Source: Polytrichum commune
Taxonomy: Eukaryota; Streptophyta; Polytrichopsida; Polytrichales; Polytrichaceae
NCBI GenBank assembly: GCA_950295325.1
Contig: OX485808.1
Coordinates: 27,674,527 to 27,738,526, forward strand
Reading direction: 5' to 3'
DNA: 64,000 nucleotides
How positions within the stretch are numbered: position 1 is the first letter of the stretch; each line of letters starts with the position of its first letter. Of this stretch, positions 1 through 64,000 are shown in pieces. A model generated the notes under the pieces. The model searched no databases, was not told where the DNA came from, and saw only the letters and a list, made by a program, of their open reading frames with translations. Made by a program: the position numbers and the translations under genes.

Positions 1-661
1 TTGAGTAATAAAACAAAAATTGCATGAGCACATTAGCAAATCCAAATGAGGAACATGAAGATTGAGTATGCTATTATGAAGTCAAGGTCAATATATGAGG
101 AGCACTTGACAATGAAAATCATAAATGACACGTGATCATTTTTCTTTAAGGTTTGTGAATTCTTTACTTGGATATGAACATATACTTGGAGTTCCATACA
201 TCTCATTGGTCCCCACTAAAGAAAACACTCCTCCAAGTGTAAGAACCCAATCTTGAAGTTGGGGTCCAATATCGACTATGCAAATAACATTCGTTATCCT
301 CAATGAGAATGATTTATTTTTTATTTTATTTTAAAATATTTTTTAGTCCATGCAACCACCTCTGCCTGTTTGTAGCAATGTACACATTTACATTACATTC
401 TTTTGAAGCATGGACATGTGAACGACTAAATTTGTTTTAATGTTCAACAAATCTTAACTTTACAAATTAAACTTGCCATCCATAAGGTCAAATCCATCAG
501 TATAGATACACTATTTTATTTTTATTTTGAATTGTGTTGAATTGGAATAAACCTTTTTACACAATTTTAATTTGGAGAGATTAAGACTCGGGACTTTTAG
601 GGGTTAAGGGGCGTTTCAAACCCTCAAAGTTTCTTGGATCTAGACCCTAATAAGTGAGTTC
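1..661. other. Non-coding, dispersed repeat remnant
   Basis: No coding sequence is supported here. The first ~60 bases (a stretch reading about 'attagcaaatccaaat') resemble one end of a dispersed repeat that recurs near 28,160, 29,760 and 56,490. The rest is AT-rich DNA without recognisable structure. Confidence 0.5.
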
Positions 662-1054
662 GAGCTTGTTTACACAAAAGCCATTATGCCATGGCTTTTG
701 AGAATCCTTGAATTTCCATTGGTTGAGAGTGTCATGGGCCCCTGCTTTAAGTTTACACAAGATAGTTTCGAACCACAACCCACAACATATTTAGCGGATG
801 AAAAATCTACATGAAATCCCGTATGACAAGTATGGAAACCATTGACCAAGATTACAAGAAACACATATTTGGGACAACTCTTGAAGATAAGCATGACAAA
901 ATTTTGCAACAAATGTTTGGGGTTTACACTAAGGATTTGAGCCCTCCAAAAAGCATTGGCTACATTTTATGGACTTCTTTATGGTCACATCTAAAAGTGG
1001 GGTACCGTGGTAATTTAAGAGCCATGAAATAATGCCTCTGGTGTAAACAAGCCC
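662..1054. mobile_element. TIR element (MITE), ~393 bp
   Basis: The left end (GAGCTTGTTTACACA, then a CATTATGCCATGGCT-like stretch) is matched in inverted orientation by the right end (reverse complement GGGCTTGTTTACACC, then CATTATTTCATGGCT). The inverted repeats run about 35 bp with a few mismatches. The interior has no convincing protein. I could not define a clean target-site duplication. It abuts the next TIR element, so the two sit end to end. Confidence 0.6.
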
Positions 1055-1057
1055 TTA

Positions 1058-1544
1058 GGGCCACTTCACACACGAGACTAAAAGAGCCCGTGACCCCTAC
1101 ACTTCAAGCACTCTCATTGGTGGAAAAGGCGGAGTCCGTCCAAGTTCACTTCACACTATGCTTGAGGGACCAACGGAGTAAGTGAATGCGAGATGGATGT
1201 AAAGTCTACATGGATTCCTACATGACATCGAATGGATCATGTTTCATAATCACTTGGACTATTTTCAAAAACCACCTAACACAAAACTAGGAGACCATGG
1301 CACTATGAACGCTCACAACCGTTGATTTATTCTATTTTATCACGTGTGAAGATCCGCATGAATAGAAATTCATTGAAATAGCATTCAGTTGAGGACCCAA
1401 TCACATATGACTTCACACTACACTTGAGGGTCCGTGACTACACTAGATGATTTTGGAGGTGTCTTGGGATGGCCTTTGAACACTTTCTTTTGGGCTCTCA
1501 CAATTTCATGGTCACGGCTCTTGGGCTCGTGTGTGAAGTGGCCC
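1058..1544. mobile_element. PIF/Harbinger-like MITE
   Basis: The ends form inverted repeats starting GGGCCACTTCACACACGAG, and the similarity extends through a GAGCCCGTGACC-like stretch. The left flank is TTA, the usual PIF/Harbinger target, but the right flank reads AAA, so the duplication is imperfect. Related ends occur near 3,098 and 15,721. The interior is non-coding. The family name is inferred from the ends only. Confidence 0.5.
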
Positions 1545-3734
1545 AAAGTTCAATCTAAATTAAAAACCCAGTTATTTGTTATGCTTTGTGTCCGTGCCCG
1601 CAAGACAAAGCTATGAAATTGTGGGTTTTTGACTTGGTCATCAGCCAATGAATGACTCTAAAATTAGAAAGGAGGCCATTGCCATTGATTAGTGGGAGCC
1701 AACGATTGTTGGATTTGTCCATCTTGCTCAAAAGTCGAGGCAACTTTTTGGACACCCACCTTTGTTTTTGGTATTTTATCCGCGAGTTATTAGAAGGATG
1801 ATAGGTTTGTAGTTAGGGGAGGCGGGCCGAGTCAAGGTGGGTCTCATGATTTTCATCCAATTCCGGGCCAATTTCAAGGCATATTATTGCATGTCCATGT
1901 GGGATGAAATCCCCCTAACATCATTTCCGTCACTATTCTTCAATGTACAATCTAATTATGGCCGTGTCATGATACGAGAAAGTTTTTGTCTTGGGGAGTG
2001 TGCACGGGCAATTCACCCAATGTATTTTGCAATGTTTCAATGTTATGTTTTAGTGTTCCAATATTACATCCTTAACTCCGTAATATCAACATCCATAGTG
2101 TCACACACTCTCTAATATCCCGAAACCCTAGGGAACGGGTGTTTGTAGTTCAAATCTCACTCCTTATATTCACATTTCTCTCCCTTATATCACAAAATTT
2201 CTCATTAATGCAAACCATCCAAGAAGTCAACCCACACCCTCGCATTGCACCATGTGTCAACATGTGGAGAGTCAACTTTTTATTCTTATTCTTCTTCTTA
2301 TGCCACTTGTTGAATGTTGGTGCATGTGTCCGCCACATCGCCCGGGAAGGCCAAGTGGAGTGGACCACACTAGCATAGGTGACGAGAGAACAAATTTAAA
2401 TTGTCCTCACATTTTCTTTGTGTTATTCCATAATGTCACATGCTACACTAATTCTATAGTATCATGCATCCATGTGACACACTACAAACCTTTGTATTAT
2501 CACGTGCACTTTGGTTGCCACAAGTGTGATACTACGGAGTTTAGAGTGTACATTGCACAAATGTTTCATATTTAAGTGTATGTGGTAGATCAATGTTCCC
2601 AATTTGATCCCTAGAACATCTCAACATTAAAGAACAAGGTGGGAGTGGAATTTTGATGTATCCCATGATGCTTCCTTCGGGGAACATCAAAACCCTAGTC
2701 CCACCTTCTTCTTTATGAAAGTTTGAAGTTGTGGATAGCATAGCTCGAATAAGTTGGGAGGAAGATGTCGGTTTGAATCCCACCACCCACATTTGCAATT
2801 TTGTAACATTAAAGTATCATTTCACACAAATGATATATTTTTAAGCATCACCATTAAAAAAAAAATCAAGTCCTTTGAGTTCATGCTCAACTCTTAAACA
2901 TTGACATTGGCACATTAAAACATTGAGTGCTTGTAATTATTTGATAGAATGTGAACATATACCCGTATGTGGTCCCCAAGGTGATATACTTTGCCATTTT
3001 TGACGCGGCCATAATTAACTTGTGCATTCAAGACTAGTGATATAAACTATGTTGGGGAGCGAAATCCATCGTTCTACTATCCTACGATCTAAGTTAGTAA
3101 GGGCCACTTCACACACCAGCCAAGGGCCGTGACCATGTAATTGTGAGGGCCCTAGATTCTCATCCAAAGATTGTACCATAAGAAATGGGAAAGCCACAAT
3201 TATATGCTCTACTACTTGCCATGGAACATAATAAGAACCTCACCATGAATACATTCATATGTTCATATAGCCTCAACATTATATGCGTACTCAACCACAC
3301 TTGCCACCCCTCATTGCAATACAACCATCCATACAAACTCCTTATCACCCGCATCATTCACACTACAACAAAATTCACCCCACAATGTCACCATCTGTAA
3401 AGTCAGAGCCCACACAAACATCCACATTAATGATGAGGCAAATAAATTAGCCAAAAAGGTGGCAGAAGAAGCCGTGCAATTTGGAGACCCCCTTTCACCT
3501 CGACGGACACCAAACCCCCTTTTACACCAAAACCTATTTTGGGTCCATCTACGAAAATAGGTATTAAGCCACCCCCACACTACCCCATGCATATGGACAT
3601 CGCATGTATGTTTCATAACAAAACATCAACGCTCTTTTTTCTTTTCTTTCTTTAAGGACAACACTTCTCCCGTCACTATTCGTGAACAATGCCCAACCAA
3701 TCACAACGATATTTTTCCGAATACTGCACTAAAT
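1545..3734. other. Intergenic, no gene seen
   Basis: I see no supported gene. Short open frames lack motifs and overlap each other on both strands. A single isolated MITE end (GGGCCACTTCACACACC, near 3,101) matches the end of the 1,058-1,544 element without a recognisable partner. Confidence 0.5.
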
Positions 3735-4020
3735 TTAGTCATGTTAGTGTGGGTGGAAAATTAGCGTGGGCCACACTCTTTTTTCTAGTCAAGACGGAAT
3801 TAATGTGGGTCCAAGACCCCGGGTCTTCCTCTAAGTCTTCATCAAGAGTTCCGACCAACACTTTGAACATTAGTTATAAGATAAAATTGGCACAAAATGA
3901 AATTATCGCGCACATTGATTTTCTAGAAGAAAACGATTAATATGGCCTACACTAATTCTCCACTAGAAATTTAGCATGGGTTGAGACACAATTCATGTGG
4001 CCCACAATAACATGACTATT
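3735..4020 (-). repeat. Dispersed repeat family C, copy 1
   Basis: Copy of a ~330-bp repeat that recurs at 8,130-8,470 and 16,830-17,180 in the opposite orientation. Shared landmarks are the 'cccacactaatt' and 'ttagtagaaa' blocks, a 'gtgggcca' motif near each end, and a central segment around 'gggtcttggacccac'. Purine/pyrimidine-rich ends suggest a MITE. No TSD was defined. Confidence 0.55.
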
Positions 4021-4173
4021 TAGTGTACCTTCATAACATGTAGATGACAATGAGCATGTAATAAAGTTCGTTGGATCGTAGTCACATGAGTGATTCTACG
4101 TCTCATATCTTATAATTGAGACACACTAAACTCAAATCTAAACTCAAGAGTATATTGACAGTAATCAATGTTG

Positions 4174-4727
4174 CACCATCTATGGTATTTAGTGTCATGT
4201 ACGCTAATTGCAGAGCGCCTATAATAGATGCCTAGAGGCGTCAAAGTGTCACATATGCCAATTTCCATCAACATAAGTATTCTTTTCTATATGATACTAT
4301 TCATCAACATAAGTAGTTTTTTTTTTACTTGAGTATTATTTACATGATGAGAATTAGTGTAGCACATTGGGATACTTGGGATGATAGTTTTCCATTTTAG
4401 TATGGAAGGGGAAGATATTATTGAGCATATTAGTAGCAAGCGTCATGTGTTTCACATTTAAGTATGCAAGAAGAATATATTCTTAAATGTATATACTAAT
4501 GACAAGTGTCATTTGTGTACACTTTAGTTAACTTGCAGTGCATTGTGTACTATAGACATACACCTCATAACACTAATCAACATACTCATGCCAAGATATT
4601 AAATGTCAAGTCTCATGAGGTGACACTACCAATGACGTCGATCAGTAGTGTAACCTAGCATATGCCTCAACATAGGGTAAGTGACACTATTACGCAGGTG
4701 ACACTAAATACCATAAACGGTGTAGTG
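4174..4727. mobile_element. CACTA-like TIR element, copy 1
   Basis: The right end, read inverted, is CACTACACCGTTTATGGTAT and continues TTAGTGTCAC. The left end is CACCATCTATGGTATTTAGT. A second, divergent copy of the same length lies at 30,347-30,922 with the same internal order, including 'catgccaagatatta' and 'gtgtaacctagcata'. The CACTA start suggests that superfamily. There is no transposase, so it would be non-autonomous. Confidence 0.5.
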
Positions 4728-5226
4728 ATTTTAGGATAGCTCGAGTTGGACCGTGGGCCCCCACCAACACATGTTCAAATAGCTAGGGAATGTTATGCAT
4801 ATGAAGTGTTCTAACCATAGTCATTATTTGGTCGTGTCTATATTGCAAACACGGTTTTGTATACAATTGACACAACCGTATGTGCGTGTGTATACACACA
4901 CATTCAAGGCTCATGAAAATATTTTTATTAAATAAGATTTGCCATTGTGGTGACACAAAGGCACTTACAAGTTGCGGACATGGAGTGATATCAACAAAGC
5001 ACCAAATGATTTGTAGCTCAATGTTCAACTCTACTTAGTACTTACTCAACACAAAACACCTACCCTAAATGCACTAAGTAGGGAGACGATGCTAATTGTA
5101 GGTTGGTGTTAATGAGAGATGCTTCACCTTGTATTTTGGGTTATCTCTGCAATTGAATTTTTGATTTGTGTGAAAAAAGAAAGAAATAGATGCTTCACCC
5201 TTAATCAAAGTTGCAATCTTCAATAA

Positions 5227-5496
5227 ATAGATAAAAAAATAACCAACGTTGGGCAATCCAACATGAATTTGAGCCCGTTGGCCCTACCTTGCTCAAGAAT
5301 CCTCTTGGTGCACGGTGGGGTTTACTGCCTACCTTGCAGTGGGCGGGCTCTTGGCTTCCTACTTACCTACCTAGTTTTCTCTGTCAAGTAGAGAGAAGAT
5401 TTCACAATAGGAATCGAACCGCCAACCACTTCATTCGGAAATGAGCACCTCTCCACTATCATCCGGTAGTTTGGGGCCATCTCAGACCACACCCTT
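5227..5496 (-). mobile_element. tRNA-derived SINE, full-length copy
   Basis: Read on the minus strand, the element has a pol III A-box-like block (GGATGATAGTGGAGAGGTG, near 5,445-5,465) and a B box (GGTTCGATTCC, 5,410-5,420), spaced as in a tRNA-derived SINE head. The body ends in ACGGGCTCAAATTCATG, a GTTGG/CCAAC hairpin and a T-rich tail. That 3' segment resembles the end of the LINE copy at 13,632, which suggests the SINE borrows the LINE's reverse transcriptase. A second head lies at 10,880-11,015. Confidence 0.7.
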
Positions 5497-5560
5497 GAAT
5501 GTAAACTCGAGCCTAATGGCTACCAGGCTTATCCGTTGTTAAACCTGGGTTTACCCTTGA

Positions 5561-5588
5561 GTTTCGGATTCGGATTCGGATTCGGATT
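5561..5588. repeat. Hexanucleotide microsatellite (GGATTC)n
   Basis: Four to five GGATTC units in tandem. It produces a spurious Arg-Ile repeat in one frame. No function is inferred. Confidence 0.85.
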
Positions 5589-6261
5589 ATCACCATGGTT
5601 AGGGTTTCGATTAACATGACCACTTTAAAATTAAAGAATAATCTTGACATCGAGTTCATGTGATTTTTGCATCCACTACCAACATGTGAGTCATAAACAA
5701 GCGTCATGCACAGGCACATGCAAATCTACCACAGTGATAGATTTATGTACTTTCCAACGACGCACAACAATTTGCCCATGACTCATATGCTTGTAGCGAT
5801 CTTTATTCCAATCATGAAACTTGAAATGGCAATTTGCTCGATCCACAATTGCTAGCAAGATGAGACAACTTCCAAGCTGATCCAACAACTATAAATGTAT
5901 GTGCAAGTGTCGAATTGCCCACAATAGGACCACATACCTTAAAAGATAGAATTTTGTAAAGAGATTCTTTTAGGGTGAGTTTATGTAAGATCTTCCAAGC
6001 ATCTCATAACATAATTCACTTACGGAGGTGCATGGAATTCCAAGTATGATCTTGAAAAGAATGATTGTCGGATTGTTCTATAAGAGCATTTATTGATGGG
6101 CTATCATTTCACATTGTTGACAATCTCAGCAAGTCTTTAACTCTCAATTAATGAAGACACAATCTAGACGAAGACTCAAGAACATCATAAATTCTTGGTT
6201 TTAATGAACTTATCCTTAAAGTGTCTTGAAGAGGGATGCAACTGTGGGTTTCATCCAGTAA

Positions 6262-6490
6262 TTTGGGCATAATTGGTTGAGATCCTAGTGTTTCCAAGTC
6301 CAACCGGTGATACATTGACATCCTACGGTTTTCTTTTATTAAATTGGGGGGTATATTATATAGATTATTTTAAAATGATCGGTAATTTTCATGCAGTCTT
6401 GAACTTCAACCGGTTATTTCTCAAACTCAACCGGTTCATCTGTAACTAACTGTCGGTTCTCCCTGATCATTGGTTTGATCCTTGTTTGAG
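6262..6490 (+). repeat. Dispersed repeat family E, copy 1
   Basis: Copy of a ~220-bp repeat marked by 'tgtttccaagtccaaccggt', a central 'tgatcggtaattttcatgca' and the doublet 'aaccggtt ... aaccggttcatctgtaact'. Other copies are at 8,812-9,015, 14,836-15,050, 16,316-16,470 and, inverted and partial, 31,310-31,560. It lacks clear TIRs or coding capacity. Confidence 0.65.
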
Positions 6491-6958
6491 AAAACTGTCT
6501 ATTAAGAGCTCGTTAGCTTTTCGTGTACCGGATTCTACTTTTTGGATCTATTTTATTGTTTCAAAAATTTTGAGAGGATTTTAGGATTTGAAATAGGGTA
6601 TGCATATGGGACCCATTGTTTTAAATCTTGGAAGGCAAGGTCAGCTTGGCCCACCCTTTCTAGTGGGACGAGTTAGAAAGCCGTCTTTTGATGACTCGGT
6701 TATTAGAATAACCCGGCACAACTTTTTGTGTATGGTAATTTAAACATTATAAAAAAGTTGGGTGATTTTGTCTTATTCTAATAAATTCATGGTTTTGAAA
6801 CTGTCCCTAGGGTTTCATCTACTTTACTCAATGGATAACTCTATTAACATATACATGGATGGTTCAACTCGATTTGTGGTAGCCATGTAAGTTGAAAGTG
6901 GACAAATTATAAAATGTATTTAACACATATTTGACCCTATAAGTAACATTAGGGAGCC

Positions 6959-7160
6959 TGAGTACAGTCTAATGAGGTTAAGTTGAAATCAATGATAAAT
7001 TTGTAAAATTGAGTTTTTCTAGAGGTTCTTAATGTAGCTGCCATAAATCCGAAGCGTTGTGAGTACAGTCTAATGAGGTTAAGTTGAAATCAATGATAAA
7101 TTTGTAAAATTGAGTTCTTCTAGAGGTTCTTAATGTAGCTGCCATAAATCCGAAGCGTTG
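6959..7160. repeat. 101-bp direct tandem duplication
   Basis: Two adjacent units, 6,959-7,059 and 7,060-7,160, are identical except for one visible T/C difference (gagttttt versus gagttctt). The near-identity implies a recent duplication. There is no coding content. Confidence 0.95.
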
Positions 7161-8129
7161 TGAATGCCGTAAATTCTATAACATTACCTAAGATTCAAGT
7201 AAATATGAACAAAAGACTTATCTAAAATAATCAAGCATATGATAACATTGGTCATGGTGTCGAAACATGCACATTCCAAACAAAATTATATTGGGGGGGG
7301 GGGGGACACTAGAATGGATACCCTAACACACATAGTTTAAGAAGCAATGTGATCAAATCTCACTATGGATGTGTACTTTTCACAAATAATGCAATATGCA
7401 AGTAGTCTACAACATGTGACAATAAAAGGCTTAGTCCACATCTAAGACTAGTTTTTCTACCACTTATATTAGAGGGTTCACCAATAGAACTACATATAGA
7501 CAACTTCATTATGTCCCAAAATCATGTGTAAGTGTTAAAGATCTATTTGATAGTATATAATTTAGTGAAACATAGGGTGAGTTTTAATGTTATCAAGAGT
7601 TTATTACCCACCAATGTTGAACCTCTATATAGGTAATTGCATGGAATCGCCAACGAAAAGATTTGAAAGAACTTATCCAAGTGACATCAAAATTGGAATA
7701 TGTTATGCCTATCATATCGATACTCGGTGGAAACTAGAAGTTGGAAGAATCTTTATATACCCAACCCGATATTTGGGTCAATATCATCAAATTACCATAT
7801 CGATGTTAGGGGAAGATTACCTAAGCGTGAAAGTTTTTGGATGGTATATGAACCCGAATGGATACAAGAAAATAAGAAACAAAAATGTTTTCAAGTACCG
7901 CAATCTTAGCAATAAAATGTATACCTTCATTCTATACACCCGGTAGTGTCAAACAAAGATGATATTGATACAAACATCATCATCCCAAGAGACAAATGTC
8001 AAGTACAAGTGTATGTCTCGTATGTATCCAACATATAAACTTGACCCCTTACAAGTTTTGTGGTTGTTTCATCTCAAATGACTATGGCTAGATTGTTGTG
8101 AAGCTACACTAAATAATCCTATAGTTGTG
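7161..8129. other. Intergenic with G-tract
   Basis: No gene is supported. A run of about 13-14 G lies near 7,292-7,305. The 119-codon open frame at 7,587-7,946 overlaps a second frame of similar quality and shows no recognisable motif. Confidence 0.45.
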
Positions 8130-8470
8130 GGCCGCAACAATTTTTCAGAGCCCGCGTTGATTCCCATAATGAGAATTAACGTGGGCCAAAATAGTTTTCA
8201 ACCCATAGTAACTTTTTAGTAGAAAGTTAGTGTGGACCACATTGATTGTATTTCTAAAACATTAATGTGGATGATGATATTTAAATTTTGCGCTACTTTT
8301 GTCCTGTAACTAATATTCAATGTGTTGGTTGAAAGCCTCCAAAAGGATTCAGGGGAAGCCCTAGGGTCTTAGCCCCACGTTAATTCCACCCGACTAGAAA
8401 AGATCAGAGTGGCATGCACTATTCATTTCCATGCTAAATTTCCACCCACAGTAATAAGGATTTTTAATGT
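8130..8470 (+). repeat. Dispersed repeat family C, copy 2
   Basis: Same family as 3,735-4,020 (inverted) and 16,830-17,180. Landmarks are 'gtgggcc', 'ttttagtagaaagtt', the 'ggggaagccctagggtctt' block and the closing 'ccacccacagtaataa'. Non-coding. Confidence 0.6.
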
Positions 8471-8811
8471 ACTTATGATGCCCAATGAACCTTAAAAAAA
8501 ACCCTCCATACTGCATACTATATAAAAGCTTTATCTATGTTGGATGGAAGAGAGATACGCTTGTACGTGTTAATGCCTCTCATCCACGAGTGTCATATTT
8601 TCAACATTATAAAAGTCCCACATGGATGAATGGTCCGTTTATTATTTGGATGAAAAAACCCATGTCTTGGGAGCTGAATAACTGCATGCAGTCTGAATGA
8701 TTTCATTATTCGATTCAGCTTCTGTAGTTTGGAGCTTGTTTGGAATGCCAATTTTTGCCGGGCTTTAGCAAATTTATGGCAATGATTCTTGGAGCCGTGT
8801 CTGGTGAGAAT

Positions 8812-9015
8812 TTTGGGCATAATCGGTCAAAACCCTAGTGTTTCCAAGTCCAAATGGTTACATGTTGCGATCTTTCGGTTTTTCTTCATTAATTTGAGGT
8901 ATATTCCACAAATTCCCCTAAATAAATCGGCAATTTCCTGCAGTCTTGAACTTCAACCGGTTAAATCCCAAACTCAACTGGTTCATCTGTAACTAGCGGT
9001 CATTTCTCCATGTTC
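8812..9015 (+). repeat. Dispersed repeat family E, copy 2
   Basis: Matches family E from 'ttgggcataatcggtcaaaa' to 'ggttcatctgtaactagcgg', with the paired 'caaccggttaa' and 'caactggttcat' motifs. Non-coding. Confidence 0.65.
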
Positions 9016-10879
9016 ATGGTCTTGGAGTCCAAGCCGATGGTCTTGTACTAATTTACACCATTTAGGGCATTTAAGTGTCGCTCACTATTTGGTAGTACGA
9101 AATTCTATGACTCCTCACTACACAGAATATGATATTTAGTATTTGGTTATATTTAGTGTTGTTATCACCCTACCATGCTCAACACTAATTTTCAATTCTT
9201 TGACAATTAGTGTTAGACATAAATGTGCCGCTACCTTCCCTACTGCCACCTCCCTTATTATATCCTTTTTTTTTCATATCCTTACTGAAACTAAATTCAA
9301 ACATGTAACTTCCACATAGTACCATAGTTTATGTTTAGTGTTTGAGTTTACATTTGATGTTACTTACTTTCATAGGGTTATTGATATTTAATATATGCGT
9401 TTGTATTCAGTATATCAAACACTAAATATCTTATTTTGTGTAGATAGATTTACTTTTTGAAAACCAACCACACTTAATTGCATTATTCGGACATGATAGG
9501 ACACAAATGAGTTTATTCGAGTTATTAACATAAAGTTACAATATGTGATCGCTACAATGGTTACAATAGATGTTGTGGGTCACACACACTATGTACCTTA
9601 TTTTCACACTCAAAACATTGGGGATAATGTTGTAGGTGCACAATGTTTATCAACTCATGGTATAACAGTAGAGGTCCATTTTGTAGGTTACAATATTGTT
9701 ATTTGATTGAGAACAATATGCATTTGTAAGGCCTCCAGCCTAGGGGAAGGAGGGTAGGTATCTCATGGGGGGCAATGGCAAGTGTAACTAGAGCTGTGCA
9801 ATATTTTCTTGCGTGATGGTGTATACTATATGCTGCACTATAAGGCTGCCCCTAGTAACTCATACTGTACAAATATGCCCACACTACACACAGTTCAAGG
9901 TGGTTGTGACAGTTCAACTTTTTTTTGTGGGTTCTCACTATATTTGGTAATCGGAGACTTTTTCATATTTTGAGACTATTTAAGGACACAGTTTTCAAAT
10001 AAACAAGATATATATTCAATGTGACTTAATAAAGTGGTTCGCATGAGTGACACTAACCGACTTGGTACAAATACATGTCATCATAATAAGAAATTGAACT
10101 ACATATTAAACCATTTGCATTTATTTTTAGAGTTTCCAAAGTCTCTAATTAACGAATATAGCGATAGTTGCCTTTGATTGTAGTTATTGTGTGGCACCAT
10201 GAGAGAACATGAAGGCTAAAGTCTTAAGAGGGTATGTAGGAGGACATTAAGATATAACACAAAGTCAACACCAAAACCCATAATCTACTTTAGTCCCCAC
10301 TCCATAAACGGTAGTAACATGAGAGACGATAGTTATCCACTACAACCACAACGATTCCTTGTGTGTAAACACAAAATATCGTGGTTTGTTGAAGGTGGGC
10401 CCGAACCACAACCGCTTAAGTAGTTGTGTGTAAACGGCCCTCCAATTGTTACAATGAAGTGGAGACAAAGAAACACCTTAAGTCTCGGGCTTTGTGGCTT
10501 CTCGGTAAACTCTTCCATAATGGATGTAAGGGCCCCTAATAAAAACAAGTTCTCCTATAACTTAAGCGTCGATTCATTCCAACTAGACTTCAATACACCA
10601 ATTTAAATTATTTGATACCTTTCGTTTGGCGTCAAGCCTTTAAAATAATCAATATAGGTTATAAAACCCCTCGATATGTTTTCACCTTCCGAATGGATGA
10701 GTTCACCTCCACTAGATAGGGTCATTAGTGTCACCTTTTGAATAAAGTGACTTACTGCATCGACTTATAATTCCAAGTTACTAAGGTTAATTTCAATCTC
10801 ACTTTGTAACATGTGAAGATATGTAGATATGTGTGAGTGTGTCTTTTAACTTTTCCTTCTCCTTATTTGGAACATAGGA
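9016..10879. other. Intergenic, no gene seen
   Basis: AT-rich DNA. Many short 'atttagtgtt' and 'cactaaata' motifs recall the CACTA-like ends but form no defined element. No open frame here has supporting motifs. Confidence 0.45.
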
Positions 10880-11015
10880 GACGCTTTTGACCACTTGGCT
10901 AGTTTTCCGTCAAGTAGAGAGACAATTTCACGGCTAGGAATCGAACCACCAACCACTCTGTTCGGTTTGGGTACCTCTCCACTATCATCCAATAGTTTAG
11001 GGTCATCTCCAACCA
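10880..11015 (-). mobile_element. tRNA-derived SINE, head of second copy
   Basis: On the minus strand the same head is present as at 5,227-5,496: a GGATGATAGTGGAGAGGTA A-box region, then GGTTCGATTCC as B box, then the CTCTCTACTTGAC block. The 3' body with the GGGCTC/ATTCATG tail is missing, so this copy is truncated or recombined. Confidence 0.65.
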
Positions 11016-11301
11016 GTCTTTTAACTTATTCAATGCAAAGCAAAACAAAAAGAAAGAAAGAAAGACGACTCCCATGTTGCCACTGGTGTGAATTATGGTG
11101 TTGCTTCATCCTCGAGTTGGTCTGAACTTATGTAATCCAATGTTTTATTTTCTCTTCTGACCTTGTTCTAGTACCATAGTTATTATCGCAACAAAAGTGA
11201 GCATGCCAAACATTTGTGAAATGTTAGAGAAATTAGTGTTGTTGGTCACACCGACAACCCTATTTAGTGTAGACAACCACCACGAAACCCTAGCCCACGA
11301 A

Positions 11302-11712
11302 CTAGCCCACACTTCTATTCCACATACCGACTCGGTCGCCATTGGGTATCTTAAATTGCGACTTGTGGCCTCCAAGGAAGTAAAACTCTACACCATTGAC
11401 CGGGTCTTCTAGAAGGGTCAACCTCACCGTATGCCATTTCCATGTAAAAAAGTTGTGCGAATAGTCCATCCACTTGGCATCCCCCCATTGGTCCACCTTG
11501 GCGTGGTTATCAAATGGGGCGGCCATGTCAGCTCAAAGGGGTACAAGGCCCCCGGTTTTAATGGGGACCGCCACCTCACACATGGAGCCGTTGGACCGGG
11601 TCCGATCGATTGCCTTCAACAAGGTCCGAAGATTAAAGTGGGCCCATGCAAGACCGGGTTTCGGAGGCTCTTTCTCACATAGACCTATTGGACGGTGGAC
11701 ACTAAAGGTGAG
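11302..11712 (-). pseudogene. Unidentified broken coding fragment
   Basis: One minus-strand frame stays open for about 130 codons apart from a single internal TGA near 11,538, and it has ordinary amino-acid composition. The segment includes GLAWAHFNLRTLLKAIDRT, then after the stop DQWGDAKWMDYSHNFFTWKW and a hydrophobic FYFLGG. It ends at a stop just before 11,302. Codon GC is higher than in flanking DNA. I do not recognise the family. It could be a captured host exon or the relic of a mobile element. No start codon or promoter can be assigned. Confidence 0.35.
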
Positions 11713-13615
11713 GTAAGTGTGTGGGTGTTATTCGGTTCGTTTTTCATGTTCTTCAACACCTAAAATGGTGTTGGGTTTAGGGCTTGTTGAGGCTACGGTG
11801 AAGAAGTGCACTGGTCGGTCAAGTGTTTGAGTACAAGACAAGGTTATTTGAGGCAACAGTTCGTTTGGTGGGACAAGGTGGGAAAGCAATTCAAATTTCT
11901 GCCACAAGTTGGACTTCTCCGGAGGCCAAGTTTGTTGTCCGAGGATTTGAGGTTGTCCAAAAAACTTGACCTCTGGAGAACTTTCCTAGTGAAAAAGTGT
12001 TGTCATATCATTTTTTCATCCATGATTGAAGTTTTCCACTAGAGAAGTCTTGGCTGTTGTGTGAACCATGATGGTGGAGAAACCTATTTCATAGCCAATC
12101 ACATTGCTCCATGCCCCTAAGATTCTTGACCAATGCACTTCTTCACTAAGTTCTAAACCAACCCTTACATAACAAATCTTTTATTGCATTAGCGACTCTA
12201 TGATGAAGCATTAGTAAAAAAATTGGGCCTTCCATGTTATAGTTATGGTTATTAGAATTGCGTGTTTGTTGATTCCTAAACTGCGAACAAAAGTCCTCCC
12301 ACTATTGAGTGCAAACTGGTAAATCAAATCTAAAGACGTTGTTCAATCTTTTTTTTAAACATGTGTCTTTATGATGTTTTGTTCTTCGATCCTCACCGAA
12401 CTGCAAACCAACCAAATATCATGTGTCCAATTAAGAAACACATTAATGCCATATTAAGCACATATTTTGTATATATGTATATATTTATTATTATATTATT
12501 AGATTCATAAAGTCTTAGATGTTTCTTATTAGCAATTGGAAAGGGATTCCAACACACCAACATTTGTTGAACATAGTGTATATACTTGTATTTATAAGGT
12601 CTTAATGTTTCTCATTAGCAACGGGAAGGGGATTCCAAGACACCAACGCGTGCTTCATTGAAGTCCCATATGCAAGCAAAGTTTTAATTAGCAGATGACC
12701 CAAAACCAACACAGAAGCATGGTGTCAAGGTGGTGGACATTCTCATTATCAATATTAGGTAGGTAGCAACCTTAATATTACATATACATTGTGGAAGTGT
12801 TGCATGCATGAATTGTTCTCAATGCCATTGCTACTCTCCTCCCCCCCCCCCCCCACACACACATGGGATGAGTTTATTTGTATTGGCAAATGATGAGAAT
12901 CATAACATTACTCATATGGCATAGGCATGGGTTCGTGGGTCCATGAATATTTACCAATTCCCACTCGGATCATTCTTAAGTGATGTTGTCCGAAGCCGTA
13001 TTCAATGACGATTGTCGATTATGCACACAAAAATCCCTCCAAATTCGGTATTCTTGTGTAAATGAGAAAAAAGAAGTAAAATCTACAAGCACATGAGTCT
13101 TGTGTAGTCTCTGTGGGTGGACTCTTCATATAACGTGCAAACTAACATGAGTGTAAGAAGGGGTATTATTTGAGGCATTAGTGTAGATTATATAGTTAAG
13201 GGAGGGTTTAAAAAAGAAAAAAGAAAAAGTGTGTACATTTCAAAATGCTATGAGGAAATTTAAAGTATAGGTAGATGTGCAAAACGGAGCCCTAAGGTTG
13301 AGAGATTTTTTTTGAGCAATAGATGTGTTTGTTTCATCCGATTCACATTTTCATTCTGAAATGTTGTCATGTGGTGATAGTCCTCAATGGCTACCATGTC
13401 CAATCTTGTTAGGGTTTGCATTTGGGTTTTAGGTTTTTACAAACATGATGCTCTTGGAGTGCTTGTGGGCTCCCCTGAGTCATGTTCTCTGGATGGTGAC
13501 TAAGTTATTGTGTTATTGTCTTTGTTTATTTTATGTAATCATTGAGTTTACATGCTATGAATGCAAAAACCTCATTCAAAATATGCGAATGGTATCATAA
13601 AAAGACAATGTTAGT
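11713..13615. other. Intergenic, no gene seen
   Basis: No gene is supported. A run of about 15-16 C followed by ACACACAC lies near 12,839-12,862. The segments around 12,530 and 12,600 ('tttcttattagcaattggaa' and 'tttctcattagcaacgggaa') look like a diverged short duplication. Confidence 0.45.
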
Positions 13616-13631
13616 CCAACACCGGTCATAA

Positions 13632-14518
13632 GAAGAAAGAAGAAAAATTACGCCTGTACATTGTACCGGCATGAATGTGAGCCCGTTATCCAAATGCTTA
13701 ACACGGCGGACCGTGTTGTAGCATGAGGAGTTATGCCTCTTTTGGGAGGTGGGCTCTATTAGTTAAAAGGTTCGGTCCCATTTTAGGGAGGTGCGACAGT
13801 AGTTTGTTTATTGTCAAGTTTCCTTTGTTGAGTACAAGATAGGTAAGGTATTTAATGGCATTTTGATGTATGTTTTTCATGAGAATTTTGATGTTAGTCT
13901 TTGGGATTTTGAGGTCGATTAGTTTTTCAATGGATTGTTCGTGTATAGCTCCTCTTACTCTTGCTGTAATAATGATAAGGGGGTTTGTTTTCCAGCCATT
14001 GTTTCATATAGTATTAATTAGTGGGTCGCATTTTGCGTGTTTTTGTGTGAGGGCTTGTTTGGGGAATCTGTCGTGGCAGTATGTGAATTCAATGAATTGT
14101 ATTGTGTGTGTGTGTGAAGGTAGTAAGGGAGTTGGAGTGTGGTTTGGGGCGCCTAGTATGCAGAGGATATCTGGTCTTAATTTGGCTTGGCATTGGCAAC
14201 TTGTTTGTGGGCATGTACATTCTATTAGCCATTCTAGGACAATTTGTTCTTGGTTCATGTTATTGAGGTTGCATGCGTTTGTTAGAGTGTAGTATCAGGT
14301 GTGTTTGTTGGCTTGTAGTGTCTGAGTGATGAGGTGTACCGCCTTATTGTGGCGAGCTATTCTTAGGCCTTTCATATAAGGGTGTTCGCACATTGATAAT
14401 AAATGAGGCCATGTATCTCAATCATTTTTGTGGCATAGTGTGCAGTTGGGGTTTTGGAATTTGAGAGGCCAAAAGATGTTTTTCCTCTGGTTGCCCATGT
14501 TTTGGTCCATGTATATGC
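13632..14518 (-). mobile_element. 5'-truncated LINE copy with 16-bp TSD
   Basis: The segment is bounded by a perfect direct repeat, CCAACACCGGTCATAA, at 13,616-13,631 and 14,519-14,534. The coding strand is minus. It opens inside a zinc-knuckle-like CTLC...H...C segment, continues through a CTC(x4)CxC...PDILC block, then IEFTYCHDRF, then GW...NPLIIITA, and ends at a TAA near 13,745. The order matches the 3' part of the large retroelement at 45.9-48.0 kb. All three stops inside the coding part (14,418, 14,295 and near 14,006) are TGA. The 3' end has a hairpin followed by a TTC-rich tail instead of poly(A). Confidence 0.85.
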
Positions 14519-14835
14519 CCAACACCGGTCATAACGTTGGAATGAATATAAGTTGCAACGATGAATTTGAATCTACGGTGGAAGTTGTGCAGACTCCGGA
14601 GCCTCGCAATGAGAGTGTCAGTGGCAGCAATTCATGATGGACTTCCAATAACACTTCCATTGTATCTTTTGTGTGTAACATTAAATGAGGTTGCTACCTA
14701 CTAACTACTTACATCTCATAACTTTTGTTGATAACAACGAAAGTATCAGCCTTTTTGAGGTTGCGGTGAAGACCGTGCACCCAAGTTTTGATTGGTAACC
14801 GCATAGTGTCTCGACATATATAGTGACCGGGGAGA

Positions 14836-15125
14836 TTTTTGGGCATAATCGGTCAAGATCCTAATGTTTCCAAGTCCAACCGGTTACATGTTGACATCCT
14901 CCAGTTTTCTTTTATTAAATAGGGGTATATTCCATAGATTCCTCTAAAATGATCAGTAATTTTCATGCAGTTTTGAAATTCAACTTGTTATTTTTGAAAT
15001 TCAAGTGGTTCATCTGTAACTAACTGCCTGTTCTCCCTGATCATTGGTCTCGACATAGTGACCGGGGAGATTTTTTGGGCATAATCGGTCAAGATCCTAA
15101 TGTTTCCAAGTCCAATTGGTTCATG
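14836..15125 (+). repeat. Family E repeat, copy 3 plus partial duplicate
   Basis: A full family E copy is followed by a second partial copy. The 'agtgaccggggagattttt...ataatcggtcaagatcctaa' segment appears at about 14,820 and again at about 15,058. The second copy is cut by the TIR element starting at 15,132. Confidence 0.6.
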
Positions 15126-15131
15126 ACATTA

Positions 15132-15621
15132 CAGTAATCTCTTGTTTAAGTATGCATCCTGGTTAAGTGCGCAATTTTTTTGACAAAAATCAGGGTTCAT
15201 ACTTTATTGTTTGAGCATGTCATCTAGAGTCATTTGCCGCGAATGCAAGCATTTGTTTTTTGCGTGACATTCAATGTCAATTTGTTAACATTTCTCTGAA
15301 ACGTCTCGAATGATCGTCACAGTTCATCAAACATTTGTCCAACTTCCGTTTGAACATCGGAGCAAAGCAATTGGTCGTCAATGTCTAGGACAATGTTGTG
15401 TGGAGCTTCAAAGCCTTTGAAGTTGGTAGCACTTTCAAATTCAGCAAATGTCTCAATAGGTTGGATTACGGTCAAGCGGGTCGCCTCAGGTTTATATGTT
15501 TCCCATTGCGATTCATCAAATCAAAGGGTATAGAAAGCGATATGAGTGAAGTACGCACCTACCAACTAAGTGCGCACCAACAACGCCAGTTCAAAGTGTG
15601 TACTTAAGCACGAGATTACTG
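15132..15621. mobile_element. Pogo/Tigger-like MITE, 490 bp
   Basis: The ends are CAGTAATCTCTTGTTTAAGT (left) and, inverted, CAGTAATCTCGTGCTTAAGT (right), flanked by TA on both sides. CAGT ends, a TA target and the 'tggttaagtgcgcaattttt' interior fit the Tc1/mariner pogo/Tigger group. The interior has no intact transposase. It inserted into a family E repeat. Confidence 0.75.
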
Positions 15622-15720
15622 TATTCAACCTTCCTTAGGATGTGCGGTGGGCCTAGGCATTAGCCATGTTGTGCGAGCACATTCATGACCTAAATCTTGC
15701 TACCTACATAATCAACCTGA

Positions 15721-16197
15721 GGGCCGCTTCACACTATTGCCGTCCAAGTCGAGAGGCCGTGAGATTGAACGGCCAAACTTTGTTGAGAGTCCAAAGATAT
15801 GGGCTGAAAATAGCCAATAAAATATAGGAATTGGAGCCTTCGGCCACGCACAATGTGAAGCCTCCAAAGGCCAAGCCCAAAGTCCAAACTTTTGCCCATG
15901 AACTCCCACGGCCTCCAAAGGCCAAGCTCAAAGTTCATAGTTCAAGAAGGAGCATCCCACTTTATTTTCTGCCCAAAACAACCCCTCCAATCTAACAACC
16001 ATGATTTTATCAGTTTTTTTTTTTTTTTTTTTTTTTTTGGATGAAAAAAAATCAACAACCTCTCAACCATAGTTTGGATTTCCATTCCTATCTGACCCAA
16101 ACTTCCTTCAAGAGTCCGTCCCATTGGCCAAAAAGTATTGTCATGCAGGCATTTTGAAGAGGGACGGCCTTTGGACTTTGGCCTCTAGTGTGAAGGG
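15721..16197. mobile_element. PIF/Harbinger-like MITE, second copy
   Basis: The left end GGGCCGCTTCACACTA is matched inverted by CCCTTCACACTAGAGGCC at the right, and AGGCCGT blocks occur near both ends. It is related to the 1,058-1,544 element. It contains a run of about 25 T near 16,014-16,038 and short repeated 'ggcctccaaaggccaagc' segments near 15,855 and 15,911. Confidence 0.5.
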
Positions 16198-16315
16198 TCG
16201 AGAGGTTGAATCCTTGGTTTCTTGCAATGTGATTGGTGGAAATCGACGGCCTCTCAACCTTCAACCATAGTTTCGGCAGCTCTAAAACGGGCTCAAGGAC
16301 TTGAATAATGTTATG

Positions 16316-16470
16316 ACATGTTGTGATCTTTCAAATTTCCTTTATTAATTTGAGGTATGTTCCATAGATTCCTCTACAACAATCAATTGTTATTTTTTGG
16401 AACTTCAACCGCTTATTTCTCAAACTCCACAAGTCATGTCCAACTAGCGGTCGGTTCTCCTCGTTCATTG
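16316..16470 (+). repeat. Dispersed repeat family E, copy 4
   Basis: Partial copy from 'tgacatgttgtgatctttca' to 'gcggtcggttctcc', with the CCGGTT motifs mutated to 'aaccgctt' and 'ccacaagtca'. Non-coding. Confidence 0.5.
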
Positions 16471-16829
16471 TATTGATGGCTGGAAAAGTAGTAAAGTGAA
16501 GAGAATTAAGGAGACGGTGCCATGTAGACTCATGGGAGACAATTGGGCTCGGTATAATGTCACTCTCTTATTGGACTCATGCGGAAAGACGCTCTTTAAT
16601 CATTGATGCCGAACTTAGTATTAGTAGTACAAGTCACAACATGGTATCTAAAAGAGTTTTTGGGGTTGGAGCAACTTTATTGTCTTTGAGCTCGAGCCGG
16701 AGTTCCAACATTGGTAGTTTAGGTATATAAGTTTGTTTTGTAATGAATTTGTCCACGAGTGGATGTTATTTTAATAAGTGGATGGAATTGTTATTTTGTA
16801 GTTAGTAATGTTGGGGTTGGGAAGCACAC

Positions 16830-17180
16830 TCAATTGTCCTATTCCTATGGGGCATAATAATTTTCAAGAGCCTAAACTAATTCTTATAATGAGTATCAAT
16901 GTGAGCCACAATAATTTTCAACCCGTGTTAAACTTTAGTAGAAAATTAGCATGGTCCATATCAAATTTTTTAAGAAATTTAACATGGGCAATTATTTTAA
17001 TTTTTGCTAAAAAAAACTCCTATGCATAATATTTAACATTTTGGTTGGAAGTCTTCATGAAGACTTAGGGGAAGACCCAAGGTTTTGGACCCACCTTAAT
17101 TCCACCTTGACTAGAAACCATGTGGCCCACACTAATTATTACCATGCTAATTTTCCACCCACACTAATAAGACTATTTAG
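16830..17180 (+). repeat. Dispersed repeat family C, copy 3
   Basis: Matches 8,130-8,470 in the same orientation, including 'ataatgagtatcaatgtgag', 'tttagtagaaaattagc' and the closing 'ccacccacactaataaga'. Non-coding. Confidence 0.6.
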
Positions 17181-19290
17181 AAGGGAACAAAATTAAGGAG
17201 GCCATGTCATGTGCTTGTGGTTCAAGGAAGTTGGGAGAGAAATTCTTTGTTTATGTATTCACACAAAGTTGAAGCCTATTTATTTGGCTCGAAGCTCAAA
17301 ATTTCATTGCAATCTCATAGGCATGTACCTCTGTCCTTGAATGACTACACCAACACGAATAGTTGAGGTTATGATTTCATAATTTCCAAGTTCCATCTAC
17401 ATCGTACAAGTCCAGGGACACACCCTAATTTGACAACTGGGTCATGAGTTTATTCAAGGTGATGTAGAAATTTACTAGTTTCAACTACAAAATTTGAAAT
17501 AGCTAAGAAATACAAGTTTACTTTCAAAAACATATCTTTGAAAATACCTCTCAACTATATTTTGGCTTCTTGGGACATTTTGGATGCATCATTTGATGAA
17601 TCTACAATGATATGTAACTAAGTTGCCTTAGCAAATACATTGACTCTTTGTCCATTCAAATTTTCTTGGTTCAAAACCAATTTAAAAAAAAATTATAGCA
17701 ACCACAATTCTTTTTTAAAGGCCTTGTGTTGTGTTCTTATAATAACACAAATCAAAATTAGTGTGGAATGTCAATAAATTTCCATGGGGTAACCCATTTG
17801 CACATATCATTGTAATTGAGGCACTTCCAGAACACCATATTTAGGAAAGCTATATTTAATAAGGGCCCAACCTCGGAAACCCTCCACCACAATTACCTAA
17901 CACAATATGAAACTAGTACAAACTTGTCAAACCTATGCCCGGGTTGGTTGCTTGGGAATGGGAAGTATTCTTATCTTTATAGTCCCAATGCACATGAGAG
18001 CACTAGCTAGACTAAAGAATGCACGGAAACATATACAATGAAGACTTGTGTAGGCAATAATTACCATGAGCCCATGCTAAATGCATGGCTATATATAGGT
18101 ACAAGGGTGGGCTTCGTATTAAGGCTTACGTTCAAGAAACTTGGGGTCCAAAACATCTCATACCAAATTTTACTTACAAACCCAAGCTTGCAAATTTGTT
18201 TAGCAAATTAGGAGCACTTTCTTGAGTGAACACCACCAAGATTTGGCAAGAGAATGAGGCCACATTATCATCCTTCTTTCATACAATAAAGTCTTTGGAT
18301 CCAAAATTTCTCTTGAACAATAGAATTGTTTGATTTTTGGAGTTTCTTAGGTCTTGGACATTAGTGTAAACCGACCCTAAAAGACCCTTCAAACATGCAC
18401 TATGATAGATTATGGACATTTTGGTGCAAAAATCTCAATGGTCCTCTCATCTATATGATAGAAGTCCAAATATAAGGTGTGCCCCCCTATTGCAGGCACT
18501 TGATTGTATGTAGGAATGTTGGATTGGTTGGGAATTGCCTCATATAAGCAACGATTGTGAATAACAACAATTGTCATTTCAAGTTTCAAAATTGAAAAAG
18601 AGATGCAAAAGTTATAAGAGTTCAATGAAGATTCTCATTCTCCTTAAGTGATGAAATAAATCACTCTAATGGTGTTTATATTTTGAACATAGTCCAATCA
18701 TATCGTAACACATGTCTTTTTGGTGTCTGTTCTCAAAACAGTCTTTGCCATGTACCACTTAATATAGGCACCTAATTAAGAAGAATTACTGCATAAGGGC
18801 CACATACGTTATGTCTGCTTTCACCTTTACTATAAGATCACCAGTTTAAGATGGAGTCATCATCTTTTGATTGACATCTTGCTCAATTCATAAACCTTTC
18901 AACTTTGTTACAGCTGATCATCAGATCCACACGCCTTATACTTTGTAACAAAGTTTTTAAAAAAATTTAAAAAATACTCCTCGCTATGGATTAGTATTAG
19001 TTTAAATATATACACAGCTCCTTGGGTGGAGAGAGAGAGAGAGTGTGTGTCAATGGACTTGTCAATTCTCTAAAAGATTGATCATGTATGCTCAATCATG
19101 CAACCTGAGCTACTGATGAGTAGCCACAAGTTAGTGGTCCTGGGCCTAACACCATCAGGGGAAAAAAAACTAGGTCACTGTACATGTGGACGCATCGATT
19201 CGTGACTTTGCATAAAAGCCCATGAAATGATTGTGCAAATATTAGTATTTCTTCTATCAGTCAACATATTTTTTGACTGCCTTTCCAGAA
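17181..19290. other. Intergenic, no gene seen
   Basis: No gene is supported. It contains a (GA)n/(GT)n microsatellite near 19,029-19,049 and a short stretch near 18,700 ('acatgtctttttggtgt') shared with the dispersed repeat near 28,390. It is the 3' flank of WEE1, whose alternative last exon ends at 19,291. Confidence 0.45.
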
Positions 19291-19413
19291 TCACAAGATA
19301 TGATTCTGTGCTGAAGAAAAGTGCCCACCTGAGGTTTTATGCAACTCGAAGAGAAGGGATTTGAGCAGATCATGAGCTGTTGGCCTCAACCTCGCATTTT
19401 GATGCATTTGGGC
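19291..19413 (-). CDS. WEE1: Alternative terminal exon of WEE1
   Basis: This is a second copy of the last WEE1 exon. It has its own TTTTTGCAG acceptor, enters in phase 0 like the 19,997-19,899 exon, and encodes AQMHQNARLRPTAHDLL followed by a different tail ending at TGA (19,291). Use of this exon would give 495 codons instead of 487. Both copies keep the kinase subdomain XI arginine (RLRPTAHDLL), so both could be functional 3' ends chosen by splicing or polyadenylation. Alternatively, one is a silent duplicate. Confidence 0.7.
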   Translation of the reverse strand, partial: AQMHQNARLRPTAHDLLKSLLFELHKTSGGHFSSAQNHIL

Positions 19414-20566
19414 CTGCAAAAACATTATATTGTACTCAATGTTATGGATAACTTACATTATGTCAGAATTATCCTTAAAAGTCTCTCAAAATCTCATGGT
19501 TTGGTAGGGAGTTTTGGTCCACTTTTGACATTTTATAATGTTGGTGGTGTCAACCCCCAATTTCGGTGAAATGAACAGGAGGCCAAAAGACAGCTATACA
19601 AATTGAAGGCACCTAAAAGGGTGCTCTCCAAAGTTTGATGAGTTCAATTTGTCAGTTTAGTTTTGCAACACAGTTGAGCAGGAATGCAGGTATTCCTCCT
19701 TCACTGTAACTTACATGACCCTTTCTTAACCATTCAGGAGGATAACCTGAAAAGCCGGAGAAGGAAACTAATATTTATATGACATGTTCAACTTCAATGC
19801 TGGCCTGGACTAGAAAGATTGATTGACAGTTAAAAATGTAAGAACCAAAATGTCAAGATCACCTATATGGGTAGGAATAGGAAACCTGAGGAAGGTTTTT
19901 AAAGAAGGGGGAAGAAGTTACCATCACGTTGGAATATGGAATGCTTGAGCAAATCATGAGCTGTTGGCCTTAGCCTTGCATTTTGGTTCATTAGGGCCTG
20001 CAAAAACATAGAATTGCACCAAAGTTTAGAAATATATCTCAAAATGTACTTGACACCCTTCTTGATCCATTCAGGAGGATACTCTGAAGCAGCCCAGAAA
20101 AGAAAACTGATATGTAGATAAAGGATTCAACTTCGAAGATAATTCCTGGTCTGAGATTTCCTTTATAATACACATTGACACTGAATGGTTCTAGAAAGAT
20201 ACCTAGAGGTAGAGGGTTTAATATAGATCACTTTAAGAATATTGAATGCAACATCAAAGATAATCGGTGGCCTCAAACTTCCTGATTATACACATTGATA
20301 CTGAATGATCTTAAAAAGATTCCTTGAGATAGAAATTAATCACGTCAAGAATATTGAACTCAACATCACAATGTGCCAGTACTTGAACCTACTCGACTCA
20401 TTCGGGAGGATAATCTGAGAAAGCCCAGAAATGAAAACTAACATGCCGGTAGAAAAATTCAACTTCAAAAAAAACGGCTGGCCTGGATCTTGCTGATTAT
20501 ATACATTGATATTGAATAAATCTAGAAATATTTTTCCAGGTAGAGGGTTTAGAGTTTTTAAAACAC
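19414..20566. repeat. Segmental repeats in last WEE1 introns
   Basis: Three copies of a segment near 19,735-19,860, 20,065-20,210 and 20,395-20,540 share 'cattcaggaggata' and 'gaaaactaatatg'-like blocks. Further ~120-bp repeats around 20,150-20,350 share 'acattgatactgaatg'. On the minus strand each segment copy can read [SD]xYPPE. The unit appears to have been duplicated together with the terminal exon, producing the two last exons. Confidence 0.65.
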
Positions 20567-23500
20567 CTTTAAAATGTTTTGGAATGACAAGGAGCAGCTC
20601 GGCAGGAGAGTCAATTTTCCCTGCCGCAAAGCCTGAAAATTTGGCCCAGAAGAAGGGAGGGGTGACCTTCTGGCCATCTCATAAATTGTTGCACCAAGGG
20701 CAAACATGTCAACCTTGGGCAATTGAGTATAGTCATCATTAAGAATTTCTAGTGGCATGTAACGAGCATCTCCTTCCTCAATACTTAAACTTCCATCAGC
20801 TCTTGTGGCTCGCCCAAAATCCCCAAGTTTATAAACTCCCTTGAGTACGTAAATGTTGTCGGGCTTCAAGTCCAAGTGTACTACGCCTTTCGAATGAATA
20901 AAATCCAGCGCAGTAGCCATCTGAAACACACATCAAAAACGAAATTAACTATTCCCATATTGATTTTAGCAGTAAGTTACACGAATCTCATTGTTTTGAT
21001 GAGAAACTTGATATGATTGGCTGAAAGTATGTGTAAGGATTTCCTCTTTATATTCTAGCTTCACATTTCCAAGGATCAAGGTTCTTCACTACATGTGTGA
21101 ATGCCAAGCACAATCAAGTGGCAAGCTCTCATTAGCCAACACCTCATTGTTACCTATCTTTAGACAAAGCATTATCTGATCTACCAAAATGAATCTCGCC
21201 CAAAGTATATAGGTAATTTTCAGGATGCTCATCTAGGGAGATGGAAAGCTTTAAACATTTTATGTTCACATGATGAAAGTGTACAAATGTCTTGTGAGAT
21301 GTGAACACTTCATGAAGCATAGAGGATAATCATTGATGAGTTTTGGTGATCAAGCTTTTGGAAGTTACAGATGATTTCAAGAGCTACCCTGAGAAACAAA
21401 TTGCTAAGAATAGCATGTTTTTGAGCAAGATCTATACATATGAAGTAAGAGTCCCATTTGGGGATGTTTAGGCCATTGTTGAGGGTTAGAATTTGAGGAA
21501 TAAATATGTGACAAGGCTTTACCTGACGCATGATCTCGAGTAATGAGCACTCCAGAGAGATAGTGGAGTCTGCATCTCGCAATTGGGTGAGTGTGCCATC
21601 ACATAGTTCTGTTTGGATGTAACAATAGTCACTCTCAAACCAAGCAGTGTGGTACCTCACCACGTTGTCATGAGCTCCTGCACTTACCCACCAGAGTTCA
21701 AAAGTGTTGCACTTGTGGGTAGATAGATATTATAAAAACACCAATGATTTAAGGAAGCAGGCGTACATGAAGAGTCTCTTTGCTTGCAGGCTATTGCCAC
21801 CTTTTGATGGAGGGCACTTGTGGGGGATAAGATGCATAAGTAAGCATGACAAAGATTGTTTTCTTGAAGTTTCAAATGCTAAATCTTCGACACAATAGAG
21901 TTGTCCATAAAGTCTTGGGGTGGGTTGGCTAAAAGGTGAGTTGGAGAGCATATCAGTGTAGTCATCCAAATTTTCTTAATGCTCAAATTAACAAGCTAAG
22001 AGTGGAGTCGGACCATAAAAAGTCGGCTTTCTAGCTTAGTCGTACTAGGATGGATGGGCCAAGCTAAGCTTGCATAGGCTTATCCATTAGGCTCTGACAC
22101 ACAATGACGTAACAAGCTCTTCGTAGAAAGTCTCTCTAAGAGGGACCAAACTCCAACATTCAAATTTCGTCCTCTTTGAGGGATTTTAAGGATAATTCTA
22201 GTGACCCAATTCCAAATGAAAACTGCTCTGACACAGGAAACAGGTTAGGACTATCATTTATCTCACCCACAGCAGCCAGAGCCTGCACCTCTGCCAGCGC
22301 TTGTTTCCTGCACATTGTATTCCATAGCTCTGAATTAGATGTTTTGTCAGAATTTAAGAACTAAGGGTCCCAAACAGATCTCTTTAAAGTAGAGCTCAGC
22401 AAACAAAAATCCTTGCAACAACAGCAACAAATTTACAGACATGTCTAGAATGAAATATGTAGGCAGAGTTTGAGCATTTTCAACCTTTCACCCGGCATTC
22501 GGAGCGGATGATGGGATCGTTTGACAGCATATAGACATCCATCAATTCGATTCAAGACTTTAAATACGCGACTGAAATTGCCATGTCCAATTTCCTGTCA
22601 TTTACAGGGTCAGAAATTAAAGTCCACGACAGGTGGCAAATAGTCTTTACATACTCAGAAACTGGATGATATTTAACTTTGAGTATTGAGACAAAACGTT
22701 ATTGACAGAGACAAAACAATGACAACAATTTTTCATGTGTGAAAAAAATAGGGATAACCATTTACCATCATGAAAACCAAGGTGTTTGTAATGATTGCTA
22801 CCTGAATTTCATGAAAGTCCTCCCTATATCGAGGGAAATTGTTTTGACCAAAAAGAGGCATGGGCACTCGATCTGGGCAGGAAAAAAACAGAGTTATGAA
22901 TTGCAGTGAATCCCTAATATTCCTTTCCACATAAGCTGCAGATGTTGATGAACGCTATATTGGAGACTATGCTACAAGCAACTCCTGGGATCACTGTAAC
23001 ATGATTCTCATTAAGCATCAGCTTTCAAAGGTTTTGGGCCAATACTGCATGCTAATCATCTCCCATGTTAAATCCATATACTTTATATACCTTCACTGCC
23101 CACATATTATTAAGAACGAGATGACCCTCTAAAGTCCTTCATAACTCCATTATTGAGGGTGGGAAGGGGTTAACAGGGTTGTCCCTCTGTCTCTCTCAAC
23201 AATAGGAGGGCAGAAAGGATTTGAAAAACATATGGACTTTATGGGAGGAATGAGCAGAGCGTATTAGCCTTGTCCCCCAGAAAACTAGAAAGCCAATTAC
23301 TATTGAGAAAATGCTTTTTCAGTGACCAAAGGAGTTGCTCTTAGTTACTCTACAGACCACTCAAAAGTGAACATAAACGTAAGATTGATTGGGCTAGTTG
23401 AGATTGACTCTTTTTTTATAAAAAATTAACACAAAAGGAGTGTTTTGTTGAGATGATTCCAAGATTGTTCATTAGAACATAGATTAACCAACATATAAGT

Positions 23501-26500
23501 CAATGTGGACCTGTGGGGATAGTGCCATATTGTACATTGTGATTTCTTATCCTCCAGAAATGGATTTCGCACGCAGACAGGAGACTGTACACGTCGGCGC
23601 ATTGTGGGCAATACTCCTCGAGAATTTGATGGGATGATATTTAGCTGAGATACTCCATGGGCCTTTAAGTTTCTCCCTGCAGTTGAAATACCTGGTAATT
23701 GTCCATCTGGCAAAATTGGAACTTCTGAAAAAGGAACAACCTCTTGACAACGATCTGGTGCGCAATTGTCCAGACAAACTGGTAGTCTCTTGATAGTATC
23801 TAGCCATTCAAAACAATAAAGTTAAGGAAATCTGCAATTACTGGAGTTTACAGATAGAAAATAATGAAAAAGAGTTCGAAAAGGATTCAAACCATCAAAC
23901 CAAGTCTTTAAGCAGCCTAATTCAGTCACTTATCTTAGGCTGTGTCTTAGTCATTTAAATGGTGTGTGGTTAGGTTTGGATCTAAGAACAGAGACCAAAA
24001 AGATAAGTGTTCAAAACAGATTGACCTACGTGCTCAATAGTCAACATAAAAAATGGGGGGGACCTATATGATCATTTTCAAGAGACACTGAATCTTCACT
24101 TTCATAATGACTAAGATACTCATATGAGCTCCAAAAAATATGAGGAAAATGGCTACATGCACAATTTGGGTATGCTAATCATCTTTGACTTATATCATGG
24201 TACGTATCCTACATGAAGTGGGTGCAGAGATAAAAGTGCCCATTTAAGACTGTTCATAATAAATGCATATGAAAGTCCATGACACCCAATAAATACCTGG
24301 AAACACCTGGACACTGGGCAAGTCTCTCATTGTCTAAATCAGGTTATTGGATAGCATTTTCTGCACATACTAGCTTCAAATTGGGGCCTCTCAGGGTTTC
24401 AAACCTGGACCACCATCACACTCGAACCTCAACCTCACCCACGTTGATATTAAATGTACAAAAAAGCCACAACAAATAGGAATATTTATGGCATACCAGG
24501 TCTAGGCCTTTTCATTCTCAATGGTGTCAATCCCCTTGGCGACTGGAGCCACCCTGCATTTTCCTGTAACTCAACATGATTAAGGGTAAAGATTCCATGA
24601 TTATTCTAGACTTCTTGAACCTGACAAGAGCCCCATAGGATTGAAGCTCTGCAAAATAGCATTAAAATAGCAGAGCCATATACAGAGCACTCATATGATG
24701 TTATCGTCACCTAGCCAATTACATGCACGTAGGCTGTGACCAAATGTGATATTAGTCATTTATTTACCTTGTTTTCAAGATCGACAGAAAACTGTTGTTC
24801 AATAGGAGTGATGAAGTCCGGTGTACTGCATGCACCCACATCACACACACTTTTTTGCATCAGTCCTTGAGGGTTTAGAACGCTCCAACTATAATAGAAT
24901 TATCCTTTCAACCCGAGCTTTGGCTGGAAGTTGGGTGTTATGCATACAAATACTTCATAACAGAAGGGATAACTGCATGTTCGATAAGTTTTTGGTCCAT
25001 GCTTGGAGGCAGTGTGGAGGTTTGAACAAAGAACTTTTTATATTGGTTCATTGAGAGCCAAACTCAATTTGGCTTGCCAAAAGGTGCTAAAATGAGTTTG
25101 ACCCCCAATGAACCGATATAGAATGGACTTCATTCAAACCTCCACAAAAACTTCCAAGCATGAACTGAAAATTTACCAAACACGGAAAGTTTTCTATGTA
25201 AAACAACCAACTCCTAACCAAATCTCCGGTCGAATTTAAGGAAAACTCTGGAAATTATGTGATAAACTGTGATATCAATGTTGCCCAGCATGTCATTAAT
25301 ATTTGTTGACGAAATATAAATTTGGATGCACATACTGTACAAACTTTATACATATAGAGGTAAATAGAATGGTTTCAGAAGAATGTGGACCACTTGTAAA
25401 TTGCACACCGAATGAAAGGAGTTGATGATTTATGTTAAGGTACTATATGAAAGGAGTCAAGAGAGGGGAGACATGGGAGGCTAGCACTGACAAGGACAGC
25501 ACATTGACAATTAATAATAATTAGGCTTCCATCAAAAGCTGGTGAACCAAAAAAGACCAAGACAATATGGAAAGTGAGAGCCTCGGTGATTAACACACCA
25601 AAAGAAATCCTGGCTGCAAATGTGCTCCAAAGGATTTTCCTGCTCCACGGCATCGCTGCTGGTCTGACTTGCATGTTCCTCCTGGAGATTGGAATTTCGA
25701 GGAGTGTGTAGACACACTTGACTCAGTTGCTGACTTAGAGCAAGCCCATTACACTGTGCCATTACAAATCCTCCCTGCAAAACATTGGAGATTAAGGTAA
25801 GCGGTCCTAATTTATTCGGTTACTCGTCTTAAATGGACACCTATATATATATTTGAGTGGTGTGTGGTTAGGTGTGGATCTAGTAACAGACATCAAAATG
25901 GCATCTTCATGTGTGACTACATCCTCAAAAACTTTGTTCACCATTCTAGGCTGAATTTCACAAATGTGGAAAATTTCATATTGAGGGAAAATATATTGAG
26001 GGAAAATATATTGAGGAAATATGGCAAATTATGGCTACGGGCATAATTTGGATATCCTAATCATCTCCCACTAATTGCATGTTTCACATCGCACGAGGAG
26101 TGGGTGCAAAGCTAAAAGTGTCCGTGCATTTCATTTCATGCGGAGAAAACCTTAAATAAAAAATACCCCTCGAGAAATTTAATGAAATGCAGATTTGAAG
26201 GACATAACTAAAAAATGTCTTGCCGTGCACGAGACTTATGCGGGTACAAATCCTACACCTCTCTGTGAAGGAGAAGCCTAAAACCTCGTCCAGATCGACT
26301 GGCAATGGATTTCTCAGCAACTATGACGACAAAAACCGTCCCGCTTTAATTAAACCACTGAGAATTTCCTTATACTAGCGCCTTATAAGTTTCCCACACA
26401 TTCTGCGCTTTCTTAATGATACTCGAAAATGCAACCCAGGAAAAAAAAATCTGATATGTGGGCATCCTGTAGTGACCTTGAAAATGGGACATAACTAAAA

Positions 26501-27689
26501 ATTCTCTTCCCATACACGAAAATGTGGGTACAAATTCTTAATCTCTCTTTAGAGGAAAGCTCCAAAAAACTCATCCAGTTCGACTATCAATGGAGTTCTC
26601 AGCAACTATGACTCCAAAATCCTCTCCCATTTTGATGAAAGCACTGAAAACTCCAACTACACATTCTCAGCGATCTTGATAACACACAGAAAATGCAACC
26701 CAGAAAAAATATCGGAGAAGTGGACAAAACTAAGAATTCTCTTCCTAGACGCGAAACTCATGTGGATACAAACAAATTCTTCACCTCGCTGTGAGAGAGA
26801 AACTCCAAAAAAACTCGTCTAGTTCGACTCGCGATAGAGTATTTAGCAACTATGACTCCATAAACCTTCCCATTTTGAATAAAAGCCAATGAAAAGCCAA
26901 ATCTTATCATTTCCCACATATTTTGAGCTATCTTAAGGACACTCGAAAATGCAACCCACAAAAACCTGTACTGAGGTAGACATGCCTAATTGAACACAAC
27001 AATAATCTGAACGCCTATCTTTAAGTGGTTTGTGGTTAGGTGTAAATCTAAGAACTGGCACAAAAAAACTTGTGTTTAAAAGAGATTAAACTATATGCTC
27101 AAAATATGCTAATAATTCTAGGTTCAATAATCAACATGATTGGGGGACCTATATGACTACTTAATGAACACAAGAATTTTCATTCAATAATAAACAAGAT
27201 ATTCATATGAGCTCCAAAAGTTATAAGGCAAACAGTTTCATGCACAATTTGGATTTGTTAATCATCTCACACTAATTGCATGTTTCATATCCTACAAGAA
27301 ATGGGTGCAAAGAGAAAAAGTATCTAAATAACACATTAAAGTCCCCTATACCATGAAAATGGGACATTACTAAGAATACTCCTCCAGTACACAAAAATGT
27401 GGGTACATAGTACTTACAAATTCTACACCTCTCTGTAAAAATGAGAAGCCTCAAAAACTCATCCAGTTCCATTGGCAATAATGTTTTCAGCCATTATGAC
27501 CCCAAAAAAATTCCATTTTTAGGAACTCCAAACACATACAATTGTCAGCTATCTTTAATTAACGACAACCAAAAATGCAAACCAGAAAGAAATGTGAGGT
27601 GCGACCACTCTGTAACTTACAGACCTTGGAATTGAGGCAGATTTTGCAACAACAGCCGGTGCTTCGAAACTACGCTTGTCTCCCACCAT
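19899..27689 (-). CDS. WEE1: WEE1-family cell-cycle checkpoint kinase
   Basis: WEE1 kinases place inhibitory phosphate on the conserved tyrosine of CDKs and delay division after DNA damage. Eleven exons join in phase with GT-AG introns: 27689-27621, 25774-25599, 24825-24768, 24563-24497, 23799-23536, 22872-22802, 22594-22485, 22307-22267, 21677-21523, 20920-20567 and 19997-19899, giving 487 codons. The N-terminal region has the plant WEE1 signature SQDFFCTPDFITP, split across exons 2 and 3. The kinase domain starts near residue 235, with glycine loop GHGNFSRV, lysine in YAVK, catalytic HLDLKPDN (~352-359), DFG (~371) and GDARYMPLEIL. An in-frame TAA just upstream of the ATG supports the start. 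An alternative last exon lies at 19,291-19,413. Introns carry several repeat insertions. The reading is firm; expression was not assessed. Confidence 0.93.
23935..24245 (+). repeat. Dispersed repeat family R, in WEE1 intron 4
   Basis: A ~310-bp repeat from 'ggtgtgtggttaggtttgga' to 'gaagtgggtgcagagataaa'. Copies in the same orientation lie at 25,845-26,125 and 27,008-27,325, and inverted ones at about 28,140-28,440 and 29,740-29,990. The repeat includes a G-run followed by 'acctatatga' and the 'agctccaaaa' block. Non-coding, MITE-like. Confidence 0.6.
25845..26125 (+). repeat. Dispersed repeat family R, in WEE1 intron 1
   Basis: Second copy of family R, with 'gtggtgtgtggttaggtgtg' at one end and 'gcatgtttcacatcgcacga' at the other. 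The middle is altered and includes two tandem 'attgagggaaaatat' units. Confidence 0.55.
26200..27600. repeat. Degenerate ~240-bp tandem units in WEE1 intron 1
   Basis: About four units (near 26,205-26,465, 26,475-26,715, 26,715-26,970 and 27,355-27,600) share the order 'gggacataactaa', 'gggtacaaattct', 'cctctctgt', 'aactcatccagttcgact', 'tctcagcaactatgactcc' and 'aaatgcaacccag'. The last unit ends next to the exon 1 donor, so the array looks like serial duplication of the 5' end of intron 1. A family R repeat separates units three and four. Confidence 0.65.
27008..27325 (+). repeat. Dispersed repeat family R, third intronic copy
   Basis: Matches family R from 'gtggtttgtggttaggtgta' to 'acaagaaatgggtgcaaaga'. 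It lies inside the intron 1 tandem array and so probably inserted after at least part of that array formed. Confidence 0.6.
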
Positions 27690-27927
27690 CCACACACGAA
27701 ATTACTCTTCCTGCAACAAAAGCTCCACCGCTACTACCTACCGAACGCAATGCAGCACTGCAACGAATTGAAGCTGCTTTCTATCAGCTTCGCACATGAG
27801 TCAAGCTCGCACCAGGGATTACTGAGCTTGCGAGTCCGAGACCCAAATTGTTGCAATCTGTTTGCTGAGTTTCGGAGTTGGGCCTTGTTGGGAGGAATCT
27901 TTGGGGAGCTTTGAAAAGACAGAGAGG

Positions 27928-27939
27928 TTTGGCGCCAAA
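27928..27939. promoter_or_regulatory. E2F-like site upstream of WEE1
   Basis: TTTGGCGCCAAA is a perfect 12-bp palindrome containing back-to-back E2F half sites (TTTGGCGC). It lies about 240 bp upstream of the WEE1 ATG, within likely promoter or 5' leader. E2F/DP control would fit S-phase expression of a checkpoint kinase. Binding is inferred, not shown. Confidence 0.6.
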
Positions 27940-28139
27940 AGGAACAGGGGAAGCGCGGGGCGTCAATGGCACACTAAGCAACGGCGGTCGTGGTGATAGG
28001 GTCCATGTCAGAGAGGGGCCCACGTGAATAGGATTTGCCCCTGTACCCGAGCCTCGTCCTATCACCGAGAGTTGACCGGACGAGTAGGTATAAACAAAAG
28101 GTAGACACATGTTACTGTTTAAACTTTTCTCTTTGCACC

Positions 28140-30346
28140 CACTTTTCGGAGGACATGGAACATGCAATTAGTGTGGGATGATTAGCAAATCCAAATCGTG
28201 TCCGTAGTCATTTGCCTCATAATTTCTGGAGCTCATATGAAAATCTTATTTATTAGCAAAGTGAAGATGCTTGTGGTCTTTGAGTGGTCATATAAGTTCC
28301 CCCCGCCCCCCCCCCCCCCAATCATGCTAACTATTGAGCATGAAACGGTTAGCATACATTGAGCACAAAGTCCAATTTGTCTCAAACATGTCTTTTTGGT
28401 GTTCAATTTTGGATCCATGCTTAATCACGCCACTCAAATACATGTGTTAAATTTATTTTTATGTTCGATTTAGGCACGCCTCCTTAAGATAGGTGGGTCT
28501 TAAATAGCATATATAGAGCACAAAGTCCAATTTGTCTCGAACATGTTTTTTGGTGTTCAATTTTGGATCCATGCTTAACCATACCACTCAAATGTAGGTG
28601 TTCGAATTATTGTTATGTTCAATATAGGCACGCCTCCTTAAGATGGGTGGGTTTTAAATAGTTTTTTTTTTCCAACTAGACCACTTCTCCTACCCATGGG
28701 GTGCACCTTTCATAACATGTATGAGTATACGTGAGTGCACAAAAGGTGTGTTAATTTGAACTCTTCCGTAATGTATAGATATGCTACACAAATTATAACT
28801 CATAGTTATGTACATGTATGGAGGACCTGTAGAAAATATACAACATATGCACTTGTATGGTAGGGTCACTTAGTGAGGCTTATTTGTTTGGAAGTATGCA
28901 AGATGATGGAGGAGTGTGATTGTGATCATACCTTGATTGATAATTAAAGTGCACAAAGATGGTAACAAGTTGGAGAAGACAATTCAAACATGTGCAAGGT
29001 TGTTGTCATAGAGACATAAGTGATGCAGTCGCATGTTGAAAACGATTTACATACAGATGCAGAGTTGCAAAGTGAGCTTCGACATGCCTTGGAGGTTCTA
29101 ATCAACAAACGTACAAATATTGAAATGCCCTCTCAATCCAATGTGAAGTTCATTATGGCTTATATAGAGGTATGGGAGTCTAGAGTTTCGAAAATACACT
29201 TGTTAATCAATTGAATGGCAATCCAACTTTATCTAAAAATTGATCGGTGCTCTAAACTACATAGCAAACTATGCTACCAAGAATCCTATTGGATAACTTT
29301 ATCGATGACTAAAATGCCGTGTAATTGCTCTTTGCGCTTCCTCCATTATATCATAAATTTGAATATAATGCACCATGTCCAAAGTATCAAGGACATGTGC
29401 GGAATGGATAATGAAAAAAAATGTCTTGAATTAAGGCTATCATATTATATATGAAGTTCAAATGGGGCCTAAACTCCTCACCACCACAAATCATGATACT
29501 GTGTTAAATCTCGGTTCATTATTATTCAAAAGAATATTTAGATTCATATGTTCATTACTACATATGAATGTATCATAAAAAAATGTATACATAGTGTTGC
29601 TTGTAAATTGATCATTGAAATTGTATGTGTGTTGCTTGAATTCACAAAAATATTTGTATATAAGGGTTTTTTTAAGAGTAAGTTGCAAATGCACGTGGTT
29701 CTTGGTTCTTAATAAATGACGCACCACCAAGTTCTCCTGGGACAATAAACACTTCATTAGTACAATATGGTTAGCAAATCCAAATCGAAGTTGTAGCCAT
29801 TTTCCTCATAATTTTTAAAGTTCAAACGATTATCTTATTCGTCACCAAAGTGAAGATCATGTGCTCATTAAATGGTCAAACACTCATCCCTTCCCTCCCC
29901 CCCCCCCTAATTAAGTTGACTGTCGAACCCTAAATGGTTATCATACTTTGAGCTCATGGTTCACCATATGTCTTTTTGATATTCATTCTTTGAGTCTCTC
30001 TATCCATTTACCATTCAGAACAGGTTTGATTAATATAAGTAATTGTATTAGGCACATCTATATTGAAGGAGATGCATGGACTAATGTTGTAGAGGTTAAC
30101 AATGTAAACGGGATTGGGAACACCGAGATTATTGTTGGGAACACATCTTGATTTGGGTGCTTGTTGTCTAACTAATGTTAAATTAATACCTTGTGTTTCC
30201 ACCATATATGTATACTACCCCGTCATGTTTTACATCACTTTGAATATCTATGCGCATTGAATATATACTTAGGTACAATGTTGCACATTTAGTATTGTGG
30301 GCTAAAAGTTAGCATGGGTACACATAACTGTGACTTAATTGTAATG
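28140..30346. other. Intergenic with repeats; no gene seen
   Basis: Contains inverted copies of family R (about 28,140-28,440 and 29,740-29,990), each with a long C-run (near 28,302-28,319 and 29,897-29,907). A ~155-bp tandem duplication (28,361-28,515 and 28,516-28,667) repeats the 'gagcacaaagtccaatttgt' block. Open frames around 28,980-29,450 lack any motif. Confidence 0.55.
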
Positions 30347-30922
30347 TACTATACCGTTTATGCTATTTAGTGCCATGTGCACTATGTGTGAAGGGCCTAC
30401 ACTACATGCCTAGAGGTCTCAAATTGTCACATATGCTAATTGCCAATGTGATATCATTTGTCAATATAAGTAATTATTTTTTAGTGAAAATTTATCTACG
30501 TGTTGACATTAGCGTAACACATTTGGGAGTACTTGAGATGATAGGTTTGTGTTTTAGTATGCATGGGGAACATATTATTGAATATACTAATGGCAAAGTG
30601 TCAGGTGTTTACAATTTTGTATGCAAGAGGAAGATACATTTTTGAAGTGTCAGTTTGTTTATATCTCGAGGATATTGATGTCAAGTGTCATTTGTGTATA
30701 CTTTAGTCAACTTGTATAGCATTGTGTTACATAGGCATATGTCTCATAACATTGTTGAATGTACTCATGCCAAGATATTAGTGAGCACACTTGAATGCCA
30801 AGTGTCATGAGATGACACTAATGATGAAGTTGTCAATCATTAGTGTAACCTAGCATACACATCTCAATAGGGTAGTTGACATTATTATGCATGTGCCACT
30901 AGATACCATAAATGGTTTAGTA
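30347..30922. mobile_element. CACTA-like TIR element, copy 2
   Basis: Diverged copy of 4,174-4,727. The left end is TACTATACCGTTTATGCTAT and the right end, inverted, is TACTAAACCATTTATGGTAT. Its interior shares 'catgcctagagg', 'catgccaagatatta' and 'gtgtaacctagcata'. A hAT element inserted only a few bases beyond its right end. Confidence 0.5.
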
Positions 30923-30932
30923 TGGGCTCGTG

Positions 30933-31943
30933 CAGGGGTGTTTTTTCACAAGGTCCCTAACATGTCTAGGGACATGTTCATAAAAAAAAACATTTCTAGT
31001 GGATGGGTTCTTAGAAAATGAACCGGTTTTGGGACGTGTCAAATTCACTTTGGACGGGTTCTAAAAATAACATGTAAGGCTCAAATATCTACTCATACAT
31101 TGACCCAACAACTTACAAGCTCAACCCTGCAATTTGCTAGGGTTTAACTCGAATTGATAGGAATTTTCTGCACAGCCCTCGAATCTGCACTCAACCCACA
31201 ACAAAAGAGAGGAATAAGACTCTCAAGATTTAGGATGCTAATGAATCGAACATATGCAACTGAAAGCTAAAGCAACTGAGAGACCGGTGAGAGATAACTT
31301 GATTGCAGTCGTCAAATGAACCAGTTGAGTTTGAGAAAACACCTGTTGAAGTTCAAGATTGTAGGAGAAGATTGTTCCAGCGGCACTCTTCAACTTCTTG
31401 AATTCGAGTTAGTTTCAAATGAACCGGTTGAGTTTGAGAAAACACCTGTTGAAGTTCAAGATTGCAGGAGGAGATTGTTCCAGCGGCACTCTCCAACATC
31501 TTGAATTCGAGTTAGTTTCAAATGAACCGGTTGAGTTTGAGTGACTGAGTCTGAGTTACTGAGTCTAGTTCAGTTTCTCTGAACTAGTTTGTGGACAAAT
31601 AGACAAAATGGGGCAGTGGCAGGCTGGCAAATTGGTAATTATAATAGAAAAAACATAAATGAACGAAGATAGTAAGATACTATTGTTTCCAAGTGGCAAG
31701 TGCACCAATCACATGCCAACATCTTTCGGGTTATCTTTATCGATTTGTTTTTTCCTTTAACCTTTTCATGGACGGGTTGGTTTAGAAATTACCGGTTTTG
31801 GGACGGGTTGTTTTTTCTTCAACCTTTCCATGGACGGGTTGGTTTTGAAATTACCGGTTTTGGGACGGGTTGCAATTTTTTTGCCTTTCAATTCGAGGTT
31901 TTGGGACGTGGACGGGTAAAACCTTTGTGAAAAAACAGCCCTG
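30933..31943. mobile_element. Non-autonomous hAT element, copy 1
   Basis: The ends are CAGGGGTGTTTTTTCACAAG (left) and, inverted, CAGGGCTGTTTTTTCACAAA (right). Perfect 8-bp duplications GGCTCGTG lie at 30,925-30,932 and 31,944-31,951. CAGGG ends plus an 8-bp TSD define hAT. Subterminal regions repeat 'gacgggtt' and 'aaaccggt'-like motifs, probable transposase-binding sites. The interior carries an inverted family E fragment, itself tandemly duplicated (31,310-31,560). There is no transposase. It is related to 42,590-43,804 in opposite orientation. Confidence 0.9.
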
Positions 31944-31951
31944 GGCTCGTG

Positions 31952-32400
31952 CTATGGCACCTGTGTGTGCATATGACACATCATTGGTAATCTTGGACCC
32001 ATGGTCCCTCTACACCACCACCACAATGTCTTTTGTATATAGAAGTTTGGGTTGAAAAGTAGGTTGGCTTATACGTCATTAAAATATTAATCTTAAAAAT
32101 ATAAAATGATAAAGTGTTAAATAACTACTTATATTTTGGGTATAAGGTTGATAATATATTGTTATTATATTTCTCAAACCCAGTAAATTACAGTACATGT
32201 CGATGATGAATGCAGGAAACAGAATTCATCCACAAAGATTCATCCAAAAATAACATCCAAATGAGACGAAGCCCGGAACGCCCTCCGAGGAAGCAAGGCA
32301 GGCCCTTCCACGCGGGGAGGGTTTCGTTGATCGCTCTAACAAAAGTGTCGCGATGATTTTTAGCAAGTTGGCCGACCGTGATTTCGCAGCGACACTTAAC
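31952..32400. other. Intergenic, upstream of TAF6
   Basis: Short AT-rich spacer, becoming GC-rich from about 32,260. No gene is supported. It probably includes the TAF6 promoter. Confidence 0.4.
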
Positions 32401-33600
32401 TTACGCTCGATGTTTTGCTCGAGTACCGCATGCACAAAATTGTCCAGATGCCGGCAGCGTGAATCTTTCAAGCTTACTCTGCCGCTCCGCCACTCCAAAA
32501 CCTCTATGTAGTCCCCAAAAACAGAACCCTCTGCTAGGGTTACAAAACAATGTTCTGCAAACTAATCGCCATGGCAAAATAACTTGCGAGAATGCTCCTG
32601 GCTGTCTATGGTTGTGAGGTGGAGGGAATTTGAGCAGCAGCGATGAGTATTATACCGAAGGACACCATCCATGTCATTGCAGAGAGCATTGGCATTAGCA
32701 ATTTGCCCGACGATGTGGCCGCTGCGCTTGCGCCCGATGTCGAGTACCGGATGCGCGAAATTATGCAGGTACTGCTATCATTAAATCATTTTAAGCCTAC
32801 CTTGCCACTTCGGTACTTGGAAGGCCTGTTGGTAGTGGAGACAAGAGCGATGCTAGGGTTTTGCAGAACACGTTGTTGTGGCAAACTTCTCGTTATTGCA
32901 AAATGGCGTGTGAGAATGCTCTCGTCTAATATTCTTGAGAAAATCTTATTGAAATTCATGGGAGGAATGTTGTTTGGTTCTTCGACTGTAGCGAATTTTG
33001 TGGCCTTTAATCGTAGTCGAGCGTTGAACGAAGTCCTAATTTCTTTTCATGGCGAATTTCTTGAGCCTACTCTGTCATTCCGGTATTCGGAAGGCCTGTT
33101 GGTAGTCGAGACAGCGAGCTGCTAGGGTTTTACAGAACATGATGTTGTTGCAAACTAGTCGTCATTGCAAAAGAGCCTGTGAGAGTGCGCTTTTATTTTT
33201 GCGGCTCGGAGCTGCTGGTGTTCAATATCCATCCTAATTCTTGAGAAAATCTCATTGAAATTCATGAGAGGAGTGTTATATGCTTCTAGGACTGTTGCGA
33301 ATTTGTGCATTACTGCATGTGCGGATTCATGCAGGTAACTGGTGTTGTTGAACTTTTTTAAGACGACTCTGCCACTTCGATACTTGGAAGGACTGTTAGT
33401 CGAGACAGAGCATTGCTAGGGTTTGAAAACATGATGTTGCAAAGTAGTCGTCATTGCAAAATACCTTTGTTAGAATGCTCTGTTGTTTATCCGCTCGGAG
33501 CTCCTGGGGTCTAATATTTAGCCTAATTCTTGAGATTATTTTATTCAAATTCCCATGAAGAATGTTATGTGCTTCTCGGATAGTTGTGAATTCGTGGATT
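32400..33600. repeat. Tandem degenerate copies of TAF6 exon 1 region
   Basis: About four units of ~300 bp surround and follow TAF6 exon 1. Shared marks are 'tcgagtaccg...atgc..aaatt...cag' (exon 1 end), 'ctctgccacttcggtacttg', 'gaaggcctgttggtagt', 'tgctagggttt', 'agaacatgatgttg' and 'cgtcattgcaaaa'. The unit near 32,400-32,640 precedes the real exon and contains a frame-broken relic of it. Units near 33,060 and 33,340 lie in intron 1. Only the 32,643-32,768 copy encodes an intact histone-fold start. Confidence 0.7.
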
Positions 33601-36600
33601 TTTATCGTAGTTGAGCGATAAAAAGATTTAACCTTTCAACTCAATAGGACATTTAGTCGGGAGTTTGTCCCCTGTGATTTTCCATTGATCGTTTTGCATA
33701 CAATAGTAATAATTATTTTCCGCTTGTACTGCATGCTCTGAGGTAGTGTTTGAATTTGAATGGAGAGGTAACTTATTTTGGTTCTTTGAGGGCCAAACTA
33801 TAGCACTTATTGTCTAAATGCCTAAATGAGTTTGACCCTCAATGAACCGATATAGAGTGTTCATCTTCGTTCAAACCTCCACACTACCTCCAAGCATGCA
33901 CCAAAAATTTATCGAACATGAATAGTGATGTATGCAGAAGAACCAACTCCTAACCAAAAGTCATGTTGAGTTGGAGGAGAACCCTAATGAAGCCCTAGAG
34001 TTTATACAGTAAGGAGTGTTGTATCAGATCAGTACTTTGGGGTTTTGAGAGGGGTGGGGTTTCTCATGTAGCTTTGGAGTGGCATTGCAGGAGGCAATTA
34101 AGTGCATGCGGCACTCGAAGAGGTCAATCCTCACAACCGATGATGTCAACAGTGCCTTAAGTCTTCGGAACGTTGAGGTACTAACTTTTGACTAGAGATG
34201 TTGCATGCAGGGAGTAGATTGGCCAGAACCTAGCACAGGGTTTATGTGAGGGTTTTGCAGATTACAAAAGCTTAGAACATGTATAGTTTATTTCAAACAA
34301 TGTGGCAATTCAAGTATGTACCACGCTCATGACTGTTACATAAAGGTGCCAGATTTTTTATGTAAAGTTGAAAGTTTTGTAGTGTCTGCTTTCTTGTGGA
34401 TGTGGAATTTAATCTCATTCCTTGAAGTTTTGATCACCTTGCAGCCCTTGTATGGGTTTGCATCAGGGGACCCTTTGAGGTTCCGCAGGGCCTTAGGTCA
34501 TTCGGACTTATTTTATGTGGAGGACATTGATCTCGAATTTAAAGAGGTACCATTTCTTCCTACTTGGACATATTGAATTCTGACAAAAAATCTATCTTCT
34601 AAGTGACCAGTTGTCTTCTATGAGAAGAGAACCTTGAATTGAAGTGGCTATACTTGTATCACTGACAACCTCATTTCTGTAATCTGCCTATATTTAAATG
34701 ATGATGAAATAAGTACTTTGGTGTGCTCGACATCATGGTTGGACAATATGTACTTTGTGAGTTTTATGTCAAGTATTTATGTTAATACTAGCAGACTGTT
34801 TTATGCATAGAAAAGGGATCTCTCATCTGTGGGGTATGATGCCTCTAATCTTCTTCTCATCCATTTTCTCATCTCCCTTCACTTGTTTCAGATAGTTGAT
34901 GCTCCGCTTCCCAAAGCCCCATTAGACACATCAGTTGTTGCTCACTGGCTCGCTGTGGAGGGCGTTCAACCTGCCATTCCAGAAAATGCTCCTGTTGAAA
35001 GTGAGATGCTCATAGTTCTCCACTTGAGTATGTCCACTTAAATTGTGTATTGGAAATTTGCCAAGGGTTTGCAAAATCTGTTGGTACTTGTATTGTGTGA
35101 TCATTTTGGTTACTAGATAAAGTCAACTTATTCTCCTGCTGTACCATGTGGGACTCTTTGTTTGCCAGGTCTTTCAGTTCCCCAAGAGCCCAAGAGAGGG
35201 GATAGCCAAGCTGGCCCTCGGAAGGAAGATGATAGTGCTGTTGATGTGAAACCTCCTGTCAAGCATGTCCTTTCTAAAGAACTCCAGGTGGGATTTTGTT
35301 CTTTGATTTGTGCTCATCACACTGATTGCACATAAACCAACCTCTGAATACACTACTTAATATGTTGTTCTCTTATTACTGCAGCTCTACTTTGAAAAGA
35401 TCACGGAGCTTGTTGTAACAGGCGGTGATACTCAACTTTTACGAGATGCTTTTGTCAGTTTGGCGAGTGACTCAGGCCTTCATCCACTCGTCCCTTATTT
35501 CACCCAATTTGTGGCAGATGAGGTATTGATCTGCCTTCAACTGCTTTTTGGTTGTCATAGTGAATAATCTCGACAAGGTCAATGCACAATTGAAGCACTC
35601 TTACTCCATCTATCAATTTTAGAGTGCTTGTTCCAGGTATTTGTAAAGAGTCCTAGATAAACATCTGAAACATGTCCTTTAAACCAAGGACTTACTCTTT
35701 ATTACAAAAAAACAACACCTGTCTGATGAACTTTATACTTTATTGTTGGGAGATTGTGCTTGCAGGTTACGCGCAGCCTGGATGACTTCCCATTGCTTTT
35801 TTCATTGATGCGGCTTGTGCAAAGCTTGTTGTTGAATTCCCACATACATATTGAACTCTATGTAAGTCTTAACCTTTTGATTGTTACTCCTCAATTTTGA
35901 CGAGGATGAGTTTGTCAACACATTGTATATTGCGTTCTACATAATCTCCATCTATCAGTTTACCTATGTTACATAAGCAGATTCCATCTTTCAAGGAAGC
36001 GTTTCCACTTTGGTAATGTTTTTTTGCATGTATATGGTAGTTGCACCAGCTGATGCCTTCAGTCATAACATGCTTGGTGGCTAAGCGCCTGGGTGGCAAG
36101 GCTGTTGAAAATCACTGGGAACTTCGTGATTTCACTGCAAGTCTTGTTGCTTTCATCTGCAAAAGGTACTCTCTCTCTTCTCTGTATTGCTTGTAGGGAG
36201 CAGACCATTTCTTAAAAGAGCACTGCAAGATTGCTAGACTCATATTTGTGAGTGGCTTGAGGAGATGAGTTTGTGTTTCAAGATTTTGTCTGACGCTTGG
36301 CTGCTTTTCCATCACAAGATTTACCTCAGAATCTGATAATGGATAATTCCTCTAGGTTTGGTCGTGTCTACCACAACTTGCAACCGCGCGTTACTAAAAC
36401 ACTACTACATGCATTCATGGACCCTAAAAGAGCATTGACGCAGCATTATGGTGCAGTTCGAGGACTGGCTGCTCTTGGGTCTCGTGTGGTATAAACTTCA
36501 ACATCGCCGGCATTGAAAATTTCTGCATAATTGGTGTAATTGTAGAGTGTCATTGAGGTGACTTGGCTACCTGTATCCAGGGATGCACAGTTTGTGGTGA

Positions 36601-37752
36601 ACCCATGATGATGAGCAGGATGAAGTATGAATTATATTTTTCATGGAAAATTACTCTAATTAGTGGAGTTGCATTGCAGGTGCGCTTATTAGTGTTGCCA
36701 AATCTGGAACTATACCTCCGTCTCTTAGCTCCTGAGATGATGCCTGAAAGCCAGCCCAATGAGATGAAGCGGTATGAAGCCTGGCGAGTCTATGGGGCTC
36801 TACAGGTATTTCTGTCACATTGTTTTTGGCAATTGTGAAGGAGATTGCTGAATTTAGCTGCAATAGGGCTCATATTGGCTCAAGATTGGTGAAATTTGCG
36901 GAAGCAATAATGTGACCAACACAAGAACATGATATACTGTTCAGCATGCAAGGTTTTTGCTTGAAGTGGGATTCTGCCCAACACCCATGTCATTAAGCAA
37001 CTCTCTTGCACATTGGGTATCTTCTTGATTAAAATAAACTGCATGTCAGTGCAGAATGTGACTATGTTCCCCCTGACATGTAGGACCATATCCTAACCTC
37101 ACATATCTCTGATTTGCTACCATTCAGATGGCATCTGGAGCATGCATGTATGAAGAACTGAAAGCACAATCAATTGTAATGTCGACCTCATCACGTACAT
37201 CACTGAAGGCTACTGCGAAAGTCTTGACAGCCAGTGGTGAGCAAAGTGTGCAAACCTTTTAAACAGCTCTGTATGTGGAGACATATCCTCCGCTTCCTTG
37301 CCATGTACGCACCAAAGTCTGCATTGCATACTTTTCTGTTATTGAATTATAAATTTCTACAGCAGTAAAGAGGTCTTTGTTGCGTTCCAGGAATTGCAGG
37401 CAAGAGCCTGGAAACATCGGCAGACATAGCATCATCAAGAAAAAGACCAAATGAAGATGACTTGGGAGGTCCTCATAAAAAGCCCCATACTGAAAGTGAG
37501 ACAACGGCTGGGCTTATGATTGAGGGAAGCCAACGGGAGGATGGAGAAGACGGCAAATTGCGCGCTGTGGAGACATCTGTGGAGGAGAATGTGAGAAAGT
37601 CCAGTAGGTCCAAGGAGGGGAAGTCGATATCTTTGTCGGAAGCTTGGAAGGAGGATGGAGATGTTGGTCCCATGTTGGCTTCATTAGTTGATCTATTTGG
37701 GGAGGGAATGCTCCCCTTCATACCTTCAAGGGAGTTGTCAATATTTTTTTGA
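32643..37752 (+). CDS. TAF6: TFIID/SAGA-type subunit TAF6
   Basis: TAF6 is a histone-fold subunit of TFIID that pairs with TAF9 and helps load RNA polymerase II. Twelve exons join in phase: 32643-32768, 34091-34177, 34445-34546, 34892-35000, 35169-35287, 35385-35522, 35766-35861, 36041-36165, 36356-36488, 36680-36805, 37128-37236 and 37391-37752. They total 1,632 nt, 543 codons plus TGA, the usual plant length. Residues 1-71 form the histone fold ([20 protein letters not shown], then [15 protein letters not shown]), followed by PLYGF and [20 protein letters not shown]. The HEAT-type TAF6 C-terminal domain covers about residues 180-380. The tail is charged and low-complexity. Intron 1 is long because of tandem duplicates of exon 1. 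The gene looks intact. Confidence 0.95.
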
Positions 37753-38630
37753 ACATCCTGTAACAAACACCCTGACCTGACATTGTTTGACAATTTCAAT
37801 CCTCACAAGCATTTGAGCTAGATGATAACCTTGACTTATTATATCAAACAGTCATTCTGAGTTGTATTAGGCTGTGAATGGGTTAAACAAGCACAAATTC
37901 TTAATTTATATATCGTGACTGTTTTGTCATCTCATGTGTTTCTTTTTGCCAAAAAACTTGCATCAGAACCAGGTCTATTTTCAAGAACTTGCTTGTGAAC
38001 TTTTGACACACGCGAATCAGCAGAATGCAGGCAAAAACGTTCTGTACTGTATAGTGCTGCTTGATGAGATGATCACAAGTAAAAAATTTGAAATCATAGC
38101 CAGGTGATCTGCTCACCATGGAACATACACAGATGAATTCCGGGAGTCATCCAGGTTGCTTCGGTAAGTTTTATTCTCCCACTCTCGCAGCAATATTCAC
38201 CAAGTCACTTCGAAGGATGTCAATTTAGTACTCCAAATTTGGGTGATTTCAGTACTGGCTAAAGGTCTCAAACGTTGCTCAATACCTTCACTCATCTTCT
38301 CAAGTGTCCGATTCCCTTTGGCAATCGCCTCCTAGAGCACCATTCCAAAACACTCTTGATAGTTTCGCAATTTGTGGACATTAATGACACTACATGCAAA
38401 GAGGACTTTTAGTGAACATTAGACAATTCCAGGGGGGCCAATTTGACGGTACAAACACGTGTGTATGCAACTGAAAGAAAGCTGAATTACTAGGAATTGG
38501 TTTCAAGAACCTTGTTGTGTAGTGAATTCCCTCTGTCAACTACAATGACTTCTGAGTACCTACGTTATTGCAGTCTACTAATATCCTGATTTTACAGAGG
38601 TAACCCCTAAGATGGCCTTCGATCGATCTT
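37753..38630. other. Spacer between convergent genes
   Basis: No coding sequence is supported. It holds the presumed 3' ends of TAF6 (plus strand) and of the small secreted protein gene (minus strand). Confidence 0.45.
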
Positions 38631-38981
38631 CTAAAAAGAGTTTGCGACGAGCCTCCCTTCCATCACGTCAAGCAACTTGTCCTTCTTGCCATTGCCATAG
38701 TCGACAGTGTTGAACTGATTGTCCACCACAAAGTACTGCCGGCTGTTCTTGATCTGAATGTTGCCAATGGTGGCCACAAAGGAGACAGAAATGAATGCCC
38801 CTGTCTTCCCTTTCGCGATTGGAATTGTGACTATCTGTCCCCGCTTCAGGGTCTTGCCATTCACTTTCATGTCCACCGACGACACATTCTGGATGGTGGA
38901 GTCCGCAGCAGCCAGCCACAAGGAACTCATCACCAACGCAAGAAGAAGAATCACACTCTTCAAGCCGCCACCCGCCGCCAT
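38631..38981 (-). CDS. Small secreted protein, function unknown
   Basis: Single-exon frame of 116 codons. The chosen ATG (38,981) starts a clear signal peptide: a short basic start, hydrophobic SVILLLALVMSSLWLAAA, then an Ala/Asp cleavage region near residue 27. The mature part (~90 residues) is rich in Val, Ile, Asn and Lys, has no cysteine, and looks beta-rich (KVNGKTLKRGQIVTIPIAKG, then SVSFVATIGNIQI). The ATG 25 codons upstream would hide the signal peptide, so it was not preferred. I do not recognise the family. Codon use is GC-richer than the flanks, which supports a real gene. Confidence 0.7.
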   Translation of the reverse strand: MAAGGGLKSVILLLALVMSSLWLAAADSTIQNVSSVDMKVNGKTLKRGQIVTIPIAKGKTGAFISVSFVATIGNIQIKNSRQYFVVDNQFNTVDYGNGKKDKLLDVMEGRLVANSF

Positions 38982-40402
38982 TCTTCCTCTCGTAAGTTGC
39001 TGGCCTCTACTAACCTTCACAGGAATCCAAAAGATTGATGAAGCCTGAGAGATCAACTCAAGCTTAAATGGTCTGAACCAGAATGCAAGTTGGTAAGCTG
39101 AAGTGCACTGGAACTGGAATAGTCAATCGCGAAGAGGAGCTGGCGTTGATCTCTTAGAACAGCTGTGCAGGTCATTGCAATCTGCGGCCTAAGGAAATTT
39201 GATTGCGGTCAACGTATCGCTAAATGACAAAAGTATCTCCTACCTACTCCGGCGACAAATCTTCGCTGATCCTCCATTTGTGTCAAAAATAGAATCACCT
39301 TATCTACCTACTACAACAAGCCGCCGAATACTATGTTTCACATCAACCAGCATCTGGTCACTGGAAAGGCAGATGTAGAGCTTAATTTAGGAATGATGTC
39401 TTGATGTCTTCTTCCAATCACACGGCCATGGCCGTAGATCTTTGCTCAAGTTACAAATTCACTGTTGGAAACAGTGAATTTAGCGTCATCTCATTAGCAT
39501 TCAAGAACATTGCTAATTTGGTCATCTCGATTCTGTTTGAGTGCACGAATGGAATTATAGCTTCGCCTTTCGCCTGCAAGAATACGAATCAAAATACAGG
39601 ATTCACATTGAGATATCTTGGTTGGAGGATTTTTTTAGTGTGGGGAGCAGCCAGGTACTTGAGCGCACATGACGAACATAACATTTTAATTTCTTGACAG
39701 AGCATGCAGCTCCCGTTGAGTGCAAATTGCGTTAATTGGTTTGGGATAACTGAACATGGGCGCCAAGATCTTAAACATTCTTCTGTATTCGTATTCCTGA
39801 AGAGAATGAAGGTACTGTGGGATTATGCGCGTGATGATGGTAAACACCAACAGAAATTTGTGGCAATGATGCTCAAGTGATCTGCTAGCCGTGAAACAAA
39901 CAGAGGTGAAGCGCCATAGGCAGCTAGCTTTCCCAATGTCTCCTTATTCCCCTCTTGCTGGATATCGCAGAGTCAATTTTGTACTTGAAATTTGTGATAA
40001 ACATTCAGCCTTTTACTTCAATCAATGCAGTCAACTCGGGTATTAATTAATGGAGGATGTGCAAAAAGCAAAAACAGTTACCAAACGGCAACAAAAGCTC
40101 TAGGACTCTGATACCTCTCGAGATAATATCGATCCAAGCTGCCTTGAATCCGAAATCTCTAGTCTCTAGTTCACACCAGATTACCAGTTCTAAGCAAGGC
40201 ACTATGATACTTGTGCGGAGATGTTTCAGCAAGTTGCATCACATCCTAAAGCTCAGTTATTTACAATGGAGCCACATGTCATCATATAGACAGTACGATA
40301 TATGCCGCAATGTTGTTGAGTAATCACCATATTAGAAAATTCTACAGAACCTTCTTACTAGAGTTGCAGCAATTTCTTACACAAGTAAAATCTGAGGTAG
40401 GG
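38982..40402. other. Intergenic, no gene seen
   Basis: No supported gene. Open frames on both strands lack motifs. It probably contains the promoter of the secreted protein gene and the 3' flank of the next minus-strand gene. Confidence 0.4.
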
Positions 40403-41264
40403 TTATTTGTTTCCAGAAGCTTCAAATTTTTCCGCGTCTTCATCTCCTGCCCGATCTTGAGATTGTTCTGGCTTAAGTTCTTCCTTACGTTCTTTACTTT
40501 CACCTTTAGCGCCCTCCGCGTCTTCCGTATGCAACGTTGTCGTGTTAAAGAACTCTCTGCACCGATACAAGTACACATCAAAGTCAGCGACTTGTTACAA
40601 TAAAAATTACATTGCCTCAATGTACGCCTCATCAGATTCTCAAACGTTTGTCATCATATTCAAGGCTGGATGTTTAAGGCTCAAACTTTCTGTGAATAGA
40701 ACTATGTGCATCAAACCAACTCCATTGCTTAAGCCACCTTTATTCACCATATACCGAGTGGATATCTGAGTCTGAAGGAATGTAATAGAGCAAGGCGTCA
40801 ACTATACAACATATGCTATCGATGCAACATCAATTTAGGACTAGTGCAGGAAAATTGTCGCCGTAAAGCCTAATGGTGACTGAAATTCTTTGTTTCGATA
40901 AGCATCTAACGAGGTTTGAAAGGTACCTCAAAAACCGCCCAAACCGTGAGAAAACTGTTTCTTTAGATTTCGATCCAGATTCTGGCTTCTTTCTTGGAGT
41001 GCCCGTCCATCCGATCTTGTTTTCCTTTTCAATAATTTTGATTTCCTTCAAGTCCATGCAGTCATCTGAAGTGAGAATAATTTTGTCTTCGGAGGGCCCG
41101 GGATCCACTGCAAACCAATATTCCCGATACGTTGCATTTGCAGAGACAGTCATAGTCATACTGTCATACTTATTAAGTGTTCCGAGCGCACTAAATTCTC
41201 CAGCATTTCCTTCTTTCAGGATGATGGTATTATTAGATTCGTTTGTCACCTTGGTTCTGTACAT
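40403..41264 (-). CDS. Small plant protein, function unknown, two exons
   Basis: Exon 1 runs 41264-40927 and exon 2 runs 40556-40403. The GTACCT donor and GTGCAG acceptor restore one frame of 163 codons, ending at TAA. The first ~90 residues form a compact, probably beta-rich domain (TKVTNESNNTIILKEGNAGE, NATYREYW, LTSDDCMDLKEI). A basic linker follows, and the second exon is highly charged (EDAEGAKGESKERKEELKPE). No signal peptide or membrane helix is visible. It resembles uncharacterised small land-plant proteins, but I cannot name a family with confidence. Reading through the splice site would give a different 144-codon product. The ATG is only 42 bp below the stop of the upstream gene on the same strand. 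Confidence 0.7.
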
Positions 41265-41306
41265 TTTGACCTCAATTCCGATGACTAACTCAACAGGCTA
41301 AGGTGT

Positions 41307-42413
41307 TTAATCCAATCTGCTAGCCTCCCCCGTATCGCATAAAATCAAAAAATATGAGACTATGAAGACTCCCGTGAACAGACTCAAAGTCAAAACAACC
41401 ATGCCCAAATAAAACCAATCGAAGGAGGTCGACTTCTTTCGGGTTTTTTTCGCCTTGATAGTGCTAAAAGAGAAATCCTTGCCAAAACTGCGAAGTTTGA
41501 GTCCTCTTGCTGCTAAATCCTGAAAACAATTCAGCAAACCATGTTAGAAAAGGAGCAGGCTTTTATGCATGTCAGGGCGCTCTCAGCATCAGGAAATTTA
41601 TGAAGATTCTGCCTACACGAACGCCCGAATTCACAGGTTGAGAAGAATCGGGTCTAAATAGAGATGCTTGTTAGTCTTCGGCATGAAGGCGCTCATAGAA
41701 TTCGGATTTCCTATCTGGGTGATTTAACCAGAAGATTCAAGCGGTTCATTTGAGAAAGGAGTTTTGTGTGTAGGCAGGTGAAGGTTATATACCCTCCGAC
41801 TGTATCCTTCGCTTCTGTTATCAACCTGTATTAGGTTGATGTTGTAGAACTTTTGCCCGACTCCAACAACGGCGACGATCCAAGCAAGGCCAGACAACAC
41901 AACCGGGCTCCACACCTTTCCGCAATGATTCGAGCTAGTCTGCGTCAACTGCGTAACAGCAGTGAGCACCAGCCCTTGGAACGCACTGAAAAATCCAATC
42001 AACTGGTAAATCTCGTTCTTAAGATCTGCGATGTATTTCTCCCTTCGATCCACTCTTGCAGCCAACAACTCCGTCTTCCGGTCCCACTCTTTTAGGGCTG
42101 TGCTACAAACTTTGTCTTCCTCGATCCACAAGAGTCTCGCAACCTCGTCGTACGCGTCTAGTGAACAGCCTTCCTGCAGATTTTGTTTTAATGCTTCTCT
42201 CTCTAATGAGATGTCAACACGACACTCCTGACTCTCGATCCCCGACTTACTTGCTGGCTGTGGCTTCTCGACTGCGCCGTTATCCTTTGCCTCTGCACTC
42301 GATGGTCTAATTGTCTCTGCAATCTCTCCGTCACCACTATTCTGTTTCGCAGTTTCGTCCTCCTTCAACGCAGGCGCGGCCATGCCGTGTGACAAACGGA
42401 CACTCCGTGACAA
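41307..42413 (-). CDS. Three-helix membrane protein, function unknown
   Basis: Exon 1 (42413-41793) and exon 2 (41519-41307) join in phase 0 through GTATAT and TTTTCAG sites, giving 277 codons. The first ~75 residues are acidic and disordered. A charged, probably coiled-coil stretch follows (LWIEEDKVCSTALKEWDRKT, then RREKYIADLKNEIYQL). Three hydrophobic segments come next: IGFFSAFQGLVLTAVTQL, VVLSGLAWIVAVVGVG and, in exon 2, FYLGMVVLTLSLFTGVFIVS. The topology fits a small membrane scaffold with a cytosolic N-terminal region. A second ATG at 42,383 is an equally possible start. A TTTGGCGC motif at 42,557-42,564 lies 144 bp upstream. Family not recognised. Confidence 0.75.
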
Positions 42414-42589
42414 GGGAGGGATACGAGGAAGCCATAGCTTTTCCTCATCAGTCGGTAATTAAGCATGAGTATAGGAGGCACCGATGCTTGCAACTTGCGT
42501 GAATATCAGACAAACAGTACAATAATAAATCCGCGTTGTAACAGTCAATGATCGTGTTTGGCGCGACCTGGTCTTTCGATGCTCCCTCC

Positions 42590-43804
42590 CCGGGGTGTTT
42601 TTCACAAAGTTTTTACCCGTCCACGTCCAAAAACCTCGAATTGAAAGGCAAAAAAAATTGCAACCCGTCCCAAAACCGGTAATTTCAAAACCAACCCGTC
42701 CATGGAAAGGTTAAAGAAAAAACAACCCGTCCCAAAACCGGTAATTTCTAAACCATTTTGTCCATGAAAAGGTTAAAGAAAAAAACAAATTGATAAAGAG
42801 AACCCGGAAGATGTCGGCATGTGATTGGTTGCACTTGGAAATAATAGTATCTTCCTTCAATTCTGCTTTATTCATTGGTGCAGCAGAGTATGTACATAGG
42901 GTGGTGGGTGCATTGAATAACAGGTTTCCAAACTTAGGCATCTTCAATGCATGCAAGCTCTATAGTCCCAGTCTCTATCCAACAAATGATGATGAGAGAA
43001 CTCGTATTACTGGAGAGTGGTTGGAGAGGTTGTTTGTGAAGTTTCAGACTTCTGAAGAAGAACAAGATCGGTGTCGGGGTGAGTGTCTGGAGATAGTGGA
43101 GACCATGAGAGAGATGATCCCAAGTAAGTATTTATTTGAAGCTTGGGAGTTTGCATGTACCACTCCAGAGTGGTCAATCAATTGGCCTGGTTTGAGTAAC
43201 TTGTGCAGAAGAATTATGGTGATTCCAGTGAGCACTGCAATATGTGAGAGGGGTTTTTCTAAACAAAACCTTATCAAAAGTCATCTACGTACTAGGTTGA
43301 AGTTAGAAACTTTAGATGCTTTGATGCGCATTTCATGTGCAAATATTCCAGTTGAAAACATCAATTGGAATGCAGTGATGATTGTTTGGAGAAAAATGAA
43401 GGATAGGAGAATTCATCCACTTCTTTGAAGGGTAAGTAGCTCTTTGTTTTTTAAATTTTGAACATGTTTATATATACTAATTCATATTCAATTACAAAGT
43501 TTACCTTCAATTATAATCTTTGACATTATGTTAAAAAGGTTCTAAATTTTGTGGTTGATGAATTCATGTATGTAGGTGAATCAAGCACTTCAACATTGAT
43601 ATTTTGATTGGGTATTAGTGGTTTGATTGCATTTATTTTTTTGGAATTTTTTTTATTAAAAAATGTTATTTTTAGAACCCGTCCAAAGTGAATTTGACAC
43701 GTCCCAAAACTAGTTCATTTTCTAAGAACCCGTCCACTGGAAATGTTATTTTTTTATAAACATGTCCCTAGACATGTTAGGGACCTTGTGAAAAATCACC
43801 ACTG
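42590..43804 (+). mobile_element. hAT element with transposase remnant, copy 2
   Basis: The ends are CCGGGGTGTTTTTCACAAAG (left) and, inverted, CAGTGGTGATTTTTCACAAG (right). Perfect 8-bp duplications CTCCCTCC lie at 42,582-42,589 and 43,805-43,812. Subterminal 'aacccgtcc' and 'aaaaccggtaatttc' motifs repeat at the left end. It is the same family as 30,933-31,943 but inverted relative to it, and only this copy keeps coding sequence. Confidence 0.9.
42815..43428 (+). pseudogene. hAT transposase C-terminal fragment
   Basis: An open frame of about 200 codons ends with a typical hAT dimerisation domain: AWEFACTTPEWSINWPGLSN, then VIPVSTAICERGFSKQNLI, then RTRLKLETLDALMRIS. The upstream catalytic RNase H-like core and BED zinc finger are missing, so the protein cannot be an active transposase. 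It lies entirely within the hAT TIRs. It may still dimerise, or act as a repressor if expressed, but that is speculation. Confidence 0.8.
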
Positions 43805-43812
43805 CTCCCTCC

Positions 43813-43997
43813 CACGCCTCCTCCAACCTGTTTTAACCTTTTGTTTTGCTCTACCATGATTTCAATAACGCTTGCATCTCATGGGGGCACTACTGCAAAC
43901 TTATCCTCTAGTCCAAAGTTAAACCTGAAACCGATATGCCAAAAGAAATGGGTTGTTATTGATATTATGTTTGTTGCATTGGTGACATTTGATGTGA

Positions 43998-44045
<48 letters not shown>

Positions 44046-44849
44046 ATAAAATCAATAAATAAAAGTAACATTGGGGTTTGGATACACCAACGTGAATGGG
44101 AGCCCGTTCCTCTAAGATGGAGGGTGCTTAAACCAACACTTTAAGCTATTGCACATACATACATATGGCTACATGGTTGATATAAAAAACATATATTCAT
44201 ATTAATTTTTGTTCTAAACATAGGTATAAAGAAAGAACGAAAAAATATTTTTAGCCTCAATTAGATATTTGATAAATATTCAAAGTGAAAACCACTACTG
44301 TAGCTTCTTTAAACCAATATATAGGCCCCGTGTATGACAACCTTGGATATGATGAGGACCCCCACCTTCATTGCCTAGAACCAACACAACATAGTTGGGT
44401 ACTAGACCCAAGCTAGATCAAAGATCAACTAGTAACAGTGCGCAAAGCCACATGGCGACCTCCATGATCCCACCTAGTTCGCTTGCAAAACCATCACCTT
44501 GCATCCCAGGTACCAACCCCCTTTGTGCTTTGTGGGCCTACCTCTGTGACTTTGTGAATAGAATGGCTATAACCCCCCCCCCTCCCTGCAGTGTATAGAA
44601 TGACTAGAATAGGTATTGACAAGCCACCCTAAACCCACCTTGAACCAACCCAAGATAGAGTGAAACCCGTTACCTACTCTACATGAAGGTAGTGGAGGTC
44701 GCTATGAGGTGGCGCTACTAATGGCACCTGAAAGTGTTACTCCGTGGGCCCATATACTCCTACACCATGGGGAACGCTTCAAGATAATAAAGTGTTGGTG
44801 ATTGGGAGGCGTTTATAGGTGTTGGTTTTGGGACCTTAGAAGTAATACA
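43813..44849. other. Spacer with (TA)n and LINE/SINE-type tail
   Basis: A (TA)n microsatellite covers about 44,001-44,041. Directly beside it, on the minus strand, 44,055-44,115 reads AACGGGCTCCCATTCACG, then a TTGG/CCAA hairpin and a T-rich end. That is the 3' signature shared by the SINE (5,227) and the LINE copy (13,632). It is probably the tail of a short insertion whose 5' end I could not place. Confidence 0.55.
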
Positions 44850-45080
44850 AAATTATTCCCCCTTGAAGCAACACTACTCGAAAAAGAATGGCACAAACTA
44901 TCCACAACACCACCACCCCAAAAAATCTCTAGTCAAAACCTAAAACACATACACAAACTACTCTTAGAAAACATATATGACATAAAACAACTCACTTTAA
45001 GGAATGGCACACACATGATGTCTCATACCGAATATATAAACTACTACAAAAAAACCAACACATGGGGCCATTCACGGTTG
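44850..45080 (+). pseudogene. LINE fragment, post-RT region
   Basis: The plus-strand frame contains LLLENIYDIKQLTLRNGTHM and SHTEYINYYKK. These align with LLLHNIIKLEQIIIPNGTNL and SNDFKRYYSKP in the large retroelement (near 59,070-59,150, minus strand). It is therefore a diverged fragment of the same or a sister LINE family, inserted in the opposite orientation. Surrounding codons are less certain. Confidence 0.6.
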
Positions 45081-45234
45081 GGGTACTACTTTTGGGACAA
45101 AGAACTTAAGGACTTTCTCGCATTGATCTCGGTTTTTATCACGATTTACTATTATTTGATCAATAAATTTTACATAAATAAGTAGATAGTTCATAAGCTT
45201 TATCAAGAAATGTTATTATTATTATTAATAATCA

Positions 45235-45254
45235 CCCTAAACCCTAAACCCTAG
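45235..45254 (+). repeat. Short telomere-like run (CCCTAAA)2-3
   Basis: CCCTAAACCCTAAACCCTAG matches the plant telomeric unit. It is too short to be a telomere. Similar telobox fragments occur at about 54,845 and 55,830. Confidence 0.7.
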
Positions 45255-45904
45255 GCCACATCAGTGGCATTTTTTTTGCTATTTAGGTGTGCATTGGTGG
45301 TCAATTATTTCATGTTATGTATCTTGGTACCTTGGTAAAAGTGTCATGTGTCCATTCATATAATTTTTTTTGTCCAATTCTAATACTAGACGTTCCTTTT
45401 ACGTGTGGCCGTGAGTATATGTATATTTGAACATGTTTGGTGCCACATGTAAAGTTGGGCAATTGCTATTCAATACATATTTGGTTCTATTGGTACACAT
45501 TTGAACGATGAGTGTGAGGAAAAAAATTGGGATCGTTTCGATTGATTCTTGTTGTCATTTTCATTCCTTGATCCTAAGGTGAACAATTAAGACAACAATC
45601 CTGAATGTTCTTTAAGGAATCAAAAGGATATCTTAGATGACCCTATTCCTTCTAAATTAACTTTGTCAGTGTACTCGATATGGAGTATGAAATGTAGGTA
45701 TGATCCAAAATATGCTTCACAATACAAATCTAAGCATACCAAACATGTGAAGTTATCCAAAAAAGTCCGTTGTATATGCTAAAACAAACACTACAAATAG
45801 CAAAACAACTATTTTGCCACCCAATGAAAATTGTCAAGAGCCATGCCAAAACCATTACCCACCATGCACACTAAAACAATAATACATTGTAACATAACAG
45901 AGAG

Positions 45905-45943
45905 AGAAAAACTTCGGTCTCCGGAGGAGACCGACGTGAATTA
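45905..45943 (-). other. LINE 3'-terminal hairpin
   Basis: On the minus strand, ATTCACG is followed by TCGGTCTCC-TCC-GGAGACCGA, a perfect 9-bp stem with a 3-nt loop, then GTTTTTCTCTCTCTG. Its position next to the element's end suggests it is the template signal recognised by the reverse transcriptase. Confidence 0.7.
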
Positions 45944-46171
45944 GGTGTTTGTTCGATCCACCTCCAATCCGATGCCCACAAGACAAAGGTATGAAAGTAC
46001 AGATCTACTCCTCCCTTTCGAGAGTAGACACTATAGTCACCAGTCACTAGTAACAAAAATCATAATGGTTAGTTTACAGGTGTTATTAATGTGAGTTTGG
46101 TTGCTAGGGCTCTAGTGCATTGTTAGCGGATGGAGTAGAGTGGCTTAGTTGTTAAGGCTTTATGACTTTAT

Positions 46172-46690
46172 CTATGGGGGTTCTAGTGTTTGGGGTAGCG
46201 GTTGGTGGTTTTCTATTCTTCTTTTGTGGAGGAGGATAGACATGGCATATTTTATAGCGATGGTATTGATGTTTTTAAAGGTATTTTTAATGGTTGGCAA
46301 GGGTATTTTAAATTGATTTTCGAGTGCTTTCATTGATGGGATGTGTGTAGTGGCTCTGGCGCCTGCAGTGATTATAATGAGGGGGTCAACTTTCCATCCT
46401 CTAGTAACAATACTATCGATTAATGGTCTGTATTTTTCTACTTTTTGCTTCAAGTGTTTCTGATGAGAATCTATCATTACAGTATGTGAATTCGATGAAT
46501 TGTATGGTGAGGTTGGGGTCTGTGTCTGTGGGGGGTCATTTTGGTATGGTAGTCCTCTAACACAAAGGATGTCAGGTCCAAATCTGGAGTTACAATGGCA
46601 TCTTTGTGTACTGCATGTGCAAGGGAGTAGCCAGTTGGGAACGGTGTTTTCTTGGGGTGTGTTATTGAAGGTGCCAGCATTCATGAGAAT
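46172..46690 (-). pseudogene. LINE C-terminal PD-(D/E)XK-like nuclease domain
   Basis: Downstream of RNase H, the protein has a cysteine cluster (CTCSTQRCHC...PDILC), then IQFIEFTYCNDRFSS, a one-base frameshift at an A-run near 46,446, then KYRPLIDSIVTRGWKVDPLI followed by IITAGARA. The pattern E-F-T ... K-Y-x-P-L ... G-W-K-V ... G-x-R resembles restriction-like endonuclease domains found in some LINEs. The truncated copy at 13,632-14,518 keeps the same motifs. Catalytic residues are inferred, not proven. It ends at TAA near 46,172. Confidence 0.55.
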
Positions 46691-47107
46691 ATAACATCAA
46701 GATTTTTCGGATGAGATAAGTAGCATCCTAATTTCCCATACTGCTTTGTTGTGTCTTTTGACGTGAAGTGAATGTATATGTTGTTGTTTACACGTAAGTA
46801 GTACATGTAGCTATGTATCCAGTTCGTACGAACTACAAATGGGGCATGTAATAGAGGGATATATTTGCCTACCAAAGAACAATTGTTTTCGAGCATTATC
46901 CATATAAGTTCCGGTTCGGAATTCGATGAGGCATGATTTTTGTTTGTTTGTGATTTCCGGGTTTTCCTAGAATTCATTAGAAAGTTCTTTGTCTATATCT
47001 GCATTTCCTGTCCATTTGTATGTGTTAGGGGTTTGTGTAGCCATATTTTCCAAGTTATTTTCCCTATCATATTTTATAATTTGTTTTTCTAAGAATCTAA
47101 CGGGGTC
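46691..47107 (-). pseudogene. LINE linker with zinc-knuckle-like motif
   Basis: The region links RNase H to the C-terminal nuclease-like domain. It contains CPICSSYELDTQLHVLLTC, a C-x2-C...H-x4-C pattern also seen, diverged, in the copy near 14,420. In-frame stops are TAA (near 47,109, after VPD) and TGA (46,697-46,699). The TGA falls at the same alignment position as a TGA in the 14.3-kb copy. Confidence 0.6.
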
Positions 47108-48008
47108 TTAATCAGGGACGTCCGCCATTGAGGCCCAGACGTCCTTTTGGTAATAGTATGGGGTAGCATGGGCATGCTCATATGGGTGAATGGCAATTTT
47201 GTGTTCTAGTTCTAGACCATCTTTTGCCAATTTATCTGCTTGTTCGTTGCCGTCAATGTTGACGTGTGCTCTAACCTTGTATAATGTGATTGGTTGTGTC
47301 CGGTTTTGAAGTAGTTGTACCATGGTGGCGAGGGTGGTTTGGTCGGGGTGGCTATTATGCAGTGTCGGATGTTTGATTTGTGTGTTAAGTAGGTATAATA
47401 CATTTAGACTATCGGTAAATATGTATGCGGGTTCGTTTGGGTATAGTGTATTAATAATTTTTACTGTTTTATGTATAGCTATCATTTCTGCTCGTAGTAT
47501 GTTTTGGTGTCCGTGTAGTCTTTTGGAGATGTTAAGGCCTTTAGGGCTATAGATTCCGTACCCAACTCTTTCTCTCCTCCATTCTCCAGGGTTAATTTCT
47601 TTGGGTTTCATAAATGAACCATCTATATAGTAGCTGAATTGAGGGTGGAATTTTAGTGGTAAGTTTGTTTGGTAATTTGGGGGTTGTGGGATAGGTATGT
47701 TATTGTTTATGGGTGTGTTAGGATAGTTTGATTTAGCCCATTTTTTGCTAGGATTAACGGCGGTATTTGAGGGGGTGGGTGGTGCAAATTGCGTGTGAAT
47801 TTGTAACATTTGGAGGTTTTTTGCTATGTCGGTAAGTTGGTTCATCTGTTCGTAGGTGCCGATGTGGTTGTTTTGGTGGTGAATACAAAATATTCGTAGT
47901 GTTGATACTTCTTTCCTCGTGATATTGAGTTCGGGGGGTATTGTGGGTTCTTCGTATATGATGGTATATGCGGCAAAGTGGGCAATGATGTGTGTGTCGA
48001 GGAATGGG
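47108..48008 (-). pseudogene. LINE RNase H domain
   Basis: RNase H removes the RNA strand after reverse transcription. The frame is open for about 300 codons and shows the full catalytic set: YYIDGSF (D), LRAEMIAI (E), IFTDSLNVL (D) and HVNIDGNEQADKLAK (H and D). The region before it is a proline/asparagine-rich linker. On its 5' side the frame meets the MULE insertion at 48,009. Past the insertion it continues, in register, into the retroelement at 57,900, so the present ATG-started frame near 48,031 is an artefact of the insertion. Confidence 0.8.
48000..48008. repeat. 9-bp TSD of the MULE, left copy
   Basis: AGGAATGGG, identical to 57,892-57,900 on the other side of the element. A 9-bp duplication is characteristic of Mutator-like transposition. 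Confidence 0.9.
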
Positions 48009-48217
48009 GGCCGGGGATTCGTGGCACTCAAGTAAAATCATCCGTAGAAGCTCATTCATCTTATTGAATGAGATCAACCACTTTTAGAATGACCCTTATG
48101 GTGTCGGCTCCTTGTCTCAAGGTGACTAAACTTTTGTGTCTAAAACCATCTCAACCTAATTAAAAGGGTGTTGATAAATACAAAGTTTTGTACACCTAAA
48201 ATTGAGTGCCTAGTGTA

Positions 48218-48335
48218 GAGCAAGTGGATGAATCATGGGTTGGCAACCCATCACTATTAGTTGGGATATTTTTAAGAGCAAGTGGGTGCATCATGGGTTG
48301 CCAACCCATCACTACTCATGCGGTTATTTTTAAGA
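48218..48335. repeat. 58-bp tandem pair inside the MULE
   Basis: Two units begin 'gagcaagtgg' at 48,218 and 48,276. Each carries the imperfect palindrome 'atgggttggcaacccat'. No coding role is evident. Confidence 0.8.
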
Positions 48336-48986
48336 GATTAGCATGTCATTTTATTAAGCCATTTAAGGCTCCTTGCCCCCTCATCCTCTCATCTTTGTGT
48401 GAGCTGCTCTTCCCCCAACCTCCCGGGTTCTTCTCCCCCCTCTTCATTATTTCTCTTACACTCACTTTTGTCATACTCTCACATTCTCTCTCACATCACT
48501 CACCTTGCATTCATTTTGGCAATGTATTGTTTAGTGTATCATAGCTTAGCAATTGCAAAGTTGAAATGTAGGGAGAAAATGTTAGCACTCAACTTTTTTG
48601 AAATCTTGCAACTTGTATTTTGATCTATGAAATCATTTTTCTTCTTGTATATATAATGTTGTGCATTTGCTTAGACTAGGTGCTCAATGTATTAGACCTT
48701 GGCCTTGGAATTGTTGTAGTGCTAAATGGATGTAGTAATTTTTACCTTTGTTGGTAAAAATTGACATGTACAATAAACAATTATAGCGTTGTGAAATTCC
48801 AAATGGTAAGTGACATGTGGTAAACATCATATTTAGTGTAGCAGTCGGCTCTCCCAGTTCATAGGTGTAAGATGTGAAAAACAAGAAAAGGGAGGGGTGG
48901 CTCGTTATTTAAGTACTTCAAAATATAGGTAATCTGGCAGTGGCCCTGTCACTCACTAGCTTACTTCATAGCTCTATGCAGACAGA

Positions 48987-49355
48987 TTAGTACAGACACA
49001 AAAAAAAACACCAAACAGCTTCCCATTCGCTCTTTCCTCGAGAGCCCAGTTTCCTGCCTGCCTCCAGGTAGTCGTCACAAGTAGCTGCGCGATCTGTGTA
49101 TAGTTCCCTTTTTAGTTCCTCCACGCTTTCTGCACCTGTGAGTGGTGAGGAGTAGTAGTAAGTTGTTGTCATATTGTTGTTGCTCATAGTACTCACAGTA
49201 TTAGCTTCAGAGTTCGACGTTCTGACATCCGGGCTGGTGACAAGGAGCAGAGTGTGAGATAATTGTTGGACCAAGAGCAGCAAGCTTCTAGTCCTTGTTG
49301 TTGTTTCGTTCTTTGTGGTTTCGCTGCACCCCATAGGTATTTTGGAAGTGTCCAT
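48987..49355 (-). other. Possible small ORF in MULE, low support
   Basis: A 122-codon frame contains a hydrophilic stretch (GAESVEELKRELYTDRAATC) with ordinary composition, preceded by low-complexity Thr/Tyr runs. No domain is recognised. It could be captured host sequence or chance. Confidence 0.25.
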
Positions 49356-49710
49356 ATTATGCCCAACTCACATTTTAGTCTCTAGTTTGACACTCTTTCA
49401 ACCAGGTAGTATCCCGCACGAAGTCGGAGAGTTTTTGATTCGTTTGTCAGGTCCTCTCTGTACATGTTATACATCTATCCAACCTTGCGGGGTTACTATA
49501 TTTTACTGTCTTAGAATGTAGCCCATGTGGATGTAGACATTCGTTCATTTCTCATGCTATCTATCTTCTTCTGCTTTTGTGAATTCAAACTGCTATGTGT
49601 CACACACTCATACTTTGGACATACTTGATTCTTAAAGTCAACCTGCTCATCTGTAACTAATCTCTGGTTCACCATCATCTCTTGTTGAGGCAACGGGAGA
49701 GAATAATGCA

Positions 49711-50535
49711 ATGGATGATGAAGAACAAACAAATTACATCCCAATGGATGAAGATGAAGTTTCCGAAGGTTTACCGCATCTACGGGAAAGTGAGCTCCCC
49801 GTCGACGGGGTTGCTCAATTGGATGTACATTGGGCTATTCGAGGAGAAGGCGCTCGGAAGAAGTTTCATTGTCTTTGGGTGAAATGCAAAAGAAATTATG
49901 TAAGTAACAAAAACTAAAAAAATATTTAATTAATGATCATTGTTTTCTTGATGTCGAAGGAGGTGGTAAAAGAGGAAGACCACGAATGCCGGGGCCCACG
50001 AGGACGCGTTCAACCACGGTGGAGGAGAATCGCATGAATAATCTTCGGGCTTTATCCATTCCGGTTGCCCGGCTAAAACGTCAAGACGCGAAGGCCAAAT
50101 CTAGATGGGTCATCGCCGCCGAACGACAATGGGAGAATATGCTTCGAAATGCAGCTGAGAATCCCTTGCCAGATGAATTGCCCCCCCTCGCCATGTTTTT
50201 AATCCGGTCAGTCAAAACTAATTTTGACTTTGCCACGTGGGGTGATGTTTTTTTTGATCCTGCCACATGGACGGCCTTCAAGCGAAGCAAATCCATTCGG
50301 AACCGGATTGCGAGATCAAGATTGCCATACATGTCTACACTTGCATCCGCGTTTTCGCGCCCGTCTTCGCGCATCTTCTTCGAGCATTCGCGCCCTCAAA
50401 GCGGAACGGGCCGCGGCATTGGCTCGTGAAACGTAATCCCGAGCAAGCGACGATGACATTGACTGGAGAGCGCCAAGTCCCGAAAATAGTGACGAAGCTA
50501 ACTCGGTGGACGACGAAGAAGAAGAAGAAATAACA
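49711..50535 (+). pseudogene. MULE accessory ORF with AT-hook-like motif
   Basis: The first segment (49,711-49,906) is acidic then basic (DVHWAIRGEGARKKFHCLWV) and ends at a strong GTAAGT donor. After a short spacer, a second segment starts near 49,957 with GGGKRGRPR, an AT-hook core, and continues as a basic, tryptophan-containing protein. Near the end it is frameshifted. The closing acidic segment (DDDIDWRAPSPENSDEANSV, then a Glu run) follows a TAA at about 50,431. Its transcription would converge on the transposase gene, as mudrB converges on mudrA in MuDR. I cannot assign homology to MURB or any other family. Confidence 0.45.
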
Positions 50536-50639
50536 TTAGGAAACTAGGAATTGTGGAATTTTCGAGCATATATGTATTGTTTTAAAATATAAATAAATAA
50601 TTTTATATTATTTCTAAATAAATATTCATTTTTTAATTA

Positions 50640-51470
50640 TTTTCCATATAATTTATAATTTATAACATAACAATACCTTATCCATCATTATTATCATTTT
50701 GCATTTCTGAAGATAAACATATGGATAAGGTATCGATAACAAATATCGTATGGTTGAGGTTTCTAAGATAGGGTATAGTCACCAACTATTCAATTTCTGA
50801 GTATATCCTATCATTATTTTTCATATTATCTTTAAAATGTAACATAACGATACCTTATCCATAATTATGATCATTTTGCATTTTTGAAGATAAGTATATG
50901 GATAAGATATCATTATGTTATAAATATCATATGGTTGAAGTTTCTAAGATAGGTTATAGTCAGTAACCATTCAATTTCTAAGTATACCCTATCTTTGTTT
51001 TTCATATTTTCTTTAAAATGTAATATAACGATACCTTATCCATAATTATGATCATTTTACACTTTTGAAGATAAGTATATGGATAAGGTATCGATCACAA
51101 ATATCATATAGTTGAAGTTTCTGAGATAAGGTATAGTCAGTAACTATTAAATTTTTGAGTATACCTTATCATTGATTTTCATATTATCTTTAAAATGTCA
51201 CATAACGATACCTTATCCATATTTATGATAATTTAGCTTTTTGGAAGATAAACATATGGATAAGGTATCGATCACAAATATCATATAGTTGAAGTTTATA
51301 ATATAGGATATAGTCAGAAACTATTTATTTCGTGAATATACCTTATCCTTTTATTTTACATATTATCTCTAATATACAAAGCTAAGATAGTCTATCCATA
51401 ATTATCATCATTTAACATTTTAAAGATAAGACTAGGGATAAGGTATTGTATACAAAAACAGTGATGAACA
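50640..51470. repeat. ~178-bp tandem array of palindromic units
   Basis: About 4.5 units start near 50,673, 50,849, 51,031, 51,208 and 51,387. Each of the first four contains the inverted pair ATACCTTATCCAT ... ATGGATAAGGTAT separated by ~35 bp, able to form a hairpin. The fifth is diverged. The same CCTTATC/GATAAGG motif recurs through the rest of the MULE (e.g. 52,618, 54,166, 54,503, 54,679, 56,860, 57,030). Confidence 0.85.
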
Positions 51471-51602
51471 CATGAAAACTAACAAAATAAAATCAATATA
51501 AAATTTTATTACATATGATGCTAAATATCTTCACCAATTGTAATAAACATCAAAATCATATATACGATTCTAATAATAATCATAAATATCATAAATATAA
51601 AA

Positions 51603-54441
51603 CTAATTATTTTCACTAAGGGTTACATGAACGAGGTCTTTTCGAAAGCATTCTTTCATATCACCCTTGTTTTCTACGAATTGAATTACCCATACCCTAT
51701 CCATATTCTCGAATTGAATGTCCGGATGAAGAGTGCCTTGGAAATCCGCGAGACACAACTCCGACATTTTATTCAACAACACACGAAATTCGAAAATAGC
51801 ATGCTCGGCGATTCGTAGTCTGTGCCTTTCAATCAATCTTTGAAATTTCTTATAATCCTTTGCGTGCTCTTTAATAACTCTTGCATGAAGAACATCTTCA
51901 TCCACTTCAATCACCTGATTCTCTTGTAAAGATTCCATCCCAATTTCCAAATCATCTAGATTAGGTGTTGCATCGTGATTCGTGTCGGTTGAATCAATGA
52001 TGATATCTTCATCCAATCCATCTTTGTCACAAAATCATCTCTCTGTTTTAAACATCTCAAATAATCCTCCACGAATCGTCCCGTAATATGTGCCACAATA
52101 TTCAACTATGGCATTTTGATCTACATCTATAGTTTCAAAATTATTGCGGCTTGATGTTTGCAAAAATTTCCTCGGATTGCATTCTCACAATCACAACACG
52201 CATAATCACGATGAGGGTATGTAAGTGAATACCAATTCTCCGGATACGTTGCGCTTCAATATATCCAATGTGCTCGTTCATTGGTCGGTTCAAGAATCCA
52301 TTCATCGTCGATGGAGTAAGACAAATTGACACTTTCTCGAACCTTGAGTGTCATGATTTCATTCTTGATAAATCCCGCTTTCTTCATTACCAAACGGTGC
52401 GTATAATGATTATGAATCGTAGTTGTCAACATTGTGATGAGCCAATCAAACCGTCGACCCCGCAATCCCTTGGTTGTGAAACCTAACCATCTCTTCATTA
52501 CTCCATGATAAGATTCTATGGATGAATTTGTGTCTTGTCCGGCATGAGGAATTCTTCTTACTTCTTTTGCCCACATAACTGTAACGCACATACTTATAGT
52601 AAGAATCTAGATGTCACCTTATCCAATATTCATATCCATGAACTTATCAATTCACTATACCTTATCATGCAAAGTAATGTCATTGTAAAGTGTTGAAACT
52701 TACATAATTTCCATATCATCCCTCAAAATATAAATCAATATTGTGAATGTCTCTTTCCAATTCGTAAGCTATTTGTTGTGTTCCGCGAACATCTATCGTT
52801 GATACAATCCGAGCTCTCCGATAGTCTTTTGCCGTATCAAGTACAAAATTTGCATTTGCCTTTGCTCGCTCAATGAAATCATTTTCGGTTTCTTTCCATA
52901 TAATATCCATATACATCACGTTCCGCGAGCCGTAATAAATCCAATCCCGATATTCCTTGTCCAATTTCATTTTCGCTAAAGCATTTGTTTTCCAACACTC
53001 CAAAACATGTCATTGACACAAATATATGGGAACGTCCTCTCCAAATACGCGTCTACATGCAAAATAAATGAATAAACATATAAGGATAACAAAATGAGGA
53101 TAGACTAAATGTAAAAAAAAATGCTTGGATAACATATTCGGATAACATATATTTTTAGACAAAAATAAGGTTGATTTTGATTTTGATTATGTAGGTTGTA
53201 AAAAAATAAAAAAATAAATTGGGATAGAGTATATTGATATGAAAGTATAAGAATATGATACACCCACCTCAAAGCGTTGTGTTCGGCTTCATCATTATCA
53301 ACAATAAAAGCATTAGGACGCCATTCCGAATGCGCCGCTGGTAATTTATCCGCCAAAGGCTTTAAAAAGACAATAAGACTCTCGGAATCTTACTTATTTG
53401 TTATAATCCACGCACCGGAAAACCCATTGCGGCAAGCATCGAACACCATAGGTGTATAGAGAAAATAATTACAAGAGTTAGTTCCAAATGTAGCATCCAT
53501 AGATATAGCGGATTTGTCACCATACTCTATCATGACATTGAATAGTTCGGGTGATTGCAAACCCAACACAAATGCCGTATTTTTGCCATCTATAAAATTT
53601 GACTATTGCAAAATGAACACATCATCTTTATTTTCCGTAATCCACGAATCAACGCTTTTTGCCTCGTCAGTGTGTCGTCGTTTCCACTTACCTCGTAAAA
53701 ATGTACGCTCAATATTTCGGATGTTCTTCAAAAGAAGAGTATCATCTTTACGCATTAAATAACCCATCCGTGATCGATCCGCAAATACTTGATGATGCTC
53801 ATCATAAATTTGATGAGCATTAAGGCCACTCTTCAACCTATTGTCAATATACGTCTTCAATGAATCCGACCATCGTATAGCAAGAGCAGAAGGGCGTGCA
53901 GATGAATCCGGATCGTACACGCCATGCGCTGGTGTTCCACCAATTCGGGTATGTTCTTAATGGAAATAGGCTATCTCTACCGTATCCGCGGGTTTAGCCA
54001 AAATCTTGATAGATTATTGTGCAAGACATGCCCGTTTATGATTTTGTCTCAACTCTTTCTTGTTTCTATGGTCTTCAGAGCCATATGAACAATGATATCT
54101 GAAATAACATATATAAATGTTAATATATAGTAATATTATAAAAAAATACATATATATGACTATACCTTATCCAAATACATATCCAAGTTAGGTATCTTAC
54201 GTGTTGTGGATCGAACTTGCTTTTGGAGGTGTGGAGGAACCTTCCGAATCTTGTGAATTGTCCAAGAAATTTCCATGCCTCCTTCACCAAATTTTTCTCC
54301 TTTTTGGAAATCATCTAAACGATCTAATGGAATGCGAACTATCTTATAAGGTCGCATTCCGCGAGTACATTTTGCCCATTGTAAATGGCGGTGGTTGAAA
54401 GTTCCCACATAGGGCGATTGGATGACCATAGAATTAGCCAT
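51603..54441 (-). pseudogene. MULE transposase, broken
   Basis: The MULE-type DDE core is clear: SMDATFGTNSCNYFLYTPMV, then FSGAWIITNK, then EWRPNAFIVDNDEAEHNALR in exon-like blocks from 53,920 to 53,275. A C-x2-x-HV helix segment lies near 53,020 (LCQ, TGA, HVLECWKTN). The C-terminal region (IPHAGQDTNSSIESYHGVMK, then RRFDWLI) runs from 52,591 to 52,256, and an acidic tail ends at TAA, 51,603. Introns of 150-300 bp are likely. In-frame stops interrupt the core (after ACLAQ, AYFH, FILQ and ITNK, and the TGA in CQ-HV), so no full protein is possible from this copy. Most of the stops are explicable as C-to-T changes. Confidence 0.85.
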
Positions 54442-57400
54442 AATTTCGACGATAACCTATCCTGAACAAATCACACATGTTATCCACAGATTCTATAAAT
54501 TACAATACCTTATCTAACGAGTTATCTATATTCAAACTTAACAAATATAATATTAAAATATGAAAATATCTATTAAATATATTTTTGACATGCAATTTAT
54601 AAAATATATAAAATATAACAAAATATAAATAGTCTTTAAGTCCAATATGTATGTAACTAAAAATATATTCCCAATATACCTTATCGAATGACATCATATT
54701 CCAACACAAAACAAAATGGAGAGAGAACACATACCTTGGAGGTAGTGCAAAAGAAAAATACCTTGAAAACCCTAAAATGAAGCTTATGTAGTGGGCACAT
54801 TGGATGAGAAAGTGATTAGCAAATGAAATGTAGAATCATAATCTTCATTACCTTAAACCCTAAATCCTATAACTATGCACCATTCATATAGATTATATTA
54901 TTAGATAACATCATATGATATTAATTATGTGGACTTAAACATACTATGTCTATCATTTTACAAACTTATGATAAAACTTTTAAGATAATAAAAAAAGCAT
55001 CGTAAATTAATAATTTTTAATAATTAATAATTAATTTATATTAACATATTAACATATTAATAGAAATTCATAAATATTATATATAATCTAAACGATATAA
55101 GATATACATGATAATGAATACAAGATAGACTATCTTGCTAAGTCATGCCACCTTATAAAGTGTTGATCATATATACATAATGACTTATAAGATAGGGAAT
55201 TCATAATAAATCATACTATAATGTTATATTTCTTTCTATAAAATACAGTGATCGCAAATTATATATCTATTGTTAATCCAATATGGCAGTTCATCAAATG
55301 GTTAGGTAGGTCCTTTAAATTTGAAGGTTGACCTTAATTTTTGAAGACATAATATTCAAACTTTGTAATAAATTATATCATATAAACTAACGGTCAACCT
55401 GAAAACATAATTTCTAGAGCATAAAATATATTAAGTTTAAATATTGAAAAAAAAAAAGCCTAAATTACTAAGGTTCCAAAATGATAATATTTAAGATATA
55501 ATACTTAAAGTTTAATATTAATATATCATTATATAATAAGATATCATATTGGTGTTTGTGTTTTCTTATTTGAAAAACTATTTTCTATGTAATGGTCGGT
55601 TAAGACAGGTCCCTACTCGTAAGTCCCAAAGTCACATGAGGTTAATTCATGCAATATCAACCGTTGAGAGCATGGAAATTCAAACCTACCACTTCACTTG
55701 GGGTACCAAGACTTAAGTCCAAATTTTGACATGGCACATTGCAACAATTTTTAGAGGTAAGGTTTGGGACTTGTGTTGCGAGTTGGGTCAAACCAAAAAC
55801 CAATATGAGTGGGACTTGGGATCATATGTGAAACCCTAAACCCTAATGTACATGGCTTTATTTTTCAACAAAGATGTATATTTTAGAATATGAAACACAC
55901 AATTAGTACGAGATGGTTGACAAATCGAAATCAAGTTTGAAGTCTATGAAGTATGTGAACGATGTTTGATCATGTTGTTTTCTATTTCAATCCTTTAAGG
56001 TTACAACATTAAAATTATGATTACCAAATGCAGTTGACAATGAGACATATTTTGTGTTGGAATGTTCCCTCTAGAACTCCATTAGAGATATATTTATTTT
56101 CCTATTTAATAATGATGTATTAGGTTGTCTCAAGTGTTACTTCCAAATAGACCATCGAATTGATATAATATGGTGTATCTTCTAGAATATATTATTATAT
56201 GTACCAAATGGTACTACACTTCATTACTTTAGGAAATATATTTTTTTACAACATCTTGATGTATATCTGGTGACATAAGCCTTTTAGCTTCTTATATTTG
56301 AAGACAACATTATTTCATTTTCACAAAGGTTATTGATATAAACTAAATAATACTATTGGGATGGTTAGTTTGTGGGATACCTTATTAGAAGTTGATCCAT
56401 TACTAGCACTATTGTACATTGGTCTTAATTGTTTAAATTTTCTACTAGCCCACCTCTCTTAGGATATAAAACACTCGACCAGTTCAAGGTTGCTAGCAAA
56501 TCCGAATTAAGGCTATAGCGACTTTCTTCATAATGTTTGAAACACATACAAATATAATAATCATTATCAAAGCAAATTTTTGTCCTCATCAATTGGTGAC
56601 CCTAAACTATATTCTAGAACTAAATTTGTACTAGATTATTTAAGTTTCTTTTAATTGGATGTGTTTGATGGGTTGTAAGATAGAGAATATATATTTTTAA
56701 TTAATTAATTAATTAAAATATATATACACCAAAATATGGTCATTGTGGGTCTATTTGGAATACATTTATTATTAATTTATTTGTAGTGGTAGCAAAAGTT
56801 TCAAAACGATAAATTACACAAGATTTAGGATTAATCATAAACATACAAATTACAAGATAAGGTATCTAAAGAAATCCAACAATATATTGTATCATCTGTT
56901 ATATGTAAAAGGAGTTGAGATGATGTTTTTTGGATTGAAACTAAGATAATATTGATCATCATCAAATATTATATTATTGTATCATCTATTATATGTAGAA
57001 GGAGTTGAGATGAGGGTTTCTTGTAATAACACTTAGATAAGGTATAATTGACAAAAATTATATATGAGTGTATATGTTCATTAAATTACCAAAGTGGAAC
57101 AATGAAGATCAAACATAAAATATATCAAAAAATACTATGCAAAGATAAATCTTATTTTTTTTTAAATATAATATAATGTGTAAATAAATGATATCTTAAT
57201 TGAAAATAGACTTGTGGGACAACATTATCGATGGGGTATACTCAGAAAATCCTAAGTTCTGACTATAGTCTATCCGATGCATTGTAAACATTTATCATCA
57301 TCCAATATCATATTATCTCTAAAATAATATGATTTATATTATATATTTTCAAATAAATTATATTATATTTCTCTCAATACATATGTTTAGATAATAGAGA

Positions 57401-57600
57401 AATGAAAGTATTTATTATCTTGAATTGATTTTTAGAGTTAACCAATTTATCATAAAAATACATGTCTTTTATAAAGTTAACAAATATTTGAGGAATGACA
57501 CCCGTGCAAAAAAGAAAAGTTGTAGATTTTTTTATAAAAAAATGGCTATGACGACACTTCGTAACCATTTATCACATGTTGCACACGTTGACAACTTGCA
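54442..57600. other. AT-rich interior and end of the MULE
   Basis: Very AT-rich, with no gene supported. A family R-like fragment lies near 56,490-56,620, and telobox-like 'aaaccctaaaccctaa' near 55,830. Paired 'gtaccaaatgg'-type and 'atattattgtatcatctatt' repeats occur near 56,880-57,010. At 57,617-57,710 the phrase 'ccaaagccacatcatggc' occurs twice, close to the right TIR. Confidence 0.5.
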
Positions 57601-57891
57601 ATATTTATCAATATAACCACGTGGAATCCAAAGCCACATCATGGCTTTGGTAACAATTCATGAGAAGTTAAAAAATAGGCTTAGAGCATCCAAAGCCACA
57701 TCATGGCCCCTTGTCAACTAATTGATATTTATAAAATAGCTAGTAGTTCATAATAGCTATGAGGGAACAAGGGGCTCTTACGTGCCAACTCGTAGGTGTT
57801 TCACTAAAGTAAGCTCCATCCGAGCTCCTTGATGGACTCATCCGATTTTTGTTACCGGATGACTTTACTTGAGTGCCACGAATCCCCGGCC

Positions 57892-57900
57892 AGGAATGGG
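57892..57900. repeat. 9-bp TSD of the MULE, right copy
   Basis: AGGAATGGG, identical to 48,000-48,008. Beyond it the LINE coding sequence resumes. Confidence 0.9.
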
Positions 57901-60480
57901 CTAGTGTATGGGTTAAAGTTATGGTACCAATCAATATCTTTTGAAATAAGTAAAGTGATTGTATTTGGGTTGGTTTTGGCCGCAATGCGGGCCCAGTGGA
58001 TGGTTTGTTGTAAGTCTGTTGTGTTGTGGGGGTGGGCGTAACCAATTCCCTTCCATTTTTGGTCGAACACTTTTCCTAATGATCCAAATATTCTATCCCT
58101 AGAGAATAGTGAGTAGAATTGGGTGAATTGTGTGGGGCATGTGACTGGGGATGAGAAATATGAGTGATTGATTTTGAATGTTGTTATTAGGAAATTTAGT
58201 ATTGAGGTTGGTATTGTATATTGGGCACGTTTTAGTGGGTCGTTTTTAGGAATACGGTATTTATATCTTTGGTATAGCCAGACGATTTCAATTTCGAATG
58301 ATTGGGTGGGTGGTTCTAGACTATGTGGGGTATTTTTAGCTAGGTGGTATTGTTTCTATAACCACAGTAATCTGTTTTTTGGGATGGTGATGAGGTGTCG
58401 TCCATTGTCTTCGTATATATGTGCGACGTCAAATTGTGTTTGAATAGTATTAGTGTTTGTTTCGATGTCATTTTCTAGGTTACATTCATTAACGGAAATA
58501 TGTGCCAATAGGATTATTGTGGTAGGGATAACGTATCTAGTATCCCTTTGTTGTTCTGTGGAGAAATAGACATTGATAATGTTTGAGAAGTGTTTGTGTT
58601 GCATTTTTGTATAATATTGGGTAAGTAGTTCGGTGTTGTGGCGGCTAGTATTGGCGTCACAGTAGGGGAATAAGTCTCTTTGGGTACGTCATTTGTTGTA
58701 TGTATTATTATCTGGTGTAGTCCATTGGCATAGGTATGTTGTGTCTTTTCTTTTTATCTGATCAGGATCTATGAGTTGTCGTTGTTTATGATCGAGTATT
58801 GTGTGTTTTAGAAATTGACGAGGGTTATTAAGCATATTATTAGGAGGGGGGGTAGGTGGGGGATAGGGGGGTTCGGGGGGTGTATAGGGGGGGTTGGGTG
58901 TTGAGGGAAGATGGTATGGTTTGTGATTGTGTAATCATTCTTTAGGGTTCGTGGAGGATAGTAGTGTGGGCATGGTAGGTGACATTCTTGGTGACAGGAA
59001 GGGTGACAAAATAATTGATTCGCAATGTTTAATGCACTCTTGACGAGTTTTGTAGGCTTGGAGTAGTATCTTTTAAAGTCGTTTGAGTTCATTAAGTTGG
59101 TGCCATTAGGTATGATTATTTGTTCTAATTTTATTATATTGTGCAATAGGAGTTTTTGTAATAGTTTGAGTAGTTGTTGTAGTTGTTCTCCGATGCAACG
59201 TAAATAGGCATTCTATAGTGAGAATGCTTCAATTCCGAATAGATCTTGTGGGAGTTGTGTAGCAATATTAGGGGTGCTTTTTGGTAATCCGCATATTGTT
59301 TTATGGAGTGCTATAATTTTTTTATCAAGTTTTTTGATAGCCGGAATGGAGAATGGTACTGTGTAAAAGCTATAGGCTATTCCAGCACGTATAACTGTAT
59401 CTGCCATGTTGATTTTTTGTTTCATGGTGGTTGGGCATGCTAGAAGGGCTTGACATTGTTTGATAACTTTAGCTATAGTGGTATTTATTTGTGTTTTTCA
59501 TTTAAATGATGGGGCAAGGTTTATTCCAAGATAAGTGTATGGTTCGTGTTGGTTTAAGACTGATAACGGTTGGCTTCTATAGTTTATATTGGTCGATTGG
59601 ATCAGAGATTTGATTGTTATGGGATTCATTTTAGATTTGTTAGGGCATCTGGTCACTGCACATTTGGATATACCGAGGTCCATTAATGTCCATTCATAGA
59701 ATTTGTCTAATTTTTTTAGTTGTATTTGTAATGATTTTAGTTTGTTAGCAATTGCTCCTAAGTCATCGGCATATGTTGCAGATGAAATTTTTACTTTGGA
59801 TGTTCCAAAGGTGTATCCATTGTTGCCTTCTTGTAACCATCTAAGGAGGGGTTCTAAAAATATTAAAAATAGGTATGAGCTTAGAGTATCTCCTTGTATT
59901 GTACCTCTTTGAATGGAAATAGATAGGGTTTTACCAAAGTATTCTCCAAGATATATAGTAGAAGATTGTAAGTATATATTTCCGATGACTTTATGGCGTC
60001 GGTTGGATACCCAAGATCTTTCATTACAGCTAAAAGTATTGCATGGTCAATGGAGCCGAAAGCGTTTTTGAAGTCGATGTAGAGGATATATATATTTTGG
60101 TTCGTAAATCTTGCGTCTTCAAGTGCTGCAATGATGAGTTGAAGTTGTCTGGATGTTCCTCTTTCTGCTCTGAATCATTTTTGGCTATTATGTAGTATTT
60201 GGTATCTTTCACCATAAGTAGAAATGATCGAGGTTAACGTGCTTGTGTATAATTTATATATGGTGTTAGCTAGTGCAATAGGTCTATGGTTAGTGAGTTG
60301 TGATGGGTCACCTTTCTTATATAGTAAAAATGTTAGACTACTTTTTCATGATGCGGAAATTTATTTTTGTTTGTAGCAGTGTTTGAAGAATAGAAAGAAT
60401 AATTTGTATACGTGGAGGCATATTTTTTAGGATTGAATTAGGAATTTTGTCTGGTCCTGGGGCTTTGTTGTTTCCTAGGT
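57892..60480 (-). pseudogene. LINE reverse transcriptase and connector
   Basis: Reverse transcriptase makes the cDNA at the nicked target. The sequence runs NNKAPGPDKIPNS (near 60,460), FLLYKKGDP...NHRPIAL, FRAERGTSRQLQ, YILYIDFKNAFGSIDH, IQRGTIQGDTLSS and ATYADDLGAIA with the YADD catalytic aspartates (near 59,780). A long connector follows to NPYTSPF at the MULE junction. One frameshift lies in a C-run region around 58,830-58,900. In-frame TGA codons lie at 60,346, 60,175, 59,498 and 58,689, TAA near 60,364, and TAG near 59,211 and 58,353. Four of the TGAs sit where the motifs call for tryptophan. Confidence 0.85.
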
Positions 60481-61538
60481 TTTGAGGCAGAAGTCGTATG
60501 TTTCTTGATCAAAGTATGTGTGTAAGGGGGTTTTGGGTTCTTAACGTTGGTCAATCGTAAATCCTTCTAAGTCATGCCATGGATATTGCCTAACGCCATA
60601 TGTGCAGTGCGGTGGGTGAGTGTTTTGATAGTGACATGTGGGTACGGTTGGACGGTTATTGATAGATTGTTTAATGTATATTTCTTTTGCAATATCTTCA
60701 GGGTTAGTTAGGATATTATTTTGTCTATCCGTGATGGAGTCGAGGGGTGAGGTTTCAGACTGTTTAAAGACTTTTCTATTTATCTTTTTGGGATTTTTTT
60801 CGTACATTTGGCGGTATTTTGATACAGCTTTTAGAATACATTTTTTGGTGTATTTTGTGGTGATTTTTCTGGATTCTTTATTGGCGGTTTTTGCGATAGC
60901 AGCTATGACGTCAATCCATTCCTTTGGGTGAGTGGTTGTTGTAGGTGGATGTGAGATTTGCACGTGTTGGTGGTTGCGGATTTCATTTAAGATGGGGTGA
61001 ATTTGCCATTGTGGGTTGTTTTTTGCAATGTATATAGTTTTTCTGATAAGATAGTATGTGTCGAGGTGTTTTTTCCATTCTTTGGATATTTTTCGTGGTA
61101 GAAACCCCCTTGTTGTGTTGTTCTGGTTGTAAGGGTTGGTATTGGGGCTGCTTTGCAGGTATTTTCAATGGATACTGAAAATTTTCCTACAATGTTGTCT
61201 AATACTATACAGGCTTCTTGCCATTGATCAAGGGTGAGGTGGTTGTGGTTCTCTAGTAAGTTGGTAAGTTCGTTTAGTTGCATGGAATTTGGTTTAAAGA
61301 ATTCTATATTGAATTTTTCTAAGTTTTCCAGTGGGATCGGATTAAGTATTCTAGTTGGAGTAATATTTACGGGGGATGGTGGTCTAGCTATAAGTGTGTT
61401 TTGGGGTATGTGTAAGGTGACTGGGTAGTGGTCTGAGTTTAGATTTATGTTTGTGTTTGTTGTAGAGGTAAATCTGCTGTTGTCTGGTGAGTTGATATAG
61501 AAACCGTCTATAAAGCTAGTTGACGTGTAATTATAACC
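60481..61538 (-). pseudogene. LINE linker between endonuclease and RT
   Basis: The region continues the polyprotein from the endonuclease to the RT. It contains SFIDGFYINS, LDQWQEACIVLDNIVGKFS, then after a one-base frameshift at a G-run near 61,107, ISKEWKKHLDTYYLI and PKEWIDVIAAIAKTANKESR. A TAA at 60,541 follows TIDQR, and another frameshift precedes the RT. There are no catalytic motifs; this is the usual basic, helical spacer of LINE polyproteins. Confidence 0.7.
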
Positions 61539-62653
61539 TCATTGTCTGGAAAAGTTAGTATTCGTTGGGATATATTCTAGATTGAGGGTTGTAGTGAAGT
61601 TTTTCCATTGGATGTCTTCTTCTTGTAGTGGCGTGTTATTGTTGTATTTTGTCTTCCAGTGAGTGCAATATCTCTGTAAAAATGGCCACATAGGATGTGT
61701 ATGTGGTTTGGATGTGCAATTATTTGGTTGGTGATTATGGTTTTGAGGTAGGGAATGAGGTGGGTGTCGTCTAAGTGTGTGGGCATATACATGTGTATGA
61801 TTAGCCATGGTAGAAGTGGATGGTTGTGTATTTTTATTATTTGTAGATAAGGGGAGATGTTTGCTGGTGTGGGTATCTTGGTAATGTTTCCAGGAAATGC
61901 ATATTTGTTATGAATGAGGGTGAGTAGGCCACCTCTTCCGGGGGTGTAAGGCATTCTTTGCTGTATACATCTTGTGAGGGCGTGTGTGTTGTTAAAAATG
62001 AAATTGTATTCAGAGAATTGGTTGTAAATGTATTTTGTGGATTTAGTTGCTATAAGTTTGGTTTCTTGTATATTTATAATTGCTATGTTTCTAAAGGAAT
62101 GATTTATTAAGCTTTGTAAATTTGGTAGGGCTGTGTTAAGCGATGAGGCATTCCAAGTTATTATGTTTGTTTCGTGGTTAATGTTTGTAATGGTTCTTGG
62201 GGCTAGTGTGGGGGTGTTTGGAAGTGGAGGTGGGTGTGAGTATTCATGTATGTTTTCTAAGCACTGGAGTGACTCGGTAATCAAATTTTCAGGGAGAAAG
62301 GGGAATTTCCTTTGGAGTGTGGTTAGTGTAGGTGGAGTCTCTTGGTTGTGAATAAATTTATATAATTCAGTATGTATAGAGTTTTTGGGATGTATTATGT
62401 CTTGGTTATTTTCAACAAATATTGTGTATGGGTGTTGTGTTAGAATGTGTCGCTCGGGGGGGTTGTTAAGGTTGGCTAGTCTAATGATTAGTGTGTTGGT
62501 CCATATGTTGTTAAAGTGGTAAATGCGGGGTTGGGATATGATGTTATTGCATATGTCTATTGAGGGGTTTATAGTAATGATTAAAGCGTATAGTATGTGA
62601 GTTGGTTGGGAATGACTTTGTGTTTGGATATATTGATGTAAGTGTGAATACAT
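61539..62653 (-). pseudogene. LINE AP-type endonuclease domain
   Basis: AP-endonucleases nick target DNA to prime reverse transcription. The frame shows IITWNASSLN (catalytic Asn), INIQETKL (Glu), GRGGLLTLIHN and WLIIHMYMPTH (Tyr). The expected GDFN block reads CGHFYRDI, so an Asp and an Asn of the active site appear mutated. A one-base shift follows near 61,640, and the frame then ends at TGA (61,539) in SRQ-TGA-GYNY. The ~150-residue N-terminal part is an ungrouped, proline-rich leader. Confidence 0.75.
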
Positions 62654-62814
62654 AATGGTTGTTTGGTGGTGTAGTGGGTGATTATGTCTTAGTATGGGAG
62701 CGAATGTGTTTGCTATGTATTGGTATTCCGGTTGTAGTTTATCGTGTTTGGGATAAAATATGTTTTGGCTCTTTTTTTATGTGTAGCGGGGTGTGTGCGT
62801 AAAATATCAGACAT

Positions 62815-62844
62815 TGGTCCGGGGTTGGGTTCTATATCTCCACA
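62815..62844 (-). other. 2A-like peptide motif (CGDIEPNPGP)
   Basis: Ten codons read CGDIEPNPGP, matching the D-[VI]-E-x-N-P-G-P consensus that causes ribosomes to skip a peptide bond between Gly and Pro. It lies between the ORF1-like segment and the endonuclease segment, the usual place in 2A-bearing LINEs. Single-base shifts separate it from both neighbouring frames in this copy. Confidence 0.8.
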
Positions 62845-63103
62845 TTATAAATATTGTTAATTTATTGATGTAGTAGTATCCGTGGAGTTGGAGTATTTTT
62901 GGTTTTTTCTTATTCATTTTGTGATATATATTGAGTATGGATTTAGTTGTATTAAAGGGGTTGGGTAAGGCGGGTATTAAGTCTTTAGGTATGTGATTTG
63001 TTATTGTGTTGGATGTCCAGTTGTTTGTGAGTTGGTATATGTTTTTAGTTTTGTGGCGAGGCCGGGAGGCCGAGGCCGTTTTATTATTCGTGAGTGTGAG
63101 CAA
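62845..63103 (-). pseudogene. LINE ORF1-like segment
   Basis: A frame from 63,103 encodes a basic, asparagine-rich protein (KTKNIYQLTNNWTSNTITNH, then KKPKILQLHGYYYINKLTIF) leading directly toward the 2A-like motif. One base is apparently missing just before the motif (near 62,845). No zinc knuckle or RRM is visible in this short part. The nucleic-acid-binding role is inferred from position. Confidence 0.45.
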
Positions 63104-63299
63104 TTCGCCCTCCCAGGTGTATAAGGCATTCGTTGGCGGTATTTTGTATGTTTATTAATGGTTGTGTTGTTTGTTTGGTTATTATTTTTGACGTGTTTGG
63201 TTAGTGGTTTTGTTTTGATTTTTATTTGTGTTTTAATTGGAGTATTGAGTATTGTGATTGTTATCTTTATATGTATTTTTTGTATGGTATATAGTATTA

Positions 63300-63450
63300 A
63301 TTTGTAATATTAGTATGTGATTTGGTATTTGATTTGGTATTGGTGTTTGATTTGGTGTTGGTATTTGATTTGGTATTTGGTTTGGTTTGGTTGTTTGATT
63401 TGGTATTTGGTTGGGTATTGGTATTTGATTTGGTATATAATTATTTTGGT
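63300..63450 (-). repeat. Degenerate TTTGGTAT-type minisatellite
   Basis: On the plus strand, 'gatttggtat' and 'ttggtattg' variants repeat for about 150 bp. On the minus strand this yields a spurious Tyr-Gln-Ile-Lys repeat protein. It could be a 5' regulatory array of the LINE or an unrelated minisatellite. Confidence 0.75.
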
Positions 63451-63700
63451 ATATAGTTTGAAGGGGTATTGTTCAAGAGTTGAGATAAATAGTTCAATAA
63501 GGTTGGGGGTATTTATAAGTATTTTATATGTTGTGATGTATATTGGTTTTATATATTGATGTATATGATAAGTCTTAAAAGTATATTTGTTTTTTTTTTT
63601 TGATTTTTGATAAGTGTTTCTTGTTTGAAGGTGGTATTTATAAATACATTTTTTTTTAATTTTTGCTGGCATTTTTTTGGTATTGATGTGTTGAGCATGT

Positions 63701-64000
63701 TTAGTTTATCGCCATTAAATCCTCCTTGTCGCTTGATGAGTCTTCTTTGTCGAGCATTTCCGAGGAGTCCAAGGCTGCCATGATTTTGCTGAGGCCTTGT
63801 CGGAGTGTAGCCATTTCTTTTTTGAGGGCCCTAGTTGCTTTTTCTGCAGCGTACGCTGCAAAAATTTTCGCTTGGCTTGTTAAGCAAGTCTCCATGGTTT
63901 GCATCTCATCTCTTACTGTAGCGGTCCCTTTGGCCACAGCTTCCTCGACCATTTGGTGTATATCTTTCTTTCCTAGTCCATTGGATGGGGCATTCTCCAT
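63701..64000 (-). CDS. Acidic coiled-coil ORF, edge of window
   Basis: The frame of 99 codons begins with ATG exactly at the window edge and may extend beyond it. It encodes a predicted coiled coil (KKDIHQMVEEAVAKGTATVR, then EMATLRQGLSKIMAALDS) and an acidic tail, and stops at TAA. Its base composition is much GC-richer than the adjoining LINE and minisatellite. It could be the first ORF of the retroelement (a gag-like protein) or part of a different gene. Position favours the former, composition the latter. Confidence 0.45.
   Translation of the reverse strand: MENAPSNGLGKKDIHQMVEEAVAKGTATVRDEMQTMETCLTSQAKIFAAYAAEKATRALKKEMATLRQGLSKIMAALDSSEMLDKEDSSSDKEDLMAIN

Follow-up and report, generated by a model that had tools for sequence, protein, structure and literature searches.

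The window, a 64,000-nucleotide stretch of genomic DNA from the moss Polytrichum commune, contains one decayed LINE, which runs along the minus strand from position 64000 to ~45898 and is interrupted by a 9.9-kb DNA transposon (Table 1). The inverted repeats of the transposon are 97% identical and directly adjoined by the short direct repeats. None of its frames found a match in the Pfam scan, and we take the insert to be MULE-like, going by its 9-bp target-site duplication (TSD). DNA alignment to the L006/L001 copy revealed that the LINE coordinates resume across the insert with an 8-base overlap, and that positions 46173-48008 correspond to positions 13218-15053 of that element. Most of the distance between the reverse transcriptase (RT) and RNase H is therefore inserted transposon rather than LINE.

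Table 1. Features of the window; limits in nucleotides of the window
Feature	Position	Strand	Basis and remarks
ORF1, C-terminal end	63704..64000	-	continues past the window; translation by eye resembles the ORF1 end of an intact copy
2A-like (StopGo) sequence DIEPNPGP	62816..62838	-	both strands searched by pattern; lies a short way before the endonuclease part of ORF2
AP-endonuclease (APE) domain, decayed	61320..62164	-	limits estimated from translation; GDFN changed to GHFY, frameshift
Reverse transcriptase with YADD, frameshifted	59260..60610	-	intact relatives aligned; outer limits estimated
PCIF1-like domain, first part	57892..58355	-	PF12237; NPPF position reads AHPH
Inserted TIR DNA transposon, not LINE	48009..57891		36-bp inverted repeats and 9-bp direct repeats
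PCIF1-like domain, remainder after the insert	47780..48008	-	DNA alignment to the L006/L001 copy; lower limit estimated
RNase H domain	47213..47632	-	PF00075, E 3.1e-13
CCHC knuckle and restriction-like endonuclease (RLE; PD...E-F-T...KxxKY), frameshifted	46175..46992	-	alignment of intact copies; fold match; motif spacing
LINE 3' end: CT-rich tail and terminal hairpin (hairpin 45909-45943)	45898..45943	-	hairpin found in other 3' ends
Second-lineage 3' fragment, CCHC and RLE only	13734..14572	-	tblastn; translation; genome-wide family

The RT matches PF00078 (E 1.3e-10) at 59501-60046 of the minus strand. This match and that of RNase H bear out two domains assigned by an earlier reading made without database searches (the sequence-only reading). 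The APE block that it described is readable in translation, with no Pfam match in the window. Its distal domain is present as well; in the copy at 46 kb, a frameshift separates FIEFTY from KYRPL...GWKV, and the relatives have the domain in a single frame. The second copy that it reported at 14 kb does contain an RLE, yet it comprises only the CCHC/RLE end and shares 40% identity with the 46-kb copy over 165 aligned positions (tblastn); it is a 3'-terminal piece of a second lineage. The PCIF1-like domain, the 2A-like sequence and the ORF1 tail of Table 1 had been missed by that reading.

Intact copies elsewhere in the genome

Full-length ORFs were read at nine loci, seven of which were kept, chosen for open length; left out were L032, whose frame is in three pieces, and L036, whose main frame stops before the RLE. 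Two further loci, L002 and L003, are repeats of L001 and were not counted. The seven intact ORFs, all from the same genome, span 2305-2924 aa and represent both lineages. In these proteins ORF2 is organized as a 2A-like sequence (6/7), APE, RT, PCIF1-like domain, RNase H, CCHC knuckle and RLE, and RNase H (PF00075) was detected in the window, L001, L004, L029 and L032. These domains uphold the proposal of the sequence-only reading that a streptophyte LINE carries two endonuclease types plus RNase H in a layout related to Dualen/RandI.

Another 20 copies (L009-L028), mostly with open frames, were hand-picked from at least 150 PF12237 rows. Together with L001, L004 and L005, this set includes 12 copies spanning the PCIF1-like region, 16 spanning the RLE and 21 spanning RNase H. 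After near-identical rows were dropped, alignment A1 consists of 12 of the 16 RLE copies and alignment A2 of nine of the 12 PCIF1-like copies. Searched with one RLE query, the genome yielded 4,869 first-look candidates; at least 150 of them were scored as matches, the weakest listed at E 1.3e-77, so the RLE match is more than chance. With a 201-base 3' query, the best 40 of 1,659 candidates were all at least 99% identical; both totals are first-look candidates rather than copy counts. ORFs of 2625 aa occur at three loci, whose long matches to one another share 99.3-99.5% identity.

The two endonucleases and the 3' ends

The APE motifs TWN, QETK, YMP, GDFN, IDG and SDH and the RLE motifs PD, E and KxxKY are present in all seven intact ORFs, which is partly a selection artefact because these ORFs were chosen for open length. 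The APE scored above the Pfam cut-off in L004 (Exo_endo_phos, E 1.3e-5) and L029 (Exo_endo_phos_2, E 9.7e-8), and that of L001 had no Pfam match at E up to 1. Against solved structures, the APE profile gave weak matches, with a best E of 0.0062.

In the RLE, PD, E and KxxKY are invariant in 12 aligned sequences and also kept in L029. The residues at the catalytic positions are PD, E and the first K of KxxKY, and the region also has RH and CCHC, arranged as described for LINE RLEs (PD, E, KxxKY, RH, CCHC) in the accessible text of PMC5678591. The RLE profile found no match among PDB sequences. The predicted RLE model is of low confidence, with a mean pLDDT of 42 (block means 51-82, residues 211-280). 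Structural similarity search using VIA-align placed 7ojn_L first (Z 5.5, RMSD 3.4, 91 aligned) and also returned R2Tg (9dou_A; Z 4.2, RMSD 4.3, 89 aligned); Z values up to 5.5 fall in a range with chance matches, but the list is more consistent than that of Foldseek, which gave E values no lower than 0.018 and a mixture that included unrelated folds. The VIA-align rows belong almost all to families known as PD-(D/E)XK nucleases. Since these Z values lie within the chance range, the residue pattern is ranked first. Pattern first and weak but consistent fold match second, the evidence supports a putative PD-(D/E)XK endonuclease, as the sequence-only reading had suspected.

Nei-Gojobori dN/dS, computed by script from single copies, was 0.07-0.19 for APE, 0.09-0.17 for RLE and 0.11-0.17 for the PCIF1-like core in four within-lineage pairs. 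Between-lineage pairs gave higher values of 0.35-0.43 for APE, 0.41-0.42 for the PCIF1-like core, 0.32-0.45 for RNase H and 0.24-0.34 for RLE; dS is ~0.6-2.6, near saturation, in L001/L004 and the lineage-B pairs, and infinite for RT in L029/L033. The motifs of the intact ORFs and within-lineage dN/dS of 0.07-0.19 indicate that both endonucleases are under purifying selection and hence maintained. An exchange of endonuclease use in progress, as once suggested for this element, is therefore not supported. A chance RLE motif was rejected on the invariance of the residues and the dN/dS of the RLE.

A hairpin is common to seven distinct 3' ends. The 12 fetched 3' ends of the L001 subfamily had the highest scores among 40 and include the L001 copy itself (as L039); all 12 terminate in a (CTAT)n tail. 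L028 and the window have CTT- or CT-rich tails. For comparison, the tails given for RandI families in PMC3747384 (Table 3) are (ATT)n or (CTATTT)n. TSDs of 10-12 bp were identified in L048 by script and in L003 by eye, and the script found none in L002. One fixed insertion target was rejected, as the 12 3' flanks differ by eye and have no obvious common sequence.

These insertion features bear on whether the RLE cuts at all. It might be a nuclease-dead structural or DNA-binding remnant in an element that is functionally L1-like, with the APE doing all the cutting; we regard this as somewhat unlikely. It would agree with the lack of a common target by eye in the 12 flanks, with the TSDs of two copies, which resemble those of APE insertion, and with the mostly site-specific behavior of RLE elements (PMC4640811). 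A pure scaffold, however, would not need PD, E and the first K of KxxKY, which are unchanged in the 12 RLEs and the 7/7 ORFs.

The 2A-like sequence and the PCIF1-like domain

DIEPNPGP is the sole match to the 2A pattern on either strand of the window. In six of the seven intact ORFs, a 2A-like sequence lies 212-228 aa before the TWN motif of the APE. By the core definition (D/G/C/N)(V/I)ExNPGP, taken from an excerpt of PMC12846837, the core is canonical in the window and in L001, L004 and L034, which are three of the seven intact ORFs. The glutamate is replaced by K, H or Q in L005, L029, L032, L035 and L036, and the core is missing from the L033 frame. ORF1 matched no Pfam family. A programmed frameshift joining ORF1 and ORF2 was rejected, as the shift differs among copies (-1 in L006/L001, -1 in L007/L004 and +1 in L008/L005).

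The PCIF1-like domain sits between RT and RNase H. In the window it matches PF12237 with E 1.5e-11 (44.6 bits against a cut-off of 31.1); L001 (E 3.6e-10), L004 (2.9e-12) and L032 (3.4e-8) are also above the cut-off and L029 (3e-6) is below it. It shares this profile with the cap-adjacent m6Am methyltransferase PCIF1, but differs in that NPPF is replaced and the domain is embedded in a retrotransposon protein. The catalytic motif NPPF is found in none of 34 rows, which represent 33 different copies because L052 and L004 are one and the same, and its position reads HPH, HPP, HPY, HLH or FPT, with L027 reread. PCIF1 structures gave a weak sequence match (E 0.081 and 0.16), and the structure prediction of the region is poor (pLDDT 39). 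The domain is conserved in both lineages, with NPPF gone. No PCIF1-like domain is described for any LINE in the open-access literature searched.

Classification and proposed insertion mechanism

We interpret the element, with a probability of roughly 0.83, as a moss non-LTR retrotransposon of the Dualen/RandI type, with ORF1 and an ORF2 that has a 2A-like sequence and carries APE, RT, PCIF1-like domain, RNase H, CCHC and RLE, which would insert by target-primed reverse transcription from the hairpin and repeat tail and leave 10-12-bp TSDs. The placement in the Dualen/RandI clade would fit its architecture and microsatellite 3' tails. As far as the available sections of these papers go, a single Dualen/RandI element carries endonucleases of both types (PMC4640811, PMC3636483), Dualen/RandI is among the RNase H carriers (PMC4640811), and RandI is listed only under green algae (PMC3747384, Table 3). 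Shared with Dualen/RandI are the N-terminal APE, C-terminal RLE, RNase H and a 3' tail of short non-A repeats; the moss host, the PCIF1-like domain and the 2A-like peptide are different here. A possible further difference is the cysteine protease that the original Dualen report is said to include: Pfam matched none in ORF2 or the scanned parts of ORF1, where a divergent one is possible.

In an unrooted tree of 12 rows, the RT is separated from L1 at 100/99 and lies on the R2 side; as to L1, this does not speak against the sequence-only reading. The L1 rows are human L1 and two L1s of the same genome; all three are long, and the composition of one deviates. Among solved structures, the best match of the RT profile is an R2 chain (E 1.4e-32). 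The element shares with R2-group LINEs the CCHC followed by the RLE (PD...E...KxxKY) with an upstream RH, but differs in having APE, RNase H and two ORFs, and in showing no fixed target in 12 copies. With an APE alongside the RLE, it is not an RLE-only LINE of the R2 type.

Plant L1s share with the element two ORFs, an APE and an RT, and RNase H is often present in them too (PMC9033089). That the element is one of these L1s, with a C-terminus that resembles an RLE by chance, is extremely improbable and was rejected on the RT tree. The element also differs from plant L1s in its RLE, a tail that is not poly(A) and the lack of a zf-RVT match, whereas the two control L1s have zf-RVT (below the cut-off in L031) and no Pfam match to PF12237 or RNase H. 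Its PD, E and KxxKY in every intact ORF and its RLE dN/dS of 0.09-0.17 also argue against chance.

It is distinctly unlikely, though less so, that the element forms a new clade of LINEs, either a sister group of Dualen/RandI or independent from it, in which APE, RNase H and RLE were combined separately in streptophytes. The RT identity of only 20-28% to the R2 and L1 rows, the missing Pfam match to a cysteine protease, and a PCIF1-like domain and 2A that go unmentioned for Dualen in the literature portions consulted point that way. Against it, the unusual domain trio, the microsatellite tails and the position of the RT, which falls to the R2 side when compared with L1, fit Dualen as described. 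Within the same open-access portions, the land-plant occurrence, the PCIF1-like domain without NPPF and the 2A-like sequences are new. No related RT was confirmed in the viral and prokaryote contigs scanned, and a protein search of plasmids gave no useful match.

For the Dualen/RandI-type element, we propose that the 2A-like sequence, if active, parts the ORF2 protein from a poorly conserved N-terminal leader. Target-primed reverse transcription would start at the hairpin and short-repeat 3' tail and leave 10-12-bp target duplications without obvious target sequence. The two endonucleases may share both strand cuts, for example one priming on the first strand and the other cutting the second, and the PCIF1-like domain without NPPF might act by binding RNA or by holding the element's own transcript at its cap.

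A more speculative and rather unlikely extension is that a land-plant LINE captured a PCIF1-type fold before the two moss lineages split, lost NPPF, and kept the fold to read the capped 5' end of its own RNA. Full-length transcripts would thereby be selected for retrotransposition, and of the two strand cuts one would fall to APE and one to RLE. If true, the element would be a non-LTR retrotransposon that recognizes caps and divides the cutting between its two endonucleases. The PCIF1-like domain would link mRNA-cap biology and LINE retrotransposition. The position of Dualen has served as an argument that APE replaced RLE in the origin of APE LINEs (PMC4640811). Constraint on both endonucleases lets one ask if carrying the two is a lasting solution rather than a transition, and the moss lineage, with thousands of first-look candidates, some near-identical, would be tractable for studying the role of two endonucleases.

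Separately, a cellular PCIF1 in this genome was considered as a source of the domain and rejected, although such a gene could escape the search through its introns or through divergence. A 91-aa piece of human PCIF1 gave four weak matches. Of the three best, L051 ranks first and carries the LINE motif YAHPPN, the next is the copy L004 and the third coincides with the top PF12237 row.

Composition of the LINE and its relatives in the genome

Translation of the minus strand from 64000 to 46175 gives, in order, an ORF1 end, an AP endonuclease (APE)-like region, a reverse transcriptase (RT), an additional domain, RNase H and a distal domain, with the coding domains dispersed among multiple frames. 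In the window, Pfam detected RVT_1 (E 1.3e-10) and RNase_H (E 3.1e-13), gave an unexpected hit to PCIF1_WW (PF12237; E 1.5e-11, 44.6 bits versus a cut-off of 31.1), and matched no APE family in this copy. Frameshifts have put FIEFTY and KYRPL out of frame with each other, and GHFY occupies the GDFN position of the APE; given these lesions, the 46-kb copy looks dead. Its lower limit in the sequence-only reading is borne out by the terminal hairpin and CT-rich tail that sit there. That reading had also reported a second copy at 14 kb; both copies are present, but the latter comprises only the CCHC/restriction-like endonuclease (RLE) end, which is 40% identical to the former over 165 aligned positions.

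The PCIF1-like domain of the 46-kb copy is split by 9,883 bases that carry 36-bp inverted repeats (97%) with adjoining 9-bp direct repeats at the ends, and the LINE coordinates resume past this insert with an 8-base overlap. Since both ends are bounded by repeats and the LINE coordinates are continuous, a TIR transposon landed later inside the LINE. From the 9-bp duplication we take it to be MULE-like; six of its open frames, scanned against Pfam, matched no family. Elsewhere in the window, two pairs of long inverted repeats are 94-95% complementary and 10.8-12.6 kb apart; they perhaps mark the termini of a further DNA transposon, or a foldback. In addition, exon-like open frames translate into protein kinase sequence (HLDLKPDN, GDARYMP), possibly from a Wee1-type gene to judge from the motif.

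Features of the window (window coordinates)
Feature	Position	Strand	Remarks
Terminal hairpin of LINE	45909-45943	minus	followed by CT-rich tail
TIR transposon, 9.9 kb	48009-57891		36-bp TIRs, 9-bp TSD
Long inverted repeats	31704-31882 / 42651-42829
Long inverted repeats	30982-31073 / 43663-43754
Kinase-like open frames	20561-22597	minus

In the 407.8-Mb assembly (64 contigs), PsaB of the plastid contig has 8htu, 6l35 and 7ksq as its best PDB matches, chains of Physcomitrium patens photosystem I, and the host is on that basis taken to be a moss. In this assembly, the RLE of the 46-kb copy yielded at least 150 scored matches out of 4,869 first-look candidates, that of the 14-kb copy at least 150 out of 3,536, and PF12237 at least 150 out of 697, with 150 of 150 above cut-off. 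Of the loci elsewhere in the genome (L-numbers), L001, L002 and L003 have a single 2625-aa ORF apiece, with long matches 99.3-99.5% identical. The ORFs of L004, L005 and L035 are 2919, 2924 and 2663 aa long, and those of the second lineage (lineage B) 2372 (L029), 2305 (L033) and 2422 aa (L034); L001, L004, L005, L028 and the 46-kb copy belong to lineage A. RVT_1, RNase_H and PCIF1_WW were all found in the L001, L004 and L029 ORFs. PF12237 passes its cut-off in L001, L004, L032 and the window and falls short of it in L029 (E 3e-6). Exo_endo_phos is above cut-off in L004 and Exo_endo_phos_2 in L029, and Pfam found no endonuclease family in the L001 ORF. In two control L1s of the same genome, Pfam finds APE, RT and zf-RVT, with zf-RVT below cut-off in L031; both lack hits to RNase H and PF12237.

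Full-length ORFs were read at nine loci and the seven intact ones compared, leaving out L032 and L036 as broken. The APE motifs TWN, QETK, YMP, GDFN, IDG and SDH and the RLE motifs PD, E-F-T and KxxKY are kept in all seven, which were picked for open length and picture likely source copies, not their frequency. The basic observation of a dual-endonuclease LINE stands.

The distal domain and selection on both endonucleases

Alignment of 12 distal domains revealed that P213, D214, E241, K257, K260 and Y261 are invariant, preceded by a CxxC...H...C knuckle and an invariant R-H; the more distant L029 retains the invariant residues. In the pattern described for LINE RLEs, the knuckle is CX2-3CX7-8HX4C, RH opens the first helix in R2Bm, and the catalytic lysine, which is displaced, corresponds to the first lysine of KX2KY (PMC5678591). 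In the moss knuckle, nine residues precede the H, one beyond that range.

The AlphaFold model built from the alignment is of low quality overall (pLDDT 42), with higher block means of 51-82 for residues 211-280, where strands and helix follow the expected order. Structural comparison of residues 150-285 using VIA-align returned cap-snatching endonucleases, Hjc, Bax1, FAN1, a Cas4-family protein, type II enzymes and R2Tg, nearly all of which we take to be PD-(D/E)XK nucleases. The best row, 7ojn_L, has a Z of 5.5 with an rmsd of 3.4 over 91 aligned residues, and R2Tg a Z of 4.2 with an rmsd of 4.3 over 89, values of a size that chance can give. The best Foldseek E was 0.018, and the distal-domain profile matched nothing among PDB sequences. 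Because Z is low, Foldseek weak and the profile search empty, the residue pattern is the main evidence for an RLE and the fold a consistent addition. The proposal of a restriction-like distal domain is thus supported by the LINE RLE residue pattern, with a consistent fold comparison (Z at most 5.5).

Nei-Gojobori ratios were calculated for pairs within lineages.

Nei-Gojobori ratios by domain for within-lineage pairs
Domain	L001/L005	L001/L004	L029/L034	L029/L033
APE	0.07	0.17	0.19	0.19
RT	0.07	0.07	0.06	undefined
PCIF1-like core	0.11	0.14	0.15	0.17
RNase H	0.06	0.20	0.11	0.07
RLE	0.12	0.17	0.12	0.09

The leader upstream of the 2A-like sequence gave 0.57, 0.75 and 0.48 in the three comparable pairs. 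Between-lineage ratios are higher (e.g., 0.35 and 0.43 for APE, 0.24 and 0.34 for RLE), with dS near saturation. As judged from coding sequence, the low within-lineage ratios indicate that APE, RLE and the PCIF1-like core are all maintained, which argues against the earlier suggestion of an exchange of endonuclease use in progress.

The PCIF1-like domain and a 2A-like sequence

The PCIF1-like profile retrieved from the PDB, at E up to 10, only two PCIF1 sequences, both weakly (0.081 and 0.16). Disruption of NPPF reduces PCIF1 activity (PMC6318281). At this position lineage A has YAHPH, YAHPP, YAHPY, YGHPY or YAHLH and lineage B has LAFPT; NPPF occurs in 0 of 34 rows (33 different copies). Because none carries the motif, N6-adenine methyltransferase activity seems unlikely. 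Its preservation by purifying selection implies a different function, and the domain might bind RNA or cap.

The 2A core reads (D/G/C/N)(V/I)ExNPGP (PMC12846837), and 2A-like sequences are known from LINEs of trypanosomes and other species (PMC4981915). The moss elements have DIEPNPGP in L001 and the window, DIETNPGP in L004 and DIELNPGP in L034; K, H or Q replaces E in L005, L029, L032, L035 and L036, and the L033 frame has no 2A-like core. Six of the seven intact ORFs carry the motif, in each case starting 212-228 aa ahead of the APE TWN. When the initial 500 residues of L001 were shuffled, DIxxNPGP arose in 1 of 20,000 trials. The oriented ORF of L032 has DIQPNPGP and DIHPNPGP at residues 101 and 255, ~154 residues apart in one frame, which suggests that the leader was duplicated.

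RT position, element ends and affinity

In a midpoint-rooted RT tree of 12 rows with two reference clades only, the seven moss dual-endonuclease RTs cluster together (100/100), as do, separately, human L1 and two moss L1s (100/99), with two R2 rows on the dual-endonuclease side of the L1 split; the tree program flagged excess length in the three L1 rows and a deviating composition in L031. Against the PDB, the RT profile scored 105-116 bits for three R2 chains versus 67-70 bits for L1 chains; two further chains, presumably R2Bm, reached only 64-68 bits. The scores agree in part with the tree; together, they count against L1 and are consistent with a Dualen-like position.

The best-scored 12 of 40 3' ends, one being the L001 copy itself, end in GACCGGAGTTT(CTAT)n followed by differing flanks, and seven distinct ends share a terminal hairpin. 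Tails of other subfamilies are CTT- or CT-rich (L028, window). Dualen/RandI elements carry both endonuclease types (PMC4640811, PMC3636483) and RNase H (PMC4640811); green-algal RandI tails are (ATT)n or (CTATTT)n (PMC3747384, whose Table 3 has RandI under green algae only). In a land-plant review, the LINE superfamilies of plants are L1 and RTE (PMC9033089), and a Chlamydomonas comparison terms Dualen 'comparatively obscure' (PMC8226300). In the open-access literature, searched mostly by listing, neither a dual-endonuclease LINE from a land plant nor a LINE with a PCIF1 domain came up. The moss element behaves as a LINE equipped with two predicted endonucleases and, on architecture and tails rather than a tree, is likely Dualen/RandI. 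Its land-plant host, conserved PCIF1-like domain without NPPF and 2A-like sequence go beyond the known kind.

Target duplications measure 11-12 bp in L048 (by script) and 10-12 bp in L003 (by eye; CATTCTTAAC and two further bases that also fit the tail), and none was found in L002; insertion is ordinary target-primed, without an evident target. In lineage A, the hairpin lies directly before the short-repeat tail and is likely an RT recognition element. Its stem sequence varies by subfamily (L001, L004, L005, L028 and the window), with a common predicted fold. Near the 5' end, a ~150-bp unit is repeated in L006, the stretch upstream of L001 (joined coordinates ~3482-3674), and is perhaps a 5' repeat promoter.
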